Source: Tetmemena sp. SeJ-2015 (Eukaryota > Ciliophora > Spirotrichea > Sporadotrichida > Oxytrichidae). Taken from it: DNA of 64,000 nucleotides. Shown here piece after piece: positions 1-64,000 of the stretch. Numbering within the stretch: position 1 is the stretch's first letter; each line of letters begins with the position of its first letter. Below the pieces are notes generated by a model that saw only the letters and a program-made list of their open reading frames with translations, ran no database searches and was not told the origin of the DNA. The stretch spans positions 1 through 64,000 of the forward strand of contig JAJKFJ010020912.1 in the NCBI GenBank assembly GCA_027382625.1, written 5' to 3'. Made by a program: the position numbers and the translations under genes.

Positions 1-903
1 ACGCCCTAGAAGTCAAGCTTCTTCAAACAAGCATTCGAGAGACCTTCAGCAGAAAAGAAAATAGAGAAAAATGTAGAACAGTAATAGACTTCTGAGAAGG
101 AAGGACAAGATCTATAAACCCAATAATAGTCATTAGCTCTATCCCCTCCTGGCCAAAAATCTTTCCAACGAAAGAAGAGCATTTTTAAAAGTTCTTCAGA
201 CGCATCTAGGTTTTTAGTAAGGGCAGTTCATCCACCTGCTGAGGAGGAGAATAGTGCCAAGCTTCCTATAACCTCCAAAAACTGCTAAGACGAAGAGGAA
301 AAATCAACCAGAGGAGGTGAAAGGCTAACTCGGTTTTACTCTCTGACTCGAGCAGTATCGACAGAAATCCATTTGAAATATGCAAGGATTCACCGAAGCT
401 CTTCTCCGCCTTTGAGGAAGGCGGAGTCATGCCATCTTCTTTCAACGAAGAAGAGAACGAGATAAAGATGCTTCAAAAGCTTTCTACAACATTCAAAAAG
501 AGATCCGACAGCTCTCAGTACATCAGAAGAGGGGGGCTTCTCTCCTCCACTAGGAAAACTAACTCCATTTCTAAGGCTGCACTATATTAAATAGAGGATA
601 ATGAAAATTCACCAAGCAACCCATTTCAAAAATTGCCAAATCAGGCAGAAGCCTTCTGATAATGAATAAAGCAGCAGCGCTCAAGGCCTTCAAACTTTAA
701 AAAACATGTCATCTGATGAGTAAGCAAAAGTGTTAATTCCAGGGGCAGAGTACTTGGGATTAGGAGACATGAAATCGAATAATAAAAAGGGCTTTGGGTG
801 GGAAGCTTAATAAAATAAATTTAGAAAAAGAAATAATATGGAGAGCACGCAAAGGTGCAGATTTTCAAACATACTAAAGTAGAACCACAAGCTCACGGAC
901 TGA
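1..903 (+). CDS. 3' end of an unknown Ser/Lys/Gln-rich protein (partial)
   Basis: The gene enters from the left edge. With TAA/TAG as Gln, frame 1 is open from base 1 to a TGA at 901-903, but the most protein-like reading switches: frame 1 to about 330, frame 3 from about 321 to 659 (acidic/serine-rich, with DSSSIDRNPFEICKDSP and NPFQKLPNQ), then frame 1 again (AEYLGLGDMKSNNKKGFGW) to the TGA. The two switches could be short IESs, but I could not find convincing pointers. The protein is basic and hydrophilic with no recognisable domain. It converges on the minus-strand gene ending at 1690. Confidence 0.42.
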
Positions 904-1689
904 AGAGGAATCTCGCCATCACTCTCGCGCGAGTGAGCTTGAGGAACATTAACTTTAGCACTTTACTTCTAATCTGGAACAATCACTTCTAAGAGTTGAC
1001 TTGGCCTGGTAATGGCCCAAGACTAGAGAGAAGATAATACTTGTAAATTCACTAACTATTTTCAAAGTTTTCCAGAGATAATGCGAACCGCAGAAAGGAG
1101 TTAAGCTCCCTAAGCGACATTATTTATTATGAAATAATTTAGTATAGCTTAGAAGAGAGTAATTATATATACTTTGCTTAATCATAGATCTACTTGCCTT
1201 TTAAATAAGAACTTTCATTTGCTTTTTCTCTTCAAATTTGACAATGATTATTGGCCCATCTATTTCTAAATGAGGCTGATTGAGGTTAGAGATGATCTAA
1301 GATTAGGCTATGGTTTAAGGGACTGGCTATTGAACAGGATTAGGTAGAGTTGAGGTAGTGCTTGGAACTATCTCACTTCTGCTCAGGTTGTCGCTCCTTT
1401 AAAATAAATAAGCAGTCTGAGCGGGTTAGGTAGGTTGGGGAATATCTTCTTGCTTTTTGCCAAATAATCCTAAAAAGAGTATAAAGAAAAAACTCAGAAA
1501 TAGAAAGGAGAAGTGCAGCCTGTATGAATAAGATAGATAAGCATTAGTAATATTCCTACCTCCGAAAAGAAAACTCATTTTTCACTCAATATTAATTTAT
1601 AAAACATAGGGTAATAACTTTACCTTAGTCGTTTAATGAAGAATGAATAAGGAATAAATTATTCTAATTTATAGACAATAATCCTAAGC
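904..1689. other. Intergenic region between convergent genes
   Basis: AT-rich stretch between the TGA of the left gene and the TGA of the minus-strand coiled-coil gene. I see no open frame with coding character, no RNA gene and no clear repeat here. Confidence 0.5.
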
Positions 1690-4600
1690 TCATTTGAGGT
1701 TTAAACTAGCAAATAAATCAGGAGGGCTGTAAGAGCTATCTGGTTCTTAACTTTAATCTTCTCCTTCTTGAGTAACTAGTTCATTTTACTAAATTTATTA
1801 ACTATCTTAAATTGGTTCTTCACTCTTGTTCTCTTCAACTTTTTGCTCTTCCTGTTGTTCATCAATTTGCACATGCTATTCTTGTTAATTTTCGAGAGTG
1901 CTAATTTCTTATTCTTCTGTTTAATGCGCTAAGTAAAAAAATCATTGAGAGCTTAAAAATATTAAGACGCATGCTAGTCTTAGATAGCAGAATCATGGGT
2001 CTCACTTTCATTTTATTATTGATCAATATGAGTGACACTAGCTTCAGCATTAACTTCGATTTCAGGTTCTTAAGAGACTTGTTCTTACGAAGGAAGAGTT
2101 TAGGACGATGAGGAGACTTCTTCTTAAATACCGACAGGACTAACATGAAGAGGAGCTTTTACAGTCATAAATCCGAATAAACTTCCAACTTAGCTCTGGA
2201 CTACTGGTACTTCTGCCTCCTACGATAGAGGTTGCTATACTTCATCAGTTGCTACCAATTCGCTGGTTTCTTTTTCCTCTTCTTTTTCTATAGGCTGACT
2301 TTGATCTTCGAAATTGATGCCCAAAGAAGGAGGAATATAGTCTTCATTATTATTCTATGCTTGCTCAGTTTGTTCTTCTTGTGCAATCTAATCTCCATTA
2401 TTACTGGTGGCATCATCATCCCTGCTTAGAATTTGACCAATATCGTCTTGTCCCTCTTGAAGTTCTTATCTGAGTTTGTAAATTTGCTCTCTCAGAACAT
2501 TATCTATCTCGTTTTACAGCTCTTCAGCAGTATCATACTCCTCCTTATTTACTGCTTCTTCAATCTTTGCCTCAAGTTCATTTATCCTTTGTTCACAACT
2601 ATCAATCTCGCCTCTTATTTCCTCTTTAGATCTCCTTAAGGGCGTATGTTCTTGCTCTTAGAAGGATGGGTCTTCCTTGAGAGTATCATCTTGCATATGA
2701 TTACTCTTGTCTGGACTGTATTGAGGAATTTGATGCATGCTACTGTTTTCAACAGCAGGCATATTTGTCACTATTAGACTACTCTAGTCGTTTGATGAAG
2801 AAGAGCTGTCTGCGTTGACTTACTGCTTTGGCTGTGCAACATTGGAAGCTACCATGGTACTTCCCTTTCTAATCTTGAACTCACCGTATCTTTTCTCTAG
2901 CTCAAATAACTCACTGTCTATCTTGAGTAACTCGTTCTAGAGGATGTCTGCCTTCTTCTTTCGAATTCTGTAGACTTGTCATGTGTTGCAAACTCTGAAG
3001 TAAATCCATGATGTCTTCCTTTCTGTAGCTGAGAAGCTTTAACTGCACTCGCTCGAATGACTCTTGCAAGTTCTTTAGCTGCTTAGTAAAAGCTTTTACT
3101 TCCTCATCCCTCTTCTCTATCTCAATTTCAGTCAATTCCTTGTCTTTCTGAAGATCAGAAAGCTTCTCCTAAGCCTCCTCCATTTGTTGAGTGAACTCCT
3201 TTATCTCAGCTTGGGCTTTGGCAGCTTCCTTAAATTTCTTAGCAGCAGCAGCTTTCTTCTTCTCCTGCTCCTACTTTACTATCTTCTTTTCCAGACTAGC
3301 TACTTAGGTCTGCAAATCCTCTACTTCTGCATCTATCTTCGAAAGCTTCTCTGTGATATACTCCTTATTGGCAGTAGTGTTGTCTCTCTTAATCTTGATG
3401 GCGTTGATCTCTTACTTAATTTTGAAGGCTGAATCCTTGCACTGCTCTTTCTCTGTCAGGGTACTGTCCAAGTCCTAGCTGTTCTTCTTGAGTAGTTTCT
3501 CAAATTCTTCCAAGTCCTTGATCTCTCTTTAGAAGCCTTCCATTCTAATCTTGTAGCTCTCCTCGTATTCCTGCAAGTTAGATTATTCACGCTTCAGCTC
3601 TTCTTAGTCCCTTGAATTCTTATCTTCCTCTTTCTAGAACTTGTCTAGCTGCTTTTCGTGCTTGATGATCTCATCTCTGTGCTTGGCCCTGTTCTTATCG
3701 ATCTCCTGATCATGCTTCTATCTCTGCAACATTAAGTTCTCCTTTTCCTTCTTCTTTCTATCAAGTAGAATAAGCTATACTTTAATATTATAGAATCTCT
3801 ATTTCTTCAATCTCCTTTGCTAAAGCTTCGAGGTTTGCTTCTATTAAAGTCTTCTCATTTTGAATGGGTCTTGTCTCTTCGAAGACGTTGTCTTCTATGA
3901 TCTGCAGTTTCTAGTGGATTCTGTCTTTCTTGGTTTTTACATCCTTGAAGTTCTCATCAATGCGGATGCTCTCATAGTGCAGTCGCTTGCGCTTATCATC
4001 GATCGCATTCTGCTCTGACTCCTCGAACTATGTCATATCCTCCTATTGCTTGTCCCTCAACTCAGATAGCTTACTCAAAGATGAGTGAATCAGTTTGCTC
4101 AGGTCCTTATACTTGTCACTCTTCTTGTTCTCTATGCCCATGTGATCCTCATCTAGCCTCTTGATTTAGGATTCTTTGGAAATTATAAGGTTCTTGGTTT
4201 GCTGCAGTCTGATGTTGAGACTGTCAGCCTCCTCATAGTCTTCATTTTCAATTGCTCTTTGCTGTTAAGTGACTGTGTCCTCTAATTTGAGTTAGAGGAT
4301 CTCGATGTCTTTCTCAAGGTTAGAAATCTTTTCAGAAAACTCCTGCTGCTTGAGAGTGTATTCGATAATGGCAATTTTGATTCTGTTGATTCTCTCCTCT
4401 ATGATGTCTTTGCTTTCCTCCACTTACTCAAAATTTTCTTCGTTGATATCCTTGTCAGTCTCGTTCAAGTTGTACTGGGCAGTTCTTAGTCTATCCTGAT
4501 CCTAACTTGCTTAGCTAGGGGCCACATATGGAGTATAGCTCTGTGAAGAACCTTGATTTGATGAGTGCTTGTCTTGCTGAGTTTAGGTAGGTGGTTGTTT

Positions 4601-5635
4601 AATCTGAAGTCCGCTGTTGTTCAAGAAAAAGAGACCCTTGCTTTCAGATACTGAAGTGTTCTAAGCCTCACTGGTGGTGTTAGTATTAATCTAAGACGAT
4701 GCTTTGGGAAGGTAATAGTTAGCTTAGGCTATATCTGGCTTGTCTACTTCCTTCGAAGCTGTGTTACTTGCTAGAATCGTTACCCTTACTCTTTGGTTGA
4801 GTTTCTTGGCTCTATTGAGATCCTCCGATGAAACCGAATAGAGAAGTACGCTAGCCACTTGATTGAGAATTATCTTGATTTTGGGATGCTTAGGGAGTTG
4901 AGTCTAGCTGAAGGAGTGAATCAAGGTCTTGGCTTAAGGTTTGCTTTTGGTTTCAGAAGCTTAACCTGATCCGAAATCATACATTTGAAATAATTCGTCT
5001 AGACTTAGAAAAATTTAATTTTTAAATTTTGACTTTGATTTCTTTACTGTGAGGATGCGGAAACTGGAGGGTAGGAAGGTATAGACGGAGGCTTGATTTG
5101 TTAATTTGAGCTGCCTCCAAATGCATAAGGGTTTTAAATTTGAGGAGGCTGGGTGTTTAAATTCAATTGCTAGAACAGACTCAGACCACTGTTTGGTTAG
5201 GCACTAGGCTATTAGGATGGAGCATTAAGACCAGCGAACAAAGGATTTACTTTGTTGCTACTACTCTAGGCTGTTGAATCAGCTGGTTTGGAGGGGTTTG
5301 AATTTACGTTCAGGCTTCCAAACAGTCCAAGAAATAAAATTAGCAAGTGAAGATTGTGCAGTCTATTAAGTTGGAGTAGCCTATGCTGGTGGCTTTGTGC
5401 TAAGTCCCATAAATAGCATAGGTGGATTATATATTGTGCTTGCTGGTTGATTGTTTGCGTCAGAGTTTGGTTGATTTTCGCCGGAAGAAATCTTTGACTC
5501 CTCCTGCTCAATTATGACTGATGTCTGGAGGGAAGTAGTTCCACTATTAGTTGGCAACTTGAAGCCATCCTGATTATTTTACTGCTGAAGATTTTGCTGA
5601 CTGCCATGCGGCTGATTTAAATTACAGTCATACAT
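1690..5635 (-). CDS. Large coiled-coil protein with FG/Q-rich N-terminus and two UVR-like motifs
   Basis: Starts at ATG 5635-5633 and ends at TGA 1692-1690; about 1,200 residues after removal of at least five IESs. The first ~200 residues are Gln/Asn/Pro/Ser-rich with scattered FG, NPF-like and GLFG-like motifs (GLFGSLN, NPYAFGGSS), then SLDELFQMYDFGSG. The middle is a long, highly charged coiled coil (about 4.4-2.9 kb). Two short segments resemble UVR helical motifs (NEDYEEADSLNIRLQQ; NKEEYDTAEELQNEID). The tail is acidic and Gln-rich and ends SPPDLFASLNLK. FG repeats suggest a nucleoporin-like head, but coiled-coil trafficking or cytoskeletal proteins fit as well; function unassigned. The pointers at each IES restore one frame throughout, so the gene model is firm even though the role is not. 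Confidence 0.72.
1894..1951. other. IES in coiled-coil gene, pointer CTCTC (minus sense)
   Basis: Direct repeats GAGAG at 1894-1898 and 1947-1951 (CTCTC on the coding strand) flank 48 bp of AT-rich DNA. Removing 53 bp joins ...QYFQAL to ENQQEQHVQ in frame, whereas the unspliced frame becomes basic and non-protein-like. Confidence 0.8.
3767..3796. other. IES in coiled-coil gene, pointer ATTCT (minus sense)
   Basis: Repeats AGAAT at 3767-3771 and 3792-3796. Unexcised, the frame runs into TGA; excision joins ...EIEEIEI to LLDRKKKEKEN. Confidence 0.8.
5002..5035. other. IES in coiled-coil gene, pointer AAGTC (minus sense)
   Basis: Repeats GACTT at 5002-5006 and 5031-5035 flank 24 bp of almost pure A/T. 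Excision joins SSQQRNQ to SLDELFQMYDFG. Confidence 0.8.
5328..5347. other. Very short IES, pointer CTTG (minus sense)
   Basis: Repeats CAAG at 5328-5331 and 5344-5347 flank 12 bp. Removing 16 bp restores QSSLGLFGSLN. This is among the shortest IESs in the window. Confidence 0.65.
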
Positions 5636-5706
5636 TCTCCATAAAGAAAGTATGATCATGTTGCAACTATTTTAATTTGAGGTTGATTTTAAATTTCTAT
5701 AAAAAC

Positions 5707-8441
5707 ATGAACAAACAAAGACTAGCGATTTAACTTTTTAGAGCCTTTCTAAAACCTTAGCAGGGAATCTGCTATTCCTTACCACTCTAGATTTAGATAA
5801 GATCACTTGCTTATAAAAGTAGACAGATAAAAGGTGCAGAAAGTAATTAGTCGTTGGAATAAAAGAAAGTTTTCTAGCAAGAACTGTTAGATCTAACTTT
5901 CCAATACAAAGATCATTTGCCAGTGTTCAAAGACGAGCATAATAAAAGTGCGATTAGACCCTCAGAGCTACTTCAGAAAGTTAATAGTTACTCTACTCAA
6001 AAGCTGCTTGCTCTAATAGAGAGAAGTATATTCGCACTCTATGCCTAAGATGAAGTGTTCTTGCATTTGCCAACTCCTAACATTAAAAATATAATATAAC
6101 GCTAAATTTGTGAAAGAATTCCAAGTATTACTGCAAAAGAATTTGAAGCACCTAAGCTATACAGATGCAGTACCCCTTTTGAGAATGTTTAATATTGCAG
6201 AATCAAAATCTGAATTAAAATAAAGTTTAAGTACAAATTATATTTTATCTCTATTTAAATATTAAAATATTATTTGTATATTTTCATCTTAATTATACTG
6301 TGCAAGGTTTCGATAAAAAAGGACAGAAAAGAGCAATAAAAAAGCTTCATGATATTATCATATCTACTTTCAAAGATATCAACAAATTACTTTATTATAT
6401 CTTTTAAAGAGCACGCGAAAGACCAAGTGAGGAATATAGAAATGGCTGGCGAGATCTTAAGAATCCCCTGCTTTGAAATCTAAAAGGAACTCCTTGATGC
6501 CATACTAGAGCACTTTAAAGACTTAGGAGACATTTTCCATTTGCAATTCCTGGCTGCCTTGATCAAGCAGTAGAAGATCACTGATGACATTCGTATAAAC
6601 TTTGAGTAAAAGCAATTGGAGCATCACGTGGTAAAGTATATGCTCAAGATTATCAACTCAGAGGATTTAGTAGAGAAGCTCAGAAACTCATCCAAGGATC
6701 TTAAAATTAAGATGATTGCTTTGCTCTGCAAATACAAGGAAATTGATTACGGTTGCCCCAATATATTCAGTGAGGAGATGAAGCAAGGCCACCAGAAATA
6801 AAAAGAGGTGGTAGATATAATTCAATAATCTCTAGTGGAAGGAATCAAATACGAGAGAGTGCTTATTACAAAGGTCTCTGAGCTAATTCAAATAAAGTAT
6901 TTCGTGACAAATTCATTTATCAAAGAAATGAGGATCAACTAGGAGCTACAGCAGATGCAAGAAGAGAATATGAGAAAATTAGAGTTATTAGATTGGGTTA
7001 AACTGTCGAACAACCTCATTGAGAAATATATCCACTCATATGATGCCTATGAGCTCAGAATAAAGGACTTTATCTAGGCTCTTGTCCTTTCTCAATTGGA
7101 AGCGTTCAATCATGAATAAGGCTTGAGCATGAATTACAAAGCCTTGAAAAAGATAGTCCTTATTTCAGAGCCATATTAACAAACGCCAACAAATAATGAC
7201 ATTAGACTATATCACACACTCAAGGATATATTTTACAAATACAGAGCCGTCCTTGCTTTTAATTAGAATGTTGAAATTTCAAACTTATTGATCCTCGCAA
7301 TGAAGGAGAAAGTAGTTGAAATTGATTACCCAGTTCTGGAAATAACTTTCAAGGAAGTTTTCAAGTTAAATCCAAGCTTTTACTTTCTAATGTGTGATGA
7401 CATAATCTTTACTCTGAAACTTGTCAGTAACTTAAATCACATAAGTAGGGAGAAAGATTTCTGGACCATGAGATAAAAATTTATTAAATAATTTATCTTA
7501 TTTAATGTAGAGTGAGGACTTTATAATAAGAATGAAGAACGATTTGAAATTGAGTGACTTGATTCTACTGCATAAGATATACTTCATTTAGCACGACCTT
7601 GGCAGTGGAACCTTCATAAACTTTTTAGAGAAGCATATTATTCAGATGAGCTCAAACTTCAAAGATCTCCCGGCTTCTTATCTGAAAGATGCTATAGTGT
7701 TTTCCAATCTAAAGTAGAGAACAGACACAGCTCTGACTAGAGTCCTCTCTTAATTATTTATGCATTGTATATTTTTAATATTTATTATTCCGAGAGATGA
7801 ACGATAAATTTTCTTTCGAAGACTAGTTGAGAATGATCAGTGCTTTTGGAGATATGAATGCTTTTATGTCATATATTTAAAGTTAATTTTCTTTATTATC
7901 ATCAAGCTTGTTCTTGGATTTCGAAGAGGAGCAGCTTTAAAATGGTAAAATTCAAAAAAACCTACAAGTAGCTTTAAACCTTAGAGCAATTGCTCTTGCT
8001 AAACATCCTTACTAAATATGGTGGCTTGTCCAACTACTCTCAATTCACACAGGATCTATTAATTTGTTTTGCTACAAATCAAAAAAAAAGATGCTTAAAT
8101 TCAATTGTTTAATACTATTCTTTTTAAATCCTAAATTTGTCAATTGATTTATCAAATAAACTTATTTAAAATATTTAAGTTTACAATTAAATATCATTTT
8201 TGATAATAATCTTGGAAATAGAGCGAGGTTTAATTCAGCATCTAAGAAAACAAATTCAACTTAAGATAAGGATGAATTCAACTAGCCCGAGGTTGCTTGG
8301 AATGCACTAAGGCTTGCAAAGTTATAGAACAATTTAAAAATTGAGAAATAACTTAAGCAGCAACTCTAAAAACAATTTAGCAGTAGAAATTTAGATTAAC
8401 ATAGTATATTCTACAGGGATCTTAAAGAATAAAGTTGACCC
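5707..8441 (+). CDS. Uncharacterised helical protein, IES-interrupted
   Basis: ATG 5707; ends at TGA about 8439-8441 after a tail SIFYRDLKEQS. The first MDS (5707-6190) runs into a TGA, but a GTTT pointer joins it across a 120-bp IES to the next MDS. In-frame IESs with pointers GAG and TTATT follow, and a longer AT-rich gap lies at about 8090-8200. The product is about 750 residues of short amphipathic helices, rich in Leu/Ile/Lys and without membrane segments; it loosely recalls helical-repeat RNA-binding proteins of ciliate and apicomplexan organelles, but no diagnostic motif (for example a RAP domain) is visible. One frame change near 7,930-7,950 remains unexplained. Function unknown; it lies 106 bp upstream of the CLPTM1 start on the same strand. 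Confidence 0.62.
6187..6310. other. 120-bp IES, pointer GTTT
   Basis: GTTT at 6187-6190 and 6307-6310. Without excision the frame stops at TGA 6211. Excision gives PFENVSIKKDRK and keeps one frame into the following MDS. Confidence 0.72.
7470..7512. other. IES, pointer GAG
   Basis: GAG at 7470-7472 and 7510-7512; AT-rich interior. Excision joins KDFWTM to SEDFIIRMKNDLK and removes an in-frame TGA. Confidence 0.65.
7754..7789. other. IES, pointer TTATT
   Basis: TTATT at 7754-7758 and 7785-7789; excision joins RVLSQLF to REMNDKFSFEDQ. Confidence 0.65.
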
Positions 8442-8541
8442 CTTTTGAATATATTATTATTTCTTTAATTTTAAAAATATGTTCTCTTAAATGAAAAAGG
8501 AAGTCAATTTTGTTCCAGGTTGAAATTATTAAATTACAAAT

Positions 8542-10623
8542 ATGTAATAAGAAGTGTAGGGTGCAGCAGGATGCATTTATTTAACTTTTATTTAAAGCAG
8601 TACAAGGCGAAGAGCCTTAGTAGCAGCAAGGAATGAATTTCCGAGACATCTGCAGATCAATGCTGATGGTAATGATGATGCAGAGTGCTCTCCAGTATCT
8701 ATTCAAAGGGAACTCATCTACTGATACTTCTCTAGTGATGGATCCACTCATGAATGGAACAAGTTTGGCAGCTTAACAAGGAGGTGAGGGAACTGGAATT
8801 TAAATTCCATCATCTAATAAGCATTATCAAAACATAATGAAGCATCACGATAAATTTGACTTCGATGTATACCTCAGCTTCCACACGCCTTATCAATTCT
8901 TCAAGCAGGAGAAAATACTAAGCAAGCAGCCTACATGGAGCGAGAAAGATCTTGTTTATGATTACTCAGACATAAATGATAGAAGTATAAATGTGACAGT
9001 GCCAGTAAACGAATATCTGAGGAAGAATTACACTCTCTACCTGCACTTTTAAGTGACCTATATGAATCCTTTCTACTTCGAGGGAATCAACGATAAGGAT
9101 TATGACAGTATGAATTTGTATATCAATCAAGAAGACTTTAAGAAAGAGCTAAGTCCCAAAGAAGAGCTATTAAGGAGAATCAGGTCAAAGGTTTAACCAA
9201 AGTATATTACTTTCAATCAGAGCATTCCACTAGTTAAATACAGCCAAAAGATCAAGGAGAAGGAAGTCAGAAATTTACTGGACGATAATCCAGTCAAGCA
9301 AAAAGAGGAGAAAGTTGAAAATGAGGACTTGACTTACTATCCCTATTTTAAGAAAGAGCTATATCTGTATCTTGTTTTGGACAGTACTCAATATACTGCA
9401 AACTCTTTACCTCCTCCAGTAGCTAAAGCAATAAGATTTGACTTTGAGACAATGACTTATGAACCTATAATCTATTTGAGTGATTATTACAATTAAAATG
9501 TTTCCTCATAATTATTGGATGCTCAAGAAAGACTTGATCATGATAAATGATACTGTGAATGAGTTGAACTTGACCCTTCACTTTAACACTTACGCTCTCA
9601 GCTACTTCATAATGTAAAAGCAGTTTGAAGAATAACACACTGTACAAAAAGGATTGGGGTCTAGAGACGGCAGATATGGACGAAATGAAGCGCATGTTCC
9701 TTGAGACGGATCCAATTCTCTTGTCAGTGACTATGCTAGTCTCTATACTTCACACAGTTTTCGAAGTATTGGCATTCAGAAATGACATAAGTTTTTGGAA
9801 GAACAAAGATTCCATGGAAGGAATCTCAGTTAAAACTCTCTATTTGCAAACATTCTGCTCTATTATCATCTTCCTGTACCTCTTTGATAATGAAACCAGT
9901 TTTATGATTATTGCTTCAAATGGTTTTGGTATATTACTTGATTTTTGGAAAATAAAAAAGGCTTCTAAGTTTATAAGAACAAACAAATTCCCCTATTTCA
10001 AGCTTGAGGACAAAGATTCCTATTTGGAGAGTGACACAAAAGAGTATGATAGAATTGCTATGAGGTACATGTCCTATGCTCTTTTCCCTATGATGATAGG
10101 GTATACTATCTATTCCGTTCTTTACAACGAGCACAAGGGGTGGTATTCTTTTGTGATAAACACTTTAGTGGGTTGCATTTATACCTTTGGATTTATTCAG
10201 ATGACACCTCAGCTGTACATAAACTACAGACTGAAGTCAGTTGAGCACATGCCCTCCAAGGCCTTATTTTACAGATTCCTAAACACTATTATCGATGACT
10301 TATTCAGCTTCATCATCACTATGCCTACACTTCATAGACTAAGTTGCTTCAGAGATGATGTCATATTCTTGATTTACCTCTATCAAAGATGGATTTACAA
10401 GGTTGACAAGACTAGAGGACCTTGGGCTCCGGAAAAGAAAGAAGGTTAGGAGGTCGAGAGTACTGAATAAAAGCAAATTCCAGAAAGTCAATAAGAAAAG
10501 GGAGATGAATAGAGCAAGTAGTAAGTTAAGCCCAAGAAAGTGCTTGATGTTACATCAACTGAAGATGCTAAGAGCTAGAGTAATGATGCCTAAATTAATG
10601 CAGATAAAATAAAAAATGATTGA
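8542..10623 (+). CDS. CLPTM1: CLPTM1 family multi-pass membrane protein
   Basis: ATG 8542, TGA 10621-10623, about 670 residues. Family hallmarks in order: a short N-terminal hydrophobic segment (MLMVMMMQSALQYLF), the luminal domain with NDRSINVTVPV and YTLYLHF, YEPIIYLSDYYN, then the membrane domain with ETDPILL, FEVLAFRNDISFWKN, SYLESDTKEYD, EHKGWYSF, TFGFIQMTPQLYINY, NTIIDDLFSFII, FRDDVIFLIYLYQRWIY. The acidic/Gln-rich tail is lineage-specific. CLPTM1 proteins are ER/Golgi membrane proteins linked to receptor trafficking and, for the CLPTM1L paralogue, glucosaminylphosphatidylinositol scrambling. Two IESs are resolved (pointers AGCAG, AATTA); one further frame change at about 9,620, just before NNTLYKKDWG, is not. 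Identification is firm. Confidence 0.93.
8565..8600. other. IES in CLPTM1, pointer AGCAG
   Basis: AGCAG at 8565-8569 and 8596-8600; excision gives MQQEVQGAAVQGEEPQQQ. Confidence 0.75.
9491..9514. other. 19-bp IES in CLPTM1, pointer AATTA
   Basis: AATTA at 9491-9495 and 9510-9514. Excision produces SDYYNYWMLKKDLIMINDT, which aligns with the conserved NDYWN segment of the family. Confidence 0.8.
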
Positions 10624-10729
10624 CAAAAATCAATATCGTAATAAAAAGACATTTAATTCTAATATTATGACTATCATATTTCAAAAAAGTCTTTCAGAGG
10701 TGAAGTTTAAATTAAATTTAAAAAGAAGA

Positions 10730-13700
10730 ATGTCAACTATGAGAGAGTTTCTGATAAATGACGCTAATGGGAACCACTCATAGACATTTTGCACAAACTA
10801 CATCAAAACCACCAAATAAACTTTTTAAGGCAATTTAATTCTGAAAATACTATTATTTTCATAAGTTTACAATGCTCTGAGCTTTTTGCCTCTTTCAATT
10901 TTGAATTAGTTTAAGAGATTTGCAAACATCTACTTTCTGATCATCTCAGTTCTGAGTTTCTTTTCAAGCATCAGTCCCTTCAGTCCTCTATCAACTTGCG
11001 CACCTTTCGCCTTCGTGGTCATGATATCAGTATTCAGAGAGGGTTTGGAAGACTTGGATAGGTACAAGTCTGATAAAGGTAAGGAAATGCTCCTTCATCC
11101 ATCATCATCATTATTTTCTACTCCTTATCTAATGATTGGTTGATAGAGATAAACAGAGTAAAAGTGAGAAAAGTTCAATAAGATGGCTCGACAAAAGAGA
11201 TCTACTCCTCTTAAGTTTAAGTAGGAGATCTGCTTTTAATCCCAGAAGATTTTATGTTTGTAGCTGATCTCATCCTCCTTGAAAGCTCAAGCGAAGGCTA
11301 GTGCTTTATTCAAACCTCATCTCTGGACGGAGAGAAAAACCTAAAGAAGCGTTTAAAGCCTAAGGATCTCACACTTCAGGTAGTTACTAAGGACTCTAAA
11401 AAGGTAGTGGCAATAAAGGAAGAGAATAGTGTTGATAATGAGAGCGGAAGAAGGCTTAAGAAAGGAAAGGGCAAATCTGAGGGTCCAGGAGAGAGTCAAC
11501 TCTAAAATGCAACAAATAGGAAGTTCCCCACTATTCTAAAAGCAAGATGCGAATGCGATTTACCGAATGCAGAACTGTATGAATTCAATGGAAATCTGAA
11601 GTATTAAAAGAAAAACTTCCCTCTAAGCGCCTAGTAGCTACTACTAAAGGGATCTATTCTTAAAAACACAGAGTGGATCATTGGATTCGTAGTCTATACT
11701 GGAAATGAATCTAAGTTGATGATGAATGCTAAAGAAGGAAGCTTCAAAATTTCTAAAGTTGAGAAGAAGATGAATCAGCTAGTCATTTTCATTCTACTGA
11801 TTTAAATTCTTCTCTGCCTCATAGTTAGCTTCTTCGGAATTAATTGGTATAGGAATGACAGCGGTGACTATTACTATCTGTAATTAACGGATGGCTTGTC
11901 AGTAGACTTTGTGGTTACTTTCTTTACCTATTTTCTACTGTTAAACACCCTCATCCCAATATCGCTAATTGTAACCATTGAGGTTGTAAAAGTGGTCCAA
12001 GCTTACTTCATTTCTTCAGATGCAGATCTATATTCAGTTGAAAGAGATCGCCCTGCTAAAGTTGCATCTGCAAGTTTAAATGAAGAGCTCGGATAGGTTG
12101 GATACATTTTTTCTGACAAAACAGGAACTCTGACAAGGAACATCATGGAGTTCAAGATTTGCCAAATTGGATATCAACTTTATGGAGAAGCTACACTTCT
12201 TGAGTATGACACAAAGCCTTTATAATAGAAAATTCTCAGAAAGAATTTGAAACAGGGAACTTAATATACATTCAAGAATAAGCAAATAGAGAGTGTTCTA
12301 TTCGGAGAGGATATAATTGAAGAGTCTTCAGTGGCATGCGATTTCAAAGTCAAATCTAAAAATAGAAAAATCACATTTAGGATATAGCATCAACAACTTC
12401 TTGTAATAGAGTTTCTTAAACTCCTAGCGGCAGCTCATTAATGCATGCCTGAGATAAAGAGGTCGGGTTAAAATGAAGAAATCTTCTACTAAGGGCCATC
12501 TCCAGATGAAGTCACCCTAGTGGAGTTTGCGTAGTAGCATGGTTTTGAATTTTACTTTGGCAACGATAATTTCTAAAAAATTAGAGTTTAGAAACCCTTA
12601 GAGAGGGGAGCAACTGGTAATGTTACAAAGTGGTAGCCTTAGAAAAATATTGAATTCTAAGTCTTTAGAAGAGTTGACTTTAACTCAGACAGAAAGAGAA
12701 TGAGTATTCTGGTAAGGGATCCTGAAGACGGTCACTTCAAGCTGTATGTCAAGGGTGCAGATTCAATAATCAAGGAGAGATTGGATAAATCATAGATCGA
12801 TGAAGATTTCATGGGTGAGATTGATGATTTTCTAACTAGGGCTTCAGTGAAAGGATTCAGAACTCTCTTAATGGCTATGAAGGTGCTTGATGAAGATGAG
12901 GTAAAAGAATTCTTAGAAGATTGTGCAAAGGCTGAGTAAAATCTGCTTACTAAAGATGCTTAGCTATAGAAAATCTATAATGAGTTTGAAAGAGACTTAG
13001 TTGTGGTAGGAGGTACATGTGTTGAAGATAGACTATAAGATAATGTTGCTGAGACTATTCGAGATCTGTAAAATGCTGGAATCAAGATATGGATGCTCAC
13101 TGGAGATAAACTTGAGACAGCTGAGAATATAGGTTACTCATGTAATCTCCTGAGAAGAAATATGCATGTAATAAAATGTAGTAATCTAGATGACGTGAAA
13201 AGAGAATTCCTCATAAATATTTCATCACTTTAAATTCAATCAAGAAAGGGCAGATGTTAATGAATAAATGATGCGAGATCAAAGAGAGAGAGGCATTTTA
13301 GTAGAAGCAGGTGCCTTAAAATATATACTTGAGGATGATTCTTTTACAATAAAAAGGTACTTTCTTAAGATAGCAAAGACTTGTGAAGCCGTGATCTGCT
13401 GTAGAGTTTCTCCAGCATAAAAAGCTGATGTTGTTCATTTAATCAAAGAAGATGATAAAAAGACTGTTACTTTGGCTATAGGTGATGGTGCTAATGACGT
13501 TTCTATGATTTTAGAAGGCTCATATAGGAGTTGGTCTCTACGGTAATGAAGGAATGAGAGCGGTTTAATCTGGAGACTATGCGCTTGGAGAGTTTTAGTA
13601 TCTTTGGAGACTAATTCTAGTCCATGGAAGATGGGCTTATCTCAGAAACTGTGACTTGATTTTATATTTCTTTTACAAGAATATAGTGTTTACTCTCCCT

Positions 13701-15254
13701 AAGTTTACTACGCTTTTGTAGCGGCTTCTCAGGACAGACAATCTACGATGACTACTACATTACTTTCTATAATTTGCTTTTTACATCTTTGCCTTTGGTA
13801 ACGAGAGCTCTATTTGACCAGGACATAAATTTGGTTAAAGATGGCTAAATTTATAAGAAATACATACCTTGGCTCTACTATATTGGACAAAGATCAGTTA
13901 TTTTTAACACTTGAAAGTTTCTAGGATGGCTTTTGCTAGGTTTAGTTCACTCAATTGTTGTCTTCGTGCCTGTTATCTTGATTTTTGAGAATTCCATCAT
14001 GTCTTCAAGCGGCTATGGAAGCGACATGTGGGTGATGTCTGTCTCTTCCTTCACTGCAGTAATTTTCATCGTAAACTTGAAGTTAATGGTGACAAGCAGA
14101 TACTTCACCTGGATAAACTTGGTGAGCATTTTTTTCTTCTCCATTGGACTCTTATTTAATCTACGTCTGGGTTACAAATTACATCAGCATTTCAAAAACC
14201 TACGCCTCTATCCCAAACACTTTCGCTTCTCCTTTGTTCTATTTGACAGTTCTGGTTTGCAGCTTCTTCTGCTACGCAATAGATCTTTTCATTGAGGGTT
14301 GGAAATTCGAGTTTGAAACAAACCCAACTGACTTCTTGAGGAAGGTTATTCACAGAGGGAAAGATATTCACAAGTACTTGCAGGAGTTCACTCGTCTGTA
14401 TATCGGAATAAAGGCTCAATATGTAGATGTAGACATCGAAAGGGAAGTAAAGATTGAGGAGAAGAGAGATCTCAGGGTCAATAAATATGGCCCTAACAAA
14501 TTTAAAGACATAAAAAAGAAAGAACCCAAGAAGCAGATCAAGAATGAGATAGAACTTGAATTCCTAGATTAGGACGAAAAAGACAGATACATCAACAGCA
14601 AGTATAATAAATCTTCCTCTGATGAGGATGATGAGAATAGCTTTCATTACTTTCATTAATTTTTGTGAGAGTGAGGGTAGTCCCAACACTTCTCAAACAC
14701 TCGGAGCTTCAAAAAGAAGCAAAAAGAAGAAATATTAAGTGCCTCTGGTGATTATTGATGAGAAGGAAGAGCAAAGATAGCGAAATAAGTTCAAGGAGTA
14801 TAAAGAAACAGCAGAGAAGATGAAGACATACAAGGAAAACAAGATAGATAATACTTATTATAGAATATAGAAACCAGAGAGAACTTACAAACCAGCTTCC
14901 ATTATGAGTGATACTTTATTTAGCTCAAATAATCTCAAGAAGAATGAGAATCAAGACAAGTTCTAGACTTCAATCAAGAAAAAGTCCGGACCGAGTGGAG
15001 ACTCAGCATCTAATTAGCTTACATATGGCGAGAGATTCAAGTAACAAAGAATGCATCTTCATAAGGAATCTGCGTTTACAAATTACACAATGAAAGAGAG
15101 TAGTCTCTCATCTATAGATCCTAAAAGCATTACCATATCTTTTGAAGAGAGTAAATAGTCAATTCAAATGACATCAAACTAGAAGTAGCAACCAAAGAGC
15201 GCTTCTAAATTCTAAATAGATGAAAGTTTAGGTATGGTCAAACCTAAAAAGTGA
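10730..15254 (+). CDS. P4-type ATPase (phospholipid flippase)
   Basis: ATG 10730, TGA 15252-15254. Motifs in order: [20 protein letters not shown] entering TM1, actuator loop with [13 protein letters not shown], the phosphorylation site [10 protein letters not shown] at about 12.1 kb, nucleotide-binding [75 protein letters not shown], then TM8-10 and a ~250-residue charged cytosolic tail ending MVKPKK. P4-ATPases move phospholipids to the cytosolic leaflet at Golgi, endosome or plasma membrane. One GT-AG intron (11079-11146); IESs with pointers TTTA and TGAGA. Oddities: DGEK where the family has DGET, an in-frame TGA at 13912-13914 where Trp is expected, and several single-base frame breaks (about 13,240; 13,517; 13,705-13,722; 14,130). 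Those at G or T runs look like sequence errors, but decay cannot be excluded. Confidence 0.92.
10824..10869. other. IES in P4-ATPase, pointer TTTA
   Basis: TTTA at 10824-10827 and 10866-10869; excision joins IKTTKQTF to [15 protein letters not shown], matching the start of TM1 in the family. Confidence 0.75.
14632..14670. other. IES in P4-ATPase tail, pointer TGAGA
   Basis: TGAGA at 14632-14636 and 14666-14670. Excision joins SSSDEDDE to [12 protein letters not shown] and avoids a TGA. Confidence 0.8.
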
Positions 15255-15398
15255 ATATAAAGGTATTTAATTTTTCTCATATAATCTCACTTTCTTTATT
15301 TCGTTTGAAAAAAACTTGAAAAATATTTAAAACTTAATCTTAAATTATCAGCAGATATTTTGAGTATAATCCTATTTTGCTCTTTATATCATATCAGA

Positions 15399-16451
15399 TC
15401 AATGGAAAGCTTCTCCAACGGTAGTGAGGCAGTTTGGTCTGAGAGCTCCTCTATCATTTATTACACTCATAGGTTTGTGGCCTTGATAGCCGGGGATTCT
15501 AACTTAGTAGTTCTCGACAATGTTTTATTTAATTATTGTTTAGCGAGGTGCCTCTCCTAATCCTTAAATAACTGCAGTCGGGTTCAAGTCGGTCTTTGGC
15601 AAATATCCATTGTAGCCTGGAATGTGTGCTGTAGTTTTCGTGGTTCCAATTCTAAAGGGAGATATTAAAGGAGTGAGATACTTACGTAAGTTCGTGAAGC
15701 TCTGTAGACATCTTTTCATGGTCCTGATTGAGTTTCTGTCTAGGGTTATGACCATAAGTGCCAAGTGATTTCATGTACTCAGTTTAGAAGTAGCTTCTCT
15801 TTGAAGTGTAAGCCTGTCTTGGAAGACTCCAGTCTGGCCTTTGAGCTCTGAAGGCTGGCTGGTTAGTAGTAGATTCATTTACACCTTGGTAAGAAGTCTT
15901 CCAGTGAGAAGTCATAGCATTTGAAGTCTAGGACATATTTGAAGCAGTTTTCCCCATTGCATTAGTTGCTTGTCCAAAACCAACAGCACTCTTTCCTGCC
16001 TGTGAAAGTGCACTCTCTCCCTATGCTCCTCCATCTTGCATAGTCTTTCTCATCTGCTCAAATCTTCCAACTCTTGTGTGGTTAAACAAATCAGGATTAT
16101 GAGCGTATTCATAGTTGACTATAGACGGTATAAGTTTAATTTCTTCTTAGCTTACTCATGGTGTTTGCGTTTTTATTTGGGACTTGGTAATCTCCAACTT
16201 TCACAGTTTGAGCGACGTTTTAATTATAGACTGAGTTGAATCTGCCATAGTTGGCGAGAGAAACTTCTCCATCGGGCTTCTCAGTAGTTGCTTTAGCATA
16301 ATAGTCTCTCTCCAAGGTTTTTTGTCCTGGTTTCAAATGGGAGTATGGCTTGTCACTAAATGCAAAATGAGAAAGAGAAAGAGAAATGAGAATGAGTTGT
16401 AGCTTACCCATAGGACTTGAAACCACCATAACCCACTACTGAAGGAATCAT
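15399..16451 (-). CDS. FAM166/CIMIP2-like ciliary microtubule inner protein (putative)
   Basis: ATG 16451-16449, TGA 15401-15399. Three GT-AG introns (16356-16407, 16119-16155, 15652-15685) give a continuous protein of about 280 residues; no IES is needed. It begins MIPSVVGYGGFKSYGDKPYS and carries two repeats of the type HIPGYNGYLPK and RIPGYQGHKP. The IPGY.G..P signature, with short aromatic/glycine motifs between, is typical of microtubule inner proteins such as FAM166/CIMIP2. A structural role on the lumen of axonemal doublets is inferred from this motif and would suit a heavily ciliated cell. No catalytic domain is present. Family placement rests on the motif alone. Confidence 0.6.
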
Positions 16452-16607
16452 TTTTATTTCTTAATAAACAATTATAGCAATTTAAATTACACTCTCATGA
16501 TTTAAGCTTAAAGAACTCTACTTACTTGAACTGGATTAGATATAATTAAAAAAGCCGATTATAATTAACGCTTGACAGGACTGAAAAGAGGTTGCAAGTA
16601 CAATTAA

Positions 16608-19248
16608 ATGAGCAGCAGTTTAGTAGATGTGCCTAGGTAGCATTCAGCATCAGCCTAGGAACTTTTAGGAAGCGGGTCGTAAACATCTGAAATGATGCAT
16701 GTCAACAGAGAGAAACTCAAGAAAATAATTAGGTAGTCGGGTGGAGATCAGTCTCAAGCATTCTTTAGCAAGAGAAATCCAAGTTCTCTCAGAATAATAA
16801 TTAGTTCAATTAATCTATATGTATTACTTTCTCTGAATCAGCTTACCTCATCCACACCAACTTAACACAATTTCTTTATGCTTAACTTAATCAAGTCAGA
16901 TACCTTTTAGAAAGAACATGGATCGAGATCTTAAATCCAGCATCACTGAGAGTAGAAGCGTAAAGAACTTGCTTAGTAAAACTAAAAGATTAGTATTCTC
17001 ATGAACAATACCAAATATAAGGACTCAAAGATCAAATATGAACTTCTCTATTTATTCTCTTTTAAGTTCTTGCCTATTACTAACTAATCTATTCTACAGC
17101 AAGACAATAATCCTTACTCTAATAATCTTCAAGCTATAGACGCCACCACTACTTCGAAGAATTCAAGTTTACAATACCTCCAACCAAATATGAACCCAAC
17201 GATGCAGCTGCAGCCTAACTATTCTTTTATTTATCCTATTACGGAAACATTAATGGCTAAAATTCACAGTCGATGATCTAAACACCAAACTCCCCTTAAT
17301 TCTTCTAATATGGTATGCCTTCAATATCCCTTATAAATCAGAGTCCCTTATCAATGGGTCATACTTACTTCACTTCCCAATCCTAAAATAATTTACAATC
17401 TACTCTCTCTTCTAAGTTGTCCAGTAGATAAGCAGAAATCAACTAGCTTAAAGCCAAAATAGCTTAGTTGACTAAGGAAAATTCAGAACTGAAGAGCTAC
17501 TACGACTCAGTCAGTGAGTTTAAATATGCGATGCAAGATTTTCAGGAGAATTAAGCTTAGAATAATGTTGATTAGAGGAGGCTGCTACTTCTGAAATCGC
17601 AGGTGCTAAGTCTCTAGAGACAAAATTAAGTGTACAAGGAGACTCTGCACTCACAAGATAAGCTAGTGGCTGAGTGTTAAAGAGTGATTAAGTGGATACA
17701 AGGAATCATGGAGAGAGGCTCAAGTTTATAAATTGCCCAAGGGGATGTAGAAGAGATCTAATGGAGCTGAGATAGAGCATAGGGGATAATGGAGGAGATG
17801 GCTTCATAGCAAGGATGAAGCAAAATCAAGTATTCTATCTTAGAATAAGAGGAAGCGAATGAATAGGCACTTAGAAATATCTTTAAGGAATTCCATCTCA
17901 AGTAAGATTAAGTCAGGTACTGACTAATTTAATCCATTTAGGAATAAAATTGAAAAACTCAGACAGTAACTCATTTAGACTCAGTAATTATCTAGGAAAG
18001 CGCATTCAACTATGGTCTTCTAAAACAACGAATTTGTCAAGGAGGAAAAGAAAAATGGAGAGTAGAAATAAGCAGAATCATCACCTAAAAGAGCCTCAGT
18101 TAGACAAAAAGCGCCTAACTAAAGCATGAAAAAAGAAATTGAGGCTTATAATAAGATAAACATAAAATTGGATCAAGAATCTATAATGATTGTAAGATAT
18201 TTTTGCTCTTATTTTAATAGGCAGAGGATAAATTGTCGCAGCTTGCCAAAAAACTTCTGCATCTAAATGGGAAAATATACCTCTAAAAGCAAGTTCCCTC
18301 AACTGAAGATTTTACTGAGATATGCCATCACCTAAGAGAGGGGATCGATAAACTGCTTACTTTAGGAATTACTCCCTTCTACCAGTCAGGGTTTGAGTTA
18401 GCGGATTTCTAACCTGATAAATACTACATCAATTATATAAACAACTGCGCAGATCAGTGGATTCAATATCTTCGAAAAAGGGTTGGAGGTGAGAGGTTTA
18501 TTAAGAAGGACAAATACATAACTCAAGATAAATTATCTAATTCTTGACATTTTTTATTAAAGAGCTTTAGGTATTTAATAAGTTCGAGGTGAGTAAGCTC
18601 TTCACTTTCATCTACCTGGCCAAGGAATCAAATTAAAGGAAGAAGGATCTGACTACACTTATACTTAACTTGCAAAGGGTTGAGAGGAGATATGAAACTG
18701 CTCTTCAACTTTTATCTCAATAAAATGATATACTACAGAGGATATGCGAGCAGCTAAATCTACACATGGAAAAACTTACATAATTTAATGCCAATTAGCA
18801 CAGCTTCTATGAAAAGATACTAAGTAAATATTATAAATTTTATAATGATTTTTTACTGTTCTAAAACATTTACTCGCCATTTTTGGAATTGAAAAAGCTG
18901 AGTGAGAAAATAGACAATTCAGAAAAGGAGAGGAAGGACTTGCTTATTTTCTACTCTAAATTCCAAAGCTTCTAAGATACCATAGATGAGGGATTCTCTC
19001 ACTTTATAAAAGTGGAGGAGACTGAAATTAAGTTGAATAATCGATTGATTGAGCTCGTGGAGCTATACCATAGGAACTTACAAAGACTAAAAGATAACAT
19101 GAATGATTGGCAAACTATTATCAATGAGAGAGATGTACAGTAGAATGAACAGAGAGAGGAAGTGGAGGCAGAAGTCGAGAGGATGTATGAGAGATAAAAA
19201 ATTAATCAAGCTCACTTGCTTCTTAACTAGAATGAACCAATCATTTGA
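16608..19248 (+). CDS. Asn/Gln-rich coiled-coil protein, unknown function
   Basis: ATG 16608 (MSSSLVDVPRQHSASAQEL), TGA 19246-19248. Residues to about 17.4 kb are Ser/Asn/Gln-rich; from SSRQAEINQLKAKIAQLTKEN onwards the protein is mainly coiled coil (EIEAYNKINIKLDQES, QRVERRYETALQLLSQQN, EEVEAEVERMYERQKI). A clean GT-AG intron lies at 18192-18220. Frame changes at about 16.8-17.1, 17.24, 17.77-17.93 and 18.55 kb mark further introns or IESs that I did not resolve. No domain recognised; a structural cytoskeletal role would be typical but is only a guess. Confidence 0.6.
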
Positions 19249-19353
19249 TATAATATGATGATATTTAAGAAGCAGAAAATTTTAAAGAATATCCTAAAAT
19301 ATAATCATGATAGAAAGATTAATTTCTTCATTAATCAGAGAAGAATCATTTGA
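19239..19353. other. IES at gene end whose 10-bp pointer contains the stop codon
   Basis: AATCATTTGA occurs at 19239-19248 and 19344-19353, flanking about 95 bp of AT-rich DNA. The TGA stop of the coiled-coil gene is the last three bases of the pointer, so the stop is kept whichever copy is retained. Confidence 0.6.
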
Positions 19354-19470
19354 GAAAGGAAATGAATAAAAATAAATTTTGATTCTTTGAATTTTTGAAA
19401 TTGTTCTTCAAAATATTTATCTTTTCTATTATAATTATTGAATTTATCCTTAAAGTATAATTAATACTCG

Positions 19471-22400
19471 TCACTCCTTATAATATATGTTAGTTTCGTT
19501 CTTGTTTAAATCGAACACTACTCCACCTTTCTTTAGAGCCTTCCCTGCTTCAGCTTGAGCAGCACTCATCTCCTCAGCCAAGTTTATTTTAGAGTCAACT
19601 GGATGCTTGTGGTAACTCTAGTGAATTTTGCTCAATCTCCTCTTTTACTCCACAAGTTTATCTATAACTTGCAGATCGTACTCAATGCTTTCAAATTCAG
19701 GTTTGATGTCAAAGTGCATCAGTTGCTTAAATCGCTGTTTCATGTTTGGTCTCTGCTCTTTCTTCTGTTGTTTGTGTAATCAGAATGGATATTTAATTAC
19801 CTTGAAGTTTAGAAGTGCCCTAATTGCGTTTATACTTTGAATCCATATTTAAGTCAAACTCTTTCTGAGAATGTCTGCTTTGAGGAGCCTCTTCCTATTA
19901 CTGTACTTAACTGGTCAGTTGGTGTTGTATTTAATTAAGATTTCTGTTGCTGTTAGATCTTTCTGAAATCTTTTACAAATTGTTGGGTAGTTTTTAGATT
20001 TCTATTTTCTCGAGAGTTGGCTGTCTTTTGTCCAGAGAAGCGGCAGAGAGAGTATTTTGATTTCTCTCTGTTTTCATCTTTCTATCTATTCTTTAAACTT
20101 GCGACCGATTTCTCCTTCCCTCATCTACTTCCACTCTTTTTTAGTTAATTCTCTTGTTTTAAATGAGCGGCTGGATATCCTCTTCTCTCCAAACCTTAAG
20201 AGATATTTTACTGGGAGAGTCTTAGAGCTGGGAGGAGAAAGTAAGTTCATCAATATTTTATTATCCCTTTTCTATCCCACTCCTTTTTTGCTAGAGCCTG
20301 GTGGTAACTTCTGCCCCTCCATTTTAGTAGGTAGAAGCTGGTAGATCAAGTAAGCCTTCGTTGTGTCTCTGAATTAGTATGAGCTTGTTGTAAATTTTCT
20401 TGTTTTGCAGTTCTGCCTCTATATTTAGAGTGCTACTCTTTGAAGATTTGGTGATGCTACTACCGCCTTTGTAAAAGTCCTCCTTTGTTATCATAGGCAA
20501 AAATAATGCGTTTTTAAAATCATTTGCTTTTTGGGAATCTTTCCAGTCAACAACGACTTTTATTAAGACAATTCTAATCTTTTTTTATAGCTAGGTGAGT
20601 CAGAAGCAGTAGTCCCAACTTGAGTACTTGACTTTGCGCTCCCTATTATAGCAGGCAGCTTGGTTCTGTAATCCTAAACTGCTCTTGGAATACTCTTAGC
20701 TTGGAATTTATTACTACTATGTGGCACTTAGTAGTTAAGATCAGAATTTAGCCCTTGTGAAGTTAGATTTAGAGCGCTCTCAGTTCCTATGATCGTCATA
20801 ACTCCTCCACTGTCAATTTTCCTGCCAGTTTGTGAGGAGTTCTTGTAAGTTTCAGTTGCCACGGCTGTGTTGTTAGACAGTTAACTTTTCTGCTGTTTTC
20901 TGTGGTTTCCTCTTTAGCTTTTAATGTTTAAGACAATCTGGTGATGATGCTCAGCATTTTCATCCAAATTATTTTGTATCTAAGTGTTGAGGGAGTACTC
21001 GCTGGGGAAGTTGTAGTATTGATTATTAGCTATCTAAGATTAATTATGGTCGCTATTTTGAACAAAGGACTCTATTTTAACAATTTGAGGCTGATTTAGT
21101 CCAATAATATTTTAGTTATTGGCCAATGAAGATGCATTTTATTGCTAAGATCCAGAAGCCAGTATTGCATAATCTTAATGCTTCTGTGGCATGGCAACTG
21201 AGTGGTAATTAAATCGAAAAATATAGGCCTATTAAATTGTTGCCTTGATTAAGATTTTCATTCATGTTCTGATAGGCATTCCTACTGATTTGTGATTCAA
21301 TCAACGGCAAACTATTTTACTACTATCTCTCAATCCCCTCATTCCTTCTCTCATGCTTAATTATGAGCGCCTCTGCACTCTGTAAAGACGCATACTTGTC
21401 AAACTAACTGGTGGTAAAGTCCTTCATCTTCCATCTTGAGTACTTCTCAATTAGTGTATTGTTCTTCTAACTGACTTTGTTGTAAATTTCATTACTAAGG
21501 AACTTCCTCAGCTCCTCCAGGTCCTTAAAATTCTTGGTAGGGTTCTTGAGTTTCTTCTTGAGCCTTCGTTTTTCCTTTTCAAGTGCTTTTTGAGATTTAT
21601 CGCTTGGGTGATGGCTGTAATTAATAGAACTCTGAGAGACAATTGACTGTAACTGATGGACGGTGTTTCTGCTGCTCTGCTGCTGAGATGAGAGCCCGCC
21701 ACCTCCTACTAGTATGCTGGGCACGATGCTTATATAGTATTTAGAACGAGATATGGTCAAGATCTTGTCAGAACCTAAGATGACTTACTCTATCTTGGGT
21801 TTGCTGACATACAATTAATAAAATACACTTCTAGATTTAGATTTTAAAATTAGAGCTTGCAAATTTTTATTTTGCAAGAAGCCCAAGCCTATGACTTAGG
21901 AGAAAGCCATGAAGATTCTGAAAGGGCACAAGTTTAGATTTGGACTGGAGGGATTCGAGCAGTATTCGCAGGAGTCTAGGAAAATTGCAGAGAGAATTCT
22001 TAAGAGAAGTGAAGTGGGACCTACAAAAGGGGACTGACAAACAGGGTTTTTTCAATTTAGACCCTTTCAGGAAATTTTAAAAAAATTTGATTATTTATTC
22101 GCCTTTCTAAATTGTATTTTTTTACCAGCATAGAAAGTTTTAAAATAACCCCGGAGGTTGAAGTGGATTTATAAGTTCCAAGCTTTTAAAATATTTTTCT
22201 TTCTTTTTGTATGAGGCAACTTTTTTAAAGAAAAAGGGACCTAGTTGAATATGGAAATATATTAGCTATATCATTTGCTGACATACGGCAGCATACATAT
22301 CCACAACTTCTCTTCATTTTTATTTTTTCAAGTTACTTATTTGAGGGTGACAGTTTCTTCGGATCAGTCGACTGCTTCTTCAGTCTGCTTGAGGAAATGG

Positions 22401-22706
22401 ATTTAATAGTTTTCTTGGACAGCTAAGGTGCCAGCCGCTCAATTTGCTTCTCTGATTCCTGAATTATCTCAATAAGTCCAAGAATTTTTTAAGAATCCGT
22501 GGGGACGCTATTCAAGGGGATGATGCTAGACAGTCGAGAGAGGTTTTACTAATTGTAGAGATTTGCCCTTGGAGGAGCCCTTAAAGTATTTGACTTATTC
22601 CTATTCGCACTTTCTTAATTGCTATTTCTTTCACCAGCAGCTAGAAAGAGCTCCTCTTTTGAGCTCTGAGGTAAATATCCATCTTTCTTCTCTGGGGATT
22701 GAAGTG
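19471..22706 (-). CDS. Ser/Asn/Gln-rich protein, unknown function; germline locus rearranged
   Basis: TGA at 19473-19471; the upstream end near 22706 is uncertain. Clear coding blocks on the minus strand: GYLPQSSKEELFLAAGERN to KKLSPSNKQ (22.68-22.33 kb); VSKPKIEQVILGSDKILT and a basic segment EKEKRRLKKKLKNPTKNF (21.8-21.2 kb); a long Asn/Ser-rich block (21.2-20.55 kb); and a basic C-terminus ending NKNETNIYYKE. The stretch 20.55-19.85 kb was not resolved. The first two blocks share a 13-bp repeat (21800-21812 and 22274-22286), which would delete 474 bp as an IES; that IES contains a plus-strand coding fragment. No domain recognised. Confidence 0.55.
21800..22286. other. Candidate 474-bp IES with 13-bp pointer
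   Basis: TTTGCTGACATAC is present at 21800-21812 and 22274-22286, in the same orientation. Joining there brings the upstream minus-strand MDS to VSKPKIEQVILG. A small frame offset just upstream is unexplained, so the exact MDS border is not certain. Confidence 0.55.
21838..22037 (+). CDS. Plus-strand coding fragment inside the candidate IES
   Basis: Open plus-strand reading ending at TGA 22035-22037 with normal protein composition (KPKPMTQEKAMKILKGHKF, then FGLEGFEQYSQESRKIAERI). TTGCAA occurs twice (about 21860 and 21875) and would act as a pointer joining KIRAC to KKPKPM. It lies opposite to the surrounding minus-strand gene. It may be a stray MDS of another gene or an inverted MDS; its partners are not visible here. 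Confidence 0.45.
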
Positions 22707-23245
22707 GGATAAAATAAATTATAAAATAAATTATTTTGGATATTATAGGGTTCCATGTTGCTCTCTTAATTAATTTTTACTGTTATTGTATGAGGACAAA
22801 CTTTTTTAATGAAATTAAGGCAGTAGTTGTAATCTTTTATAATTTCATCATTCTAAGGGAACAAATAAGCCTGTGCACTTATAATTAACAGGCTCAAATT
22901 AAAATAATCAATGATAATCTGCAATTCCAAGCTTATTTTGCTCTCATTCCATCAATTGAGAGAAAAATCTAGCAAATTAAACAATAATTTTACCTTTTAA
23001 AATCAAATGATGTATGAATGCTCATAAATGAGTTATATATCTCTTAATTGAAAATATTGATGCTTCTTCTAATGAAATTTCTGGAAGAGAAAATTATATG
23101 ATAGAATTGAGGAGGATAATAAGTGGTATCTTAATGAGTTTAGATTTAGCTGGTTGCTGATGAATTATAATAAATCTTTGCTAATACTACGAGTATTCTT
23201 AAATCATAACAACAAACAAACTCACAAACCACAAATCTTACTCAC
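22707..23245. other. AT-rich divergent intergenic region
   Basis: Lies between the start of the minus-strand gene and the ATG of the MA3 gene. Its left part (to about 22815) resembles 22095-22260 (see findings); otherwise no coding or RNA signal is seen. Promoters for both genes probably lie here. Confidence 0.4.
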
Positions 23246-26059
23246 ATGAAGTCCAACTAGAAAGCAGCACTTAACTTTGGAAGTAGCAAGGCCTACAGAA
23301 CTGATGAAAACGGAGATGATGATGGCTATGCCTCTGACTCACCTTCTGAAGACCAATTGGTAAGAGAAAATAAGATTTTCTGAGATTCAGGTCTGAGAAT
23401 TCAAATTAATTAATGATGGAGGATTTATCAACCAATGTTTTAGATCAAATCCTACAATGATTATCAAAGAGAACTTGCAGATGAGTTGAAGAACCTTGCT
23501 CTCAATTCAGAGGAACTTGAAGATGTAGCAGGCAAGAAGCCCTAAATTATACTATATCAATTAATAGCATTTATATTTGATTTTAAGGAAGTATAAGAGC
23601 CTCAATACAGGTCAGTACTGATAATGAGGCTGGTTTAAGTCGCAGTGGAGCAAGTAAAGCCCAGAGAAGTGGCAGATCTTATTAAAAATCTGTTCGTGCA
23701 TCAGCAAGATGGCTCAAGCAGTGGGCTCATCACTAAGCAGCAGATTAGAAGAGGACTAGTTCGCTTCTTCTGGAGGTTCGAGGACTTTATTCTTGACTTC
23801 CCTAAGGCCCCTCAGATTATGGCTTAGATCATGATCGCACTACACTTGAGACAAGTCATGTCCAACAAGATTATTACTCAAATTCCACTAGAGACGAGGG
23901 AGAGGCTAGTCCAAGTTGAGATCTTTAGAGAGCACTTCGCAAAGGAGATCAAGATTCTAGAACATGAGCAGGAGTATAGAGCACAGATCAAAGCTCTTCT
24001 CAAGCAATTCAATCTTAAGTTTAATTGCTTATTGTAAGCTTTATTATCTTACACTTGATGAGGGAGACCTAAGGTTGTTCCTAGGAGGAGAGGTGAAGGA
24101 AAAGAAGTGGGATATCTTTAACTACTTGTTTATTAAGAAAGCCATCGATGCAGCGTTAGAGAAAAATTCAAATGAAATGGAGGCTTGCAGTAAACTCTTA
24201 GTGGCTTGCACTTAAGAGTTCAACTTTGGTAATAACGATTTCGGCTACGCTTTCGATGATCTCTTGTGGGTAAGATACTATTGCTCTTAATGACTATCTC
24301 TTTAGAACCAATAAGAGTACTCTGTAGATGTTCCATAATTCTCAAAGTATTTGTCAGAATTTTTCGCAAAAGCTATCTATGAAGGCGCAGTCACCTATCG
24401 CTTTATCACTGATGCAGAGATTTCTCAAAAAAATCTTAGTGCATATTATTATAAAGAAATTTTAATTGGTTAGCATTATAATTTTAAAATAAAACTCTTG
24501 ATCTATATAATTATAAAAACTCCTCATGATAAATTAGTTTATCATAAAGTTAGATATTAAATAAAATGAAATTTATATTTATATTTTATAATAAGGAGGA
24601 CTAGATAATTTGTCTATTTCATTATAAATATTCCAGACAATATATTTATAACATTTTAAAAGGATAGAAAAAAGAAAAATAAATATCTTTATTTCTTCTT
24701 ATTAGACTTTGAATATTTAAATTTAAAACAGTTCAATTATTATAATTTATTAATTATAATTCGAGAAATGTCAAATTAACCTGATAACTAGTCAACAGTA
24801 AGTAATAACTTTTTCATTAGTGATCAATTACACTATCTAAATTTTGAAATAGAAAATATTATTACTCAAAGGGTATAATTATTTTATTATGATTATAGGA
24901 ATACAGCGTTTATAGTAAAGAGGTTAACTAATTGTAGCGCATAATTACAGGGCAAATGTAGGAGGGGTCTAATAAAACACTTTTGAATTTATATTAGGAA
25001 ATTATGTACTCCAAAAAAAATAAAATAAATAGCTCTTCTAATTCAGAAATGAAGGAAACAAATTTGCGAGACTGTAACAGAGCTAAAAGAGAACTCACTG
25101 ACACAATATCTGCTCAGATATTGATACTAAAAGAAGAATGTGAACATTTGAAGTCAAAAGTGGAGCAGCATCAGAAATAAAGAGAGATAACAGAAAAGAA
25201 GTGCAGAGAAAAGTCAGACAAAATGGAAAAAGATTTGGACTATATTGGAAAGAATATTGATGAAAAGAATGAGCCTCATAAAGTGTTAGCTAAACGTACT
25301 TTCACCTAAGCAGTGAACATGATGGCTGATGACATGAAAGATGATATCGATTTCGAAACTATGATGGTAAATGAATTGAAGAAAAGACTTCAAAGAAAGA
25401 GCGATCTGATTATTTACCTTGGTGAAAAAGTTGTAGAGAGTAATTATGACGCTAATCTCTGCGAAATCATTGAGGAAAATAAAAAGAAATGAAATTTTAT
25501 CCTCTGCTCCTTTAAAGCTCAGTTGAGATTAATTGAATCAAGATTAAATTTTAATTACTCTCCTAAATTGTGTTTCAATTTGGAATATTTATGAGATCTC
25601 TTATGTATGAGTTTAACATTCTGATTTATTGTATTAGCCTGGAGATATTGAGGGTGAGGAGGCAAAGATTCTGCAACAAGTAATTAGCATTCTTTCTATG
25701 ATGCCTCTGGACTATCATATGAAGAATCTCTGGAATCCTGCAGCTTCAAATGAAGAACTCAGCAAGAAGTTTAAGAGCACTATTTCTGAGTATTTATAGC
25801 ACCAGAGTGTTGAGGAAGTAGGAAAGTATTTGCATGAGCTAGACTGCCACTACTATCATCACGAGTTTGTAAAGCGAGCCATAGTCTTTGTTATTGAACA
25901 GGTAAGAAGACTCTAATGCTTTCTAATCCTTCATATAGAGCAAGCCAGAGCTTTATGATTCTATTGTGGACTTAATAGTTGGACTCAACCATCAGTACGG
26001 ATTGACCTCTTATCAGGTAAGGAATCTATAACTCTTATTAACCTCCTATAGATTGAACT
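23246..26059 (+). CDS. MA3-domain (PDCD4-like) protein, germline segments for all but the last exon
   Basis: ATG 23246. Three MA3 (eIF4A-binding) domains can be read: domain 1 from IKSYNDYQRELADELK through DLIKNLFVHQQDG and FWRFEDFILDFPKAPQIM; domain 2 with FNYLFIKKAIDAALE, LLVACTQEF and YSVDVPQFSKYLSEFFAKAI; domain 3 with TISEYLQHQSVEEVGKYL, YYHHEFVKRAIVFVIEQ and DLIVGLNHQYGLTSYQ. Introns: 23360-23443, 24270-24305, 25902-25938 and 26017-26051. IESs: pointers AAG, AAGC and a 1.2-kb one holding another gene. Locally the third domain breaks off after SYQIELDQEFSL; its missing half is at 41078-41201. MA3 proteins such as PDCD4 bind eIF4A and restrain or tune translation; that role here is inferred from the fold. 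Confidence 0.85.
23534..23587. other. IES in MA3 gene, pointer AAG
   Basis: AAG at 23534-23536 and 23585-23587 flank AT-rich DNA; excision joins LEDVAGK to EVQEPQYRSVLIM. Confidence 0.6.
24002..24039. other. IES in MA3 gene, pointer AAGC
   Basis: AAGC at 24002-24005 and 24036-24039; excision joins QIKALLK to LYYLTLDEGDLRLF in frame. Confidence 0.75.
24444..25636. other. 1.2-kb IES of the MA3 gene containing a complete gene
   Basis: TATTA at 24444-24448 and 25632-25636 allows an in-frame join of EISQKNLSAY to QPGDIEGEEAKILQQ. There is no GT-AG intron at these borders. The interval holds a full ATG-to-TGA gene (24768-25492) with AT-rich flanks. The 5-bp AT-only pointer is weak by itself, but the protein continuity supports it. 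Confidence 0.6.
24768..25492 (+). CDS. Small coiled-coil protein, gene nested inside the MA3 gene
   Basis: ATG 24768 (MSNQPDNQST), GT-AG intron 24798-24898, TGA 25490-25492; about 207 residues. Mostly charged helix with coiled-coil heptads (ILILKEECEHLKSKVEQHQ, EKKCREKSDKMEKDLDYI) and a C-terminal part VNELKKRLQRKSDLIIYLG. No known domain. It reads completely without any IES, has its own start, intron and stop, and lies wholly between two parts of another gene on the same strand. It would need separate excision or amplification during macronuclear development. Confidence 0.75.
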
Positions 26060-26170
26060 TGATTAGGAATTCTCGCTGTGACTATAATTATTGAAATTTG
26101 AAAGTGGAGTGGGAAATTTAAATTAAATAAAAGATTGCTGGAGTAGCCAATAACTTTATATTATATTCAA

Positions 26171-29100
26171 ATGGATTAAGCAAACGCTATTCGAGTAAGT
26201 ATCACCTTCCCATGTCATGAACTTCAACTGAATCTTTTAACAGATCCGAAAGAGTGTATCCAAAGCGGAACTCAAGTCCCGCCTCTATGATAAAGGCATC
26301 TCAGTCACGACCATGCCATCTGTCAAAAGACCCATTCCAGAAAACGTTAGACCCTACGCGGCCAAACTTACAGCACTTGGTGGAGCAGCCGGCAGGCCAC
26401 CCATGCACAGCCAGTCGCAAGTTTCTTTTAAACCCCCTCCATACTTGATGAATACCCTCAACTCAGCTTCATAAGCAATGAATGAAGATGATAAGCAAAC
26501 TCTGAGTCAGAAACCCTCATTATCACAACTAGGAGGAACGATCAAGCATGTCAAATCAATGTCTTCGGAGGGTTTTATGAAAACTTAAGAGAGATTAGAG
26601 TTTTTTTAAATTCAGAATACATGTTAAGATTTCAAAAGGGCTAAGAAGATGACCTAGCTCGGGCTGAGAGTTAAATAGCTCTTCAAAATATGCAAACTAT
26701 AGACTTCCCAGGTCAATAGAGGCCTGGAACTGGTTTCGATGGAATGTCAAGCGGAATGAGAGGTGGTGCTGGAGGGTAGATGGGAAAGTCCATATCTAAT
26801 CCTCAATTTACCACATTGAATATGGCACCATATTCTAGACCTTAAACTTAAGCTTTTGGTTTCAGTAAGTTATATTTTTCAAGATAGAGCATGCATTTAT
26901 TGTTACAAGCATGCTTTGCTTAGAATTAATTTTCAGGGACTTTGTTTAAACTATTTTTTTTATAGGAGCTCAAGTATTCCAGCCTGATCCTACTAAGAAA
27001 GTGGTGAGAGCTTCAGAAGAAGTTACATCTATTACAGGCATAAAGACAATGACTGCTCTGGGACCCTCTGGAGCCATGAGGCCCAAGACTAGTACCTAAG
27101 ATCTCCTAAAGAAGAGAGCTCAGTCAAACAAAGCCATGAAAAGAAAGATTATAGGTGGTCGCTCTGAAACAGAAGACAAGAGAAGATAGATCATCCATCA
27201 GATTAGAGAGGAGGATGAAGAGAGAAAATAACAAGCTCTACAAGGCTCTCCATCGAGAAAGCCAAATGAGAAAGTGGTGGCAGGAGTTCAAGAGTTTACT
27301 GATGAAATCTTAAGATCTCACTACCTGATGCAAAAGATAAGGCAAAAGGAATACATTGGTCCTCACAGAGAGAGCATGGAAGTCTTCCCAGCACTCATGC
27401 AACATGTTTAAGAAAGGGACATGCAAAGACCCACAAGCTCCTTTGAACAAATGAGAATGTCAACCCCGCTTAATGGCATGCCTCAATAGGAGAGACCAAT
27501 GACTTAGACTGGAAGTAAATTTTTACAAAGTACCATGCAAAAGTCTTAGGCTAAGCCCTATTTCAACTAAAGTAACAAAATCGCTTAAGATAAGATTGAA
27601 GAGAATCCTCATGAGGAAGAAGCTGATGAGCTAAACGAGTCTAAGAAAAAGATAAATGACAAGTCAGCTCTTCAATAAACGCAAGCAGGAAAGCCCAACC
27701 AGTCATAGCTAAACGTCAATAAGTGGAATGATCTAGATAAGCTGATTACTCTCCTTTAGAATCAGCCTGATGATGATGGTTACTTCATTTATCTAAAGCC
27801 AAGTGAAGTTGGTGACCCATACGATCTTTAACCTTTGATAGAGCCCGATGCTAGTGGCAAAAATCAAATGGGAGGAGCTATCTCAAAGAAGAGCTCTCAC
27901 ACTTAGAAGACAGAGAAATTTTTTACCTTATCTAAGAAGGGTATCACTACCTATATCAACGATGAGCCCGTTGAGTACATATCACTGACTGATTGGCTCA
28001 TAGAGCGTAACTTCTACCAATAGATCTCTGATAAACGGTTCTTCAAGTAATTCAGAAGATGGAAGATCATAAGGATGTGGAGGAGAAATATCCTGCAAAA
28101 GAAGAGAGAGGAAGTCAAGAACAATCTCTCCGAGAAGTTATTCATGCTAGATGACATATTTGGGCCTATCCTTATATTCCACAGAGAAATATGCAAGGAG
28201 ATGGAGAAACTAAGAATTATAGACCTCAATCAACCTGGTTAGGAAGTTCTCTAATTTATGATTCATTTATTTATTTTGTTTTCTCTAGTTAAATGACTTT
28301 GCTTCTAATCAGACTAAGCAAAGGGAGTTAATCGTTACAAAGATAGAGGAGGCGTCTGAAACTTGCAGAAATAAGTTCAGATTCGGTATCAATTAAGTCT
28401 TGGAAGATTTGAGGTAGAAGATAAATGACTAAAATGAGGATGAAGAAACTCAAAAGAAGGATTATGTTGGAGGTAAAGCAGGAGGCGAAGGAGCCAAAGA
28501 AAAGAAAGGGCTAAACTCTGATCCAGTGTTCGAACAATTGGGTTTCAAGCATAATCTCAAGTATGGACCAAGAAGCAAATTGAGAAGAGCATGTTCCAGA
28601 TTCTTGAGATTCTCTTATCTTCTAGACTTCATCGCACTAGAGGCCCTCTCAAATATTTACACAGAATCAGTGAAATCCACTTGCAAGAAATTAAAGACAC
28701 TTTCATCCATCCAGCCAGATTACGAGCTGAGACCTGCAAGATCTGCATTTGGCGATTAACCAGCTCCAAAGAAGGCTGGTGGTAGCTCGTTACTTGCTTT
28801 ATTCTCTGTAAATGGAGTGTTTGAAGAAGGTGACATCCCTTAGGAAAACATTACTTTCTTGATGATTGACAAGTATGATCCTCCCCCTGTTGGAAGGTCT
28901 AAAGAAGAGGACTTTGATCCTACTGTGCATTTGGAAATCTAAGATGAAGATGAAAACATTGAGGAAGAAGAGGCTAATTTGCTCGATGACGATGATGCTG
29001 CAAATAAAGTACCTAGAAGAAAGGTTAACAACTTACATAAGCTATGGCTCTCTATCAGCCCTTAGAGAAGCGATTTCTCAAGCTTACTTAACGCTTGTTT

Positions 29101-32100
29101 CCAAGAGGGTCTATTTTAAATTCAAATGTTACTGATTTAATCTAGAATGCTTGAAGCACTTTGAAAGATGGAGCAGACATGAAGACCTACTGCCCTATGT
29201 GAAGGTGCTTGAGTCCTGGGACGATAAGGTTTGCGATGAGTGGGATCCTCCTGATGACAACAACTTGAATTGTGACGACTGGCTACAAGAGAACTATTGG
29301 TTTATGAACCAGTCTGAGCTAATCAACCGTTATCTGTGCGATGCCTTTGAAAACATTAACATCTTCTTCACCTAGATAGAGCCATTCCTATAAGCATATT
29401 GGGAAAATAAGTAACTAGGAGGCTTTGAGATAATTGAGAACGAAAGACTTAAGAATCCTACTGATGTCATTCCTTTGTTGCTGCAGAGATTCAACGATCA
29501 GAAAACTAACTTCGAGAATATGATCCCTCAGAACAGGGAACTGGGAATGATTAGAATCAACTTGAATGAAATTAAACATACCCCCCAAATTTCTCTAAGC
29601 CAAGGAATGTAGAATGTAAGATAATGTTCATTGATGGTAAAAAAATGCATATAACATGGATTATAAATTGCATTTTTCACCCACTTAAATAGAAAACAAG
29701 TCTTACATCACAAGCTCAGAGCTAAGACAAGATGTTCAATAGATCACAACATTGCCTAATTTCGAGATAGTCCATTGATGGTAAAGAGAAGAGTAGACCA
29801 CTATAAGCAGTGGCTATTAGCTCAAATTCAGAGCATCTCCTTCTCACCCACAAATGTAGAGACCTACGTTAAACAGATCTAGAGTCTAGAGTACATCGAC
29901 AAGAACTACCAGAGCATCAAAGACAAGATAGATGTCAATGTATAGATCTACAACATCTGCCTAAACTTCGAGATCGAGTCCAAAGAAGAGAAGAACAAGA
30001 AGTTCGTTGATGAGGTCTACACTATCATGAACAACCTCAACTAGGCAATTGGAACTGCCAATGACACTGCCGATAAGAAAAAGGAGGTAATGAAGAACAA
30101 GATCGCAAACAAGATCCCCAAGTTGAAGTAAAGAGTGTCCGATTTTAGCGAGGTCATCCTCCAGGATAAATTTCTAGACGTGAAGTCAAACATGTTCGAA
30201 GTACTAAAGGAGTTGGAATTGCTGGAGAAGACTAGTAACACTCTGACTGATAAGGCAAAGAAGATCCAGGAGTTCTAGAAGACACTGGACATGGACATTA
30301 CTGCTTTTGATTACGTGGAGGAAGCTCGCATTAATATGACTTACAGAGTGAGGCTTTGGAGAGCACTTAGTGAGTGGAAGTAACTTATTGAGAACTGGAA
30401 GAGTTCTCCCTTCGAATATATCGAAGTCAGTGAGATTACTTAGAAATCAGATATCTACACGAAGACTGTCATCTAGTGTGAGAGAAATCTCCCATAGGGC
30501 GCAACTGCAGTTGCGAAACTTAAGAGCTTAGTCTTTGACTTCAGAGAGACCATGCCCATCGTCGAAGCACTGGGAAATAAATAGCTCAAGCCAGAGCACT
30601 GGGATGAGATTAAAACTTTGCTAGGCCAGCAAGATTGATTATTTTTTCTCACTATAGATTTCCCACTTGAGCAGAGACAGTTCAACCTTGGTTAGCTGAT
30701 AGAAATGAATGTAGCTCAGTACTAAGACGATCTAATAAACATCAGCGTGACTGCTTCTCAAGAGAATAGTCTTAGACAGTAGTTGGAGGAAATAGCTGCC
30801 ATATGGAAAGAAACCAATTTTAAGCTTACCAAGCACAAAGATAAGGATGCTTATAAGCTACACGAACTAGAGCCTTTATATATACGTATATTCTAAATAG
30901 AGGATGTATAGTAGAAGCTGGATGAGTCACTGACAAATATAAGCAACATCATAGGATCAAGATACGTTAAGAGACTACAGTAAGAGGCAGAAGGCTGGCA
31001 GTAGAAATTAAATATGATCTTCGATACTTTAGAGTAGTGGAAAGACTTCCAACGCAACTGGATCTATCTTGAGAACATTTTTGCATCAGCTGACATTAAG
31101 CGTAACAATCAAAAGGACTCTGCCGACTTTGAAGGCATCAATAGAAACTGGATCAAGATAATGAAGATCGTTCACTAGAAGCCTAAGGTGCTCGCAAACT
31201 GCGAGAATGGATAGAAGTATAATGACTTCCTACGCTGGAATGAGCAATTAGATAAAATTCAGAAGAACTTAGAGGCTTATCTGGAAACTAAGCGTCAGGC
31301 TTTTCCAAGATTCTATTTCCTATCAAATGATGAACTACTTTAGATTCTCGCTAACGCTAACGATGTAAGAGCAGTCGAGAAGCACATAAACAAATGCTTC
31401 GACAATATCTTTATTGAATTCCCTTATTTAGATAAATTATAATCTTTGGACTGCAGATTGTGGAGATAGGTGGAGGATCGAGCGATGTGGTAGGTATGAG
31501 ATCAGGAGAAGGTGAGCAAGTTGAAATCGGAAAGATTAAGCTAAGAGCTAACGGTGTATCAGTAGAAACTTGGATGAAGAATCTTGAGACTAACATGATT
31601 GCAGCTGTGTAAAAGAAAATAAAAGAAGCCTAGTCAAGTTACTACTATGGAAACATCGAGAGAAAGGAATGGGTGCTCATCCACATTGGCCAAGCAGTTG
31701 CAACTGTTGCCTAGATCACTTGGACTGAGGGTTGTGAACTTGCAATCAATGATATGGAAGAGAACCCTATGGCTTTACAAGACTTGCTTGCAGCCAACAA
31801 ATAGCAGCTCTCACAACTCACTGAGCTAATCAGAGGAACCCTCACATCAATTTAAAGGAAGATCCTGGTCTCTTTAATTACTACAGATGTCCATGCTAGA
31901 GATATCGTAGAGACTCTCTCTATGGAAAGTGTTGAAAGCATCAATGACTTCAACTGGCAGCAGCAACTCAGATACTACCTCGAAGATGATAAGGTCATTG
32001 TCAGACAAGTTAATGCTACCATTGAGTATGGAAATGAGTACATGGGTGCAACGAGCAGACTAGTCATTTATTAAATTTACAAGATCAATAATACTTTATA

Positions 32101-35100
32101 TATTTTATTACCCCTCTTACAGATAGGTGTTGGATTACTATCACTGGAGCTATGCATATCAAGCTTGGAGCTGCCCCAGCTGGTCCAGCAGGAACTGGAA
32201 AAACAGAGTCTACCAAGGATCTCGCCAAGGCTCTTGGAATTTACTGCGTGGTGTTCAACTGCTCAGAATAGATAGAGTACAAAATGATGGCAAGACTTTT
32301 CTCAGGACTTGCTCAGAGTGGATCATGGAGTTGCTTGGATGAGTTCAATAGAATCGATGTGGAGGTCTTGTCAGTTATCGCCCAGCAACTTCTAGATATT
32401 AAAGAAGCTAAGGTCTAGAACAAGACTCGCTTCATATTCAACAATACTGAGATGGATCTCAAGCAGAGCTGCGGAGTCTTCGTTACTATGAATCCTGGTT
32501 ATGCCGGCAGAACTGAGCTCCCTGATAATCTCAAAGTGCTTTTCAGACCAGTGAGCATGATGATACCCAACTATGGACTTATTGCTGAGATCATGCTTTT
32601 CGCTGAGGGTTTTGAAAACGCCAAGATTCTTTCAACTAAGATGACCTAACTTTACAAGCTTGCCTCAGAGCAATTGTCGCAACAAGATCATTATGACTTT
32701 GGTATGAGAGCAGTCAAGTCAGTGCTAGTGATGGCAGGAACTCTTAAGAGAGCTAATCCAGATTTGTAGGAGGATATAGTGCTAATCAGAGCCATGAGAG
32801 ATTCTAACATCCCTAAGTTCTTGGCAGACGATCTGCCTCTCTTCTAAGCTCTTATTCAAGATCTCTTCCCAACTGCCAGAATTCCAGAAGTAAACTTCGG
32901 AGATCTTCAGGATTAAATCGAAAACTCATTAGACGCAATGAAATTCCAAAGAGTGCCTGAGTTCATCACTAAGGTGCTCAATATAATTGTATTTCACTTA
33001 TCATTTTAATTGATCCAGCTATTTGACACTTTCAATGTAAGATTTGGAGTTATGATAGTTGGTCCAACTGGAGCAGGCAAGACTACTTGCTATAAAGTGC
33101 TTGCAAATGCAATGACCTAACTAAGAAATGCAAACCACCCTGATTAGAGATATCAGGAGACTGTGTTCAAGATCTTGAATCCAAAATCCATATCAATGGG
33201 AGAACTCTATGGTGAAGAGAACATAGACACCAAAGAATGGACTGATGGACTAGCCTCCAAAATCATTAGAGAGTTTGCCAAAGATGAGTCCTAGAGAAGA
33301 AACTGGTGCGTCTTCGATGGGCCTGTAGACGCTCTTTGGATCGAGAATATGAACACCGTGCTAGATGATAACATGACTCTTTGTCTAGCTAACGGAGAAA
33401 GAATCAAGCTCAAGTGGCAAAATATTTCCTATGATTTCATTTAGCAAATGAGGATGCTATTCGAAGTGCAAGACTTGGCAGTGGCCAGTCCTGCTACGGT
33501 ATCTAGATGTGGTATGGTTTACATGACTCCTGGGGAATTAGGATGGAAGCCTTACGTGATATCTTGGATGGACTCCTACCTCAGACACCACGATCTACTT
33601 ACTGAGGAAGCTATTTAGTACTTACAGGAACTATTCATAACCTATGTTGAGGATGGACTAAATAAGGTTAAAGCTGTAAAGGATGAGGAGCCTATGCCAA
33701 CAGTTCCAGTTCAAGTTGCGACATAAAATCATTTATAGATTATTCCTTATTGAAACATGCCTTTGCAATTTCCTGGAGTATTTCATTAAGAACAAGTAGT
33801 CTGTCCCTTGCCACGATAAGAAAGAAGTTTGGTCTAAGAAGATCCTCTTTGTCTTTGGCTTTTCTTACATGTGGGCTTTTGGGGCAAGTTTCAAGCCCTC
33901 AGTTGCAAGATTCCTAGACAACATGAAAATATTTGAAGTCTTTATCTTAATATTTATGATGCGAGAGTTCTTCGGCAGACTCCAAATTCCTCAAGCAGAT
34001 ACAGTTTTTGAGTACTACTTCAGCGAGAAGGAAATGCGCTTCTAGCACTGGAACAAGATAGTGCCTCAATTCTAATACGATGCCAAATTGCCATTCTTCT
34101 CTTTGCTAGTGCCTACTGTTGATACTGTGCGCTACACAACTATGCTAGAGATGCTCGTGTCTATCAGCAAGCCAGTCTTCTTTACTGGCAATACTGGAGT
34201 TGGAAAATCAATCATTCTAAGCAAATACATCTCTCTCAATTAAGAGAAGCAAGGACTCGCTCCAATTATGCTTAACTTCTCTGCTCAGACAAGCTCTGCC
34301 TCAACTTAAAAGACCATAGAAGCAAAGCTTGAGAAGAAGAGAGGTAAGGAAGTGATGGGTTCAATTGGTACTTCCACTTGTGTAATCTTTGTTGACGACG
34401 TAAACATGCCAACTGTGGAGAAGTATGGCGCTCAGCCACCTATCGAGCTACTAAGACAGTTGATGGAGTTAAGAGGTTTCTATGACCGACCTCAGTTCTA
34501 TTGGAAGATGATTGAGAAGTTCATTATTCTTTGCGCTGCAGCCCCTCCAGGTGGTGGTAGATCTCCACTCACACCTAGATTTATGAGATACTTCCATATC
34601 ATGAATGTACCAGATCCTTCTGAGGACTCTATGAGAGTTATCTTCGAGAACATCATTAGGGAGTTCTTGATCGCAAACCATTTCACAGACTCAGTCAAGA
34701 AGAGTGGAAGCATTGCAGTGGCAGCCACCATCGATATGTATACCTAGATCACTAAATAAGTATATATCTTAAGAATATAATTAACTAAGGGTCTGCTGCC
34801 TATTCCTGCTAAGTTCCATTACACCTTCAACTTGAGAGACGTAGCCAAGGTATTCTAGGGTATGTTAATGACGAAGACTACTTCTATTCCCAGCGCAGAC
34901 GTATTCACAAGACTATGGGTGCACGAATGCGCCAGAGTATTTAATGATAGACTCATCAATTAAGAAGATAGAGAGTTCTTCAAGGAACAAGTGATCTTTA
35001 AAAATGTGAAATGTATGTTAAAACTTAATCGAGCTGCTGAAATCCAAGTTTAAAGTTAATTGGAAGCCAGAAGACATTTTCGAGGGCAAGGGACAAATTA

Positions 35101-38100
35101 TCTTCTCGATGATCCTACGTCTGGACTCAGATGAAAGACTTTATGAGGAAGTGACTGATAAGAACAAACTTTTTAAAACCCTAGAAGATAAACTCACTGA
35201 CTATAATCTATCTAACCCAACTAAGATGGACTTAGTGTTCTTCGAGGACGCCATTAATCACATCTGTCGAAATTCGCGTATTCTAAGGCAGCCAAGAGGA
35301 AATGCTATGCTGATTGGAGTTTCTGGCTGTGGTAAACAAAGCTTGACTCGCCTCTGTTCATTTATGTTGGAATACAAGTGCTTCCAAATCAAGCTGTCAA
35401 AGAACTACAAGCCAGCTAACTTCAGAGAAGACTTGAAGGTGCAAATGCTCAACTCAGGATGCGATGCAATCCCCAACACTTTCTTAATGACTGACAACCA
35501 GATCATGTATGAGACCTTCCTGGAAGACATAAACAACATCCTCAACACAGGTGAGATCACCAACCTCTATGTTCATTTGTGGTAAGTGAATTTTTTGTTA
35601 AGGAGGACTTTGACAGGATGCAGTCCTCTTTAGAGAAAGTGATGCAGCAGATGAAGAGAACTCCAAGCAAGGACCAGATCTACTAGACTTTCATTGAAAG
35701 AGTGAGAGATAACTTCCATATCATTCTTTGCATGTCACCCGTTGGAGATTAACTCAGAATCAGATGTAGAAAGTTCCCATCACTTGTTAACTGCTGCACC
35801 TTGGACTGGTTTGACAACTGGCCTGAAGAAGCACTGCTTAATGTCTCTAAGAAGTTCTTGTCCAGTTTATAATTTTTTTAATATATCCTTATCAGTATAG
35901 ACTCTTAAGATGAGGCAATGAAGAGCAAGCTATCTGAGATAAAAAAAATTACATATCTTATTTAGGAGATGTTCATGAAGGTGCACAAGAGCGTGGAATA
36001 AATGTCTAATCGTTTCTACGAGGAGTTGAGACGTAAGGTGTACATCACTCCCAAGTCTTACCTTGACGGCATCAATCTGTTCCTGAGTCAGATGGCTGAG
36101 AAGAAGAAGGAGATGAACGAGAACATCTTCCGCCTCTCTAATGGAGTCAGCAAGCTCAAGGCCACCAACGAGTAGATCGCCGGCCTGCAAGTCAGTCTGG
36201 CTGTCCTCATCCCCAAGCTAGGAGAGGAAAACAAGAACGCTGGTGAGAAAGCTCGCCTCATCAAGGATAAGAAGGCAGATGCATCTGAGAAGGAAAGCAA
36301 AGTTGAAGAGGAGTCAGCCTTGGTTCAGAATGAAGCTTTGAAGATCGATGCCATGAGGTAGGAAAACGAAATTGAGCTTGCTAAGTGCAAACCTGCTCTG
36401 GAAGAGGCTGAGAGAGCTATAGCTGAACTTAATAAGAACGACATCACTGAGCTCAAGGCCTATGCCTCACCTCCTAAGGTTGTTGAGCTGGCTCTTAGAT
36501 GTGTGTTCACTTTCTTAGGCCACTAAGTGAAGGCAGACTTCGAGTGGAACTGGGCCAAGACTATTCTAATGTAATGACAATAACTTTCTATTCTGTCAGA
36601 TATAAAGTTCTTGGAAAAATTGAAGGGCTAAATTCTTCATTCATTACATATGAGCATATATCTTGTTTTTGGCTATGACAACAAGAACATATCCCAGAGC
36701 ATATTGACTAAGGTGAGAGCAATCCTGATAACCGACGCCTTCAACATCCAAGAGATGATGAGCAAGAGTAAGGTCGCAGGAGGACTCGCTAAGTGGTGCA
36801 AGGCTACCTATGAATACGCAAAGGCCTGGGAGATAGTGTTCCCTAAAGAGCAGAAGCAAAGAGAACTGCAGGAGAAACTCAGAGTTGCTGAGGCTGAAGT
36901 GGCTGGCAAGAAGGCTGAGCTAGCACAGATTCAGGCCAATATCAAGTAGATGGAGGATGACTTCGCCTTCATTGAGGCTTACATCAGACAGCTGAGTGAA
37001 GACAAGATAACCAGTGAGAAGAGGCTTGAGAATGCAGGCAAGCTGATTGGGCTGCTTGGAGATGAAGGAGAAAGATGGCTGGTCTCAGTGGGTGAGCTTA
37101 ACAAGGAGCAAGAGAAACTAACTGGAAACGTATTCATCGCAGCCGCATCAATAAGTTACATGGGTCCTTTCACAGGCCTTTATCATTCTTCTCAAATACT
37201 TTAACAAGTTTTATCGTGACATCCTAATTGAGTTGTGGACTAAGCTGTGTCAAGACTACAAGATTCAGGTGTCAGTGAAATACTCCCTAGTCAACACCCT
37301 CGGTAACCCCATCGATATTAGGAATTGGAATATCTGTAACTTGCCATCTGACTCAGTCTCAATCGACAATGGTATTCTCACCACTAAGAGTAAGTTAAAA
37401 CATGTCCCTTATTTATTCACTATAGCTCAAAGATGGCCCCTCATGATAGACCCTCAGACCCAAGCCAACACTTGGATTAAGAAGATGTACAGAGACCAAG
37501 GACTGAAGGTCATTAAACTCTCTGAAGGCAGCTCTTACCAAAAAGACATGGAGTTCGCTATCTAAAATGGCTCTACAGTTTTGATTGAAGATGTGTAGGA
37601 GTAACTTGACCCTGGCCTTGACTCTATTTTGACAAAGTCGATCTACAAGAATGATAACCTGGACTACATCAACTTCGGAGACAGACCCCTCATCTACGAC
37701 AAAAGGTTTAATACATATGATAATTGTGATTGGAGTATATTTTTAATGAATGTTTAAGCTATTCATTACCACTAAGTTGCCAAACCCTCACTTCCTCCCT
37801 GAGATCTGTATCAAGCTCACCATCATAAACTTCACTGTGACCTTCGATGGTCTGGAGGAACAGCTGAGGGCTGACGTCGTCATCAACGAAGCCCCTGAGG
37901 TTGAGCAGAAGAGAGACAAGCTAATTTTCATGGAGTTAGCAGGAAGCAAGAACGAGATCAAGAGACTGGAGAATAAGATCCTCAAGGACTTGGCTGAGAG
38001 CAACCAGGACACTATCTTGGACAACCAGGACTTGATAGACACATTGGAGATTTCAAAAACCAAGAGTAAGATCATCGCTGAGAGCCTGATTGAGGCTGAG

Positions 38101-40900
38101 GAGGTGGAGATGTAAATCAACGTAACCAGAAACTCTTACACAGACGTCTCTATCAGAGGAAGCATCCTCTATTTCGTGATCTCTGATCTGGCAGGTATTG
38201 ACCCAATGTACCAGAACTCTCTCGTCTATGTCAAGAAGCTCTTCAATTATGAGATTTATTTATCTTTTTCAATGACGCCATAGTACAAACTCCGGCCTGT
38301 GAGACTCTCCCAGAGAGAATAGAGGCACTGAAAAATTCAATTACTAAGATGCTGTATGTGAGCATTTGCAGAGGACTGTTCGAGGCTCACAAGCTCATTT
38401 ACTCTTTCCTGATCTGCACTTCCATCAAGCGCTAAGCCAAGCATATAAACGAGGTATGCTGGAACTATCTCCTGAGAGGAGCAGGTCTGTTCAATAAGAC
38501 AGATTAACCACCTAGACCAGAGGGCTCCCAACATTTCATCACAGAGCCTGCTTGGGATATCGCATACTGCTTGGAGACTTAGGTACCTGAGAGTTTTGGT
38601 GGACTCTGCGAGAAAGTCAGGAAAAATGTGGAAGCATGGGAGAACTATGTCATCCACGAGGAAGAGTTCTATCTTGAAAATATGCAAATTCAATTGTATA
38701 AGATAGAAGTAAATAAACTAAACTAAGCATAGGTTTTAACAATCTTATTTTTAGTATATTAAATATGCCATGCGGTTTCAGTCAGTCATTAGGCTCATTT
38801 GAGAAGCTGCTGATTCTAAAGATATTCAAGCAAGAAAAGCTGATGTTCGCCTTCCAGAAGTATGTGGAGATAGAGTTAGGCAAACTCTATGCTGAAAGTC
38901 CCATAGCCACTATGGATGCACTCTTTGGAGACTCAGACAAGAAGACTCCTATCATATTTGTGCTCTCTTAAGGAGCAGACCCCACCTATGAAGTTATTCA
39001 ATTCGCCCACAAGATGAACTTCTATGAACGCTTCATGTATAAGTCTCTGGGTCAAGGATAAGAGCTGCAAGCCTCTGAAATGATAGAGAGAGGTAAGAGA
39101 GAAGGCTGTTGGGTGCTGCTGCAGAATTGCCACTTGTTCAAGAGTTGGATGCCTAGTCTTGAAGTCATTTGCGAGAAGTTCAGAGACGAAGAGAAACTCA
39201 TTCATGAGGACTTTAGATTGATCATGACTTCCATGCCTGCTGACTATTTCCCAGCCGCTATCCTTCAGAATGGACTCAAGATGACAACTGAGCCTCCTAG
39301 AGGAATGAAAGCTAATCTGAAGAGATCTTATAACAATCTCATTAGTGAGGACACGTATGAATCTTGCGCCTCTCAAAAGGAAGGAATAGATAATGCGATT
39401 GCGTTCAAGCGTCTTCTATTTGGACTTTGCTTCTTCCATTCAACAGTTTAAGAGAGAAGAAAGTTCGGACCCTTGGGATGGAACATCAGATACGAATTCA
39501 ATGACTCAGATCTCGTTACCTCCATCACTATAATAAAAAATTTTTGAGTGAATAAAAAAATTTATTCTATGCTAAAGAACTTCCTTTTGGATTGCGAAGA
39601 CATTCCTTGGGATGCTATGAAGTTCATGACTGGGTAGATTAACTATGGAGGACGTGTAACAGATGACTGGGATAGAATTTTGCTACTTAATGTGCTACAA
39701 AAGTTCTACACTGATGATATCCTCTAATAAATGCTGATTAACATCAACTAAATTTTATTATAGATATCCTCACTGAGAACTTCTAGCTCTCTTCCTCTGG
39801 ACTTTACTATGTTCCCACTCATTCTAGCATTTAAGAAATTTAGGACTATATAGAGCAGCTTCCCAGCACTGAAGAACCAGAAGTATTCGGCATGCACTAG
39901 AATGCAAATATCGCTTTCCAGCAGTAAGAGAGTGAAAAGATCTTGGTGACTATCCTAAATGTGCAGCCAAGAGTGGTCACTTCATCAACCGGAAAGAGCA
40001 GTGATGAAATCATATTTGAACAAGCTGAGGAGTTAGAGGCAAACTTACCATCTATAATTGATAGAGAGGACCATGCCAAGGATATTTTCAAGCCAAACAG
40101 CAAAGGTCTCTTACACTGTTTGAGTACTGTATTAATTCAAGAGGTGGAAAGATACAACAGACTCCTGACAAAGATGGCTACGAGTCTTGCTCTCCTCATG
40201 AGAGCTATCAAGGGTCTCGTTATCATGAGTCCAGAACTCGATCTCATGTATACTGCTCTTATGAAGAATCAAGTGCCTCCTAACTGGTCTGAGATAGCCT
40301 ACCCATCACTTAAAGGACTAGCATCTTGGATCAAGGATCTAGGATAGAGAGTAGAGTTCATGAGAAATTGGATGAAGCTTGGACATCCCAACACCTACTG
40401 GCTATCTGGGTTCTTCTTCCCTCATGGCTTTATGACAGGAACGCTTTAAACTTTCGCTAGAAAGTACCAAGAAGCCATTGATTTGCTGCAGTTCAAATTC
40501 AAGGTCATGACTTAAACTTCACCGGATGAAATCACAAAGGGCCCTGAGGACGGAATCTATGTCTATGGACTGTTCATTGAGGGAGCACGTTGGTCTTATG
40601 ACAACTTCTGCTTAGAGGAGTAGCTTGCCTGGAGAGATGACATCACAGATGCCAATTATCCACTTCCTCCCCAGCAAGATATTGACATTAGAGCAAAAGA
40701 AGAAGCAGAAGATCGAAGATATTGATACGAATGACTACAAGTGTCCTGTATACAAGACATCTGTGAGAGCTGGAGTACTGTCAACTACTGGTCAATCTAC
40801 GAACTACATTCTTGCAATTGATATTCCTTGCTCTGAAAATGATGCACCAGAACACTGGACTCTCAGAGGAACAGCTCTCCTCTCTATGCTTAATGATTGA
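26171..40900 (+). CDS. DNAH6: Axonemal dynein heavy chain, single-headed inner-arm (DNAH6-like)
   Basis: ATG 26171 (MDQANAIR, then intron 26195-26243); TGA 40898-40900 after the typical ending [17 protein letters not shown]. About 4,300 residues. Tail: [20 protein letters not shown], then linker. Motor: AAA1 P-loop [10 protein letters not shown] (about 32.18 kb) with [18 protein letters not shown] and [19 protein letters not shown]2 [10 protein letters not shown] (about 33.06 kb); AAA3 TGNTGVGKS (about 34.19 kb) with [11 protein letters not shown]4 GVSGCGKQS (about 35.32 kb); coiled-coil stalk about 35.95-37.1 kb; AAA5/6 and the C-terminal domain with [22 protein letters not shown]1 wording ([34 protein letters not shown]) fits DNAH6-type chains best. 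More introns: 26865-26965 and probably about 33,000-33,030. At least 16 IESs interrupt it, in linear order. A one-base break near 40,630 is unexplained. The whole gene sits inside the MA3 locus. Confidence 0.96.
28248..28287. other. IES in dynein, pointer TCTCTA
   Basis: TCTCTA at 28248-28253 and 28282-28287; excision joins NQPGQEVL to QLNDFASNQ. Confidence 0.8.
29110..29144. other. IES in dynein, pointer TCTA
   Basis: TCTA at 29110-29113 and 29141-29144; excision joins NACFQEGL to [10 protein letters not shown]. Confidence 0.75.
29629..29785. other. 144-bp IES in dynein, 13-bp pointer
   Basis: CATTGATGGTAAA at 29629-29641 and 29773-29785. Excision gives [15 protein letters not shown] in frame. 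The interior is also open, so the repeat itself is the main evidence. Confidence 0.65.
30633..30660. other. IES in dynein, pointer GATT
   Basis: GATT at 30633-30636 and 30657-30660; removes a TGA and joins KTLLGQQD to [13 protein letters not shown]. Confidence 0.8.
32066..32109. other. IES in dynein AAA1, pointer ATT
   Basis: ATT at 32066-32068 and 32107-32109. Excision restores the universally conserved [18 protein letters not shown]; the segment lacks GT-AG ends. Confidence 0.9.
33721..33758. other. IES in dynein, pointer ACAT
   Basis: ACAT at 33721-33724 and 33755-33758; excision joins VPVQVAT to [12 protein letters not shown] and removes a TGA. Confidence 0.8.
34751..34788. other. IES in dynein AAA3, pointer ACTAA
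   Basis: ACTAA at 34751-34755 and 34784-34788; restores [20 protein letters not shown], conserved in dyneins. Confidence 0.9.
35570..35599. other. IES in dynein AAA4, pointer TGTT
   Basis: TGTT at 35570-35573 and 35596-35599; restores [16 protein letters not shown]. Confidence 0.85.
35863..35896. other. IES in dynein, pointer CAGT
   Basis: CAGT at 35863-35866 and 35893-35896 flank 26 bp of A/T; joins NVSKKFLSS to [12 protein letters not shown]. Confidence 0.88.
35936..35970. other. IES in dynein stalk base, pointer GAGAT
   Basis: GAGAT at 35936-35940 and 35966-35970; joins MKSKLSE to [13 protein letters not shown]. Confidence 0.85.
36626..36675. other. IES in dynein stalk, pointer GGCTA
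   Basis: GGCTA at 36626-36630 and 36671-36675; joins KFLEKLKG to [13 protein letters not shown]. Confidence 0.85.
38242..38273. other. IES in dynein, pointer TTCAAT
   Basis: TTCAAT at 38242-38247 and 38268-38273; joins YVKKLFN to [16 protein letters not shown]. Confidence 0.85.
39528..39570. other. IES in dynein, pointer CTAT
   Basis: CTAT at 39528-39531 and 39567-39570; removes a TGA and joins DLVTSIT to [16 protein letters not shown]. Confidence 0.85.
39716..39771. other. IES in dynein, 9-bp pointer GATATCCTC
   Basis: GATATCCTC at 39716-39724 and 39763-39771 flank 38 bp of AT-rich DNA; excision joins KFYTDDIL to [15 protein letters not shown]. Confidence 0.92.
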
Positions 40901-41077
40901 GATGATAGTTCCTAAGAAGGCTCCTTCTTTTCAATCAAGTTATTTGGATTATATCTATGGAGGTATTTGTATTCTGATATTGATTGAGCAATTTTAATTT
41001 GGCTTTAAGCTTCGTATGATTATTATCATTTTTACTTATCTAAATTTTAATTGACTTGAGCTTATTAGTATCTTAAA

Positions 41078-41201
41078 ATAGATTGAACTGGGCTTAAAGA
41101 AGACTGATTCCTACATGGAAGAGCTTTAAATTGATGTTCCCAACGCAGTAGAGCAGTACACCATCATCTAGCAGAAGCTAAAGGCAAAGCACATTCAATG
41201 A
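41078..41201 (+). CDS. Last MDS/exon of the MA3 gene, displaced beyond the dynein gene
   Basis: The segment begins with the 12-bp pointer ATAGATTGAACT (41078-41089), identical to 26048-26059, and ends at TGA 41199-41201. Joined to the upstream part at that pointer, the intron (GTAAGG at 26017 to ATAG) splices SYQ to IELGLKKTDSYMEELQIDVP, then NAVEQYTIIQQKLKAKHIQ and stop. This supplies the missing second half of the third MA3 domain, where the family has LDDL.LDIPNA followed by a final helix. It does not belong to dynein, which already stops at 40900 with its own conserved C-terminus. Confidence 0.85.
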
Positions 41202-41373
41202 AAATATTGAAACAAGTCTTTAGGTTTTCTACTCAAGAAGACCTGCCCCCACTCTACGCATAGATTTCGCAATTAATTTACCACTATTCAAAATAAGAAA
41301 AGATAAGCCAGCAAAGTTCCAGCTTGTATTATAGCAATAATTCGTGGACAGATTTTCTCCAAAGCAAATTTGG

Positions 41374-43312
41374 CTGCATCATTTATATAGTGGACTTCAT
41401 CGAAAATGACCCATTCAACGTCTTTGAGAAAGTCTGAATCATTATAAAGCATTTGTTGCAAGATCTCTGTGGTCATGACTATACACTGAGCGTTGGGATT
41501 GAGAGTCATATCTCCAGTCTTTATGCCGACTAGGAAAATATTTAAGGGTACCAAGCTTACCATCCTAAAACTTTTCTTTGAAGTCTCTGAACTTTTGATT
41601 AGACAGAGCCTTGATTGGAGAAGTGAATATGAAACAAATAGATAAATATGCACTTAGTCACATGCTTGAAAGCTAGGGCAATAGCATACTCTGCCACCAC
41701 AGTTTTACCAGCAGAAGTATGAGCTGCAACGAAAACGCATTTGTTCTGTTCAAGCCTGTACACTGCTCTCTTCTGGAAGTCATCGAGCTCAAAGGGGTAT
41801 TCAATAGCAGGCTTTGGAATCATTTCTTTAAACTTACTCATATCCATGGTGTCAATCACATACCACTCATCTCTTTTTTGCATATCTTGGAGAACCTTCT
41901 CTTGCTGACTTCTAAGCAATTACTATATCTGTCTAAGGTTATGAACTCTCCCTTCTTTAAAGGGCAAGTAGGAGATCTTAGCTGTCTTGCACAATAAAAT
42001 CTATCTCATCTAAATTCATTTGTGGGCTTGAGCTCTCTTCCCCTAAGCCTTAGGTAAATGTTCCAAGACCGCCTCCATTTTTCTCTTCCTCAATTTCATC
42101 AGATACTTTGAGATGGGCCTGCTCATTCAAGTCTTTGATCTTGTCTTATCTGTCTTTGCGAGCCTAAGCTTATTAAATTTTCCTCTCCATGACTTTATCA
42201 ATGTCTAGATTTCTTAGCTCGTTTTCCTCCTTGCCTGAGTTGACTCCAGACTCAGACATTAACTTAATTCGAGACTGCTGTAAGAAGTCATGAATTATGT
42301 GATGTTGAAGATTTCTACTTAAATCCTCTCCTTTAATACTAGCCTCAAAAGGCTTTTAGAGTTCTTAAGGGAGTTCTATTGAATTTAGTAGAGCGTCAAG
42401 ATCGCTTTCTGATGTAGGCTCTGCTTGGTCAAAGAATACAGTGTCCAAAATTTGCTGAGAAACATCCACTTTCACACCTAATACACAGTCATACAACTTA
42501 CTATTTTCTTACTTTCAAGCTCTCCACTCTCGTAATTGAACTCACCAACACTTAAAATAATTTAAACCAATTGAGATAAGTTAATCTGTGGCTAATCTCA
42601 AACTTGCCTGTGCCACATCTTTGTTCACTATATCTCCGAAGAGCCTTTCGATTTCTGAAGTGTAAAATTCTGCCTTTTCTTTAGGGATCGATTGAGTCCT
42701 CAAGCACCTGCGAAATACATTTCATAGCAATCTCATTTGTGTCTATTGCAAAAGTCTCCTCAATAACTTCACTTGCTTTCTCATATTTCTCGATGTGCTC
42801 ATCGTACTATAATTAATCATGAGAAATAATCTTGAAAAGCTCGAGTCAAAGATATATCGCAACAAATATTTCTTACAAAGGCAAGCATACTACCGATGAA
42901 GCGTTCTTCATTTGGGAAGGGCTCTTGTATTTTTGCTTTAATGCTCCTGTCTCCCTGGTAGTCAACAGTGAAAAATATTGGCAAGTTAATCTGCTTAGAA
43001 ACTGGATTCACTAAGTTGCTCTTTGGCTCTAAATGCAAATTTTAGCATTATCATTTAAGAATGGAAACTTAAGAATAATCTATCATCTTCTTCAATATAT
43101 TCTGCAAACTTACTCTCTTTTGCTATTCCATCATTAAATCAGTCACTTATAAATTATAATTAAAGACTTATTCCATCCTCAAGCAAAGTGTTAAGGTTTT
43201 AAATCAAGTTGCTGAAAATAGTATTTTCATTATTCTTCTTCTCTTCTTCTCCTGAATTTTGATTTCTCGAAATATCTTGCGAAAATTAAGTCACTTTTCT
43301 TTAAGCAGACAT
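41374..43312 (-). CDS. SKI2: SKI2-type RNA helicase, N-terminal half (inverted germline segment)
   Basis: ATG 43312-43310 (MSAQRKVTQFSQD). The N-terminal region includes [20 protein letters not shown]; a linker with [32 protein letters not shown]; then the first RecA domain: [37 protein letters not shown], Walker [38 protein letters not shown] and DEVHYINDA. It stops being SKI2 exactly after a 10-bp repeat (41374-41383) that recurs, inverted, at 52707-52716 where the protein resumes. One IES has a 9-bp pointer, GATGGAATA; one intron is at 42807-42876, and other introns or IESs lie at about 42.5, 41.9 and 41.55 kb. SKI2 helicases feed RNA to the cytoplasmic exosome for 3'-5' decay. Confidence 0.93.
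43124..43177. other. IES in SKI2, 9-bp pointer GATGGAATA (minus sense)
   Basis: TATTCCATC at 43124-43132 and 43169-43177. Excision joins NTLLEDGI to [14 protein letters not shown]. Confidence 0.8.
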
Positions 43313-43453
43313 AGTCAAATTTACTTCTTTAATATAATATAGCTAAACTGTGATGTTTTTATAGATAATATTTGATGAATGAAAAAGGCTATTAAAATTA
43401 AGGGAAATGAAATATTTGAAATGTTAATAAATAAATTTTTCAGAGTCACTCAA

Positions 43454-45442
43454 ATGGAGCTGAATCTCTACGGGTAAGAATTAGTTAAAATGATTTGGCT
43501 TTAGAATAAGCAGCATAAAGCTTGATAAAATGAAGAAGCGCAAAATAAGAGCGTTCCTACTTGGATGGATTGCAGGTAAGTGAAGATTCAGTTTAAAATA
43601 ATCTAATTCGATCGTAATAAGGAGCTCAATATGTCTTTTAGTGTATGCTGTGACAGTTCTAATAGCAACTCAATTCCCAAAAGCATTTGACTAAAAATTC
43701 TTCAGAGCAGTACCCTCTAATGTAAGATACTTTAACATTTGAAATTAATCTTTTCTTAGCATGATTCAGAGAGCAATAAACTTGAATTGATGGAGTGTAT
43801 TCGAATGCAAAAGGAGTCTCACGATTATTTCGAAATGACAGGAAACATCAGACTCAAAGAACTCACAGAATTGGCCAAGGTACTTTACTTTTCTCATTAT
43901 AACACATCAAATTAGGATGATCAGTTGAGCATAAGATATAGTATATCTTTGTACACGACTGAGAGCTTTGAAAAATTAGAACAATGTCAGTTACCTTAAT
44001 CCAGTTAGATTTCGCAAAAGAACAAAGTCAAGGATGCTTAAAACTGGAACACAATAGTGTAGAATCAAGTTAAGAATAGGACTCTTAATTGCATTAAAGG
44101 TGATGGATCATCTCTTAAGGTAAAACTTTTTAACTTTATAAAAAATGATAAAGTATAGTGCTTGGACATACCACTGATGTAAGGAGATGTAGAGGATTTA
44201 ATGCATAACAACTTGATGCATATCGTCTTTGAAAAAGCTAATTAAACTACGAAATTTAAGAGCTTGAGGTCGAGTTGAAGAAAAGAAATATTGATCACAC
44301 TAAGAGTCTGGGACTAATGAAGTACGTGTTCGTTTTTGGAACCGTTATTTCTTTCATTCTTTACTTTAAATCGGTAAATTAGTATCTGCATTTTATCCCC
44401 CTTTTAGATTTCAAACTTCCAAATGGAAGATCTAGGGCTGATCTAAAAATGGGTCCTGGTACTTTTATTTGCCCTATTTTTCTTTGACGATCCTTTCCAT
44501 GTAGCTAAGAAATTATTTCCCTACAACTCTTATCCGATTCTGTTTTCACTAGCTCAGTCAACTTTCCTCGCAATGATCTTATTCTTCTGGCTCGTGGTTG
44601 TGCATTCAATCTCTTCAAGCGAAGTTATAAACATAGACGAGAGAAGATTCTACTTGCCTAAAGCTGTTCTCTGCTTTGGCATCTGGGTGGTACTGATGAT
44701 TTCGAATGCTTACCTTAATTTGAAGCAGATCAACGACCCAAGCTTCTACTGGAAAGATGACGTAGGTTCCTTTTACAGCACCCTACAAATCTTTTCAGTG
44801 ATACTCTTCCTACTCTACAGCAGTTATTTTGCAATTGTAGCGTATGTAGCCTTCATCTAAATCAAGGACATGAAGAAGTCTTACAAGTTTAGCTTGTTCA
44901 TGACTTTTGGCGTGATATTTGTCTGCATCTCAATCATGGTCTTTAATGGTTATAGAGCTACCCAAAACGACAGTAAGTACTCTTATTTAATTTGACTACG
45001 ATTTTAATCTTATTTTCTATAGCTGTGATGTTTGTGGCATTTTACGCGATGTTCAACATCTACATGTATATAATCGCTTATTTGTACTCACCCTCAGTTG
45101 ACTCTCTCGAGGATTTACAGTATAAGCAAACTCGCAAAGAGCATGAGCACATCATGAATCAGTTTTACGAGCAGGAGCTCCCAGATATCTCTTAGAATTT
45201 AGATTCATCTAGAGTGGGTTTAAAAAGTGGAAATGATCGCAGAAAGCAGGCAGGTTCTAAGCAGAATTTACAGAGTGGAGGAAGTGGTCTTGAGCACAGA
45301 AGGCATCTCAAAAGAGATCCAGAGCAAAAGGCAAAGGAGAAGCTTTAAAAGTTTATCATTCATTTTTATTTAGCTATGGGAAAGTATAATAAAAGAGACT
45401 GAAGATGAAGAAAGCAGTGATGATGATGAACACTAAATCTGA
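43454..45442 (+). CDS. TMEM181/Wntless-like multi-pass membrane protein (putative)
   Basis: ATG 43454 (MELNLYG), GT-AG intron 43474-43504, further GT-AG introns in the next 300 bp and at about 44.97-45.02 kb; TGA 45440-45442 after an acidic end ESSDDDEHQI. A luminal-type domain (SIRYSISLYTTESFEKLEQC, NWNTIVQNQVKNRTLNC) is followed by a membrane domain: KYVFVFGTVISFILYF, WVLVLLFALFFFDDPFH, LAMILFFWLVVVHSISS, FGIWVVLMISNAYL, IFSVILFLLYSSYFAIVAY, FMTFGVIFVCISIMVF, MFVAFYAMFNIYMYIIAYLY. An N-terminal luminal domain plus about seven helices matches the TMEM181/Wntless group; this is inferred from topology rather than a strict motif. A frame break near 44,235 sits at an A run. The gene lies between the two halves of SKI2. 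Confidence 0.72.
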
Positions 45443-45510
45443 TTAATTTATGCAAGTATCTTTCAATTCATTTAATGCCATAGTTTCAAGAGTTAAAGAG
45501 AATTCATCGT

Positions 45511-47046
45511 TCAAAAAATACTGCAATATGTAGATTGATTGTCTGGATGTGGTTGGAATTTCTATTCTTCTAAAGTGATATTGATCATCTTCTTTTTCGA
45601 TGGACTCTTATTTTAACTTTACTCGGCTTAGTTTTAATTGTGACCTAATGAATCTTGGCCTGGACTTGAATCTCTCGCTCTTTTCTTTTTCTCAGCTGAT
45701 GCCTGGTAGTACGGAATCTATGTACATCACATCATTTAAGAAATCATACTAGGCATTATAAATTTAAATCATTAGACTACACTTGCTTGTTGATTAAATG
45801 GCCGTACTTCATTTCAAGAGCTTTAAATTCAGGAATAGACTGAATGTTAGTGCCTCCTTCAAATTCAGTGATTATGCTGTTGTTTCTGAAATAGGCGAAC
45901 ACCCATCGCTTCTCTTGTTTATAAATGTAAAGACCAAGGCCTTGCATACGCCCTCCATAGAAGTATCCTCTATGGATATCTCCATTCTAAAATTACACCC
46001 TCCCTAATCCTTCTAAGAGTCATTAAAATTCAATTACAATTTAATCTCATAAGTCCATCCTTAAAACAGCCAATGTCAAACTTATCATAATCATCTCATA
46101 TAATTAAATTTCTTAAAAAATATTACTTCTGGTCTTGATGTACTGTAATTCCAATTCCATTTGGCTAATTATTTACACATGAAGATCTATTAAAATTAAA
46201 GCACTAAGATATAATTATCGTTCCATGTTCCCTCGTGTCTACTTCCATCTCTGCTGTATCTTATTCCGTTTCCATTATATTTGCCATTCACAACATCTCC
46301 CATTAAAAATTAAAACTAGTCTCCCTCGAAGTGATTGAAAAAGAAATCTTTGGCTTTATATAGATAGTCTCAGACATATTATTCTACCTAGTATCCATTG
46401 ATCCTCCAAAGCCCATTTCTTTGTTAATCTCTAGGCTTTGAGGTTTGCCCTTCTCCTTTCTAGAGATTAAAAATTATAGATTCCTAATGGCAAGCCCGTA
46501 TTCATAGTCATTCAATTCCCAAGAGCCAGTTGAATGGTCATGAGTGTAGTACAATCCCTTTCCCATGCCTATTTACCGTCGCTTACCTCTCCGAATGTAG
46601 AAGTTTTTAGTGTCTGGATAATAAAAAGACCCCTCTCCCATGCATTTTACCTTACTTGAAATCCTCCTTTGTAGAAATAATTGAGTTTAGAAAAGTAAAG
46701 CCCTCCCTTTCCATGCATCTAATCTTCGGACCACTCTCCGTTATAGGCATCTCCGTTCTTGAAAAGCATTATTCCATTTCCTTGTCGTATTTTCACTAGT
46801 TACTGATTCCTATTTTCATTCTTATTGGGCGAAGTGAGAGTCTTTTATATAATTGCATCTCCTTCATACATGCCCTTGCTATCTTCAATCCTTTCAAAAG
46901 AAAATTGAAAATTATATAATAAAGAATTATAAAGATGCATCGTTGATGTAGGCAGAGGAGATCCTGAGTCTTTTCCCTGAGGTACTATCATCTTCAAACT
47001 CCTTTACTTAGAGAGGAATCTATTCTTTTCCTAGAGTTTATTCCAT
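45511..47046 (-). CDS. MORN-repeat protein
   Basis: ATG 47046-47044 (MEQTLGKEQIPL), TGA 45513-45511. Several MORN repeats are readable: MYEGDAI, NGIMLFKNGDAYNGEWSED, MHGKGGLYF, NGNGIRYSRDGSRHEGTW, PNGIGITVHQD, NGDIHRGYFYGGRMQGLGLY. The C-terminus is charged (SAEKKKRARDSSPGQDSL). IES with pointer TCTTT at about 46.89-46.94 kb joins INDASF to ERIEDSKG; other breaks lie at 46.6, 46.4, 46.15 and 45.75 kb. MORN proteins bind membrane lipids and scaffold cortical or basal-body structures; the exact role here is unknown. Nested between the halves of SKI2. Confidence 0.75.
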
Positions 47047-47106
47047 GTGGCTTTTATTTTACAAGAGTAATTTATTTACTTTAAAATTAAATTAAGTTGA
47101 ATATCT

Positions 47107-47811
47107 TCAATTCGTGCGAAGAGGAAAACAAATTTATGGAAAATGAAATTAAGGGTAGAAGATTAGTTTCAGTTATTGTTAGCATATAGCACTTTCTGTA
47201 CATCTTGGAGGAGTCCCTGCCCCTTTATCTTCCCAGTTTAGTTACTCTCCAAGTGCTTCTACCTTTCTGCATTTCTCAAGAAACACATTTCTTTCCCTCA
47301 TGAGCGCCAACTACTTAGCTCTCATGGCCTTTTCTTATTCTAGACATTTCTAATGAAGTTAAATCAGTCTCTGCAACTTATCAGATAGGCTAAATTAATA
47401 TAGAAAAGGATTAATTTCAATTAAACGATTATATAAGATAAAAATTTAATCAATGCTAAAAACATTGCCTCTTTAATCACAATTTAAAACTAAATCTTTT
47501 ATCATCAGATAATTAAACATGATTAAACTGGGAGGCTTGCATTTTTTAGTTTCTAAAAGAATAAAATAGATAAAGATAAATAATTCTTACATTAAAAATA
47601 TATAGACTTCAACAGCCTCTAATTTAATCCATCTTAACTTATGATAAAAAATATAAAGAATATTCAATACATTACCATCCATAAAGATCTAAAAATTATT
47701 TCTTACTAGGAGAGAGCCTCCTTCGTGTCTTTATCCTATTCCATAAGCTTACTCAACTTGCACAGTAATTTGCCTTATGAGTTCCCATAGTTGGCTCTTA
47801 GTTTAACTCAT
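47107..47811 (-). CDS. Small coiled-coil protein
   Basis: ATG 47811-47809 (MSQTKSQLWELIRQITVQ), TGA 47109-47107. First part: QVEQAYGIGQRHEGGSLLV and NNFQIFMDG; then an AT-rich interruption of about 250 bp (47.42-47.67 kb, intron and/or IES) and a helical segment KLQRLIQLHQKCLEQEKAM, LALMRERNVFLEKCRKVEAL. No domain recognised. Exon or MDS borders at the interruption were not resolved. Confidence 0.55.
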
Positions 47812-47859
47812 TATTTCTTAAAATTTTTTAATTCTTAAAACACAATTTAACTTTAATTA

Positions 47860-50851
47860 TCATTGTTTAATAAAATTAAGGAAAAGCTTATAAATTTCAT
47901 TTGTTGTTTCACTCTCATAATCTTTGGCTATACTATCTTTGGTGCTTCATGCCGAAGTGCACCCTCCTCCTACATAAGTCAACTTAGCTCTCTTAGTCTT
48001 TTAATCCCCATCTCTAAAAGTCTAATCTACTTGATTATCGAAAAGGGAGTGCTTCAATTCAAAAATCTTTGTGGTCCTTAATCCTCAGAGTCTATCCATC
48101 TCTAGAAGGCAATTAAATCTTCTGCTAAACCTTGTGGGAAATTCGGGAGAATTAATTTAATTGAAATACACCTATGAGGAACTCTCCTTCTCAAATCTTG
48201 CAGTGGCATTCATATTCTTAATGGTGTTTGAAAGTGTTGGACTGCTCTCGTTGTGCTTTAGCTTTTAAGTCTAGGTCAAAGTTCTTTGATCAAAAGTTAG
48301 GTGGGCTTAAGAGGATGAGGATATGGGGTCCTCCTCCTACCCCCTACAGAAAAATCCTAGGTTTAATTCAAATTAGAGCCCCTAACTTGACTGGCATATC
48401 TCTTATCAACACCAGATCCAATAGCTTAATCAACTGTAGCTCTCTTATTCCTATATCCTTTAGGTTGATGATTAAGTGAAGACTTTGAAATTATGAATAT
48501 CTCAGGTTCAAACTGTTCTTTTTTACTTGAAGAACCTAAATCCTTGATTCTATGTGAATTGCTTATCGAGTTTGATATTGTTGAGACACTTTACTCTTTG
48601 TTCATTTATTATTCGCTGCCTTCTCTCCTTCAAAAGTTCTCCCTCTGGCTGTAGGGATTTTCTTACTATTAATTTGGTTCTTGTTTGTCTAAATGAGGAG
48701 ACTAAATGATCTTGATGAACTTAATCATCCCATTCGTCTCTTCTATATCGTGTTAGCTTATCAGTTCAGTATTCTGAAAAGGCGATTAAATCAGAAGCTA
48801 TCTTGCTTTTGACTATTGGACTTTCCTAAGTTGCATTTGTATTTCCCTTTGCATTTTACTCAACTGAGCACATAGACTGGCTCAAAATAGCTTGAGTGCC
48901 CATGTCCATCATCCCCTACCCCCTAAATGAAAAGCGATCATTCGTAGCTCTAACTAGATGGTTGTTTAAGGGCTAGTAGAAATTGGGCCCAGTTTGATAG
49001 TGGTCCTCTTTCTATCTTTGATTTGCATTGAAATAAGCAGTCTTATTTGGCTTTCTTTTTAAGAGCTCTCTTTATTAGAAACTTGCCTTTGTTACGAAGT
49101 TTATCTTCTAAACTTCCAGCATTCTTTAGGAATCCAGTACTTGCCTTTGAGATTATTGCTACTTCTTTTTCCTCAAACTCTCTATCTGATCTTTAGTTAG
49201 AAGTGTAGCATTCCTTGCTGCACAGTATTTCAATTTTTGCAGTTCTTAACTATTCTCTTGCAGATTTAAAAAAGGTAGTTTAAATTGTTATTATAAAATA
49301 ATAAGAATTAAAAGGGTATTAAGACTTTTATATATTTTAAATTCCCTTAAATTTTATATTTGAAATATGCTCATTATAATTTAAGGCCTTTCCAGGTTTG
49401 TTATTTTTATTTCTATCAGATAATTGACTTTCTTACACTTATCTATTATAGTATTGCTCTTTACGTATAGATGTCTAAGAGCCTCTCCTATCAGTGAGAG
49501 AATTTGAACTTTTCTTGATTTCTTAAATGCTCTTTACATTTTGCAATGGGCTGTACTTCTCTGCGTTACTATATTCCGCATATGTGTTTTCGTGGTGCTT
49601 CTAAACTTAGTTTGACTATTTTTATGCAAGTTTCTGTTTTATAACCAAACTTATATCACTGTTCTAATTAGCTACTAGTTTTTTGGATCTTGGCTGACTG
49701 CTGTATCTTAATCGGTTAAAACTTGCATTCTGATTCTGATGTATCCTAGTTGCGTCCTTAATGATCTCTTAGTGCTATTTGAACAAGTCACTTGAGCTGA
49801 AAATCATCTTTTAATTCTACTAAAGCATCTATAATGCTTTGTTCAAAACAAAAAATTTACAAATCGGAATAAATTGTTGCTATTCTGCTAAAAGATCTTT
49901 TTATCTTAACTTATGATTCAAACCCAAAAGCCTTTCTTATTACTGCGAGTTGATTTAAAGAGCTAGTTCTCAAGTGAGATATCTTACTTGCATTATTAAA
50001 TGAAATATTTCTGTTATCACCATTATCGGATAAGACTGTCTCCCTTGGATTAGCCAACTAATTTTAAATAGACTCGGAACTTAATCTTCTATGATTGAAG
50101 TAATTGCTTGTAGCCTAAGGGTGCTTAGAGATTTAAAAATTTGGTTTTGATATAATAGAACTCTTTTTAGTTCTAGATTAGTTCTAACTCAAAGGCTTCT
50201 ACATAAACGAGCCAGTGCCAGAACTGCCTTGCAAAAAATTAAACATAAGATGGATATAAAATTAAAATTAGAAGTATCAACATAAGGATTCTTTTAAGAA
50301 GAAGGATATGTGGATGCAGAGCCAAGAGCACTTTATGTAACTCCCGCAGCAGATGGAATTTACTTTTTATAGTTCATGCTCTCTATGAATTTCTAAGTCT
50401 GATCCTTTAAATAAGAAGTGCTCTCGAAAAGCTTCTCTATTTCGACGAATTTAGGTGGATCCTTTCTCTTTATCTCTGGCCATCGATTGAGTTCTGAATT
50501 GAACTTCAAGTTGTCAGGATAATTATTTTGAGTGATATAGATTTTTGGTCCTTTGTAGTCTTTCATATCCATAGTCTAATCTTGCATATTTATCATACTA
50601 TCGTCAGGTAGAGTGACTCTCATAGTTGCTGTATTATTGGCTGTGTAATTTGTGCAACTGCTGGTATTTAAATTCTTCGGGTATATTTGAGAACCGCTTT
50701 GCCTTATTTGAGAAATGGATTCGTTGTTCTGATTAGAAATTCGTACTCTCTAGTATCGCTTTAGGAAAGTTCCCTCCGCTTAGATGTCAGGCTCAAAAGT
50801 AAGTTGTTGTTGAGGACTTATGTTCCTCATTTTGCTACTACTATTCTTCAT
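47860..50851 (-). CDS. Ser/Asn/Lys-rich protein, unknown function
   Basis: ATG 50851-50849 (MKNSSSKMRNISPQQQLTF), TGA 47862-47860 (ending LFLNFIKQ). Coding blocks: NNYPDNLKFNSELNRWPEIK, KDPPKFVEIEKLFESTSYL (50.85-50.29 kb); EPLSQNQSRTKKSSIISKP and SLNQLAVIRKAFGFESQVKI (50.2-49.86 kb); a less clear basic/Ser-rich region (49.8-48.5 kb); KHSLFDNQVDQTFRDGD and AKLTYVGGG near the end. Largely disordered. AT-rich breaks at about 50.25, 49.3 and 48.1 kb are probable IESs. No function assigned. Nested between the halves of SKI2. Confidence 0.55.
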
Positions 50852-51000
50852 ATTAATTAAAAAAAACTTAATCAGCAGCAGCTAATTATAATAAATTGAA
50901 CTGTAGTTTTGCTATTCATATCTCTAAATTATAATAATTCGTGTGTTCTTCATATAGGAAAACAAATTAGATAATTGAATAAATAGTTTTTACTACTAGA

Positions 51001-52635
51001 TCAAAGAATCTTGAGTTTTGTTTATTTTCCTTATTCAATTTCCTATTCAGGATTCTCAACCACTATCATACTCACATTTTGATCATCCTCTAACTCCTCC
51101 TTTTACTTCTTGCTCGTTCCTAAATTCTAGTCTATCACCTTCTCCAAGAGCTTCATAAATTCTTAGCTATCGGGCATAATGGCCTGGTCAGTGCACAATC
51201 CCAACTTCAATTTTCCATTATGGGAATATAGAGCTGTCGAAACTCCGCAACTTCCAGCTGGAATAAAAGTCACCCAGGACTTTATAGTCTTTCTCCCCTT
51301 GTAAAGAAGGGGCTAGACTGGACCAGGGATGTTTGAGAACACTAGTGTGATTTCAGAGGTCATCATATAAAGCAACTTGTGAGAGATGAAGTAAGAACAG
51401 AAGGTTGCGAGAAACATCGTTACTAAATAGTTAGACATAAAATCTGAGGAGGCTTTTATCTCCTAAAATATAAGTAAATAGTAGAAGATAAAATTTTCTA
51501 AAATGCTTAATGCACTTAAGTCAGCTATTCATTAAAGTCTTTGCTTATTCTCAGTTTTAAAAGCTCTACAGAGAAGTGATTGGAGACTTGAATGTCCTTC
51601 ACATCTATAGGCTTAGAGAATCTGATATTTATTGGGATAGACACTATCACCTCATTTTAAATGTAAAATAAAGTGTGCCTCATTTGTGCAAGACTTGTAT
51701 TTCTCAAAATATTATTACAGTGTGACTCCAAGAGAGGCTGTAAAATAGTCATTGATAGTGACATTAAGCTCTTTACACCTATGTTTAACTTCTTCAAGGT
51801 CATAATCTTTAGAGACCTCACAGAACTTCTTTCCACTCATCTTAAACTTAGCTTGTAAAGGATTCTGGGTTCCCTTCAGAAATAAGTTCTTGAAGAGTGC
51901 TTTAGGCACCTTCAGAAGTGCGTATGCATAGATCAGTGCCTGCTGCATAAAACTCACTTCTCTAATGTTTGGAGCATTTTTAGGATCGTAAAAATCTGAC
52001 GAAGTTAAAGCGCAAAACTGCGCAGAGAGTCCATCTCCAAGAGCATGGTGAATCTTTAGTATAAAGGCACTCTCAGTTTCTGAATAATTTTCGAAGAAGT
52101 GAACTTGCCAAAGTGGCCTATCTAATGGCAATCTTAGAGGTAAGATTTGCTCCATGAATCTAGAAAGCTCCTCTTCAGAATGTATCTCCTCTTTTCTGTC
52201 TATAATTATTTTTGAAGCTTCTTCAATTGGCATCTCCTCAAAATAGAAATCACCCCCGACCTGCACTATCTTCTGCCTCATGCGCTTTAAATTTCTCATG
52301 ATACGATCCACCATCTGACTCTTTAAATCTGCAAACGATAGCTTCTCAATAATCATCGTTGCTATAAATAAAGAAGGTAAGTCAAGTGTCTATGTCTTTT
52401 ATCTCTCTAACTTTAAGTGTATTTACTTACAAGCACAATTGCAAACTGCGTCGTCGTTATCAAAAAGGCATAAGGTGTCTTGAATTGAGAGGGGATCGAT
52501 GTTATAATACCAGCCCACTAGCTTTCGATATGTAAGCTAGAAAAAGAAAATGGACAACAAAGCTGTAGTCGTAGGCAGCACATATGCCAGAGAAAATAAA
52601 ACCAATACTTTCCCGATAGAGGCTAAGGATGTCAT
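51001..52635 (-). CDS. WS/DGAT-type acyltransferase (wax ester synthase/diacylglycerol acyltransferase)
   Basis: ATG 52635-52633, GT-AG intron 52362-52430, TGA 51003-51001; about 480 residues. An N-terminal hydrophobic segment (VLVLFSLAYVLPTTTALLSI) anchors it in a membrane, probably ER. The catalytic motif HHxxxDG is intact as KIHHALGDGLSAQF. Further family features: PLRLPLDRPLWQVHF before it; the helix DLEEVKHRCKELNVTINDYF; EVIVSIPINIRFSKP; SEITLVFSNIPGPVQPL; and SCGVSTALYSHNGKLKLGL near the end. These enzymes esterify acyl-CoA to long-chain alcohols or diacylglycerol, making storage lipid. An AT-rich break at about 51.47-51.56 kb is a probable IES. Nested between the halves of SKI2. Confidence 0.88.
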
Positions 52636-52706
52636 CTACTTATTTTTGTTTGATTAAATCTCACTCAATCTAGCCTCTTACATCTCTCCTCTCCGCAAAT
52701 TATTAT

Positions 52707-55605
52707 AATGATGCAGTAAGCTATTGAAATTTTTTTAAATACTGATTAGGATAGAGGCACAGTTTGGGAAGAAATCATTATGAAGCTGCCAGATAGAATA
52801 AGTTTTGTGATGCTCTCAGCTACAGTTCCTAATTACAAAGAGTTTGCAGATTGGGTTGGCAGAACTAAGCGCAAGGAAATCTATGTGCAGATGACTGACT
52901 ACAGACCTGTGCCCTTACAGCATTAGATTCTCTACAAAGATAAGCTGTTTATGGCGAAGGATGAATTTGGAAATTTCAGAGGTGATGAAGTTAGAAAGGT
53001 CATCAAGCAAGAAAATGAGGATAATAAAAAGAAGCGTTATGATAACAACAATAAAAGAGGGGGGGAGAGGAATAGAAAGAAGAAGCTAAGCAGGATAAAT
53101 ATAGCGAGAAGAAGAAAGAAATCGACTTTAAGGAGAAAGCTTTAAAGGCCAAGGAAAAGTCTTTGAAATCAGCTGCTTCCAAAGCGGTTAGAGTAGCAAA
53201 CGGGGGCGGCGGATAGGGTCCTAACTCCCAAGCGAAGTCTTAAAAGAAGTATGAAAACTTCCATAAGTATATCTTAGCCATCTCGAAATAATAGATGCTC
53301 CCTTGTATAGTGTTCTGTTTCTCAAGAGCTTTGTGCCTCGATATTCCCCTAATCAATTAGATGAGTCACTTGATCTTACTACTGGATAGGAGAAGGGTGA
53401 AATCAAAAGGTTTTTACATCAGAAACTCTAGAGATTAAGTGAAAACGATAGAACTCTACCTCAAATCTTAGCAATAGAGAAGATTCTTGTGAGGGGTATC
53501 GGATATCATCACGCTGGAATGCTTCCAATTGTCAAAGGAAATGTTAATTTCTGAAACTTAAATGAAATATTTCAAATGGTTGAGATTCTATTTGCAGATG
53601 GCTATCTCAAAGTTATCTTTGCTACAACAACTTTCGCTATTGGTTTAAATCTGCCGGCAAGAAGCGTAATGTTTACCAATCTCTTCAAGTTTAATGGAGT
53701 TGAGAAACTTATACTAGATGCAAGTGAGTACCTATAAATGGCAGGAAGAGCTGGTAGAAGAGGAAAGGATACAGTGGGAACCTGTCTCTTGACCTTGGAA
53801 AGGCAGTTTGGTAAAGTACCTGATTTCTCAGAGTTTGAACAAGTCCTTACCAGCAAGGGAACTCATCTGGAATCTAAATTGAAACTCAGTTACCAAATGG
53901 CCCTAAACGTCATCAAATCGGAAGGATGTAATGATCAACGATATCCTCAGACTCTCATTTATATTGAAACTATTTTTTGCATTCTTTGAGAATGAAAACG
54001 AGAAGCAAAGAAAGCTAGCAATCTCAAAGATGCAAGGAATACAAGTGAAACTGCAGAAAGCTTAGAATTTCGAATGCACCTGTGGGAAGCTAGATGATAT
54101 TGAGATAATTGCAGATTACTGCTAGAAAATAATCGACAAAAATCGACAGATTATGCTAATGGAATAGAGAGCAGTAGTTGAATATTGCGTTGTAGAGGTC
54201 ATCACTCCAAAGTTTCTATTTGAGCCTATGATCGTCCTCAACACCGACTAGAGGCAAGGAACTTTGCTCTGTCTATATCTTACTAGAGACTTGAGAAAAG
54301 AAAATGTGGATGACTTTTATGGCGACTATCAGTAGCCTGAAAATGGTCCGGGCTCATCAGGTAGAATAAATGGAACCTATTACGAGTAAAACAAAATTCA
54401 AATTTATGTTATTATCTGTAATAGAGTATGTGAGGCTGCAATTCAGAAACGTCAACAAAGTTTAATTAAGTATGACAAAAATCTTATGTCATATTTTATT
54501 GGAATAAATTATTTTAAGTGTTCAACTTAGAGTTGCAAAACAGAGGATTTGTGAACAATGAAAAGTTCTTTTAAAGATTTCTTTTATTTTGTAATGATAA
54601 ACTGGTAGCCTTTGAATTTTGTGATAATCTTATTTTTATAGAATCCAAAGCTCCTAGAAAAGATCATTGATGAGTTCTTCAGTATCAGATAATAATATCT
54701 CATAACATTAAATTAACATCTTTTAAATACAAATAAGATCGTTTCCAATCTATAAGCTAGACAAGAAATCAGATGTAGCCGTGAAAGAGAAGTCTGATAT
54801 TTGCGACTTCCTTAAGCAAATGCCAGCATTCAAATGCCAAAGAGCCAAAAATCACATGACTCAAGCCTTCTCACTAAAAATTAATTCTCTTTATTTTATA
54901 GAATATATTCTAAAGCAGAGCCAGTAATTTACTATGCGTGTTTATTTTGCAGGAATATGATGGACGAGCAAGGAGAGATAGCAGGCAGCAGTGGAGATGA
55001 CAAACTTAAAGACTTCAAGGCTAAGGTGCAAGTGCTTATTCACTATAAATTCATAGACAAGGATTTGAATTTGCTCTACAAGGGAAAGGTGTCTGAGGTA
55101 ATCCACTCTAACAAGTTCTTGACCACTGAGCTTATCTTTTCTGGCCTGCTCAAAGAGCTCACAAACGAGGAAATAGTAGGACTCGTCAGTACTATCTCAG
55201 TGATGAGAGGTACAAAGCGAGACGATGCAGTAGATGACTACATCAGTGAGGCATTCACAAAGTCTCTAGATTTCATCGAGCAAGAGGCCATGAGACTAGC
55301 GAGTGTGGAGCAAAGCTACGGAGTGTAAGATGCGGCCCAAGACTTCATGGAGTATATGGACATGTCTTACTATGGATTACTTTACGACTGGGCATGCCAG
55401 AAGCCGTTCTCAGAGATCATGGCCAAGACTTAAAAGCAAGAGGGAGACATCGTAAAGATAGTGCAAAATGTCAAACAATCCCTCACGTACATAAAGAGCG
55501 CAGCTAGAATCATAGGAGACCCACAGCTCGCAGAGGGGAATGGAGTAGTGCATGCTTCTCATCAAGAGAGACATCATCTTCACTCCAAGTCTCTATTTAG
55601 AATGA
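52707..55605 (+). CDS. SKI2: SKI2-type RNA helicase, C-terminal half
   Basis: Begins at the 10-bp pointer (52707-52716), followed at once by an intron (52716-52749). After splicing, NDA from the other half continues as [89 protein letters not shown] and the motif VI region [17 protein letters not shown]. The C-terminal helical DSHCT-type region includes [27 protein letters not shown] and [10 protein letters not shown], and ends [16 protein letters not shown] with TGA 55603-55605, close to SKI2 proteins of other eukaryotes. Frame breaks at G runs (about 53,060 and 55,540) look like sequence errors; an IES with pointer AAATG is at 53539-53564. Others lie at about 54.0, 54.4-54.7 and 54.9 kb. 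Confidence 0.93.
53539..53564. other. 21-bp IES in SKI2, pointer AAATG
   Basis: AAATG at 53539-53543 and 53560-53564; excision removes an in-frame TGA and gives [17 protein letters not shown]. Confidence 0.75.
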
Positions 55606-55749
55606 ATGAGGAAAATTAAAGAATGATAATGCTTTATTGAAGCTAGGCCTTTAGAGTCATGAAGCGATTTAATTAGCATTTATAAGCAGTTGGAATGAAT
55701 CAAATGATAGAGAACTTTGAAATGATATATTTTATCTAGAAATGTTTTG

Positions 55750-58700
55750 TCACTTCATGACAGCCTTTAATTTGGGTGCGAAGGCCGGACTAAAAGCATC
55801 ATCTATACGTTCAAAGATTTTAAACTAAGGCTTTGCAAATTACTGTTCCCCAAAAATAATAAACAAAGAAGATTTTTCATAAATTTAACAAAGTTCTTGT
55901 TATGAGTAATAAGTCCTCCCTTCTTAATAACAGACTGCTACTGCAGTAAGCTCCTTAGGTAATAATTTATTCCAGTTAATTTGGAATCATTTTCCATATC
56001 TGATTTATACTTTTGAAGATCTTCGTAATTTTTAACTTTATAAGAGGTACTCTTTCCGTTGTATTATTATTCAGCAGAGATTTATTATGAACTCATTTTT
56101 TCTTTTTCTTAAGGTTTAATTAAAGGCAATAAGATAATAAGTATTTTAAGGCAGGATGTTGTTGTCAATGTTTTTCTTTTAGAGTTGATTGATATAATAT
56201 CTATAATCATGCTCCATGTCTTTTTCTTCCTCCTAGCTGAGATCTGTATAGAGTCTCCCCTAAACAACTTTCCTTGAGAGAGATGATTAGCTATTAGAGC
56301 GCGCTCTGTCAATAGAACTATGCTCCCCCTTTTGGTCTAAAAAATTGGGACTTCTTTGGGAAGTTTTAAGATTTTCCTAGAAAGTGGAAATATTTTATTT
56401 TATAGGTGCCTAATTTTTATTTGCTGAAAAAGGTTGAAAATTCAGAGTAAGCTTGATTTCCATATTAGAAGGTAAGATTTCGCTCTTGGATGGAGTATGC
56501 GAAGAATGAGTTGCATTCTGATTTTATTTGAAAATGGTGGCTTGCTTATTCAAAACACTTTACTACCTTCTCTTCCCGTTTTTATAGTTTATTATCAATT
56601 TGAAATTTATTAGGTTGTCAGGAAAATATTTTTATTTGTCTGATCTGCTGTCATGGGTGTCCCAGACTAAGCATAATTAAGAGGAATATTTTGCGAACTC
56701 TTCCTTTGAATAATTTAGGAATTATTAAATGTAAGATCAAGCTACCTCTTATTTTAGGTTGGAGATTTTTCAGCTTTATTATTCGCATTTGAGACATCAT
56801 TCTCAAAATTGATGGCTTTGTGTTGTGACTTTTCTTATTATAACTTTTTTTATAGCTTTTGTTTCAGCTTCTGAATTATATTGGGAGTTGATGGATTATT
56901 AACTATTTTGAACTTATATTTTGACTACCTCTTGTTATAATTTTCAGCTTGTTTGTGGATAAACGAGTCAGGACTTTTAAGATTCTCTAAGTTAGAGTTG
57001 TCTGCCTTTTTATACTGAGACAAGGAGGAGAAGTTTCTCTAACCTTAGGAGTTTAGGAAACTCTAGGTTGCTTCTAGATTCTAGGCTTATCCAATATAAT
57101 GAAAAGTAATCAGTAATTATTTATAATAGTATGTATCCCTTGAGAGTTGTATCATTGGTAGAGAATCTGCCCAAGGTAGTAAGATTTTAATTTCTGCTTT
57201 TTTAAATGGTATTTAGCTTCTTCTCTGATTATTGCTGGCTTTCAGATCTCTAGTGATTGAAATTCTTCATGAAGCTATAGCGATGATTACTATGGCTGCT
57301 CTCGATGCCGCTCCTTGCATCTTGCTGGTACTTCATTTTACTGCTCAGGCCTTTTACAGAGTCAATGTGAGCTACCTAATTACGATTCTCATTTAACCGT
57401 TACTAGAAGGAATAGGATGGAGTGGGGGTTGTGATAATAGAGGTAGTGGTGTTGTCATTTTTTATTTAGCCCTTAGGAAAAGAATTTTTAGTGGTATCAG
57501 AAGAAGGGTTATAAACAATCTAAATCACATTATATATTAAAAAGCAGTTATAATTATGAATTTGACGATACTGACTTCTCAATTTGTCTAGTTAAATGTA
57601 AATAATATAATATTATAGAAATAGTTTGTGCTGAAGGTCTTAAGGAGTTTGAATTCTAACATCACTTTACCTATATGAAGGATTAATGCAACAATAAGTG
57701 TGTACTTGGAATTAGGAGATTGCACACCTATTAAAGGCAACGTAAATCTATCTTAGAGATCATTAATTTTTCTTCAATTTTTGGTAGAGTAATATTCGCT
57801 CTCTACCTCTTGGTTTTAAGTGAGGACTTGAGAGTAACGTTCATTAAAAAAAATTATCTTTAATGAATAGTTCATGTTCTAAAAGTCTATGATTCGGACT
57901 TTGTTGATAACTTGACTATTGCCTCTCCTCCAGTAAACTATTTTAGGTAAGCTCTCTTTGTTAACTTATTTAGAAGTTCGCTTAACCTCCTCTTTTATAA
58001 TTTGAGAAAGAAGAAGTAGAGGGAGGTTCTAAGTTGTCTCTGCTTTATTAATGAGGAGCTCTAGATAGCTGGTTGGTGGGAGTTGCTGATTCACTCATTT
58101 ATTATATAATATAATATGAAATAATTTTAATTAAGGGAATTAAAGGGAATTAAAGGGCCCCCGGCTTAAATAAGATAGGCCGTGACGTCAATGATATTGC
58201 TGTGACGCACTTATCTGACGCACACAAACCTACCAGCCGAATAGGGATATTAAAACACGTGCACCCCCGCCACCTCACATCTGAGCAGAAGCCCCGGCTT
58301 CTGCAGAACCATCCAAAAAACACCTAAAAGGAGAAAAAAATCGGTAAGCTTCGGACCGGGAACAAATTGCTGCTCCGGGAGCGTCTGGCTTCGCTGTCCA
58401 ACTGCATGACTGAGTGTTTCCCCATAGATCTCGTCCCTCCACGCCTAACAAAGGTTAAAGGGGGTGAGTGGGAACCACTCACCTTTGATTATCTCTCCAG
58501 TAAGCAGTTCAACCACCTTCCCCAGGGCTTCGGCTGCCATTATCCCTTGCCTCTTTAAGCACTCACCCACCAGCCAATGGATTACCAAACCAGAAAGCCT
58601 TCAGGGAAAGGGCGACCGGTGCCTAGTGCCGGTCGTGTGCGTCCTGAATTTTAACTTTCTAATTTTGAAATAATTTTAATAATTTCTAAAGTGGTAGTTA

Positions 58701-59094
58701 TATAGGAGCCTATTTCAGTGTGATTTCTTTAGTGAAAAGGAGGCTTTTTCACACTAGCACCAAATTTATCTTTCTGTTTTGGAATACTCTTGTCTATCTA
58801 AAACAAACATGTGTATAGATAAAGCAATTAATGCAATTATTATTTGTTGTCTATTTCATTTCTGGAGTTATTGAGGAATACCTCTTTCTTTGCGAGATAG
58901 AAGTTCTTCACTTGGAAGTGCTTATTCTCAAGGACTCTGTGAACTTAGAACTGGTGGTGGGTTTAATTTTTCGAAGATTGGGATTAATCCAGAGAGCTAG
59001 GGGCTTAGAAGAGAGGTTGAGGTTTTATATCCATTTTTAAGTAGGCGTCGTATTCAGACTCCCTCTTGTTCGCCTACGAATATCGATTATTCAT
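55750..59094 (-). CDS. Ser/Asn/Gln-rich protein, unknown function, carrying a GC-rich insertion
   Basis: Best start ATG 59094-59092 (MNNRYSQANKRESEYDAYLK), TGA 55752-55750 (ending FAPKLKAVMK). The first coding block runs 59.09-58.68 kb (FQAPSSLDQSQSSKNQTHHQ, VKNFYLAKKEVFLNNSRNE). It then enters a GC-rich 549-bp insert that stays open and in frame, and continues at MSESATPTNQLSRAPHQQ (58.1 kb). Further blocks: NDNTTTSIITTPTPSYSF (57.4 kb), SQYKKADNSNLENLKSPDSF (56.95 kb), DLSQEEEKDMEHDYRYYINQ (56.2 kb), DSKLTGINYYLRSLLQQQ (55.95 kb). AT-rich gaps between them are probable IESs. No domain seen. Alternatively translation could start at the internal ATG 58098. Confidence 0.58.
58117..58680. mobile_element. 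GC-rich inserted element, copy 1, flanked by a 15-bp direct repeat
   Basis: TGAAATAATTTTAAT occurs at 58117-58131 and 58666-58680. The ~534 bp between is strikingly GC-rich against the local AT-rich DNA. It contains perfect short hairpins at 58285-58304, 58463-58483 and 58614-58634. A second, diverged copy lies inverted at about 59184-59690. The deletion unit is 549 bp, a multiple of three, so the surrounding minus-strand frame is kept with or without it. It resembles a short non-autonomous element with target duplication, or an IES with a long pointer; no transposase is encoded. Confidence 0.7.
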
Positions 59095-59172
59095 TAATAA
59101 ATTTTATAAAGTCCCTCCTATAATCAAAATCATTATGATGTGCTTTCAGCAATTATCATTGCACAATTTATC

Positions 59173-59724
59173 TTTTAATATATTATTAAAATTAGAAAGT
59201 TAAAATTCGGGAGCACAGCCCGGGGCACTAGGCCCCGGTGGGCCCTTTCCCTAAGGCTTTCGGGTTAAAACCCATTGGCTGGGGGTGAGTGCTTAAAAGA
59301 GGAAAGGGGAAATGGGCAGCCGAACCCCGGGGGAAAGGTTTTGAGTGCCACGGGGAGAGATAATCAAAGGTGAGGGTTTTCCCACTCACCATCCTAACCC
59401 TTTAACGTGGGGGGGACGAATCAGGACAAACACTCATCATGCAGCGGGACACAACCAGACGCTACGAAGCAGCAACTTTCTTTCGGTCCGAAAACTACCA
59501 TTTTTTTTTTTCCTTTTTTGGTTTTTTTTTGGATGGTTTGCGAACCCCTTCTGCTCAGAATGTGAGGGGGGGGCCACGTTTTAATATCCCATTCGCTGTG
59601 GGTTTTTGCCGTAATAAGTGCTCAAGCAATATCATTGACGTCACGGCCTTTCTTATTTATGCCCGGGGGGGCCCTTTTAATTCTTAATTATTATAATTTA
59701 TAATTATTTATATTTTTTAATATA
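59173..59724. mobile_element. GC-rich inserted element, copy 2, inverted
   Basis: 59184-59690 is an imperfect reverse complement of copy 1 along its whole length, including the GGGCCC end, GACGTCA, the region around CACTCACC and the other end TTTAACTTTCTAATTTT. TTTTAATATA at 59173-59182 and 59715-59724 may be its flanking repeat, though AT-rich repeats arise easily. This copy has expanded G, C and T runs and no long open frame. It sits just 5' of the ATG at 59094. Confidence 0.65.
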
Positions 59725-60186
59725 AAAGAAGGGATAATTTTATGAAAATTAAATTTTTTTGAAAGGATTAAAACTTGTAATTAATTTTGCAGCTTAAACA
59801 GTGAATATAACCTGTTATTGCAAATTATAACTATAGTTATTGTATTTAATATGGACCTTAATTTTATGTTTAAAAATAAATGTTACTTATCCCAGCTAAC
59901 TTGTTTTTATTCTCTATAAAAATTCCTACTTTTTTAGAATTCTAAAAGCATATAAAAAGTATATCTCTCTATTGACTTTGAATTAAAGAAATAAATCTAC
60001 TTGTCTCAAGACATTATTGGCTGTTAGCAACCTATTTTATAATAAACTTGTGTTATAAGGTATTAGACTTTTAAAAGCTGTTTCTACTAGAGTATTAATT
60101 AATAGTTTATGGATTTAGTGGAGGAAGACTGATATATTGGGACTCCTAATCAAAGTACTGTTTTTAATTGAGGGGTGTAGGCCATG
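59725..60186. other. AT-rich intergenic stretch
   Basis: Very AT-rich DNA between the second GC-rich element and the stop of the next minus-strand gene. I see no coding, RNA or repeat signal. Confidence 0.5.
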
Positions 60187-63100
60187 TCAGAAACCTTTTG
60201 TATTTGCGAGAAGATGGGGTGCAGCTTCTTTATGTTCGAGCTCTGTCGATTCTAGTTTAGCAAACTAAAAATTAACTACCCTTGCCCACGACTTACCCAT
60301 TGTGAACATTTCTATTTTAGTTAAAGGATTTGGGTCCTTTTTGAGAATGCAGCTAGTTTGGCCTTAATATTTTGAATGTTATTTGTGCTGTTGGTTGCAA
60401 TCGATGCGTTCTATCTTCATAGAGAAATTAAAAAATTTCTTATAAGAAATGATCTATGGATTAATAAGAGAATTTCTGGTTATGGATCATTTGAGTGAAA
60501 ACCTTAGCCATTTTCTTCTTGATAGGGTTCTAAGGTCTGTTACCTGAGGGCTTTACCCTCCCCAAACTTCTTTTCTCATCTTCGCTAGATAAATCCGAGA
60601 CAAAAGATTCAGACAATAGTTCGTCACCTTCAATTCTTTTCTTGCCCGATCCATGCATCGCAAGGGTTTGCATCCTACTAAACCCTTAACCTTGGTAAGC
60701 CCCATTCTAAGATGAGTCAGGATTCTTTTTATTGAGATCTGACTTAAATTTGATGTTGTACTTATTAGTTACTGATTGAGGGCCAGACTGGTCAAGAGTA
60801 GAGGCAGTATCTATTTTTAAGAGGTCCCTTTCCTGTTTAGTTCCCAAAGCTTGCATGCTACTCAAAGTCCTAATTCAACTTTGAGGTGGGTGTCATAGAA
60901 GTTTAAAATTAAAATTTATTAAATTTGGCCAACACCGAATTAACCCATTTTGCTCTTAAATGCTTTCAGCACAGCGCTTTGTTTAAGCTATAGAGAAAAG
61001 TGTTATAAATTTTATTGCTGCTGTTATAATTTTGAGAGTACTCCATTATTTAACTTATTCATCAAAGTACTGTTTCCTTCTTGCTCGGGTTCTTCTCTCT
61101 TTTCCTGTATTTATGAGGCTTCTTGAATAGCTGCAGTCTAATTAATTTTTTACTTAAGTGCTAGCATAAAGGGAGATTGGCCAAGTTTCTAAGTTACGTT
61201 GGAGCTCTGTTGTGTCATAAAATATGAAACATAGTTTTGGCAGCCTAAGATTGGTTTCTTGAGTTTTTGGCACTCTCTTTCTCCATTCCATTATAAAATA
61301 TATACTCTTAATAATCTTTGATGACATATCTAATCTAGTAATAATGGGATAGTCATAATTTTGAGTTGGTTAGGCCGCATTTTAAAAGCTTTTAAAAATG
61401 GTGTTCTTCAGACTATTGGCAATGTTTAGTGAAATTTTATTCTCAGAAGCTGGTTTCTCAGCTTATATTTCTCCAAAAGTTTAGCCAATATTTTCGATTC
61501 TCTCCTTTTTTAGCTTTGCTAGGATACTCTAAGCAACTAAGTTCAACGGTTAGATTCCGTTACCTTGAGGTAGATTTCCAGCTTTAGGGTTTGACTCTTA
61601 ATTTTATTGGCTAGCTTTATCAGATTCTAAATTAGATTTCATTGCTTTAGCGATATTAAATTATAAAGTTGTTAAGACTATGCTCAATTAAACTTGATGA
61701 GATATGATCTGAGAGGAAATTTAACCCTTAATTTGGTGATGACTAGCCTCTGAGGAGAATAGAATATCTTCTCTCCTCTCTATTGTCATCTTCCAATTCA
61801 GACTGAGCAACTATCTAGACAAGCTTCTCATTTTCAATTTACTGGCGCTTAAGATGACTGAGTGATTTCTTCTTTTTCTTTTTGGAAGAGGAGGCTGCCT
61901 GGTCAGTCTATTGACTATTGTTTAAGTACACTATGTGAGATCCATCAGCATTTAAAAAAATAATTTATAGTGATAATAGATTAAAGCATATTTCATGTTT
62001 TTGTCTACTTAGCTGCGGTCCTAGAGCAAAGTCTGCTACTTTTCTGTTATCTAGATTGGGAAGTCTCTAGAATTGTTTCGAGAGTGCAGCTTGCTCACAG
62101 AGGAGGAGTGATTCTGCTGTAAAAACGAAGCCGCCTGATAAAACTTAGTATGGAGGGAAATATTAGCGCCACCTCTATAATAAATTAAGAATGAATATTT
62201 CTCCCTTCATTTTAGAGAATTTAGGGGTGGCCAAATAATGAGTTGCTTAAATTTATTTTTAATTAAAAAAAGAAGTTTTATTTTCTCATCTATAGTCTTA
62301 ACAATATTATAATCTTTCCATTCCCTGAATTAAGTCTATAGAATATAAAATCGATAATATGCTATTCGCTTTGTTGTAGCTTAGCACTCTTCCTTCGTAA
62401 TTTTTTACAAAAAATCTATGGGAGCATTTACCATCGAACCTCATTCTCAAATTATTTAAAATCATAGTTTCATTTGAGGAGAGTATAGCTGCTCAAATTT
62501 ATATTTGCAGGCAACAAATTTGTTGAGAAACTTACTTGGCCATCTAAAAATTAGGCGACTGATATTTCTTTGGCAAGCTCGGAATACCACCTCTAATACC
62601 CACCTTTGGCTTCTGGTTTTGAGGCAGCTCGTATTCCTAATCCTAATTTTGCATCTCTATTATTGAATAATTTATATTTAAAATTATTTAACTCGGTTCT
62701 GTAGTTGGTTTTATCCTAGATGACTCTTTAATTTTAGCTGGTGAATTGTTGATTATCAGGTTGATTTTCAGTCTACTAGAAGGAGTTCTAGAGAACACTC
62801 TGTGCATACATTTAATCGTATGCTTTTTGAGGAGTCATCTTACTTAAAGACCCCCTCATTTTGGCCAAAACAGAGTTATTTGGAGATAAAACACATGAAA
62901 ATATAATAAATAAGTAAGTATGATCCCTATTGAAAGTCAAAAGTAGCGTCTTAGTTTTATTTTAGCCTGCTGTTTAGTGCTATCTTGAATTTGTTAGCGA
63001 GTGGACTCTGAAAAGAGGGCTGAGAGATAGAGGGAAGCATCCTCTAATCATGGTGGTGGTTGCTATTGTTATTAGTGTAGTTAACAGACACTTCTACCTC

Positions 63101-63220
63101 TTGCCGCTGCTAGCTGTCGCTCAGTTTCTGATGTAGCCTTATCTGCTTCAGAGGCCTCCTAATCATGAATTCTCCCATTCTTGAGTTTATGTTCGCCGTA
63201 GGCATGTTATCATGCGACAT
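60187..63220 (-). CDS. Ser/Asn/Gln-rich protein, unknown function
   Basis: ATG 63220-63218 (MSHDNMPTANINSRMGEF), TGA 60189-60187 (ending LLANTKGF). Coding blocks on the minus strand: MLPSISQPSFQSPLANKF (63.0 kb), MTPQKAYDQMYAQSVLQN (62.8 kb), GIRGGIPSLPKKYQSPN (62.6 kb), SSKKKKKKSLSHLKRQQIEN (61.85 kb), NIKFKSDLNKKNPDSSQNG (60.7 kb), GDELLSESFVSDLSSEDEK (60.6 kb). Between them lie AT-rich gaps (about 62.9, 62.7, 62.3-62.5, 61.95, 60.95 kb) typical of IESs or introns; I did not resolve their borders. The protein is hydrophilic, phospho-site-like and probably disordered; no domain recognised. Confidence 0.55.
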
Positions 63221-63604
63221 GGCGTGGGAAAGTTAATGATATAAACATTTAAAATCATATTTAACCATACTGAAAACATTTTTAATGATTTGAGTAGAAT
63301 TCTTGACTGTATTTTTACATTTTCTCAACAAGCGTGATTTCAATATTTTCGGTGTTGCGAGTTCGTGATACTACTACTGCGATTACTACTACAGTTTGTA
63401 TGTTGCTTAACTAACTCAATTAATTAGTGATATTGAAAATTATAATTACTAACCCTTCTCCTAAAATATTTAATTGAAGAGCTTTTGTCTATCTATTAAA
63501 ATCTTCAGGCAGCAAAATTATCCTTATGTCCTCTTCCGAATAAAAAAAATATCATAAAAGAAGCTTCAAACATAAGCAGAACTATATTTTTAATAACAAT
63601 ATAT
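63221..63604. other. Intergenic stretch, no gene seen
   Basis: AT-rich DNA upstream of the minus-strand gene starting at 63220. A short ACTACTACTGCGATTACTACTAC run near 63,370 is the only low-complexity feature. Confidence 0.45.
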
Positions 63605-64000
63605 TTAGTCGAATGCTTCATTTGGAAAGTGAATAATTATCTTCAATAAGCTTAAGAAATTAGAATAAAGATTATTGGATTCACTAGCTGAATTTGAATA
63701 GTTAGAAGTCTGGAAATCGTGATATATAGGAAAATAGGAATTTGTTTTTTTAATAGTCTTGAAATAATATTGGGATGAATTCTGCACTATTCCCTAGAGC
63801 AGAAGCAAGAGACTTTAAAAATCAGTCTCTTCCGAAAATTACGTTGTTGAAACGTTGTTAGTTCTTCACTCTATAAAGCTGCTCCAGCTTTTCAGTTTCC
63901 TTAGCTGTTTGCTATTATAAAAGAAGAGCAAATATTTTTAATTGCATTATAGAGGAACAGAGATTAGAGATGGTATCTTCGTGGTGGGGAGATCTGTTTC
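63605..64000 (-). CDS. Partial minus-strand gene at the right edge
   Basis: Two pieces look coding: QQTAKETEKLEQLYRVKNQQ followed by RFNNVIFGRD and TGA (63824-63822), preceded by a probable intron end (TTTTATAATAG); and an open reading QNSSQYYFKTIKK to FPNEAFD with TGA near 63605. Whether these belong to one gene joined by an IES or to two is unclear. The 5' part lies outside the window. No domain recognised. Confidence 0.4.

What the first reader, a model, noticed from the sequence alone, without database searches (positions are those of the whole stretch)
41374..52716. SKI2 helicase is scrambled: two halves in opposite orientation, joined by a 10-bp inverted pointer
The minus-strand half reads SKI2 up to DEVHYINDA and then loses all similarity; the plus-strand half begins mid-domain at DRGTVWEE. 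The break falls at AATGATGCAG, present as its reverse complement at 41374-41383 and directly at 52707-52716. Joining at this repeat gives [18 protein letters not shown] once the adjacent intron is removed, exactly the conserved continuation. Splicing cannot join opposite strands, so a DNA inversion during macronuclear development is required.
Basis: partly seen in the sequence, partly recalled or inferred. Interest (0 to 1): 0.93.

Follow-up and report, generated by a model that had tools for sequence, protein, structure and literature searches.

The report
Scrambled ciliate gene needing DNA inversion
In the germline DNA of a single-celled ciliate, the gene for the RNA helicase SKI2 lies in two oppositely oriented pieces joined by a 10-letter repeat, so the cell very probably flips DNA to rebuild it; this is a well-made new example of a known ciliate trick, not a new one.

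Summary
The window looks like germline (micronuclear) DNA of an unnamed spirotrich-type ciliate. SKI2 lies in two pieces on opposite strands: 5' piece on minus, 43312 to 41374; 3' piece on plus, 52707 to the stop at 55605. AATGATGCAG occurs in the window only at these two breakpoints, inverted. Joining there and removing a 34-nt GT-AG intron gives [17 protein letters not shown], as in SKI2. A join with this exact spacing arose in 1 of 50,000 shuffles and 1 of 49,693 random segments. No second SKI2 copy and no joined copy was found in the 146-Mb assembly. Two other genes there show pointer joining: DNA polymerase alpha (inverted 16-bp pointer, two contigs) and MTR4 (direct 11-bp pointer, 9.8-kb gap). 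SKI2 also holds two short inserts with their own direct-repeat pointers. Best reading: a two-block scrambled gene repaired by programmed inversion in macronuclear development. No macronuclear DNA, RNA or reads were available, so the repaired molecule is inferred, and the 3' piece carries single-base frame changes that I read as assembly noise. Inverted scrambled genes are well documented in spirotrichs: a new member of a known kind.

The parts
41374..43312 (-). 5' piece of SKI2 (MDS cluster 1): start codon at 43312 through the Walker A (AHTSAGKT) and DEVH motifs, ending in the pointer
   Evidence: tblastn of four homologues for the helicase part; frames; start codon (chosen by eye, the N-terminal part was not confirmed by homology)
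41374..41383 (-). pointer copy 1, AATGATGCAG, at the 3' end of the 5' piece
41632..41650 (-). internal eliminated sequence candidate, 19 nt, flanked by direct repeat CATATT; removal gives [22 protein letters not shown]; no GT-AG pair fits
41530..41560 (-). 31-nt GTAAGC...CTAG intron between QD and VGIKTGD
   Evidence: sequence and length; position read
52707..52716 (+). pointer copy 2, AATGATGCAG, at the 5' end of the 3' piece
52716..52749 (+). 34-nt GTAAGC...TTAG intron; its first G is the last pointer base
52707..55605 (+). 3' piece of SKI2 (MDS cluster 2): DRGTVWEE through helicase C and DSHCT domains to SLYLE and TGA (55603-55605)
   Evidence: DSHCT E 2.3e-27; Helicase_C E 2.6e-06; stop coordinate read
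53539..53573 (+). internal eliminated sequence candidate, 35 nt, flanked by AAATG and holding a TGA; removal gives ..SKEMVEILF.. in one frame but leaves a one-base shift against ..MLPIVK.. upstream
   Evidence: the homologues lack this insert
41384..52706 (.). segment between the two pointers that must be inverted or bypassed; carries the SKI2 5' piece and other loci
43450..45440 (+). Wntless-like transmembrane protein gene lying between the SKI2 pieces (outer limits approximate, by eye)
   Evidence: PF06664, E 3.1e-28, ORF 44321-44992
46512..47165 (-). MORN-repeat ORF lying between the SKI2 pieces
   Evidence: PF02493, E 6.3e-06
51001..52683 (-). wax ester synthase/diacylglycerol acyltransferase gene; its start codon (52683) is 23 bases from SKI2 pointer copy 2; 3' limit approximate
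   Evidence: PF03007, E 4.3e-12; start codon by eye

Best explanation
This is a two-block scrambled gene in a ciliate germline genome. The SKI2 coding DNA is split at a 10-bp pointer, with its two blocks in opposite orientation about 11.3 kb apart and other genes between them. While a new macronucleus develops, recombination between the two inverted pointer copies joins the blocks and keeps one copy; inverting the 41374-52716 segment is the simplest geometry. Short eliminated sequences are removed at their own direct-repeat pointers. The transcript then loses a 34-nt intron whose donor G comes from the pointer. Shown here: split, orientation, pointer, restored protein at the join, germline features, no second copy found. 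Inferred: that the rearrangement happens, its timing, any template-RNA guidance (described for related species), and that the gene works.
For: Exact inverted repeat present in the window only at the two breakpoints. Homology switches strand there, and the join leaves no residue missing or repeated. The exact-spacing join is rare by chance: 1 of 50,000 and 1 of 49,693. It aligns ungapped to a solved SKI2. Germline state: 150 DDE_3 transposase matches among 150 scored of 921 candidates, a ~520-bp repeat (40 scored of 691 candidates) and two IES-like inserts inside SKI2. SKI2 is found only on C1991: 6 of 14 matches, from 16 candidates; 4 more are MTR4 on C2960 and the other 4 are weak. Both junctions match only themselves and the joined form is absent at up to 3 mismatches. 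Same-assembly controls: DNA polymerase alpha with an inverted 16-bp pointer in contigs C1943 and C4161 (identity checked), and MTR4 with an 11-bp direct pointer across 9.8 kb. Pointer length fits print: about 9 bp on average between scrambled segments, 4 bp between unscrambled ones (PMC2394655, passage).
Against: No macronuclear DNA, RNA or reads were available. The locus sits on one contig only. Apart from the one at the AAATG insert, the 3' piece has four single-base frame changes (near 53058, 53346, 53925 and 55540), which could also mean decay. I saw one such change near the dynein 3' end and 70 single-base gaps in 9859 aligned bases between two contigs of the polymerase locus, so indels are common here, but I measured no error rate for C1991. 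Copies of SKI2 may be missing from the assembly. DDE_3 also rings in 3 of 14 control prokaryotes, and for the C4A4 pattern (21 matches) the tool's reversed control gave 28, which does not discriminate because the reversed pattern is the same array in another phase.
Confidence: 0.88

Rival explanations
1. An ordinary evolutionary inversion broke SKI2 in this germline lineage; staggered breaks left a 10-bp inverted duplication, and the gene is now dead or made from another copy.
For: Staggered-break inversions can leave short inverted duplications at both ends (recalled). Four single-base frame changes, besides the one at the AAATG insert, all seen in the 3' piece.
Against: No other SKI2 copy was found in the assembly. 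Helicase motifs are intact up to the break on both sides. A frame change also occurs near the dynein 3' end, and two contigs of one locus differ by 70 single-base gaps in 9859 bases, so indels are common in this assembly, by error or by allele. DNA polymerase alpha in the same assembly is split the same way. An evolutionary inversion is also the likely origin of a scrambled gene, so this rival differs only on whether the gene is repaired in development.
Confidence: 0.08
2. Assembly or amplification artefact: the true germline has an intact SKI2 and the 11.3-kb segment was flipped in silico or by chimeric reads.
For: Single contig; frame changes; an inverted, 78%-identical repeat arm elsewhere on the contig.
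Against: Both breakpoints fall on the same 10-mer and both would have to be artefacts; 10 bp is far too short to mislead an assembler (inference). No second copy of the two flanks in the window (blastn of 41199-41383 and 52381-52716). The intact form is absent from the assembly.
Confidence: 0.03
3. Two unrelated partial SKI2 paralogues lie head to head by chance.
For: Scrambled loci are often linked with local paralogy in print (PMC9797194, section 8).
Against: The pieces meet with no overlap and no gap at a shared in-register repeat, and between them cover SKI2 from before the Walker A motif to the DSHCT end.
Confidence: 0.01

Closest known systems
Scrambled actin I of Stylonychia lemnae (segments 1 and 2 inverted)
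   Same: Blocks of one gene in opposite orientation in germline DNA, joined at pointers; inversion required (PMC2394655, passages)
   Different: Actin I has ten blocks and also needs permutation; SKI2 here needs one inversion plus short deletions
Scrambled DNA polymerase alpha of hypotrichs (named among studied loci in PMC9797194, passage; details recalled)
   Same: Inverted pointer in a coding region; the gene is split on opposite strands in this same assembly
   Different: Different gene; 16-bp pointer and about 4 kb apart here
Nested 'Russian doll' loci of Oxytricha and Tetmemena
   Same: A pointer pair bridging other loci (PMC9797194, passages)
   Different: Only the presence of genes between the pieces was seen here; their macronuclear fate is unknown

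Membership tests
Spirotrich scrambled gene with inverted MDS | Parts of one gene in opposite orientation in germline DNA | tested here: met
Spirotrich scrambled gene with inverted MDS | Identical pointer at the end of block n and the start of block n+1, inverted, in register | tested here: met
Spirotrich scrambled gene with inverted MDS | Join at one pointer copy restores the reading frame and conserved protein at the junction | tested here: met
Spirotrich scrambled gene with inverted MDS | Germline genome with IESs and transposons, code with TAA/TAG as Gln | tested here: met
   inferred from sequence, no paired macronuclear genome
Spirotrich scrambled gene with inverted MDS | Macronuclear chromosome with one pointer copy at the join | not testable with these tools
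   no macronuclear data held; joined pattern not in G000
SKI2 helicase | Closest solved relatives are SKI2 rather than MTR4 | tested here: met
   composite: six SKI2 chains 463.9-468.2 bits, best MTR4 chain 415.5
SKI2 helicase | C-terminal DSHCT domain | tested here: met
   PF08148, E 2.3e-27

The most novel reading that the evidence does not exclude
The 10-bp pointers let the 11.3-kb segment exist in both orientations in the macronucleus. Unscrambling SKI2 would then also change what lies upstream of the acyltransferase gene, whose start codon is 23 bases from one pointer copy, so one inversion would couple assembly of one gene to expression of another.
Probability: 0.04. Interest if true: 0.6.

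Novelty: new member of a known kind. Interest (0 to 1): 0.3.

Why it matters
It adds a clean, minimal inversion case: one inverted join at a 10-bp pointer, other genes enclosed, in a conserved gene with no second copy found. That makes a good test bed for how short inverted repeats are paired over 11 kb. Its paralogue MTR4 is split a few tens of residues further on by a direct pointer in the same assembly, so an inverted and a direct join can be compared on sister genes.

Tried and rejected
Looked for an intact SKI2 or a joined copy in the assembly: none found. The C2960 hit at 59% identity first looked like an intact paralogue across the join, but it is MTR4 (DEVHYMRDKERG) and is itself split by a long gap. 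Looked for leftover similarity of the two flanks to the rest of the window, as expected of recently duplicated blocks: none. The in-frame test used an off-by-one start for DRG and failed on the real sequence; it was corrected, and only one search is relied on. Expected the indels to lie mostly in homopolymers; between two contigs only 17 of 70 single-base gaps do. Scanned for tRNAs with the bacterial setting: none. A search for SKI2 as a scrambled gene gave no paper.

Full report
The 10-mer AATGATGCAG occurs exactly twice in the 64-kb window, at 41374-41383 on the minus strand and 52707-52716 on the plus strand; shuffles average 0.23, and 2 of 100 had two or more. Read with TAA and TAG as glutamine, the minus strand gives the 5' part of SKI2 and the plus strand the 3' part. 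I ran tblastn with 4 of the 120 homologues listed; all four switch strand around YIND/DRG. Two minus-strand alignments stop at YIND and two run three residues further without real identity. Joined at the repeat, with a 34-nt GT-AG intron removed, the product reads [17 protein letters not shown]. It aligns without a gap across the join to the solved SKI2 chain 9g8r_A. The 546-residue composite scores 463.9-468.2 bits against six SKI2 chains and 415.5 against the best MTR4 chain.

Chance was tested in two ways. A shared string of 10 or more bases between a 50-nt and an 80-nt stretch arises in 0.52% of 19,884 random placements, 0.57% of 19,926 with the 5' side fixed and 0.84% of 19,906 with the 3' side fixed. 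Of 50,000 dinucleotide shuffles of the 3' flank, 519 had such a match, 444 could be read in frame somehow, and 1 gave YIND-x-DRG; of 49,693 random window segments the numbers were 290, 199 and 1. So the exact spacing, not the open frame, is the discriminating part. An earlier form of this test had a one-base error and is not used.

The DNA looks germline. The assembly has 146.2 Mb in 5213 contigs. It holds a ~520-bp repeat (40 scored of 691 candidate places, copies 92-94% identical) and 150 DDE_3 transposase matches (150 scored of 921 candidates; the family also rings in 3 of 14 control genomes). C4A4-type arrays give 21 matches on 3 contigs, 18 of them on C2828; the tool's reversed control (28) is the same array in another phase and says nothing. 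SKI2 itself is interrupted by a 19-nt insert flanked by CATATT with no usable GT-AG pair, and by a 35-nt insert flanked by AAATG with a TGA inside. Removing the first gives the conserved protein directly. Removing the second gives KEMVEILF, but leaves a one-base shift against the upstream frame.

Frame changes need telling in full. Besides that one, the 3' piece has four single-base frame changes (near 53058, 53346, 53925 and 55540). I saw one near the dynein 3' end. Two contigs that carry the polymerase alpha locus differ by 70 single-base gaps in 9859 aligned bases, 17 of them beside the same base. Such indels are therefore common in this assembly, whether errors or alleles, and I read those in SKI2 the same way. 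But they could also be decay, and only sequence data can tell.

No second SKI2 was found: of 14 matches to the composite (16 candidates) 6 lie on C1991 and 4 on C2960; the other 4, on C3483, C1983 and C3071, are weak. C2960 is MTR4. The two junction regions match only themselves, and the joined form is absent at up to 3 mismatches. The assembly may be incomplete.

Two other genes serve as controls. DNA polymerase alpha (identity checked) is split on opposite strands in two contigs that are 97.9% identical over 9.9 kb, so they may be alleles. A 16-bp inverted repeat, CTAACAGTATGTATGG, is present at both breaks in both contigs, and joining there gives AIKLTANSMYGCLGFGSSRF. MTR4 is split on one strand with 9.8 kb between the parts; an 11-bp direct repeat, TCTTCTTATCT, joins it into VKYVFLSATIPNAREFAEW. 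The organism therefore carries pointer-split genes, including an inverted one.

Between the SKI2 pieces lie a Wntless-like gene, a MORN-repeat ORF and an acyltransferase whose start codon is 23 bases from the pointer. Enclosed loci are known from nested loci in Oxytricha and Tetmemena (PMC9797194, passages). The pointer's last base is the first base of the intron. Intron positions near pointers are also in print (same paper, section 10).

What is known: inverted scrambled genes are established. In Oxytricha 5285 of 18,111 chromosomes are scrambled, 21.4% of these by inversion; in Strombidium cf. sulcatum 2901 are scrambled, 69.4% by inversion (PMC10901763, section 19). Pointers between scrambled segments average about 9 bp (PMC2394655, passage). 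The present case fits these figures. I found no paper naming SKI2 as scrambled, which is one search of an incomplete library.

What is not shown: the macronuclear molecule, its transcript, and germline reads across each break. These would settle the matter. My verdict is a real scrambled gene of a known kind.

Noticed in passing
58155-59672: A ~520-bp dispersed repeat (copies 92-94% identical across the assembly) followed about 0.5 kb later by an inverted, 78%-identical copy with longer homopolymer runs; it looks like a low-quality or decayed second copy.
   Followed up: partly
L055 (C4161:8001-18000) and L056 (C1943:137001-147000): DNA polymerase alpha is split on opposite strands with a 16-bp inverted pointer in two contigs 97.9% identical; a third contig (C5004) carries part of the locus at 95.4%.
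   Followed up: yes
L074/L075 (C2960:27001-43000): MTR4, the sister helicase, is split on one strand by 9.8 kb with an 11-bp direct pointer, a few tens of residues downstream of the SKI2 break position.
   Followed up: yes
40899-41201: After the dynein heavy chain stop (near 40898), a short plus-strand open stretch (IELGLKKTDSYMEELQIDVPNAVEQYTIIQQKLKAKHIQ, stop near 41200, read by eye) of unknown origin lies next to the SKI2 break; it may be a piece of another gene.
   Followed up: no
53050-53960, 55530-55560 and 40680-40760: Single-base frame changes in the SKI2 3' piece (four besides the one at the AAATG insert) and near the dynein 3' end (one); two contigs of the polymerase locus differ by 70 single-base gaps in 9859 bases.
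   Followed up: partly
C2828:3860-4156 (in L059): G4T4 arrays lie inside a 20.3-kb contig rather than at its end.
   Followed up: no
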